Source: a virus
Virus record (IMG/VR): IMGVR_UViG_3300025601_000114
Span: 1-24,750 of that record
Strand: one strand, 5' to 3'
DNA length: 24,750 nt
Shown: positions 1 through 24,750 of the stretch, in pieces
How the letters are laid out: every line of letters begins with the position of its first letter
Position numbering within the stretch: position 1 is the first letter of the stretch
Program-made: the position numbers and the translations under genes
Notes under the pieces: model-generated
Told to the model about the DNA's origin: nothing
What the model saw: only the letters and a program-made list of their open reading frames with translations
Database searches by the model: none

Positions 1-96
1 GCGACTGCACTCCGTTCTATGGGGGTTCCGACGGCTGCGATTGCTGAAGCAGCCGGGGTTTCCTACAGGGCTATGGCAAGGCGGTTGAGTAAATGA
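1..96 (+). CDS. C-terminal end of a helix-turn-helix protein (5' partial)
   Basis: The window opens inside a gene in frame 1 that reads 31 residues before a TGA stop. The visible residues alternate short Ala-rich helices, with AAIAEAAGVS followed by YRAMARRLSK, which is the spacing of a helix-turn-helix: second helix, Gly-Val turn, recognition helix. The recognition helix and stop form the very C-terminus. The next gene starts at the overlapping ATGA, so the two are translationally coupled. In phages, small HTH proteins just upstream of the portal region can be terminase small subunits or regulators, but most of this protein lies outside the window and its role cannot be decided here. Confidence 0.6.
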   Translation, partial: ATALRSMGVPTAAIAEAAGVSYRAMARRLSK

Positions 97-422
97 AAAC
101 CTATAAGACAGCGTCCGGTTCCTACAACGAAGACGAGTTGGCTATCGTCGTGTGGCGCAACCCCGACAGCCGGAAGTCTAGCCAGGCACGCTTCCTGGAA
201 ACAATGACCTCCGAGGACTCCGAGTTCCCCATGGCGTTTCCCATAAAGTCTTTGACGTCCAAAAAGGAGTGGGCGCTTGCAGCCCGTGCATCTTCTATGC
301 AGTCGGTTGTCGACTACATTCCCACCTCTACTCGAACGGAGCCCATGATTATTCCCCTCCCCATCGCCCGCGAGACTTTTGGTTGGGACACTTTCTACGT
401 CCCCTCGGAGTTCACCACGTGA
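93..422 (+). CDS. Small hypothetical phage protein (109 aa)
   Basis: I do not recognise this protein. It begins at an ATG overlapping the previous stop (ATGA), with an AGGCGG stretch about 10 bases upstream that could serve as a ribosome binding site. It is a mixed-composition soluble protein with no membrane segment, no signal peptide and no cysteine. The C-terminal third is rich in Pro, Ile and aromatic residues (EPMIIPLPIARETFGWDTF). It ends in a stop that overlaps the GTG start of the next gene. The tight coupling and the codon use, which resembles the neighbours, support it as real. Function is unknown. Confidence 0.65.
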   Translation: MKTYKTASGSYNEDELAIVVWRNPDSRKSSQARFLETMTSEDSEFPMAFPIKSLTSKKEWALAARASSMQSVVDYIPTSTRTEPMIIPLPIARETFGWDTFYVPSEFTT

Positions 423-781
423 AGCGCGTAGACGTGTTCCCTGCAATTATCCGCCTAGCACCCCCGCAATCTCTGGCGGACTTCACCTCGCTCACCATGC
501 ACGGCGACGCCCCCCAGGGCACAAGGTTTCTTGACCGCTGTCGGATTGTGATTCTCAACGACACAATTATGATTGCCAACGACTCTCCTACTGGGCCCAA
601 TCTTGTTTTCCGCGAGAGGATTATTCAGGAATCCCACGAGGGCAAGATGTCTCACGCAGTGACTGAGTCCGGGAAAATCTTAGCCTTTACCAAGGATGAG
701 AACTGTGGCTGTGGCTCTCGCTTGAGGACATGGAATCCCTACGGAAATATTGTGATGTCAAGTAAGGACCCCACCGAGTGA
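419..781 (+). CDS. Hypothetical protein with a Cys-x-Cys motif (120 aa)
   Basis: The likely start is GTG at 419, overlapping the previous stop as GTGA. The frame is open further upstream to an ATG at 269, but that would overlap the previous gene by about 150 bases, so I prefer 419. The protein has a run of beta-like segments (RCRIVILNDTIMIANDS) and near its C-terminus a conserved-looking patch, NCGCGSRLRTWNP, in which the two Cys and the Arg pair might bind metal or nucleic acid (inference). It ends TGA at 779-781, overlapping the next start. The function is not recognised. Its neighbour, a Cys-containing membrane protein, appears to be cotranslated with it. Confidence 0.6.
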   Translation: MKRVDVFPAIIRLAPPQSLADFTSLTMHGDAPQGTRFLDRCRIVILNDTIMIANDSPTGPNLVFRERIIQESHEGKMSHAVTESGKILAFTKDENCGCGSRLRTWNPYGNIVMSSKDPTE

Positions 782-1065
782 TGGACGCCCTGAGCCTCAT
801 AATCCTTGCGTTGGCGACATTCAGAGTCACACGTCTGATGACAACTGACATCATCTTTGAGACCCCACGAAACCTGTTCTGGCGCCGGTTCCCACCCGAG
901 ACCAGCAAGCTTGGCTACTTATTGACGTGCGAATGGTGTTTGTCAATATGGGTGGCATCATTGTTATTTATATCAGCTATGATTAGTACAGTAGTTGTTA
1001 TAGTCGCAGTGCCTTTCGCGCTGTCGGCAATTGCAGGACTGTTGACCGCATACGAGCATAAATAA
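778..1065 (+). CDS. Small membrane protein, DUF1360-like (95 aa)
   Basis: A small integral membrane protein. An N-terminal hydrophobic segment (about residues 3-18) is followed by a polar loop. Then comes the motif LTCEWCLSIWVA, which leads into one long or two short hydrophobic segments to the C-terminus (about residues 50-90). The Cys-x-x-Cys at the membrane edge and the preceding Thr-Arg-Leu pattern resemble the DUF1360 family, found in Bacillus and in many phages; I assign it by motif only. Translation starts at GTG 778 or ATG 781 across the previous stop. It sits just upstream of the portal gene, where a membrane protein is not needed for capsid building, so its job is unclear. Confidence 0.65.
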   Translation: MMDALSLIILALATFRVTRLMTTDIIFETPRNLFWRRFPPETSKLGYLLTCEWCLSIWVASLLFISAMISTVVVIVAVPFALSAIAGLLTAYEHK

Positions 1066-1100
1066 CTTGTATTCCGCAACACTGACGAGGAGCACCCCTA

Positions 1101-2852
1101 ATGGGAATATTCAATAAAGAAGAGCCCCCAGCACCACAGCCGAAAGCAAAAGCCGTTCGCACGAGGCCCGCGAAAGCAAAGTCCTCGATGACGACCTCTG
1201 GGCAAGCCATTCGACTCCCGCGCAAACCTGCCGCGTCCGCTGGAATCTTCTTCAACTCCCCTACTGTTGTTCCCTACAACTCTCCCCGCTCTTTGACCGC
1301 TGCCGCTTCTTTGGTAAGCGCGACCGACAAAAACGAGTTTGAGCAATTCAAGTTGCGTCGCTCCGCTTCGTCCTCCGCTTGGCAAGGCGAAGCTTGGGAA
1401 TACTACGACGCTATCGGGGAAATCAAATACGCTTTCAACCTGGTTGCCTCCGTTGTCTCCCGTATCCGTATCTTTGCGGGCGCGATTGACGACCCCGCAC
1501 AAGCTCCTATCCCCGTAAAAGACTCCACCACCGTTGACCAGAACCTATCCTCCGCAGCAGAGCGGGCCCTAGAGCGCCTGAACTCCGCGTATGGTGGACA
1601 GCCGGGGCTCCTCAAGGATGCAGCCCTGAATCTTTCTGTTGCCGGTGAGTGTTACCTGGTGCAGATGCCCGCTAAACCGGCGTCTGGAGTCCCCGAGTCT
1701 TGGGACATCCGCTCTGTTGATGAGATTATTCCTGATTCCCGCGGGGGCTACAACGTTATCGGTCGACGCGAACAGGCTCAGGGGGGGTCCGGCGCGAATG
1801 GGAATCTTATCCCTCTAGGGAACAAAGCTTTTATCGGACGCATCTGGCGTTCGCACCCCCGCTTCTCTGACGAAGCCGACTCGAGCCTGCGCGGTCTATT
1901 AGACATGTGTGCCGAACTCCTTCTACTGAACAGGACATTCCGTGCAACTGCTCGTTCACGTCTTAACGCTGGGGCGCTTTATCTTCCTGATGGCCTCTCT
2001 GTGGCTGCTCAAGGTGATTCTGACCAGCCTTACGATTCTGAAGATGGGGTGGGGGAGGGGTTCACAGCTGAAGAAGCAGAGGACGAGTTCGAAGAGCAAC
2101 TGATTGATGCTATGACAACCCCTATCAGTGATGAGGAGTCCGCCAGTGCTGTCGTCCCCCTGATTATTCGTGGACCTGCTGAGCTCGGGGCAGCTATCAA
2201 GCAGTTCAAGTTTGAGCGTTCCTTTGACCCCGCGTTGGCTACTCGTGCCGACCGCGTCCTCGAGCGCATCATGCAGGGCCTTGACGTCCCCAAAGATGTT
2301 GTATCCGGCATGGCAAACGTGAAGTACTCCAACGCCCTCCAGATTGACGAAAGCTTGTACAAGGCGCACATCGAGCCCCTTATGTTGCTTATCGTCGACG
2401 CACTCACCGTTGTCTACTTGCGCCCCTATCTTATAGCGAACGGCCACGCCCCCGAGGACGTAAAGCGGATTACGATTTGGTATGACCCCTCTGCGGTCTC
2501 CACTCGGAATGACCGTGCAGCTGACGCTGACTCTGGGTTTGACAAAGGCGCTGTGTCCTACTCAGCATGGAGACGTGCCCACGGATTCTCCGATGCCGAC
2601 GCACCTACCCCGGACGAAGTCACTATCCGTATGTTGGTAGACAAAGGTGCCTTTACCCCCGAGCTCACCGAGGCTATGTTGGCTTCCCTCGCCCCCGGCA
2701 TTATGAACGCCGTCCGAGGCAAGCAACAGGAAGATTCCATTGCACCCCTCCCTGATGAGGTACAGCAGGCACTCAAGGAATCCGTTCCCGGTGCTGAAGG
2801 TGAAGAGCCCGCCCCTGAAGAAGAAGCCCTCGAGGAGCCCCCCGTTGCCTAA
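1101..2852 (+). CDS. Portal protein (583 aa)
   Basis: The portal forms the dodecameric ring at one capsid vertex through which DNA is packaged and ejected. The start is ATG 1101 with GAGGAG 8-14 bases upstream. Residues 1-60 are a basic, Pro/Ala-rich arm. From about residue 90, the stretch containing WEYYDAIGEIKYAFNLVASV matches the conserved entry of actinobacteriophage portals. Central segments follow with an acidic insertion (about residues 310-345) and a later segment containing ERIMQGLDVPKDVVSGM and YSNALQIDESLYKAHIEP, typical of the portal core near the stem. The C-terminus is a highly acidic tail. The length is slightly long for the family. No terminase is visible; it should lie upstream of the window. 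Confidence 0.9.
   Translation: MGIFNKEEPPAPQPKAKAVRTRPAKAKSSMTTSGQAIRLPRKPAASAGIFFNSPTVVPYNSPRSLTAAASLVSATDKNEFEQFKLRRSASSSAWQGEAWEYYDAIGEIKYAFNLVASVVSRIRIFAGAIDDPAQAPIPVKDSTTVDQNLSSAAERALERLNSAYGGQPGLLKDAALNLSVAGECYLVQMPAKPASGVPESWDIRSVDEIIPDSRGGYNVIGRREQAQGGSGANGNLIPLGNKAFIGRIWRSHPRFSDEADSSLRGLLDMCAELLLLNRTFRATARSRLNAGALYLPDGLSVAAQGDSDQPYDSEDGVGEGFTAEEAEDEFEEQLIDAMTTPISDEESASAVVPLIIRGPAELGAAIKQFKFERSFDPALATRADRVLERIMQGLDVPKDVVSGMANVKYSNALQIDESLYKAHIEPLMLLIVDALTVVYLRPYLIANGHAPEDVKRITIWYDPSAVSTRNDRAADADSGFDKGAVSYSAWRRAHGFSDADAPTPDEVTIRMLVDKGAFTPELTEAMLASLAPGIMNAVRGKQQEDSIAPLPDEVQQALKESVPGAEGEEPAPEEEALEEPPVA
2832..2837 (+). promoter_or_regulatory. Ribosome binding site that decides the TTG start
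   Basis: GAGGAG inside the last codons of the portal gene sits 7 bases ahead of TTG 2845, in the frame of the downstream gene. It supports a non-ATG start overlapping the portal stop (TTGCCTAA) and argues against the ATG at 2740. This is the arrangement expected for translational coupling. Confidence 0.6.
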
Positions 2853-3726
2853 CGCCACCCACGAAGCCGCCAACACCGGCGAGCTCGTAGATGAAATTCC
2901 ACCAGCAGGTTACCACTTCATGCCAGACGGTTCTTTGATGAAAGACTCTGAGCACGACAACGAAGCTGCTGCCGGTGACCCCTGCTGGGAAAATTACGTT
3001 CAAATCGGCATGAAAGAGAAAGGTGGCAAGCAGGTTCCTAATTGTGTCCCTGCCACCTCCACCGCTATGCTCGAGGCAGAAGAGTACGCTCTTTCTGCTA
3101 AGACTCCTGCCCCCCAAAAAGATAAAATCAAGGGCTCATCTAAAAATAAAAAAGATTCTGCTTCTGATGGCAAAAAGAGTAAAGAGATTACTTTTTCTAA
3201 GGCTGTTGAAAAGGCCATCTCTAACAAAGTTAAGGAGCACAATAAAAAAGCTCCTAAGGGCCGTCAGGCAACTCTTGGCATGTTGAAAGCTGTGTATCGC
3301 CGTGGCGCGGGAGCTTTTTCTTCTAGTCACCGTCCTGGCCAGACTAGAGGTTCATGGGCCATGGCTCGCATTAACGCCTATCTCCGTCTTCTTTCTTCGG
3401 GCAAGCCCTCTCGGGCTGCGTACACACAGGATAACGACCTTCTTCCAAGTTCGCACCCTAGGGCTTCTAAAAAGAAAGCAGACGCTTCTATTGAGTTAAG
3501 TGTCACAGCTAGGCCGGAAGCTGAGTACACGTCTACTCAAGACAAAATTTTAGCCATGACTGAGCTTTCTGGGCTCGGCTACGAGGCTGAGTTTGCTTTC
3601 TCTGCGAGCTGGCTCCGTGCCGTTCGCAACGGTGACGACCCCTTCAAAAGAATTTCCATGTTGGCAACCATGACGTACGACAGTCTGGATGCGGACCTTC
3701 TTCCCACTAAGAGAGATGAAGCCTAA
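2845..3726 (+). CDS. Lys-rich structural-region protein with CWxxY...VPNCVP and DUF5824-like motifs (293 aa)
   Basis: The start I choose is TTG 2845, eight bases before the end of the portal stop, because GAGGAG lies at 2832-2837 with a 7-base gap. A further upstream ATG (2740) would add a Pro/Lys-rich shadow of the portal tail. Around residues 46-72 is a motif with CWENYVQIGMKEK and VPNCVP, seen repeatedly in phage head-region proteins. A very Lys/Ser-rich linker follows. Then, around residues 155-220, comes a domain with VYRRGAGAF, HRPGQTRGSWAMARI and YTQDNDLLP, resembling a recurrent phage domain (DUF5824-like, from memory). The linker uses T- and A-rich codons unlike its neighbours. The function is unknown; a capsid-associated or DNA-binding role is inferred from position and charge. 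Confidence 0.7.
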   Translation: MPNATHEAANTGELVDEIPPAGYHFMPDGSLMKDSEHDNEAAAGDPCWENYVQIGMKEKGGKQVPNCVPATSTAMLEAEEYALSAKTPAPQKDKIKGSSKNKKDSASDGKKSKEITFSKAVEKAISNKVKEHNKKAPKGRQATLGMLKAVYRRGAGAFSSSHRPGQTRGSWAMARINAYLRLLSSGKPSRAAYTQDNDLLPSSHPRASKKKADASIELSVTARPEAEYTSTQDKILAMTELSGLGYEAEFAFSASWLRAVRNGDDPFKRISMLATMTYDSLDADLLPTKRDEA

Positions 3727-6700
3727 TGTTCGGTAAGCGGAGTGTTTCAAATAGACTTTTCACCCACGGTGACGCTGAGGCGCGAATCAAGACCGCCGCC
3801 TGGGAATTTGCGGACGAGGCCAACGAGGGACAGCACGGGATGCGCCTTGTCAACAAGGGCACCGCGGTAGAGGTTGCTAGCCGGTCCTTGGCTAAAACCA
3901 AAGACCAAGCCTTTTCTGTACGCCAGCAACACGCACTCAAAGCTGTCTCTGAACACATTTCTCTCGTTCAAACAAGCAAGCTTATCAACCCCGCCTCGGT
4001 GCACCTTGACTTGCTGGTTATCGGGCACCCGCTGTCCACTCGTAGGCACAAGATGGATTTTTCTAGCGTCAGAGATGCTCGGGCCCGTTGGTACGCAGAC
4101 GACCCCCGAATCGTCGACACCGAGGTACGTTCCCTTGTTATCAAGGCGTTTACTGCCTCTGCGGGCACTCCTGAGCACGAATACGCGGCTGCACGTCTCA
4201 AGGCTATGGGTGTGGCATACATCCCTATAGTTGCTGCCGCTGGGTTCAACGACGGCGCCAACAACGGGTTCTGGCGTCGCCAGCTCCGCAACTCTAAGGG
4301 TCAGTTCGCCTTCATGGGCGGAAAGGCTCGTCTTCTTGTTGGCAGGAACGGGAAAGCCTACAACCAAACGGGTAACATCGTCTCGACCGACCCCGAGCGC
4401 AACACTGTCATTCTAGAAACTCCCCAGGGCAGACTCTTTGAGGCGGACGCTGACGCACTAGAAATTGGTGAAGTCAAAGCTCTCATCCCCGGGAAAAACG
4501 ACGCAGACGGCCTGAGCGGGACACCCGCCAAGACTTCTGCGTCTGACACGATTGTTGACGAAGCCGACATGGTGTTTGTCGACCAACCTTACGGTTTTGA
4601 CCCGGTGAGCACAGACGACATCACTATGCCCAAGGGCGTCAATGAAGCCGATGTCATTTCCGCGTGGGAAGACGAGCCCGGCAACTACCAGGTCCTGAAG
4701 AGCGACGCTGGGTTTATCCTCTCCCGAGTAGAGCTGAGCGGGATTGTCCCCATCTCTGCTCACGAGAATTGGGTGGGCATTCAGAAAGCTATTGACGACG
4801 ACGAGCCCCTGTTCGCAAAAGGTAAAGACGCTGTAGCCATGATTCCCCAGGGTGAGCTTGACAGGGACCCCGAGACGGCACGTAGTGTGAAGGTACCGGT
4901 AAAGCCAAAGCCAAAGCCAGAACCAAAATCCACGACCGCCCCCAGTGTGAAGATACCGGTGGAGCCAAAGAAGGAGGACACCAGCGGGTTCTATGAAACG
5001 GACCGCGGCCCGTTCTTCCCCGAGGGTTCCAATAAGGATATCGAGTCCGGGGACTTTACCGACGACCCCTCGGAACTTGCCCAGCGCTACGATGAGAAAG
5101 AAATCACTGACGCCTTGACTGAGGCTGTACAAGGTGGCACCGGTGAGGGCATGCTCCCCTTTGATGACGGAGATGAGTTCCTCCCCGCTGAGGCTCTGTA
5201 TCAAGCGCTAAAGACACAGGGCGCTGACGCTGACGCAATCCTAGACGCTATAGAAGGCAAGGACTCCTCTGATACCGAAGAGCCTGTAGCAGAGATTCCC
5301 GAGGCAGAAGAAGAAGAGCCTGTAGCAGTAATTCCCGAAGAGTCCAAAGAAGAGGAGACTCAGGAAGCAGAGGAAACCCCCGCTGAGCTGACTCCGGCTG
5401 ACCTCCGTGAGAGCGGTGAGCTCCCTCCCCTGCTCGAGGCACTTACCGACGAAGAGCTCCAGGAAATTATTGACACCGGGGACTACCGAAAGTTCCTGCC
5501 GGACAACGAAGAGTTCCCAAACATTCCCGAGGGGAAGTATGACCTCGACGGCGGGCACACCCCTCCGGGCGAAGTCGTATCTGAGACCCCCGAGCCTGGG
5601 ACATCCAACAGCCCCGCTGATTTGGCCATGGACATGGCGACTGAAACTTTAGAACAACTTCTGCGTGACGCTGTCGACGGCGTCGGCGGTCGCCCCGGAT
5701 ATGCACAGGTAACCTACCTGGACTCTAACGGGGAAGAAGCTTCGTACGATGTCCCCGCGGAGTTCTTGCGTGAGGCTCTTCAGTTGCAGGGCATAGACAC
5801 CAACGAGATTTTGCGCGAAGCTTACGAGAACAACGAGCCAACACCTGAAGAAGCAGAAGAGATGATTGAGGAAGAGGGTGTGGAGGAGGAACCCGTAGCA
5901 GAAGTCCCCACAAGCGCCCCCAGCTCCGAAAAAATTTACAAGACTAAGGGCTGGACAAAAGTCGGCGAGCAGGCTGGCTCCAACCCCGGTGGGTTGTACG
6001 AAGACGAAAACGGGAAACAGTTCTATGTGAAGTTCCCCAAGTCCGACGACCACGCCCGTAACGAGGTCCTCGCTTCCGCACTCTACGAAGCTATGGGCAT
6101 CCCCGTTGGCCGTGTGTACCTCGGTCTCGACGACAACGAGAAGACCATCCTTGTCTCCCCCATCCTTGACGGCGTAGATGGCGAACTCAATGAATTTATG
6201 GACAACCCTGAGGTTCTTGCCACTGCGCTAAAGGGCTTTGTCCCTGACGCGTGGCTGAACAACTGGGACGCTGTCGGGCTTGAGTACGACAACATGCTTG
6301 TCAAAGACGAAAAAGTTTATCGCATCGACCCGGGTGGGTCACTGTTCTACCGGGCCCAGGGCAAGAACAAAGACATGCCCGATGACGTGCTCCTTATCGA
6401 GAGTCTTCGGAATCCCAAGATGAATCAGCAGTCCGCCGACGTCTTCAAAGGGATGAACGACGCTGAACTGAATGAATCGGCAAAAGTGGTTGCCGACTTG
6501 TCAGAGGAGAGAATCAAAGAAATTGTCGATGAGATTTTCCTTGAGGACCCCGACCGTGGCGAAGAAATCTTAGACATACTCATCCTACGCCGTAAGTGGA
6601 TTATGAATGAGCTCGATACGGAGTCCGAGCCCGTAGCGGAAATTCCCGACGAGGCACCCTCGGAAACCGCCGGACTGACCCCCGACGAACTAGCCGCTGG

Positions 6701-9700
6701 CTGGGCCTGGGACAAGACCGGGGAGAACACGTATCAGCTAGACGCCACTTCGACTGTCCCCGTAAGCGGTCTGATTTCCCTGGGGGCAAATGGCAAGTGG
6801 GTTCTCTCTGAGATCATGGGTGATGACCCCGATGGCATGGACCAGGACATTATGGACATCGGTAGCTACGACACCGCCGAAGAAGCTTTTGACGCAAGCA
6901 TGGATACCGTAAACCTCAATGGGCTATTTGACATGGGTGCGGTCCAAGACCTGCGTGAGTCGCAGGAAGCGGAAGAGGGCCCGGAACCGGAGCTTGTGGT
7001 AGAGGCGGACGACCCACCTCCCGGTAGCAGCGAGCCCGTTATTCTTGACCTGGACGGCGATATTGAGGCCCAGGTAGGCGACGCTATTACTAATAAAAAA
7101 GTTCTTACTTTTGCTTACAAAGGCACTACGCGTGAGGTAACCCCCATACTGCTGGAGCTTAGCGACGGCGAAACCAACACAAATATTCTTACCCGTGACG
7201 CCGAGGGCAAACTCAAAAAGTTTACCGTCAGTAAAATGGTGCAGATTAGCGCTGTCGCCGAGGTCGAAGAATTTGACTCCCCAGGTGTAGAAGTCCCCGT
7301 GGAAGATGCCGAGCTTCCCGAAGCGAAGGGGAGTGAGACCGCAAGTCAAATTGATGGCCTGATAGCCCTCATGCACAACGCGCTGAACCCCACAACCACC
7401 GATGTAGAAAACCACGGTGAGGGTAAGGATGTCGACGACGACATCACTGATGAGGCAATTGATAAACTCGACAACCTGGTTGACGAAGCCGAGACTGCCC
7501 TCAACACCGCAGAGAAGCTTATCGCTGATGCCGTCCAGTCCGCACTTGATGGTCCCACCGAGGACGACGACACCCCCAGCACCGTAGACGAACTTGAGAA
7601 AGCGTCCGCAGCGATTGATGTGGACCAGTCAGCAACCGACCTTATCTGGCAGCAAACTATTGATGACTATGACGGAAAAGTTCTGCCCAATGGGCACATT
7701 GTTGTCTTCTCGACTATGCACGACAAACGTAGATTTGATGTTGTGGTTCGTCGCCAGAACAACAACTCCTTCCACATCTACCACCGGGTGACAGCAGAAA
7801 ATGGGGACACCCGAATAAAGGAGATGGGGAAGAACGGCTGGCAGTCAACCAAGGCCCTGTTCTCAAAGATTGATGACCAAATCGGCAACGCTAGGGACAC
7901 CCCAGCGCCGATCATAAAAAGCCTCACTGCGGAAAACCTAAAGACTTTGTACGCCGACACGGCAAAGCCCAAGCAGTCCGGTTCCTATGTTGACAGTAAT
8001 AACGATGTCATTGTCATAGGCGACCGAGTTACGGTCACAAGCAAAACGCACAGTAAATACAAAATGGGCGCCAAGGTCAACTCCCTTAAGCGGAAGAAGA
8101 GCGTGGAGCCCACCACGGGCATATACACCTACACCGACTACCTTTCGGTGACCTACAGCGACGGCGAAACCAACACAATTGTTGCGCAGAGTACTACCCT
8201 TCAGACGGCCGCGTCTATTGGGACCCCCACGCCAGCCCCCGGAGCCCCCGAAAGCATCCCTTCGCAGCCCACCCCGGGCAATACCGTCACATATGCCCAG
8301 GCTGAGAGCCTGCTACCCCCGGGTGCTGTCATTATGTTCAAAGACACCAGCGCTCTAGTCCAAAAGACAGGTGTCGGCACGTACGTAGAGTACAAGCCGG
8401 AAGGTGGGTTCCCCGGGAAAACTATCCCATTCCTAGCAACCGATACAGCAACAGTTATTTCTCTAACTGGCAAAACCGGTGGGGCTGTGGATGTTACCCC
8501 CGCGGCCCCCACCCCCGCGCCTGCCGCGCCCGCTGGGCCCCCCAAGCCCGGGCCTATCGCCGGGCAGGGCCCCAACGGCGCAACGTCTAACCCAGACGGC
8601 ACACCTCTCAGTGGTAAAGAGGTATCGAGCACCGGCACCTCGATAAGTTCGTACACCGAAGAAAGTATGGTGCTTACGGTGCAGAAAACATACTCGCCCC
8701 TAATCACCGGGACTTCGGCATTTTACGACGAGTTCCAAGGGGCAAAGAGTTTTGATATGCTCAACGGCTGGGTACAAACCGGAGTGGATTTACTAGACGG
8801 TGAAAAGAAAAAGAATATCCCTAAGGACAAAAACAACCTCGAACTTGTCCCTGGCGTGCTTGTCTGGGTGGGTTCAGGTAGGGCGATAGTCAGCGGCATA
8901 AATAAATATGCGTTCGATGCGAGCAGCCCCGCAGGTAAAATCTATGGTGAAAAGCCCGGAAGTCTCAACGTCGTCATGCTATCTGGTCCGCAAGCGGGCA
9001 AGACCTTCAACAACGTCAACGCCAAAGACCTTGTCTCAACTGGCAACTTTATCTCAAAAGATAGTGCCCAGGACAAGTTCAATGTATATTTTGACCCTTC
9101 GTTCGCTGTAAAAGTTTACAAAGGTAAAGAGACCACGATCGCCAGTCTCAAGACTAACGACCCCGATAATGTGTCTGGTCCTGGATTTGATGCGCCGGAA
9201 CTCGAACAACTCCCTAGCTGGGACGCATCTGCAACAGGCACCAAGACCATCGAAAGTATCCTCGCGCTGTTGGCCGATACGGCGAACAAAGACGGTGCCG
9301 ATGGGTACTACACGCTAGTAGACGGGGATTCGGTAGAGGACCTGCAGATTAGGGTGCAAAGGGTTATGAAAGGCAAGAAAGCCCGTATAAGAATCACAGG
9401 AAGGCTCACGGACTGGGCCGGAACCAACCTGATAAAAAATATCAAGGAGGGCAACCCCTCGGAGTTTGTCGTAACCCCCACTATCAGTCTAGACAGGTTC
9501 AAGAAGGACGTGTCGGGAGAACTTGTCCACAAGGGAGTAAGCCCAGCTAAGTATGTCGACCCACAGGACAGAGGGGCTTCGTACACTATTGCTGACGCCG
9601 ACGGCGCAAAGATTCAAGTCTTCCGGGCCATTGATGCCTCGCAAGAGGACACCGAGAAAGTTGACTTCTTCCAGCACGTCAACCAATCCACAACCCCGAA

Positions 9701-10616
9701 AGCTTTCCACAACTTCTTTGACATAAATCTCCCCGGTGGTGCGGACGCCGCTGCTATTGAGAAGGCGCTGGCGACAGCGGGTGTCCAAAGCTCCCGGCCC
9801 GCCACGGACGTAGACGTCAAGAACCTGGCGGAAAACAAGCTTCTTACACTGTTTGCGAATCTTAGCGACGGGACAAAGAACCCCCGGGGTGCCCTTCGCC
9901 AGAAGGAGTTACAGAAAATCAAGGCGGTGTGGGGTGTGACTCCGGAGGATGTTGTGCTGGCCTCCGACGACACCACCCAGGGGCGCCCACTTCTTAGGCT
10001 GCCTGAGAGTGTTGTCAAGAAGATAATCAAGCAGACTAAACTTGGCCCGGTACACCACGATGTTTATGTGCCCCAGGTCTCCGGGGAAAGCTCAACAGCC
10101 CGGAAACAAAGACACGTAGACGCGCTAGTTAACATTTTGGCGAGTGGCCGACTTGAAAGCACCGTAAGCAGGCACGTCACCGGGGACTTCTCCCGGGGGA
10201 ACTCCTCGGCCGCGGATGTCAAGGGTGCGGGCGCTGGGTACGTGTTCTTGTACATGAATGGTGGCATTTTCCCCCAGACCAACATGAGCCAGACCTACCA
10301 AATTGTGTTTGACCCTCGGGAGGTTCTGGCCAACATGGGATTTACTGCCAACAGTGGCGACGGCTGGGGAAAGCTAACACAGAGCAACACGGATATCTTC
10401 TCGGAGATAGAAAACCGTGGCCACTATGGGGAGCTGATGATCAAAAACAATCTATCCCTTTCTGCCTCGGTGGGGGTCAACATGCCAGCTGAAATGGCTG
10501 TACGAACTATAGCGGCACTTAGGGCCCGAGGGATAGATAGGATAGCAGGTATGTCTTTGGAGGACTACTTTGCACTAGACGTAAAGAGCCTAAAACAAAA
10601 AATAAAGGATTACTAA
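3726..10616 (+). CDS. Giant multi-domain polyvalent protein with kinase-like, WYL-like and ART-like domains (2296 aa)
   Basis: One uninterrupted frame starts at ATG 3726, overlapping the previous stop by one base. Visible layout: 1-178, unknown N-terminal domain. 179-255, RNSKGQFAF motif plus a small beta-barrel. About 390-420, Pro/Lys linker with SVKVPV and SVKIPV copies. About 450-510 and 633-701, two copies of a helical mini-domain ending in PAExLxxAL. About 736-963, kinase-like fold with candidate residues K769, D848, N856 and D868. About 1105-1185, WYL-like domain. About 1424-1495, KOW-like barrel. About 1500-1600, Pro/Ala linker. 1600-2040, unknown. About 2045-2290, ADP-ribosyltransferase-like end with H2130 and E2236. 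Acidic linkers repeat EPVAEIP. No catalytic gap or frameshift was seen. Its position between portal and protease suggests a virion protein that may be ejected into the host (inference). The frame itself is certain; the domain names are pattern-based. Confidence 0.85.
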   Translation: MFGKRSVSNRLFTHGDAEARIKTAAWEFADEANEGQHGMRLVNKGTAVEVASRSLAKTKDQAFSVRQQHALKAVSEHISLVQTSKLINPASVHLDLLVIGHPLSTRRHKMDFSSVRDARARWYADDPRIVDTEVRSLVIKAFTASAGTPEHEYAAARLKAMGVAYIPIVAAAGFNDGANNGFWRRQLRNSKGQFAFMGGKARLLVGRNGKAYNQTGNIVSTDPERNTVILETPQGRLFEADADALEIGEVKALIPGKNDADGLSGTPAKTSASDTIVDEADMVFVDQPYGFDPVSTDDITMPKGVNEADVISAWEDEPGNYQVLKSDAGFILSRVELSGIVPISAHENWVGIQKAIDDDEPLFAKGKDAVAMIPQGELDRDPETARSVKVPVKPKPKPEPKSTTAPSVKIPVEPKKEDTSGFYETDRGPFFPEGSNKDIESGDFTDDPSELAQRYDEKEITDALTEAVQGGTGEGMLPFDDGDEFLPAEALYQALKTQGADADAILDAIEGKDSSDTEEPVAEIPEAEEEEPVAVIPEESKEEETQEAEETPAELTPADLRESGELPPLLEALTDEELQEIIDTGDYRKFLPDNEEFPNIPEGKYDLDGGHTPPGEVVSETPEPGTSNSPADLAMDMATETLEQLLRDAVDGVGGRPGYAQVTYLDSNGEEASYDVPAEFLREALQLQGIDTNEILREAYENNEPTPEEAEEMIEEEGVEEEPVAEVPTSAPSSEKIYKTKGWTKVGEQAGSNPGGLYEDENGKQFYVKFPKSDDHARNEVLASALYEAMGIPVGRVYLGLDDNEKTILVSPILDGVDGELNEFMDNPEVLATALKGFVPDAWLNNWDAVGLEYDNMLVKDEKVYRIDPGGSLFYRAQGKNKDMPDDVLLIESLRNPKMNQQSADVFKGMNDAELNESAKVVADLSEERIKEIVDEIFLEDPDRGEEILDILILRRKWIMNELDTESEPVAEIPDEAPSETAGLTPDELAAGWAWDKTGENTYQLDATSTVPVSGLISLGANGKWVLSEIMGDDPDGMDQDIMDIGSYDTAEEAFDASMDTVNLNGLFDMGAVQDLRESQEAEEGPEPELVVEADDPPPGSSEPVILDLDGDIEAQVGDAITNKKVLTFAYKGTTREVTPILLELSDGETNTNILTRDAEGKLKKFTVSKMVQISAVAEVEEFDSPGVEVPVEDAELPEAKGSETASQIDGLIALMHNALNPTTTDVENHGEGKDVDDDITDEAIDKLDNLVDEAETALNTAEKLIADAVQSALDGPTEDDDTPSTVDELEKASAAIDVDQSATDLIWQQTIDDYDGKVLPNGHIVVFSTMHDKRRFDVVVRRQNNNSFHIYHRVTAENGDTRIKEMGKNGWQSTKALFSKIDDQIGNARDTPAPIIKSLTAENLKTLYADTAKPKQSGSYVDSNNDVIVIGDRVTVTSKTHSKYKMGAKVNSLKRKKSVEPTTGIYTYTDYLSVTYSDGETNTIVAQSTTLQTAASIGTPTPAPGAPESIPSQPTPGNTVTYAQAESLLPPGAVIMFKDTSALVQKTGVGTYVEYKPEGGFPGKTIPFLATDTATVISLTGKTGGAVDVTPAAPTPAPAAPAGPPKPGPIAGQGPNGATSNPDGTPLSGKEVSSTGTSISSYTEESMVLTVQKTYSPLITGTSAFYDEFQGAKSFDMLNGWVQTGVDLLDGEKKKNIPKDKNNLELVPGVLVWVGSGRAIVSGINKYAFDASSPAGKIYGEKPGSLNVVMLSGPQAGKTFNNVNAKDLVSTGNFISKDSAQDKFNVYFDPSFAVKVYKGKETTIASLKTNDPDNVSGPGFDAPELEQLPSWDASATGTKTIESILALLADTANKDGADGYYTLVDGDSVEDLQIRVQRVMKGKKARIRITGRLTDWAGTNLIKNIKEGNPSEFVVTPTISLDRFKKDVSGELVHKGVSPAKYVDPQDRGASYTIADADGAKIQVFRAIDASQEDTEKVDFFQHVNQSTTPKAFHNFFDINLPGGADAAAIEKALATAGVQSSRPATDVDVKNLAENKLLTLFANLSDGTKNPRGALRQKELQKIKAVWGVTPEDVVLASDDTTQGRPLLRLPESVVKKIIKQTKLGPVHHDVYVPQVSGESSTARKQRHVDALVNILASGRLESTVSRHVTGDFSRGNSSAADVKGAGAGYVFLYMNGGIFPQTNMSQTYQIVFDPREVLANMGFTANSGDGWGKLTQSNTDIFSEIENRGHYGELMIKNNLSLSASVGVNMPAEMAVRTIAALRARGIDRIAGMSLEDYFALDVKSLKQKIKDY
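5073..5829 (+). repeat. Duplicated ~60-residue helical mini-domain within the giant protein
   Basis: Residues about 450-510 and 633-701 of the 2296-aa protein share a pattern: a helix ending with Ala-Val-x-Gly, a Gly-rich turn, then (L/V)PAExLxxALxxQG followed by an (A/N)xIL helix. The copies are diverged in DNA sequence but align in order and spacing, with an acidic EPVAEIP linker and a second short helical region between them. It is an old internal duplication, not a recent tandem repeat. Confidence 0.55.
7161..8178 (+). repeat. Pair of exact 22-base direct repeats (7161-7182 and 8157-8178)
   Basis: The same 22 bases, beginning AGCGACGGCGAAACC, occur at both places in the same reading frame and encode SDGETNT each time. 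The flanking bases differ immediately on both sides. Both copies lie at the end of a beta-strand-rich segment of the giant protein (the WYL-like and KOW-like modules). They could mark a partial duplication or gene conversion, or a shared loop under strong constraint. Confidence 0.7.
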
Positions 10617-11206
10617 TGAGAGATAAAACTCTGTTCCACAAGCCTTGTGTCCTGCACAGGTACGCCAGCCTAGACGAGTCGGACGATTCCGCGGAGACGT
10701 ATCAGATAATTGTCCTTGGTGCGTACTACCAAACTCCCCCGGGGCTTTCCCCGGCAGTTTTTGTTGCCGCTGGCAATATGACTACTAAAGGATTTGGACT
10801 GGTGGACGGCACAGAGCTAGTTCCAGAGGGCCCAGGGTATCGCTTTGAGTCGGGCACCGGACTCTTTACAATTGGTCCAATCCTGCCGTTCCACAATATT
10901 GAATTCTTTTTTGGAATCCCTATGGGTGTCCCAACAATGGAGGAGCTTTCCGGCACTGGCTACGAGTTTGTAATTCCTGTGCCTGGCTCCCCCGAGGCGC
11001 CTATTGAGAATCTCTACATCAGAAAAGAGGACGACACTCTTCTAAGAAGGGTAGACGAGCGTTGGGTCAAGTTTGGGGGCGATGATTCCAGAGTTGAGAT
11101 GCAAGCCATCTCTGGCCTGAACGCGTCGATAGTCGCCGCGGCACAAACCCCCATTACTGCCCAAGAATTAAACATACCCACCGCCTCCGGCGAGATACAA
11201 TTGTAG
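10616..11206 (+). CDS. Hypothetical protein (196 aa)
   Basis: I do not recognise this protein. The start is ATG 10616, overlapping the stop of the giant gene by one base (TAATG), with AAAGGA just upstream. It is a soluble, beta-rich looking protein with many Gly, Pro and aromatic residues and no membrane segment. Around residues 136-157 the pattern LYIRKEDD, RR and RWVKF resembles a segment in the next small protein and one in the protease fusion, suggesting a shared small beta module. It ends in EIQL with the TAG stop inside the ribosome binding site of the next gene. Sitting between two giant head-region genes, it is probably a minor structural or assembly protein (inference). Confidence 0.65.
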   Translation: MRDKTLFHKPCVLHRYASLDESDDSAETYQIIVLGAYYQTPPGLSPAVFVAAGNMTTKGFGLVDGTELVPEGPGYRFESGTGLFTIGPILPFHNIEFFFGIPMGVPTMEELSGTGYEFVIPVPGSPEAPIENLYIRKEDDTLLRRVDERWVKFGGDDSRVEMQAISGLNASIVAAAQTPITAQELNIPTASGEIQL

Positions 11207-11213
11207 AAGGAGA
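11205..11213 (+). promoter_or_regulatory. Strong ribosome binding site overlapping a stop codon
   Basis: AGAAGGAGA sits 5-6 bases ahead of ATG 11219 and includes the last two bases of the upstream TAG stop. It is among the strongest Shine-Dalgarno matches in the window, suggesting the 98-aa protein is made in quantity and coupled to its upstream neighbour. Confidence 0.7.
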
Positions 11214-11218
11214 TAAAC

Positions 11219-11515
11219 ATGATTTCAAAAGGAACTTTGATAGTCGATTACATCACACTTTGGGTCGACAACAAAACTGGCAAGCCGTCCGAGCTGGTCT
11301 ACACGGTTGAAAACTACGGGGTATTCCACCGTAGAGAAGGCCGTTGGGCGCCGTTTGATACGGAGGAAACACCTGGTATGTACGACGACACTAGGACCAT
11401 CACCCTAGAAAAAGAAGACTCCAAGGAACTTAAGCTGCTCGAAAAATTTGACAGCGGCAAAGAAATTGACATAGCTGAGGTGGCCGAATATGAAACTAGA
11501 AGGTACAATGACTAA
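11219..11515 (+). CDS. Small hypothetical protein (98 aa)
   Basis: The function is not recognised. A strong ribosome binding site (AGAAGGAGA) precedes ATG 11219. The first half looks beta-rich (GTLIVDYITLWVDN, ELVYTVENYGVFHRREGRWAPF). The second half is charged and probably helical, ending ETRRYND. The YGVFHRREGRWAPF part follows the same pattern as RR plus RWVKF in the preceding protein. The end overlaps the start of the protease fusion, so the three genes appear coupled. A minor head component or assembly partner of the protease is a guess from context. Confidence 0.7.
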   Translation: MISKGTLIVDYITLWVDNKTGKPSELVYTVENYGVFHRREGRWAPFDTEETPGMYDDTRTITLEKEDSKELKLLEKFDSGKEIDIAEVAEYETRRYND

Positions 11516-14500
11516 CGCAGTTGAGCTTGTAGGCAGAATCGGCACCCAGTTCTTTTTCAGTAAAGACGGCATGGGTGTTGTTGTCGATGAGCTCAGCAAC
11601 ACGGTTGTGTCGGTCAGTGCCGTCGCAACTATTACCGCCTCCCTTGCGTGGAAAAGGACTGTCAAGAAGCCAGCCAACTCTACCCTAGAACTAGCCAACG
11701 CCGCTCTCACTGAGCTTGATATCACTGTCGTCTCTGCCAACGACCGCATGTACACGGTCCCCAAATCTGTCTCCTCCGAGGCTAAGCGCGGTCTGAAGTG
11801 GCGTGAAGATATGGGACACGGCGGCTCATGGGTTGGGCTCGCCATTGCACACACTTTAGTTGCGGGTGGCCAGATCAATATTGACCAGGTTCGGCACATC
11901 GCTGAGTACTTTCCCAGGCACGAAATAGATAAAAATGCCACGGGCTATACCCCATCTGACGATGGCTACCCCAGTGTTGGACGTGTGTCCTCAGCCCTTC
12001 GTGGTGGCGACGCCGCCCAGCGCTGGGCCTCTGGAATTACTGACCCTCTGACAGCTTCTATGTACGGTGACCCCGGGGGCGCTGAGCGCACCGATGTCAG
12101 CTCGTTTTCCCACGAAGGCCCCCCCACAGAGTTCTTCATCCGAATCAGCCTGAACAAGGGCGCGGTGGACCGTCTTTACCGTCTTGAAGAAGACGGCAAG
12201 TGCCAGGTTTGGGATGACGGCTACTGGGACGACATGGGGAACATCGACCACGACTTTGACACCTTCGACAAAGTCCTAGATGACCCATACGACATGAGTG
12301 AAAAGATTTATGTTCCCATAGACCCCGAGACGGCTGTCACTATCTCGGCGATGTTTGACGGTGCACCCTTCAAGTCAGTCACCCTTAAAGAAGTAAATTT
12401 TGACGAAACAGATATGTTCGAGCACGCAATTCCAGAAATGGATTGGGACACGTACGACCGATTTAGCACTGAGGCAGTCCCTGAGCTGACGGACTACCGC
12501 CCCGGATACGGCATGAGAGCCGCCGGTGAGGACCAGACCCCCGGTGTGTACACAGACGAAGAGCGCTCCGAGAACGCTGCAGCCCAGGTCCGAGATAAGT
12601 TTGGTCGATTCACTCAGACAGGCTCCACCGTTATTATTGGCGGTGACGCTAATTACTCTGGTGTTGTTACTGCGCAGAACCCCGAAGCCGGGTCTGTCAG
12701 CGTCCAACTAGCCGATGGGAACACAGTTGAGGTTCCTGGTGCGACTGTCCAAGAGTCCAGCACATTTGAGCCTGTCTCCCAGGTACCCGCTAGCAATCTA
12801 GATTTTAGTGGGATTCTTGGGGAACCTCGAACACCTATTGACCAACCCCAAGCCAACCTCCCCGGGCGACTACCCGCACTCAACGCAAACGACTTAGGCT
12901 CCCTTGTCACCGACTGGGGCACCTGGGCTTCCGACCAACGCCTTGCCCCCGAATACACACCGGGCCCCGCGGAGCCTTTTATCCCCAAAGCCGTTCCAGA
13001 CTACAACACAGCAATGGGTCGCTACTACCAGGGCGCCTTCAACCCCAACGGAAGCCCCAGGGCGGGCTGGAACCCCGCAATTGCACCCAACGTTGCCAAC
13101 GACCCCCTTCTTCGGGATTGGCTGGACAACAGCCTTGGCGGGCCCTCAAACTCCTACCAGGGCGGGTGGTACAACCCAATAGTTCCCACAGACGGTAAAA
13201 ACTCTCGTAATGAGGTCTATGGCAAAGAGAACACGGATGCGCTCGACAAAAAGTACAACATCTACGCTTCTGGTGTTGTTGCCGCGGGTGCAAAGCCTGA
13301 GGAACTCACTCCTGAAACTTCCGACGTAGCTCCCATCTACATGGCTATTGTTGCGCCCGACGACCCCCAAGCTGTTATGACCTTGCTGTCCCTTGTCCCG
13401 GCCCACGCCAAAAGCACATCACCCGCCACCTACCGGCGTGAACCGGGCGAGTGGGTCAAGGACGACAAGCTTATGAACGACCTCAACAGCCCCACACCCC
13501 CGCCGGTGGTGGTGCTAGATAACATGTCTCTCTCTGCTGTCATCGAACAGATTGACGGCAAAGAGGTCACCCCTGTAGCTGCCTCAGCTGCTTTGAGCAA
13601 TAATTTCCTGCTTCGTAGCATCATGGCTGCTGGTGGCGCTGACCGCAACAGGGGCAACGCTGAGACTTTGCGTCGCTACTGGACCGTAGGTAAGGGTGGT
13701 GTCAAGATTCGCTGGGGCACTGGTGGTGACTGGACCCGCTGTAACCGCTATCTCAAGAAGTACATGGGACCAAGGGCGAAGGGCTATTGCGCCCTCCGGC
13801 ACAAAGAGATGACCGGTGTGTGGCCCGGGGACAAGCGAAACGCTGGCAAGAAAAAGTCCGTACGCGCCTCCGCTGAGCCTCAGATGGTGTCCCCGGAGAT
13901 TGAGACACTAAAAACTACTGAAACTATTATCAGCGAGTTCACTCTGCGTGCCAGAGCCTACTCAGCAAAGTCTCGTCTTGTAGGTCGCTCAGGACCTACA
14001 CCAGAGCTTGGGCAACGCGGCGCTCAGTTTGTCATCCCTCTCGTCATCCCCGAAGGTGTAGAAACCGGAGACGGTCGAATTTTCTACAAAGACTCTATCG
14101 ACCTCCGGGTAATGCCTGTGCCCTTGCTATGGCAGATTAAGACTGGTCCCGGTCATGACGGCTCGGTTGTTGTTGGGCAGATTGTTCACATGGAGCGAGT
14201 GGCGGCTGGTATCGGAAATGGCTACGGCTACTTCGACACAGGGGATTACGGCGTAGAGGCTGAGCGTTTGGTCCGGTATGGGTTTATCCGCGGGGTCTCT
14301 GCCGACATGGACATGTTTGAAGAGGACGAGCCCGACGAGCCAGAAATTCCTGAAATTGACGCGGAGCTGTCTGAATCTGAAGTAACAGAAGAAGAAAAGT
14401 CCGATAAAATATATATTAGACAAGCCAGAGTTATGGCTGTCACGATTGTACCCAAACCAGCATTCCAAGAATGCTACATCCAGGTGGTCGAAGAGACCGA

Positions 14501-16403
14501 TGGACTAGAGGAGGAACCAATGCAAGCAGACGGTATCTATGTCGACGGAGTCAATCCTTTGGACGCATCTGCGCTGGTCGCTTGCGGTGTGGTTGCGGGT
14601 GCTATCCCCGTGGCTCCCCCAAAGGCTTGGTTTGCCAACCCCAAGCTGAACAGACCCTCCCCTGTTGTTATCGACGATGAGGGACGAGTCTTCGGACACA
14701 TTGCCTCCTGGGGAATTGACCACATCGGTATGACTGCCGGTACACGCCCCCCGCGTTCTCGTAGTCAGTACGCTTACTTCCACACCGGCTCGTTGCAGAC
14801 CATGGAGGGGACTAACGTCTCTGTGGGTCAGCTGACGCTTGCTGGTGGCCACGCTGGCATGCAGGCGGACGCAGCTCAGGCTGTCCGTCACTATGATGAC
14901 ACAGCCTCCGCATTTGCCGATGTATTCGCTGGCGAGGACGCATACGGAATCTGGGTTGCTGGTGCTCTGCGCCCCGGTACTAGCCCCGAACAAATCCGTG
15001 CTGCCCGTGCATCGGCCCCCTCTGGTGACTGGAGGCCCATCAAAGGCCGCCTTGAGCTGGTAGCTGTGTGCCAAGTAAATGTCCCTGGGTTCCCCATTGC
15101 TCGTGCCCGTGTTGCGTCTGGTCAGATTATGGCCTTGGTTGCAGCCGGGGCTAGCACTTTGGCCCAGTTGAAGTACGACCCCCTGGCTGAGCTGACCGCA
15201 AAGGTCACCAGCCTCGAGACCGCTCGCTACGCCCCGGGTGCAGAAGCGGCCAAGTCCCGCTTCTCCGCCATGCGCCAGGAAGTTCTTGCTGCTCGCGCAG
15301 GCGAGCTATCAAACCGTGTGAAGGAAGCCAAAGAGTCTAAGAAGGGTGAGGAGGACGGCGACTGGGAATACATGATTCAGATGATGGATGGTGACCCTGA
15401 AGATGAATTAGCTGTTGTTTCCCGCCGTGTCCGTGAGCGTCTTGCTAAAGAAGGCAAGGCACTCCCTGATGGCTCGTTCCCCATTCGTAACGCAAACGAT
15501 TTGCGCAACGCGGTCAAAGCATACGGCAAAGCTAAGTCCGGAGCCAAGGGTGCCGTTCGCAAGCACATCATGGTTCGCGCTAAGGATTTGAAAAAAGAGG
15601 ACTTGCTCCCTCCCAGATGGAGTACTGCGTACTCTGCCGACGGCGAGGAAATTTCTTTGCGCGACCGGGCACTCACTGCTGCATCTACATTTGAGGCGCC
15701 GGTATCAGACATTGTCACTGATTTTCGTAAAAGAGCCGAATTAGCACTCAATTCTCTAAATTCGAAAGCACTTTTTTCAAAACAGAGTTTGACCGCTGCA
15801 GCCGAGGATGATGTGCTTGAGGACCTCACTCGTGAGGAAATTAAAGCTCTCAAGCAGGAAAAGCAGTCCCAGGACAACGAGGACGACGGCATAGTCAAAT
15901 TTACCCCCGACACACAGCCCCGGGACGACTCTGGGAAGTTCCGAAAGGTGCTTGCCAGGCTGAAACAAGACCTTGGTGCGGTTGGTTTGCAACGTGTTGT
16001 TGAGAAAGTTCAAGAGGCAGAGAACCTCGACAACGCTGGGAACTACACCGCTGCGTCGCAAGCTGCCGATGATTTGATTGGAATTATCGACAGATTGGAC
16101 ACAAAAGCCCTAAATCCTGACTCTTTGGAGAATGTCCGAGAGAGCTCGGCGGAACTTGGCAAAGTTATTGCGAACTTGCCTTTTGACTTCGGAGCAGACG
16201 CTTCCAAGATTAGATTCAGCGATGTCCCTCCTGCACTCCGCAGTTTGATGGAAGACATGATTGACAAGGTCGAGCAGAAAATTGGTAAGGAAGATGCAGA
16301 CATTGCGACCTCCGACCTGAAGAGTTTTATGTCCGGTGCCGACTATTACAGCCAGTCAGAGATATCATCTCAAATGTCTAAGTTGCTACGACTCCTAACA
16401 TAA
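11508..16403 (+). CDS. Capsid maturation protease in a giant multi-module fusion (about 1631 aa)
   Basis: The preferred start is ATG 11508 (ATGACTAA overlap with the previous stop, AGAAGG 4 bases upstream); ATG 11490 with GAGG 9 bases upstream is an alternative adding six residues. Modules by approximate residue: 84-178, a phage domain with GGSWVGLA, RHIAEYFPRHEIDK and GYPSVGRV. 360-425, RDKFGRF plus a KOW-like barrel. 535-684, a domain of unknown role. 713-778, RGNAETLRRYW ... KGYCALRHKEMTGVWPG. 810-1223, the actinophage capsid protease core with FGHIASWG (H1064), PPRSRSQYAYFH, GGHAGM, HYDDT and SGDWRPIKGRLELV ... NVPGFP. 1308-1372, ALPDGSFPIRNANDL ... RKHIMVRA. 1470-1628, QPRDDSGKFRKVLARLKQDLG and a helical end. 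It is expected to cleave capsid N-termini during maturation. The catalytic residues are inferred; the family match is strong. It is far longer than a usual protease. Confidence 0.85.
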   Translation: MTNAVELVGRIGTQFFFSKDGMGVVVDELSNTVVSVSAVATITASLAWKRTVKKPANSTLELANAALTELDITVVSANDRMYTVPKSVSSEAKRGLKWREDMGHGGSWVGLAIAHTLVAGGQINIDQVRHIAEYFPRHEIDKNATGYTPSDDGYPSVGRVSSALRGGDAAQRWASGITDPLTASMYGDPGGAERTDVSSFSHEGPPTEFFIRISLNKGAVDRLYRLEEDGKCQVWDDGYWDDMGNIDHDFDTFDKVLDDPYDMSEKIYVPIDPETAVTISAMFDGAPFKSVTLKEVNFDETDMFEHAIPEMDWDTYDRFSTEAVPELTDYRPGYGMRAAGEDQTPGVYTDEERSENAAAQVRDKFGRFTQTGSTVIIGGDANYSGVVTAQNPEAGSVSVQLADGNTVEVPGATVQESSTFEPVSQVPASNLDFSGILGEPRTPIDQPQANLPGRLPALNANDLGSLVTDWGTWASDQRLAPEYTPGPAEPFIPKAVPDYNTAMGRYYQGAFNPNGSPRAGWNPAIAPNVANDPLLRDWLDNSLGGPSNSYQGGWYNPIVPTDGKNSRNEVYGKENTDALDKKYNIYASGVVAAGAKPEELTPETSDVAPIYMAIVAPDDPQAVMTLLSLVPAHAKSTSPATYRREPGEWVKDDKLMNDLNSPTPPPVVVLDNMSLSAVIEQIDGKEVTPVAASAALSNNFLLRSIMAAGGADRNRGNAETLRRYWTVGKGGVKIRWGTGGDWTRCNRYLKKYMGPRAKGYCALRHKEMTGVWPGDKRNAGKKKSVRASAEPQMVSPEIETLKTTETIISEFTLRARAYSAKSRLVGRSGPTPELGQRGAQFVIPLVIPEGVETGDGRIFYKDSIDLRVMPVPLLWQIKTGPGHDGSVVVGQIVHMERVAAGIGNGYGYFDTGDYGVEAERLVRYGFIRGVSADMDMFEEDEPDEPEIPEIDAELSESEVTEEEKSDKIYIRQARVMAVTIVPKPAFQECYIQVVEETDGLEEEPMQADGIYVDGVNPLDASALVACGVVAGAIPVAPPKAWFANPKLNRPSPVVIDDEGRVFGHIASWGIDHIGMTAGTRPPRSRSQYAYFHTGSLQTMEGTNVSVGQLTLAGGHAGMQADAAQAVRHYDDTASAFADVFAGEDAYGIWVAGALRPGTSPEQIRAARASAPSGDWRPIKGRLELVAVCQVNVPGFPIARARVASGQIMALVAAGASTLAQLKYDPLAELTAKVTSLETARYAPGAEAAKSRFSAMRQEVLAARAGELSNRVKEAKESKKGEEDGDWEYMIQMMDGDPEDELAVVSRRVRERLAKEGKALPDGSFPIRNANDLRNAVKAYGKAKSGAKGAVRKHIMVRAKDLKKEDLLPPRWSTAYSADGEEISLRDRALTAASTFEAPVSDIVTDFRKRAELALNSLNSKALFSKQSLTAAAEDDVLEDLTREEIKALKQEKQSQDNEDDGIVKFTPDTQPRDDSGKFRKVLARLKQDLGAVGLQRVVEKVQEAENLDNAGNYTAASQAADDLIGIIDRLDTKALNPDSLENVRESSAELGKVIANLPFDFGADASKIRFSDVPPALRSLMEDMIDKVEQKIGKEDADIATSDLKSFMSGADYYSQSEISSQMSKLLRLLT

Positions 16404-16566
16404 TGTCCGTAAGGCATTAAAAATTGTACAATCACGCACACACTGAACCTGTAATATATAAATAGGTAGAGTGCCTCTGCGCCTTGCGCGTCCTTGAGTC
16501 CCTCAGCCTCGACTAAACAGCAAGTAAAGCAACCCCGCTTTACTGTAACTGCCCTAAGGAGGGACA
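16404..16566 (+). promoter_or_regulatory. AT-rich leader of the major capsid gene
   Basis: This is the longest gene-free stretch in the window (163 bases). It contains an AT-rich block (TGTAATATATAAATAG at 16450-16465) that is unusual here, a TTGTAC at 16424-16429, a small GCGC-CTT-GCGC hairpin at 16479-16489, the larger hairpin listed separately, and the AAGGAGGG ribosome binding site at 16556-16563. The TTGTAC to TAATAT distance (22 bases) is too long for a standard promoter, so I cannot call one firmly. A late promoter or mRNA leader for the highly expressed capsid gene is plausible. Confidence 0.4.
16523..16544 (+). other. Perfect 8-bp hairpin in the capsid gene leader
   Basis: AGTAAAGC and GCTTTACT are exact reverse complements separated by the 6-base loop AACCCC. 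No T-run follows, so it is unlikely to be a simple intrinsic terminator. It lies 11 bases upstream of the ribosome binding site and may stabilise or process the capsid mRNA or affect its translation. Confidence 0.6.
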
Positions 16567-18681
16567 GTGGACCAGATTAAAGAGTCGATGAATCAGCTCT
16601 CTGAACTAGATGACGCTCAAGTCAACGAACTTCAAAGTGCAATCATCGCCGAATTTGAGACGGTCGAATCAGAAGACCCTTCTTCACAAACAGTCGATGC
16701 TATGACATCGCTTGCCGACATGCTTGACGGTGTTCGAGGAGAACTCAAGCAGCGCGAGGCCGCAGTTTTGGAGCTCGCTACGCGAGCCACCGAGGCAGCC
16801 GCACGTGTACACGGTGAGACCGATAAGCCAGAAGAGGGCATGCCCTCCGAAGAGTCTGAAGCAGTGCCCGTCCCCGAGTCTGAAGCAGCAATGCAGAAAG
16901 ACCCAGAAGATGAGACTGCCGCGGAAGAAGCAGCACCCGTCATGCCAGACGCCCCAGCGGCCGAGGCAGACGTACCTGTAACCCCCGCCCCCGAGGAAGC
17001 ACCCGCTCCCGAGGATGAAGACGAAGAAAAGAAAAAGGCTATGTCTGAAGCGCCAACTGAAGTGAAGAAAACCTCTGAACTTTCGACCGAAGAAGTCACC
17101 GCCCCTGCAGAAGCAGAAGTAGCAGAAGTAGCAGCCGATGGGGCTGTTGCTGAGGTTGCCGAAGCCGAAGCAGACCCAGAAGGGGAAGCTGCCGAAGAAG
17201 GAGCATCCGATGAGGACGCATCCGTAGATGAGGATTCAGAAGCTGAAGCTTCCGTTGAGCCGACTGCGACTGCCGAAGCATCTGTGGATGTTCCCGCCGA
17301 GGCTGAAGCTTCTACTACAGAACCAACCGATGAACCAACCCAACCTGCAGCTGAACTTTCAGCGCAAGAAACTATGGAGGCACCCGTGACCGCTTCTGCA
17401 AACGCAGAAAACCTCGACCTCGAGGTCCCAGCGGACCGCCGAATGGAAATCAAGGAGTCTTACGCTCCCGTGGCAATCACGGCGGGTGCAGACATTCCTG
17501 GTTATACAGCCGGTAGTACTCTGGAAAGCATGGACACCGTCGCTGAGGCGATGGCAAAACGAATTCACTCGCTTCGGCGTGTGAATGGTGGAGATGGCGA
17601 ACAGCACATTGTTGCTTCCGTCACGACCACTTTCCCCGAAAACCGTACTCTCGACAGCGATGCTGAGAGCAACTGGGCCAAAATCAATGAAGTAGTTTCC
17701 CCGGAAGCAATTACCGCCGCTGGTGGTCACGTTGCTCCCTTCGAAGCTCGCTACGAAATCTTCGGATTCGGCACAACCGCCCGCCCTGTGCGTGACGCGT
17801 TGCCTCGTTTCCAGGCTGACCGTGGTGGTATCCGCTTCATCACACCGCCCATTCTGGAAGACTACGAAGATGCGACTGGCGTCTGGACTGCTGCGAACGA
17901 TGCTGCAGGTAGCCCCAGCCCCGCAACAAAGGCTAGCCTGACAGTAACTGCTGCCGGAGAGATTTCCGTCGCAACTGACGCGATTACCCTTCAGATGCAG
18001 TTCGGTAACCTCGCAACTCGTGCGTACCCTGAACTGATTGTTCGTCACAACGAACTTGGTCTGATTCAGCACGCCCGTGAAGCTGAAGTACAGATTCTCT
18101 CGAGAATCGGTACCCTGTCCACAGCCGTCACAACTTCGAGCCTCCTGGGCTTCGGTCGTGACTTCTTGGTCCAGCTCGGTCGCGCCGCGACTGCCTACCG
18201 GTCTCGCCACCGTTTGGAAGTTGACACTTCCCTTCGCGTCATCATGCCTTCATGGGTGAAAGATGCGATGGCAGCCGACCTCGCTCTCTCGATGCCTGGT
18301 GACAGCACTCTCAACGCTTACGCGGAGATTGATGGCTACATCGCGGCTCGTGGGCTCCAGGTCAGCTATACCCTTGACGGAAGCGTCTTCGGGGCTCAGG
18401 GTGCAGCCGCACTTCTCGAGTTCTCTGACACGTTCGTCTGGTACCTCTTCGCTGAAGGAACATTCTTGCTCCTTGACGGCGGAACCCTGGACCTCGGAAT
18501 CATCCGGGACTCCACCCTGGTCGGAACTAACGACTACAAAATGTTCATTGAAACATTTGAGGGTGTTGCCAAGGTCGGTATCGAGTCGCTCGCTATCACT
18601 TCCACCATCAACGTGAACGGTGCAGCTGCGGCTCTCCGCGACACGCTCGGTGGGGTTGCTGCGGCGGTAATCGAGTACTAA
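16567..18681 (+). CDS. Major capsid protein with N-terminal scaffold-like extension (704 aa)
   Basis: The start is GTG 16567, because AAGGAGGG lies just ahead; the next in-frame ATG (16588) is too far from it. Residues 1-90 look helical and coiled (SELDDAQVNELQ, a DGVRGELKQREAAVLELATRA run). Residues 90-275 are a low-complexity, Glu/Ala/Pro-rich acidic region with repeated EAEA and ESEA units. From about residue 285 (VPADRRMEI) an HK97-type capsid body begins, with AITAGADIPGYTAGSTL, GGHVAPFEARYEIFGFG, RPVRDALPRFQADRGGIRF and VIMPSWVKDAMAADLALS. There is no separate scaffolding gene, so the extension probably acts as scaffold and is removed by the protease (family knowledge plus inference). 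The mature part would be about 420 residues. Confidence 0.9.
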   Translation: MDQIKESMNQLSELDDAQVNELQSAIIAEFETVESEDPSSQTVDAMTSLADMLDGVRGELKQREAAVLELATRATEAAARVHGETDKPEEGMPSEESEAVPVPESEAAMQKDPEDETAAEEAAPVMPDAPAAEADVPVTPAPEEAPAPEDEDEEKKKAMSEAPTEVKKTSELSTEEVTAPAEAEVAEVAADGAVAEVAEAEADPEGEAAEEGASDEDASVDEDSEAEASVEPTATAEASVDVPAEAEASTTEPTDEPTQPAAELSAQETMEAPVTASANAENLDLEVPADRRMEIKESYAPVAITAGADIPGYTAGSTLESMDTVAEAMAKRIHSLRRVNGGDGEQHIVASVTTTFPENRTLDSDAESNWAKINEVVSPEAITAAGGHVAPFEARYEIFGFGTTARPVRDALPRFQADRGGIRFITPPILEDYEDATGVWTAANDAAGSPSPATKASLTVTAAGEISVATDAITLQMQFGNLATRAYPELIVRHNELGLIQHAREAEVQILSRIGTLSTAVTTSSLLGFGRDFLVQLGRAATAYRSRHRLEVDTSLRVIMPSWVKDAMAADLALSMPGDSTLNAYAEIDGYIAARGLQVSYTLDGSVFGAQGAAALLEFSDTFVWYLFAEGTFLLLDGGTLDLGIIRDSTLVGTNDYKMFIETFEGVAKVGIESLAITSTINVNGAAAALRDTLGGVAAAVIEY

Positions 18682-18686
18682 ACCCT

Positions 18687-18704
18687 AAGTAGCAACAGCT
18701 ACTT
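18687..18704 (+). terminator. Hairpin just after the major capsid gene
   Basis: AAGTAGC and GCTACTT are exact reverse complements with loop AACA, starting 6 bases after the capsid stop codon. There is no downstream T-run, so it may act as a weak terminator or, more likely, as a 3' stabilising or processing element for the abundant capsid message. Confidence 0.45.
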
Positions 18705-18749
18705 CGTAACAACACAGCAACGCTCAGGACAAGCAAGGAGATATAGGAA

Positions 18750-19661
18750 ATGGCACAATTCAGAGGAGTTTACCCCGCTGGAGAGCTATACCCTGCTCCT
18801 TGTGGCATCCTGAGCGTTGCACGTGTTGAAGAGCACAAAGGGAACGAGTACAACGAAGAGTGGGTCCGGGGGCTGGACCAAGAGTTTGACACCATGCCCT
18901 CGTACGTGCGCCTTCTCACCATAAACGACGCCGTGATAACTGACGGCGAAATGTCTGATAACCAGGCTGACGCCAGGCACCTCAGGTATGTACCTTTCTA
19001 TATTGATGTCGAAGACTTCGCTTCTACCTTTGGTCTTCCTGGGCAGGACAGGTTCGAGAGAGTTCTCAAGGAACTTGAAGCTGTCACACAAAAAGCCCTT
19101 GAGTTTGAGTATTGGACCGGCACAGCCGCCCGGGGACTAATTAGTACTGGGCCAGACGTTTTCGACACCAACGAAGACAACATGTACTTGAGCAAGACCG
19201 GATCGTCAACCGTTCCCGCAACGGGCGCCTTTGCCCCGCACATCGCACTTATGTACCTAGAACAAGCAATTGCCGAATCTCCCACCGGTGAGTGTGGTGT
19301 TATCCACATAACTCGTGATATTGCTTCTTATCTGGGTAGCCGCCTTATCTATAAAAGAGGCGAAGATTCTTATTCGGGTCAGGTTATGACCCGCCTTGGG
19401 ACCAAAGTTGTTATTGGCTCTGGCTATACAGGAGGCGGGCCTATCGGCACTGCCGGTGCTGCGCCGAGTGCCACTAACAAGTGGATGTACGCAACCGGAA
19501 AAGTTGAAGTCCACCTCGGTAAATCTGAAATTGTAAACACAACACCAGAAGGTGTAGATGCTACAATTAATAATATGACAATCAAAGCATTCCGCCCCGC
19601 GGCGGTGTTCTCTGAGCCCTCAATGCACTTCGCGGTGCGAGCGACAATCCCAACCACCTAA
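18750..19661 (+). CDS. Putative second capsid or minor head protein (303 aa)
   Basis: A ribosome binding site (AAGGAGATA) precedes ATG 18750. The protein is soluble, with EDFASTFGLPGQDRFERVL and a central helix (QKALEFEYWTG). The C-terminal half carries GVIHITRDIASYLGSRLIY, RLGTKVVIGSGYTGGGP, NKWMYATGKVEVHLGKSE and a final HFAVRATIP. The order 'virion helix then LGTxVVxGSGY then YATGxVEV then AVRxxxP' resembles the A-domain half of HK97-type capsid proteins. The gene directly follows the true major capsid gene, so a minor capsid, vertex or decoration role is likely, but the family name is not certain. It is about the length of a mature capsid subunit. Other possibilities include a connector-associated head protein. 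Confidence 0.6.
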   Translation: MAQFRGVYPAGELYPAPCGILSVARVEEHKGNEYNEEWVRGLDQEFDTMPSYVRLLTINDAVITDGEMSDNQADARHLRYVPFYIDVEDFASTFGLPGQDRFERVLKELEAVTQKALEFEYWTGTAARGLISTGPDVFDTNEDNMYLSKTGSSTVPATGAFAPHIALMYLEQAIAESPTGECGVIHITRDIASYLGSRLIYKRGEDSYSGQVMTRLGTKVVIGSGYTGGGPIGTAGAAPSATNKWMYATGKVEVHLGKSEIVNTTPEGVDATINNMTIKAFRPAAVFSEPSMHFAVRATIPTT

Positions 19662-19694
19662 CCAACAGAACTAAATTTAAGGAGCAATATAAAT

Positions 19695-20741
19695 ATGGCT
19701 ACACAAGATTACGCAGCCAGCGTTCAAGGTGTGGTGATTCGTGTCACTCGGCTGGATGTTGCTGGAAACCTTCTCAACGAGCCTGGCGATTCTTACACCA
19801 CTTCCGCATTTATGCGTGCATCGTTTACCCCTGAGTACGAAGAGGGCGACGAAATTGTTGAAAAGGGCGCCGACGGAACAATTTGTGTCTCGTACAAAGC
19901 CCCGGACACACTGAAGCGCATCACCATGGAAATCGCTATTTGTGAGCCCGACCCTGAGCTTACAGCGCTGATTTCCGGTGGTCTTCTTCTCCGCAAGAAC
20001 TCCGGGACTTTCGGGTCCCCGGTCAACCAGAGCATTGGTTGGGCAGCCCCTAACGTCGGGGATGACCCTGCCGGTAACGGTGTCTCCATCGAGGTTTGGT
20101 CCTTTGCGGTGAAAGACGGCAAGCGTGCTTCGACACTCCCCTTCTTCTACTGGATTTTTCCCTATGCCAAGCTTCGTCAGTCTGGTGACCGCGTCATTGA
20201 GAACGGTCTTCTGGCTAACACGTTTGAAGGCTATGGCCTCGGTAACGCTGAGTTTGGGACCGGTCCTGCTGGCAACTGGGAATTCCCCATTGCAACAGAG
20301 CGCCCCTACAGCTACGCACGTGGCTCTACGGCACCCCAGGGTCTCAGAGGATTCTACACGTGGCACAAGGAAGCAACTAACACAATCAGCAACAAGACCT
20401 TGACCTCTAACGTTGCTACTCTGACCACAGGCTCCGCCCACGGGTTTGCTGTTGGTCAATCGGCAGTTGTCACCGGTGTTGACGCAGATTTCAATGGAAC
20501 CTACCTCATCACAGCCACCCCTTCGACAACAACCTTCCGGTACGCCAAAGTATCTGCAGATGTTGCCTCGACCCCCGTGTCCCCCGCCGGTACAGTTATT
20601 CGCCAGCGTGGTTACATCGCAGTCTCCGACTTCGGTGGGCAGGGTTCGACAAGCACCTACAACGTGCCTGGTGAGGACGACTACAACCCAGACCTTCCGA
20701 TTGACTTCATTATCGCATCGTCTGAGGACCCTACTTCCTAA
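19695..20741 (+). CDS. Probable major tail (tube) protein with an added beta domain (348 aa)
   Basis: The start is ATG 19695, with TAAGGAG about 10 bases upstream. The first 210 residues have the look of tail tube proteins: GDSYTTSAFMRASFTPEYEEGDEI, then TLKRITMEIAICEPDPELTALISGG, then WSFAVKDGKR and FYWIFPYAKLRQSGD. Around residues 232-300 sits an inserted module (NKTLTSNVATLTTGSAHGF ... VDADFNGTYLIT ... TTTFRYAKV) of a kind found in many phage structural proteins and comparable to E1_FCCH-like beta domains. No other tail tube candidate lies between the connectors and the tape measure, which supports this call, although the gene is placed earlier than usual. A head decoration protein is the main alternative. 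Confidence 0.6.
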   Translation: MATQDYAASVQGVVIRVTRLDVAGNLLNEPGDSYTTSAFMRASFTPEYEEGDEIVEKGADGTICVSYKAPDTLKRITMEIAICEPDPELTALISGGLLLRKNSGTFGSPVNQSIGWAAPNVGDDPAGNGVSIEVWSFAVKDGKRASTLPFFYWIFPYAKLRQSGDRVIENGLLANTFEGYGLGNAEFGTGPAGNWEFPIATERPYSYARGSTAPQGLRGFYTWHKEATNTISNKTLTSNVATLTTGSAHGFAVGQSAVVTGVDADFNGTYLITATPSTTTFRYAKVSADVASTPVSPAGTVIRQRGYIAVSDFGGQGSTSTYNVPGEDDYNPDLPIDFIIASSEDPTS

Positions 20742-20748
20742 GTAGTTG

Positions 20749-20793
20749 AGGCGGGCAGTAGGTGAGTGCTCAGTACTTATCAACTGCCCGCCT
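20749..20793 (+). terminator. Long stem-loop between tail tube and adaptor genes
   Basis: AGGCGGGCAGT (20749-20759) pairs perfectly with ACTGCCCGCCT (20783-20793). After one A-A mismatch the pairing continues for nine more pairs, three of them G-U, to a three-base loop. It starts 8 bases after the tail tube stop, and is followed by only TTCC, so the U-tract is weak. It is probably an intrinsic terminator or attenuator that lowers transcription of downstream connector genes relative to capsid and tube genes. Confidence 0.7.
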
Positions 20794-20815
20794 TTCCTCA
20801 CAAATAAGGAGAATT

Positions 20816-21946
20816 ATGAGTAATCTGTGGGTTGACACCGCCGAGCTTGGCGAATTTGCCGAATCAGAATACGCGTACGATGCGGTCAAAACCGCGTCAT
20901 ATCTTCTGTGGGGTCTTTCTGGCCGCAAGTTCAGCGGGACAACCACCGTCACTGAGCGTTATGTCTCCACGCTAGAACCACTTCTTTCCGGGGGCTCCAG
21001 CGTTGCTGCTACCCCCGTGCTCATAAACGGACGTGTAGAGAACCTTGCCGGTGGGCGCAGCAATGCACGCCAAGATTTGCAGGGGGACGGGACCTCATCT
21101 TCCCGGAGGGTCCGCCTTCGTGGTCGCAAAGTTGTTGAGGTTCACAGTCTCCGCGACAGTTCCGGAGAGATTGTTGACCCCAGTACTTACTACATGGGTG
21201 ACCACTCCACAATCTACGGCACCCCCAACGCCAAGTGGACGTCATCCAACATCGAAGTTACTTACACTTATGGTAGCCCCCCGCCCACAGCGGGACGTGC
21301 AGCTGCCCGGATTCTTGCCACCGAGCTTGTCAAACTTTACGAGGGCGACGACACTTGCGCTCTCCCCCAACGTGTCACTTCCGTTGCCAGGCAGGGCGTG
21401 TCCTACACCGTCCTCGATAACCAGGACTTCATTGACGAACTGAAGACTGGAATGTACGCGGTTGACCTCTTTCTCAGGACAGCCAACCCCGACAAAGCTC
21501 GGGCCCGTTCACGTGTCTTCAGCCCAGACATCCCCAGAGCTCGCCGTATAACCGGGAAAAACCCCGCCTTTGAACTCAGTGCTTTTGATTTGTACTTCAA
21601 TCAAGAAGGTGGCACAAACATTTATTACACTAATGAGCTCGGCGCAGACTTTCTTGCCGACGACTCCGCCTGGGTTGTGTCTGCTGTTGTCTCTAACTGG
21701 GCCAACACAGTCACAAAGACTTTCCCAAACGCTGCCCTGTACGACAACGTAGAGGGGACTATTCGCCTCAACGTCAGCTATGCGAATCTTTTATCTGTTT
21801 TAGGTCCACGTGACCCAGGTACAATTGACTTGTATGCAACTCGTCCAAGTTTAGGTAATCCTTCAGTTGATGAGATTATCAATATTTTGACAAGCAATAT
21901 TATTTATCAATTAGGAAACAGACTAAAGCCGATAGCTATCGCTTAG
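20816..21946 (+). CDS. Head-to-tail adaptor with C-terminal extension (376 aa)
   Basis: The preferred start is ATG 20816 with AAGGAG 4 bases upstream. An in-frame GTG at 20762 would lie inside the hairpin and is rejected. The N-terminus (WVDTAELGEF ... YAYDAVKTASYLLWGLSGRKFSG) and the following TVTERYVS, RLRGRKVVEVHSLRD and ARILATELVKLYEGDDTCALPQRVTSVARQG pieces match actinophage head-to-tail adaptors, which bind the portal ring. The recognised part ends near residue 245 (SPDIPRARRITG). The remaining 130 residues (AFELSAFDLYFNQEGG onward) are not part of the pattern I recognise. The last 170 bases use distinctly AT-rich codons, suggesting a separate origin. Confidence 0.8.
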   Translation: MSNLWVDTAELGEFAESEYAYDAVKTASYLLWGLSGRKFSGTTTVTERYVSTLEPLLSGGSSVAATPVLINGRVENLAGGRSNARQDLQGDGTSSSRRVRLRGRKVVEVHSLRDSSGEIVDPSTYYMGDHSTIYGTPNAKWTSSNIEVTYTYGSPPPTAGRAAARILATELVKLYEGDDTCALPQRVTSVARQGVSYTVLDNQDFIDELKTGMYAVDLFLRTANPDKARARSRVFSPDIPRARRITGKNPAFELSAFDLYFNQEGGTNIYYTNELGADFLADDSAWVVSAVVSNWANTVTKTFPNAALYDNVEGTIRLNVSYANLLSVLGPRDPGTIDLYATRPSLGNPSVDEIINILTSNIIYQLGNRLKPIAIA

Positions 21947-21962
21947 CAGTTAGGAAAATGAC

Positions 21963-22469
21963 ATGCCAATAACAGACGTAAGCTCCGTGAATGACGAAGC
22001 AAAAAACCTTGTCAATTTCCTTCAAGAAGTTCTTGACCGAATTGTTGTTGTCTACGACTCGTACAACATGCCCGTGCCTAGCAGACAGTACTTCACAATG
22101 GGCAACCCCGTTGTTGACTGTGAACAGATTTCTGTCTCCTTCACCCAAATGTATATCGGCACCCCCGGGGACGAAGCCACTGAGCCTCGCCGGTGTGCTG
22201 ACCCACGTACTGCCACTATCCAAGTCCAGGTAGCCCGTGGGGTCCCTGTTGCCCAACCAAACGGCAACCCACCCACGGCAGCAGACATCCAAGCCGGAGC
22301 GACTCTTGGGGCCCTAGATGCCTGGATTCTGATAGAGAGCGCAAGTGAACTAGACACCTGGGGAGAGACCGGTGGCTACGGCTTGGGAGTTATTGCAACT
22401 GTAGATTCTGACCCCCCTGAAGGTGGCTACCAAACCACTCGGCTGACTCTCACGATGTCGATTCCCTAA
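21963..22469 (+). CDS. Tail terminator-like protein (168 aa)
   Basis: The start is ATG 21963, with TTAGGAAAA upstream as a weak ribosome binding site. The sequence starts with a helix (NDEAKNLVNFLQEVLDRIVVVYDSY). Then come the pieces VVDCEQISVSFTQMYIG and RRCADPRTATIQVQVARGVPV, and a final antiparallel pair (GYGLGVIATV ... TRLTLTMSIP). A Cys-Glu-Gln near the start of the beta sheet and an Arg-Cys before the central strand fit the tail terminator proteins of actinophages, which cap the tail tube at the head-proximal end. Its position between adaptor and the gp10-like protein fits. A head-tail stopper is the alternative. Confidence 0.55.
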   Translation: MPITDVSSVNDEAKNLVNFLQEVLDRIVVVYDSYNMPVPSRQYFTMGNPVVDCEQISVSFTQMYIGTPGDEATEPRRCADPRTATIQVQVARGVPVAQPNGNPPTAADIQAGATLGALDAWILIESASELDTWGETGGYGLGVIATVDSDPPEGGYQTTRLTLTMSIP

Positions 22470-22852
22470 TGGCTCGAGTTACTTTCTACGAGCCAATGAT
22501 GGACTTCTACTTGGACCAGCCCCTTGGTCAAGTTGGTAGATACATGAAATATCAGGGCAGAAAAATCATGGTTCGCGCCAAGGCACAAGTGGGAGTAAAG
22601 AGCGGTGCGTTGCGGGCAAACATTCACATGCGACACGTTCGTATCAAACGTGGGCAATACATCAAAATAATTGCCTCCCTGAGATACGCACGTATGCACC
22701 ACGATGGCACACGTCCCCACGTGATTCTCCCAAGAAAGCGTCAGGTCCTTAGATTCATGTCTAAGGGGCAGATAATCAACACGCATATGGTGCTACACCC
22801 CGGTACAAAGCCAAATAGGTTCCTTACAGACCAACTCAAGATGATAGACTAA
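22469..22852 (+). CDS. HK97 gp10-like tail/neck protein (127 aa)
   Basis: It starts at ATG 22469, overlapping the previous stop by one base. The sequence has a basic helix (GRYMKYQGRKIMVRAKAQ), then VGVKSGALRANIHMRH, then YARMHHDGTRPHVILP, LRFMSKGQI and finally HPGTKPNRFL. The 'SGxLRxxI' turn, the 'YAxxHHxGTRPH' strand and the closing 'HPGTKPNxFL' are the hallmarks of the HK97 gp10-like family. These proteins sit at the head-tail interface and help finish the tail. Strongly basic overall. The usual family length is about 120-140 residues, so it looks complete. Confidence 0.75.
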   Translation: MARVTFYEPMMDFYLDQPLGQVGRYMKYQGRKIMVRAKAQVGVKSGALRANIHMRHVRIKRGQYIKIIASLRYARMHHDGTRPHVILPRKRQVLRFMSKGQIINTHMVLHPGTKPNRFLTDQLKMID

Positions 22853-22905
22853 ACAAGACAGTTCAACCCCATCCAATAATCAATACACAAACAGTAGGAG
22901 ATAGT

Positions 22906-23244
22906 ATGACATCCAGATTCAAAGATTTCGGCGCAGACACCGGAGCCTCGACTGAGCCACTTTCTTTCATGATTCATGGAGAAACTTTTGAGTGCTACCC
23001 AGCTATGCAGGGCAAAAAGCTTCTTTCCCTGGTTGCAACGACTGAGGGCGGGGACACCGCAGCAGTGGTAGCAACCATCAACAGTTTCTTCGAGACCACG
23101 CTCAAGCCGGAAAGCTATGCAAGATTTGACTTGCTTATGGAGGACCCGGAAAGAATTATCTCCGTGGAAGCGCTCGGGGACATCACAGCTTGGTTGGTGG
23201 AAGAGTACACGAACCGCCCTACGAAGGAGTCCTCGGACTCCTAG
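22906..23244 (+). CDS. Tail assembly chaperone, short form (112 aa)
   Basis: A ribosome binding site (TAGGAG) lies before ATG 22906. This is a small acidic protein with the chaperone pattern PLSFMIHGETFECYPAMQGKKLL early, then a helical part with DTAAVVATINSFFETTLKPESYARFDLLMEDPER, and a C-terminal ITAWLVEEYTNRPTKESSDS. The tail 'GRPT-like then Ser-rich stop' is typical of the first of two overlapping tail chaperone frames upstream of the tape measure gene. It is expected to bind the tape measure and recruit tail tube subunits. The second frame overlaps its end and is probably joined to it by frameshifting. Confidence 0.8.
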   Translation: MTSRFKDFGADTGASTEPLSFMIHGETFECYPAMQGKKLLSLVATTEGGDTAAVVATINSFFETTLKPESYARFDLLMEDPERIISVEALGDITAWLVEEYTNRPTKESSDS

Positions 23245-23672
23245 ATTGGGCAAAGGAGTTGTGGCCCTACGTCAATGGTAAAGCTTTGATGAGCGGAGTC
23301 CGGCTCCTAGAGCTGGACTCTGTTGACATGCTTGACATTGTTCACTATTTCTTTGAAGAAGATAACACGTACAGCACCCCCGAGGGTGTCGAGAGTCGTT
23401 CTAAATTGAGGACTCTCCTGTACGGTAAATTGTACAATAAAGAGTATAAATTTCCATACACTTCTTCGGAAACAGGGTACAATTATAGTACAGATATTGG
23501 CGAGCCCGAGTTAGCCCCGCACGGCAATAGCTCCGATATTGAGGATGCCCTGCCAAAACCAGACAAAGGACCGACAAAACCTTTTGTACCCACTACAGAT
23601 TCGAATTCCGACAGCCCCTTGCCTTTCGGAAAACTTGTCGACCCCCCCGCTGAAAACTGGGGGAGGTGGTAG
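23190..23672 (+). CDS. Tail assembly chaperone extension read by -1 frameshift
   Basis: A frame open from 23130 to a TAG at 23670-23672 lies one base back from the preceding chaperone frame and overlaps its last 115 bases. No good start codon with a ribosome binding site is visible in it, so it is most likely read as a C-terminal extension (about 150 residues) of the 112-aa chaperone. The residues begin near YEGVLGLLDWAKELWPYVNG, continue with SVDMLDIVHYFFEED, and end in a Pro/Asp-rich tail (SDIEDALPKPDKGPTKPF). This arrangement, directly before the tape measure gene, matches the lambda G/G-T type used by most long-tailed phages. No standard slippery heptamer is present (see frameshift entry). 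Confidence 0.7.
   Translation: MVGGRVHEPPYEGVLGLLDWAKELWPYVNGKALMSGVRLLELDSVDMLDIVHYFFEEDNTYSTPEGVESRSKLRTLLYGKLYNKEYKFPYTSSETGYNYSTDIGEPELAPHGNSSDIEDALPKPDKGPTKPFVPTTDSNSDSPLPFGKLVDPPAENWGRW
23218..23244 (+). other. Candidate -1 frameshift site with stimulatory hairpin at the chaperone stop
   Basis: The zero frame reads CGC CCT ACG AAG GAG TCC TCG GAC TCC TAG. A tRNA-Pro on CCT (23218-23220) could re-pair one base back on CCC (23217-23219), giving ...NRP-YEGVLG. Four bases later AGGAGTCC (23225-23232) and GGACTCCT (23235-23242) form an almost perfect RNA hairpin ending at the stop codon. The hairpin is clear; the slip site is my inference, since no XXXYYYZ heptamer in the correct frame occurs between 23130 and 23244. 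Confidence 0.45.
23662..23666 (+). promoter_or_regulatory. Ribosome binding site of the tape measure gene
   Basis: GGAGG sits 9 bases ahead of ATG 23676 and inside the last codons of the chaperone extension. It decides the start of the tape measure protein, which begins 4 bases after the upstream stop. Confidence 0.7.
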
Positions 23673-23675
23673 CAC

Positions 23676-24750
23676 ATGGCAGTAATCGGCGAAGCCTCAA
23701 TAATTGTCCGTGCCCTCACTGGTTCCGTAAGAAAAGATATTGAGAGGGCCTTTGAGGGCGCGGATAGAATTGCGGAAAAAGGAGGCAAGAGCGCTGCCGA
23801 TGGGTTCCGTAGAGGTTTTGGCGACGGAGGCGCCAGCAGTTTTGACGCTTTCGCAGAAAAAGCTGAAGCTTCCAGAGTAAGGCTGAGACAACTGGCTAAC
23901 GCCGGTCGTATCCTCGTTCCGGCTATTGCCGGGGTGATTGGTATTATCGGCGCGGCGGTTACAGGGCTGGTCGTCTTGACTTCCGCTCTCGGGAATGCTG
24001 CTCGCACCTCTATAGTCTTGGGTGCGGCGCTTATGTCTCTTGCCCAGGCAGGCATTACCGCAAAGCTAGCGTTCAAGGGAGTGGGAGAGGCTATATCGGC
24101 GGGTAACAAGGCAAACGAGGCGGGCACCGGGGCAGCAGACAACCAAACTGCAGCTCTCAGGAGACTGAGGGACGCACGTATCGCCCTGAAGAGACTGGTC
24201 GAGGACGAGGCACCTTTGGTCCTCGCTGAGGCCCGGGAACGTGCAGCGGAGGCCGCAACTGCAGCAGCAGACGCAGTTCGGAACTCTGAGAAAGCTACCC
24301 GGTCGTATAACGACTCCCAGCTGGAATCAATTAATGCCATCAATGACCTCAACAATGCACGGGACCGCGCCCGGGAGAAAATCCAACAGCTCAGGTTCGC
24401 GCTTGAGGGTGGTGCTATCTCCGAGAAGAAAGCACGCCTTGAGTTTGAGAAGGCCCGTGACTCTCTGCAGGCCGTCCAGGACCTGCCCCCCAACTCTCGA
24501 GCACGCCAGGAGGCGGAGCTTGCTTTCGCTCAGGCAGAGCTCAACTTGCGCAAGGCTATTGACAGTAACTCTGACCTTAGGGAAGAGGAGGACGCTGCAA
24601 CCCAGGCCGGGGTCGAGGGGTCCAAGGATGTTGTAGACGCAAAAGACAGAATTGCCCGGGCTAGCCGGGCTGAGTCAGATGCTGCGATTGCCGCGGCAAG
24701 GGCTATGAAGCAGGCCGCCGAAGCGCAAATGGCGGCACAGAAAGCCGCAA
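23676..24750 (+). CDS. Tape measure protein, N-terminal part (3' partial, 358 residues visible)
   Basis: The frame opens at ATG 23676 after GGAGG and runs off the window end. Tape measure proteins set tail length and are ejected ahead of the DNA. The first residues (AVIGEASIIVRALTGSVRKD) and the Gly/Ala-rich stretch that follows are typical. A hydrophobic segment spans about residues 82-125 (ILVPAIAGVIGIIGAAV, then a Leu/Ala-rich run). After that the protein is a long helical, Ala/Arg/Glu-rich coil (ALRRLRDARIALKRLVEDEA, AEARERAAEAATAAADAVR, QAELNLRKAIDSN). The 'RDARIALKRLVEDEAPLVL' piece is characteristic of actinophage tape measures. The total length and any C-terminal lytic domain cannot be seen. 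Confidence 0.9.
   Translation, partial: MAVIGEASIIVRALTGSVRKDIERAFEGADRIAEKGGKSAADGFRRGFGDGGASSFDAFAEKAEASRVRLRQLANAGRILVPAIAGVIGIIGAAVTGLVVLTSALGNAARTSIVLGAALMSLAQAGITAKLAFKGVGEAISAGNKANEAGTGAADNQTAALRRLRDARIALKRLVEDEAPLVLAEARERAAEAATAAADAVRNSEKATRSYNDSQLESINAINDLNNARDRAREKIQQLRFALEGGAISEKKARLEFEKARDSLQAVQDLPPNSRARQEAELAFAQAELNLRKAIDSNSDLREEEDAATQAGVEGSKDVVDAKDRIARASRAESDAAIAAARAMKQAAEAQMAAQKAA

Follow-up and report, generated by a model that had tools for sequence, protein, structure and literature searches.

In herpesviruses, the UL26 precursor joins a serine protease to a scaffold that binds the capsid protein through its C-terminus, and it cuts itself at release and maturation sites; these R- and M-sites (YLQA-T, VQA-S) follow the pattern (V/L)xA↓S (PMC4498786). 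Fusions of protease, scaffold and capsid protein in one gene have been described in Microbacterium phages of cluster EE and in other small actinophages with small genomes (PMC7302621). Polyvalent proteins, which combine several domains and are packaged in the head, are presumed to be processed by an assemblin-like peptidase that they contain, a domain reported to lie always at the C-terminus, while their other domains are mostly conflict enzymes (PMC5512222). In the giant phage SPN3US, one prohead protease, gp245, trims the portal, the capsid protein and several further head proteins at a short motif, mostly removing N-terminal propeptides (PMC10052503, PMC7411985). We analysed a 24,750-nucleotide stretch of viral DNA from IMG/VR record IMGVR_UViG_3300025601_000114 (the window), in which a single open frame encodes a protein, P0001, that is best read from its sequence as a protease-scaffold polyprotein. 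Its domain D2, and also D1, are clear members of phrog_18402 and phrog_859, the actinophage 'capsid maturation protease', an annotation in which neither a catalytic domain nor a cleavage site or module map is given. The literature that we searched describes no cleavage motif for the capsid proteases of these phages.

Modular organisation of P0001

The earlier note on this DNA had described a 1631-residue multi-module protein, and our analysis bears this out: the frame is open, all the quoted signatures are present, and near-full-length orthologs with 40-47% identity occur in eight phage records. The module order is kept in about 135 distinct loci, both environmental and named, and conservation runs from end to end. 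The signatures are at residues 133 (EYFPRHEIDK) and 153 (GYPSVGRV) in M1, 715 (RGNAETLRRYW) and 761 (CALRHKEMTGVWPG) in M2, 1320 (PDGSFPIRNANDL) and 1353 (HIMVRA) in M3, and 1471 (PRDDSGKFRKVLARLKQDLG) in the C-terminal module MC (Table 1). The same note had described a protease core making up a quarter of the chain; a protease region is indeed present, but D1 and D2 as measured cover about a fifth.

Table 1. Features of P0001 and of the neighbouring head genes in the window (arrows mark predicted cuts; aa, residue numbers of the protein concerned)
Feature	Residues	Coordinates	Strand	Remarks
P0001, protease-scaffold polyprotein (best reading)	1-1631	11508..16403	+	1631 aa; in-frame ATG also at 11490
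N1, conserved N-terminal module	1-84	11508..11759	+	kept in orthologs
M1	85-185	11760..12062	+	EYFPRHEIDK..GYPSVGRV; phrog_2859; recurs on other head proteins
NB, acidic	190-335	12075..12512	+	
Weak predicted site MRA↓AG	336	12513..12527	+	NB/RDxxGRF linker
RDxxGRF + small module	355-420	12570..12767	+	'KOW' is a mere label
Predicted site VVA↓AG	590	13275..13289	+	
MID	595-680	13290..13547	+	
Predicted site VAA↓SA	690	13575..13589	+	MID/M2 linker
Predicted site MAA↓GG	706	13623..13637	+	immediately 5' of M2; kept in orthologs
M2	711-780	13638..13847	+	RGNAETLRRYW..GYCALRHKEMTGVWPG; phrog_6439; basic (+12)
Weak predicted site VRA↓SA	785	13860..13874	+	M2/D1 linker
D1, S78-family prohead protease domain	842-1014	14031..14549	+	PF04586, hhalign
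Predicted site VVA↓GA	1028	14589..14603	+	D1/D2 linker
D2, most conserved domain	1037-1212	14616..15143	+	fold not recognised; candidate second or principal protease
Predicted site LVA↓AG	1210	15135..15149	+	D2 end; kept in every ortholog
M3	1305-1370	15420..15617	+	PDGSFPIRN..HIMVRA; basic (+12)
Predicted site LTA↓AS	1389	15672..15686	+	M3/MC linker
Predicted site LTA↓AA	1428	15789..15803	+	cut would free scaffold module
MC, predicted scaffold module	1461-1631	15888..16400	+	separate gene in 16 loci
Portal protein		1101..2852	+	phrog_776; candidate substrate
Predicted portal site LTA↓AA	65	1293..1307	+	
Giant head-cluster protein		3726..10616	+	2296 aa; candidate packaged cargo
Predicted giant-protein site FTA↓SA	142	4149..4163	+	
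Predicted giant-protein site IVA↓AA	168	4227..4241	+	
196-aa head-cluster protein		10616..11206	+	motif at aa 49 and 172
Major capsid protein (MCP)		16567..18681	+	704 aa; acidic N-terminal extension; phrog_777, NF033847
Predicted MCP site VTA↓SA	274	17386..17400	+	
Predicted MCP site ITA↓GA	304	17476..17490	+	inside conserved APVAITAGADIPG
Predicted MCP site ITA↓AG	382	17710..17724	+	capsid-fold start

The modules had also been said to recur in other phage proteins, and this is true of M1 (on portal, MuF and S78-capsid fusion proteins, and stand-alone in PaBG), of M2 (in 250 records, mobile among head proteins) and likewise of M3, but not of the C-terminal PRDDSGKF module (MC), which was found in P0001 orthologs alone. 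The gene position, together with the presence of the same modules on portal, MuF and protease-capsid proteins, supports the suggestion that the protein acts inside the prohead. M1, M2 and M3 have no meaningful match in Pfam and no enzyme signature, M1 has no match in the PDB, and domain searches of P0001 found no enzymatic domain outside the protease region. P0001 therefore does not unite several catalytic conflict domains, as would a packaged protein of the polyvalent kind (Iyer et al. 2017). MC is fused in 119 loci, and in 16 it is encoded on its own, flanked by the protease and capsid genes, at the place of a scaffold gene; its C-terminus, LRLLT, is almost invariant in the alignment. From this gene position and conserved end, MC, which in P0001 shares one chain with D1 and D2, looks like a scaffold. 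PDB comparison of MC gave just marginal helical-bundle matches, which were not used as evidence. In phage DSL-LC01 the split before MC is clean, and the first gene split was rejected as a module boundary, the frame change lying within the conserved MID. The giant head-cluster protein contains an RNSKGQF segment resembling the RDxxGRF of P0001.

Domains D1 and D2 and the linker motif

D1 matches PF04586 in 23 of 28 members (best 2e-5), although the window's own member, at 0.051, stays below the curated cut-off, and hhalign against an independent S78 alignment gave E=4.6e-7 with the His and Ser motifs superposed. The columns of H883 and S931 are invariant in our alignment (A5) and align with the HD and SVGY motifs of S78. 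As judged from these alignments D1 is an S78 prohead protease, with H883 and S931 as its predicted catalytic residues. D2 is conserved far above D1, with invariant H1115, H1128 and S1172 (SGDWR), and is found in at least 843 records of phages, almost all with actinobacterial hosts. It has no detectable similarity to S78 or to D1 (hhalign probability 0.1-0.2%; Pfam search without S78 match) and no protease fold recognisable by sequence searches, which also found no PDB homologs of D1 or D2. An origin of D1 and D2 by tandem duplication was considered and is unsupported (hhalign 0.24%).

A motif of five residues, [LIVM]-[TV]-A-[ASG]-[AG], clusters in the inter-module linkers and also in head-cluster proteins, among them the portal and the capsid protein. 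The linkers of 21 full-length proteins hold 150 motifs against 7.2 expected from shuffling within linker composition (21-fold), and the modules of the same proteins hold 21 against 8.0. Within the window, 20 motifs lie in head proteins (3.2 expected) and one in tail proteins, where 1.5 would be expected and no enrichment is seen. In 23 other environmental loci, 172 motifs were counted in the protease ORFs (16.5 expected), 109 in the capsid proteins (18 expected) and 15 in the downstream genes (14.6 expected); same-position sites in these loci are not independent because the loci are relatives, and what carries the argument is the many distinct positions inside one phage. The motif occurs near the portal N-terminus in 13 of 14 phages against 0.45 expected, the Atuin portal being the one with no site, and it also occurs ahead of the capsid fold in the major capsid protein and close to the N-terminus of the giant protein. 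When a position-weight model was trained on the protease and capsid genes of other phages, it ranked 18 head-cluster sites at the top of the whole window, including sites in the portal, giant and 196-aa proteins, none of which had served for training. An unbiased three-residue scan placed LVA, VA.G, L.A.G and ASA near the top. The third position of the motif is essentially Ala alone; at the fourth, Ala, Ser or Gly predominate. We infer that the motif is a cleavage signal, cut after Ala (P1); matches in folded regions, such as M1 aa 117 and capsid aa 460, are probably not cut. A search for a solved structure related to the capsid protein, meant as a check on its mature end, found none. Self-cleavage into modules, as the earlier note proposed, thus gains strong sequence support from the motif distribution and its assemblin-like pattern, and from the loci in which MC is a separate gene.

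Alternative readings and proposed mechanism

It could be argued that the motif is no signal but a by-product of the linkers of actinophage head proteins, which are rich in Ala, and Patience, which lacks D2, does show 3 motifs against 1.1 expected. However, the linker excess persists after shuffling within that same composition, no excess is seen in the tail proteins encoded by the same phages, and D2-less actinophages show essentially none, with no enrichment in Che8, TM4 or Bxb1, so that we consider this origin highly improbable. As a point against the cleavage reading, cluster-B mycobacteriophage Antonia shows a weak enrichment of the broad motif (7 against 1.4), and the strict motif is at 0 against 0.4. 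It is also quite unlikely, if less so, that the motif is a short binding motif, such as a docking site for the capsid protein, the portal or D2, in a polyprotein that stays one uncut scaffold and is lost or kept whole. Short hydrophobic-Ala motifs in flexible linkers would fit docking as well; yet the residue preferences at the third and fourth positions are like those of assemblin-type sites, the motif is placed close to the portal N-terminus, ahead of the capsid fold and at the borders of modules, as are maturation cuts in other phages such as SPN3US, where portal, capsid and further head proteins carry N-terminal propeptides (PMC10052503), and the same chain holds a protease domain.

If the motif is cut, D1 could be the sole protease and set the specificity, with D2 serving as a structural partner or substrate adaptor, which would agree with D1 being a genuine S78 relative whose His and Ser are conserved, and with D2 resembling no known protease. 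We regard this as somewhat unlikely, since six complete Gordonia phage genomes (GMA2, GodonK, Forza, Inspectinfecti, Bizzy and Nubi) have D2 and the motif with no detectable D1 or S78 domain, and 17 S78-only proteins without D2 hold just 2 motifs against 6.6 expected. Since it is D2 that the motif goes with, rather than S78, D2 appears to read it, either by itself or together with D1, and may be an unrecognised protease. We therefore put forward, tentatively but as a serious possibility, that D2 is a prohead protease that has so far escaped recognition and is distinct from S78 in sequence, with a code, [LIV]-[TV]-A↓[ASG]-[AG], resembling that of herpesvirus assemblin, which would make a whole class of actinophage head clusters self-cutting modular polyproteins able to carry cargo enzymes. 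A further suggestion, that M1 to M3 are injected effectors or anti-defence tools and not assembly parts, finds some encouragement among relatives: the D2 polyproteins of Gordonia phages Bizzy and Inspectinfecti embed a 2H phosphoesterase between such motifs, which makes the effector idea of the earlier note plausible in general, and ADP-ribosyltransferase or Acb1-like domains occur on neighbouring head-cluster proteins of relatives. For the modules of P0001 the idea is not supported and is unlikely, as the C-terminal one resembles a scaffold, and M1 to M3, which are without enzyme signature, occur in unrelated phages as parts of portal, MuF and protease-capsid proteins, indicating roles in assembly or packaging.

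We conclude that P0001 is quite probably a protease-scaffold polyprotein built into the prohead, whose linker motifs would act as cleavage signals releasing its parts. The C-terminal scaffold, with its conserved end, would draw P0001, together with the capsid protein, into the prohead; upon closure of the shell the protease would cut the linkers, after which the scaffold and most fragments would exit. M2 and M3, which are basic, may remain with the DNA. The predicted code would allow the ends of the mature portal, capsid and cargo proteins to be foreseen from sequence and would indicate which packaged enzymes are released, in a class of phages with more than 800 sequenced records. It also raises the question whether the protease is the near-universal D2 rather than the recognised S78 domain.

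Comparison with herpesvirus and phage systems

Unlike the predicted P0001 system, gp245 of SPN3US cuts after Glu at a different motif, has its own C-terminal propeptide and involves no polyprotein. In polyvalent proteins the peptidase is reported to be C-terminal, whereas P0001 has a central protease and the predicted scaffold at its C-terminus. The Microbacterium cluster EE fusions share with P0001 the joining of a capsid protease and a scaffold, predicted in P0001, in one gene, but they include the capsid protein, and modules like M1 to M3 or a cleavage code are not described there. Like UL26, P0001 would join a protease with a scaffold, and its motif, which on statistical evidence marks the module junctions, resembles (V/L)xA↓S; it differs in having the protease in mid-chain, D2 and at least five further modules, and many more predicted sites. 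This parallel between the herpesvirus protease-scaffold and P0001 bears on the common origin of both capsid systems.

Modular organisation of P0001

P0001, a probable protease-scaffold polyprotein of 1631 residues, is encoded by one open frame in a head cluster of the normal actinophage type, and every signature that the earlier note had quoted for this protein is present in it.

Head cluster of the window in gene order
Feature	Position	Remark
Portal	1101-2852	first in the order
DUF5824 protein	2740-3726	after the portal; PF19141 match, 6e-8
Giant 2296-residue protein	3726-10616	after the DUF5824 protein
Two small genes		between the giant protein and P0001
P0001	11508-16403 (+)	
Major capsid protein	16567-18681	after P0001; tail genes then follow

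No close DNA relative of the window, a virus record of 24,750 bases, was found in the phage collection. Near-full-length orthologs of P0001, 40-47% identical, are encoded by phages DSL-LC01, Cece, Pumpernickel, Big4, Zooman and A3Wally; many IMG/VR contigs also carry orthologs of almost this length. In DSL-LC01, a frame change within a conserved domain (L002:17690-17930), either a sequencing error or a frameshift, splits 'capsid maturation protease' genes 1 and 2. The DUF5824 protein also carries a CWENYVQIGMK..VPNCVP segment; elsewhere among phages, portal, MuF and S78-capsid proteins bear a related RGAGAF module.

The chain reads N1 (residues 1-84), M1 (85-185), NB (190-335), KOW (355-420, a label only), MID (595-680), M2 (711-780), D1 (842-1014), D2 (1037-1212), M3 (1305-1370) and MC (1461-1631). 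This is the commonest architecture among environmental relatives mapped with home-made profiles, found in 48 ORFs in one profile search and 70 in another. Its variants show that the modules move: a second M2 may lie after M3 or before D1, Arthrobacter phage Beagle has M2 between D1 and D2, and an upstream gene holds M3 and M2 in Atuin and Talia1610. M1 also forms the N-terminal part of S78-capsid fusions and the C-terminal part of portals, and is found in MuF proteins and alone; the home-made profile gave no M1 match in four Microbacterium orthologs. In Pseudomonas phage PaBG, a stand-alone M1 protein of 110 residues (L012:4956-5288) lies beside topoisomerase II genes. M2, present in 250 phage records, is strongly basic, as is M3 (both +12). 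In other phages, long acidic proteins end in a C-terminal M3 (L231:3396-6293, L225:3726-5285), followed in L231 by a separate M2-like gene.

MC, whose chain end LRLLT is nearly invariant, is fused at 119 distinct loci and forms its own gene directly between the protease and capsid genes at 16. Since portal-protease-scaffold-capsid is the rule of gene order in tailed phages, the simplest reading is that MC is the scaffold.

Two protease-region domains and a predicted cleavage code

D1 matches PF04586 in 23 of 28 members and aligns by hhalign with an independent S78 alignment (E=4.6e-7), catalytic His and Ser in register; by these comparisons, D1 is an S78 prohead protease. No S78-likeness of D2 was found by hhalign. 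Conservation along the chain nonetheless peaks in D2, where certain His and Ser residues are invariant. D2 was detected in 843 phage records and D1, at a looser threshold, in 204. Large Gordonia phages GMA2, GodonK and Forza and the smaller Inspectinfecti, Bizzy and Nubi have D2, and no D1/S78 domain was detected anywhere in these six complete genomes, although a very divergent S78 could escape such a search.

Reading of the linkers yielded the pattern [LIVMF][TVAI]A[AGS][AGS], which was fixed on the window together with the proteins of GMA2, GodonK and Forza before testing elsewhere, and which an unbiased scan recovers. It is enriched about 4- to 9-fold in head-cluster proteins of D2 phages and lies near expectation in tail proteins. 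For the strict form [LIV][TV]A[AGS][AG], 23 further loci (D2 <90% identical) gave 87 occurrences in protease ORFs where 4.0 were expected, 80 against 5.2 in capsid proteins, and 6 against 4.5 downstream. Linkers of 21 full-length proteins hold 150 motifs against 7.2 expected from linker composition, and the insides of their modules 21 against 8.0, a mild excess. In 13 of 14 phages, against 0.45 expected, the portal bears a motif among its first 70 residues. When each position is relaxed in turn, position 3 tolerates almost only Ala. A weight matrix trained on protease and capsid proteins of other phages places its top 18 sites over the whole window entirely in the head cluster, including the portal, giant and 196-residue proteins, which were absent from training.

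Head proteins of D2-free phages are unenriched (Che8, 1 seen against 0.7 expected; TM4, 0 against 1.4; Bxb1, 1 against 0.8), as are 17 S78-bearing proteins lacking D2 (2 against 6.6); D2-free Patience has 3 against 1.1, none of them in its portal, protease or capsid protein. Enrichment is seen in phages that have D2 only (GMA2, 17 against 1.8; Bizzy, 18 against 2.1). The motif therefore tracks D2 rather than S78, with two reservations: an S78 domain of extreme divergence might have escaped detection, and enrichment is weak in cluster B phage Antonia.

Predicted products, candidate cargo and known systems

Cutting would occur after Ala, with Leu/Val/Ile-x-Ala at P3-P1 and Ala/Ser/Gly at P1'. 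P0001 would thereby yield N1-M1-NB (1-338), 339-592, MID (593-692 or 708), M2 (709-787), D1 (788-1030), D2 (1031-1212), the M3 region (1213-1391) and MC (1431-1631). Cuts by this code elsewhere in the head cluster would shorten the portal by about 67 residues, the capsid protein by about 276-306 and the giant protein by about 144-170. The giant protein has an RNSKGQF segment at residue 188 and two predicted sites close to its N-terminus; a HipA/PI-kinase-like stretch (about 790-1010) was noticed in it by eye only, and it gave no meaningful match in Pfam, NCBIfam or PDB.

The earlier note had proposed that some modules may be prohead-internal tools or effectors set free by self-cleavage. Release is plausible for the family, because relatives carry enzyme domains beside cleavage-like motifs. 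In Bizzy gp18 (L345:8950-12042) and Inspectinfecti gp19 (L344:8950-11712), D2 and an M2-like module share a chain with a 2H phosphoesterase, identified by its HLTL and HITA motifs, and the linkers hold cleavage-like motifs; in Nubi the 2H domain has its own gene, the protein starting MTAAG. GMA2 gp10 (L005:6050-8701) has VTAAA and then a C-terminal Acb1-like domain (weak, E 8e-4), and Forza gp80 (L018:7554-10607), in the head cluster, has LVAAG at residue 53 and ends in an ADP-ribosyltransferase (PF03496, 7e-18). The Bizzy and Inspectinfecti fusions are annotated 'head maturation protease' and 'RNA ligase', and GMA2 gp10, whose Acb1-like domain is of an anti-CBASS type, 'head maturation protease'. 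In P0001 itself, no enzymatic signature was found beyond the protease region, and the modules named in the note are better explained by a part in assembly or packaging.

Protease-scaffold fusions (PMC7302621) and packaged multi-domain proteins with an embedded processing peptidase (PMC5512222) are already known. New, at the level of sequence, are a map of the modules, a probable scaffold that can also be a gene of its own, a predicted cleavage code and signs that this code follows D2; no comparable code is described among the open-licence papers searched. The proposed processing of several head proteins by one protease has a precedent in SPN3US, where a single protease trims the portal, the capsid protein and further proteins of the head (PMC10052503). 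Herpesvirus proteases are held to have ancient folds and a Ser/His mechanism in common with those of phages (PMC7411985), and herpesvirus assemblin sites, such as YLQA-T and VQA-S in pseudorabies virus (PMC4498786), have the same form as the phage code predicted here.
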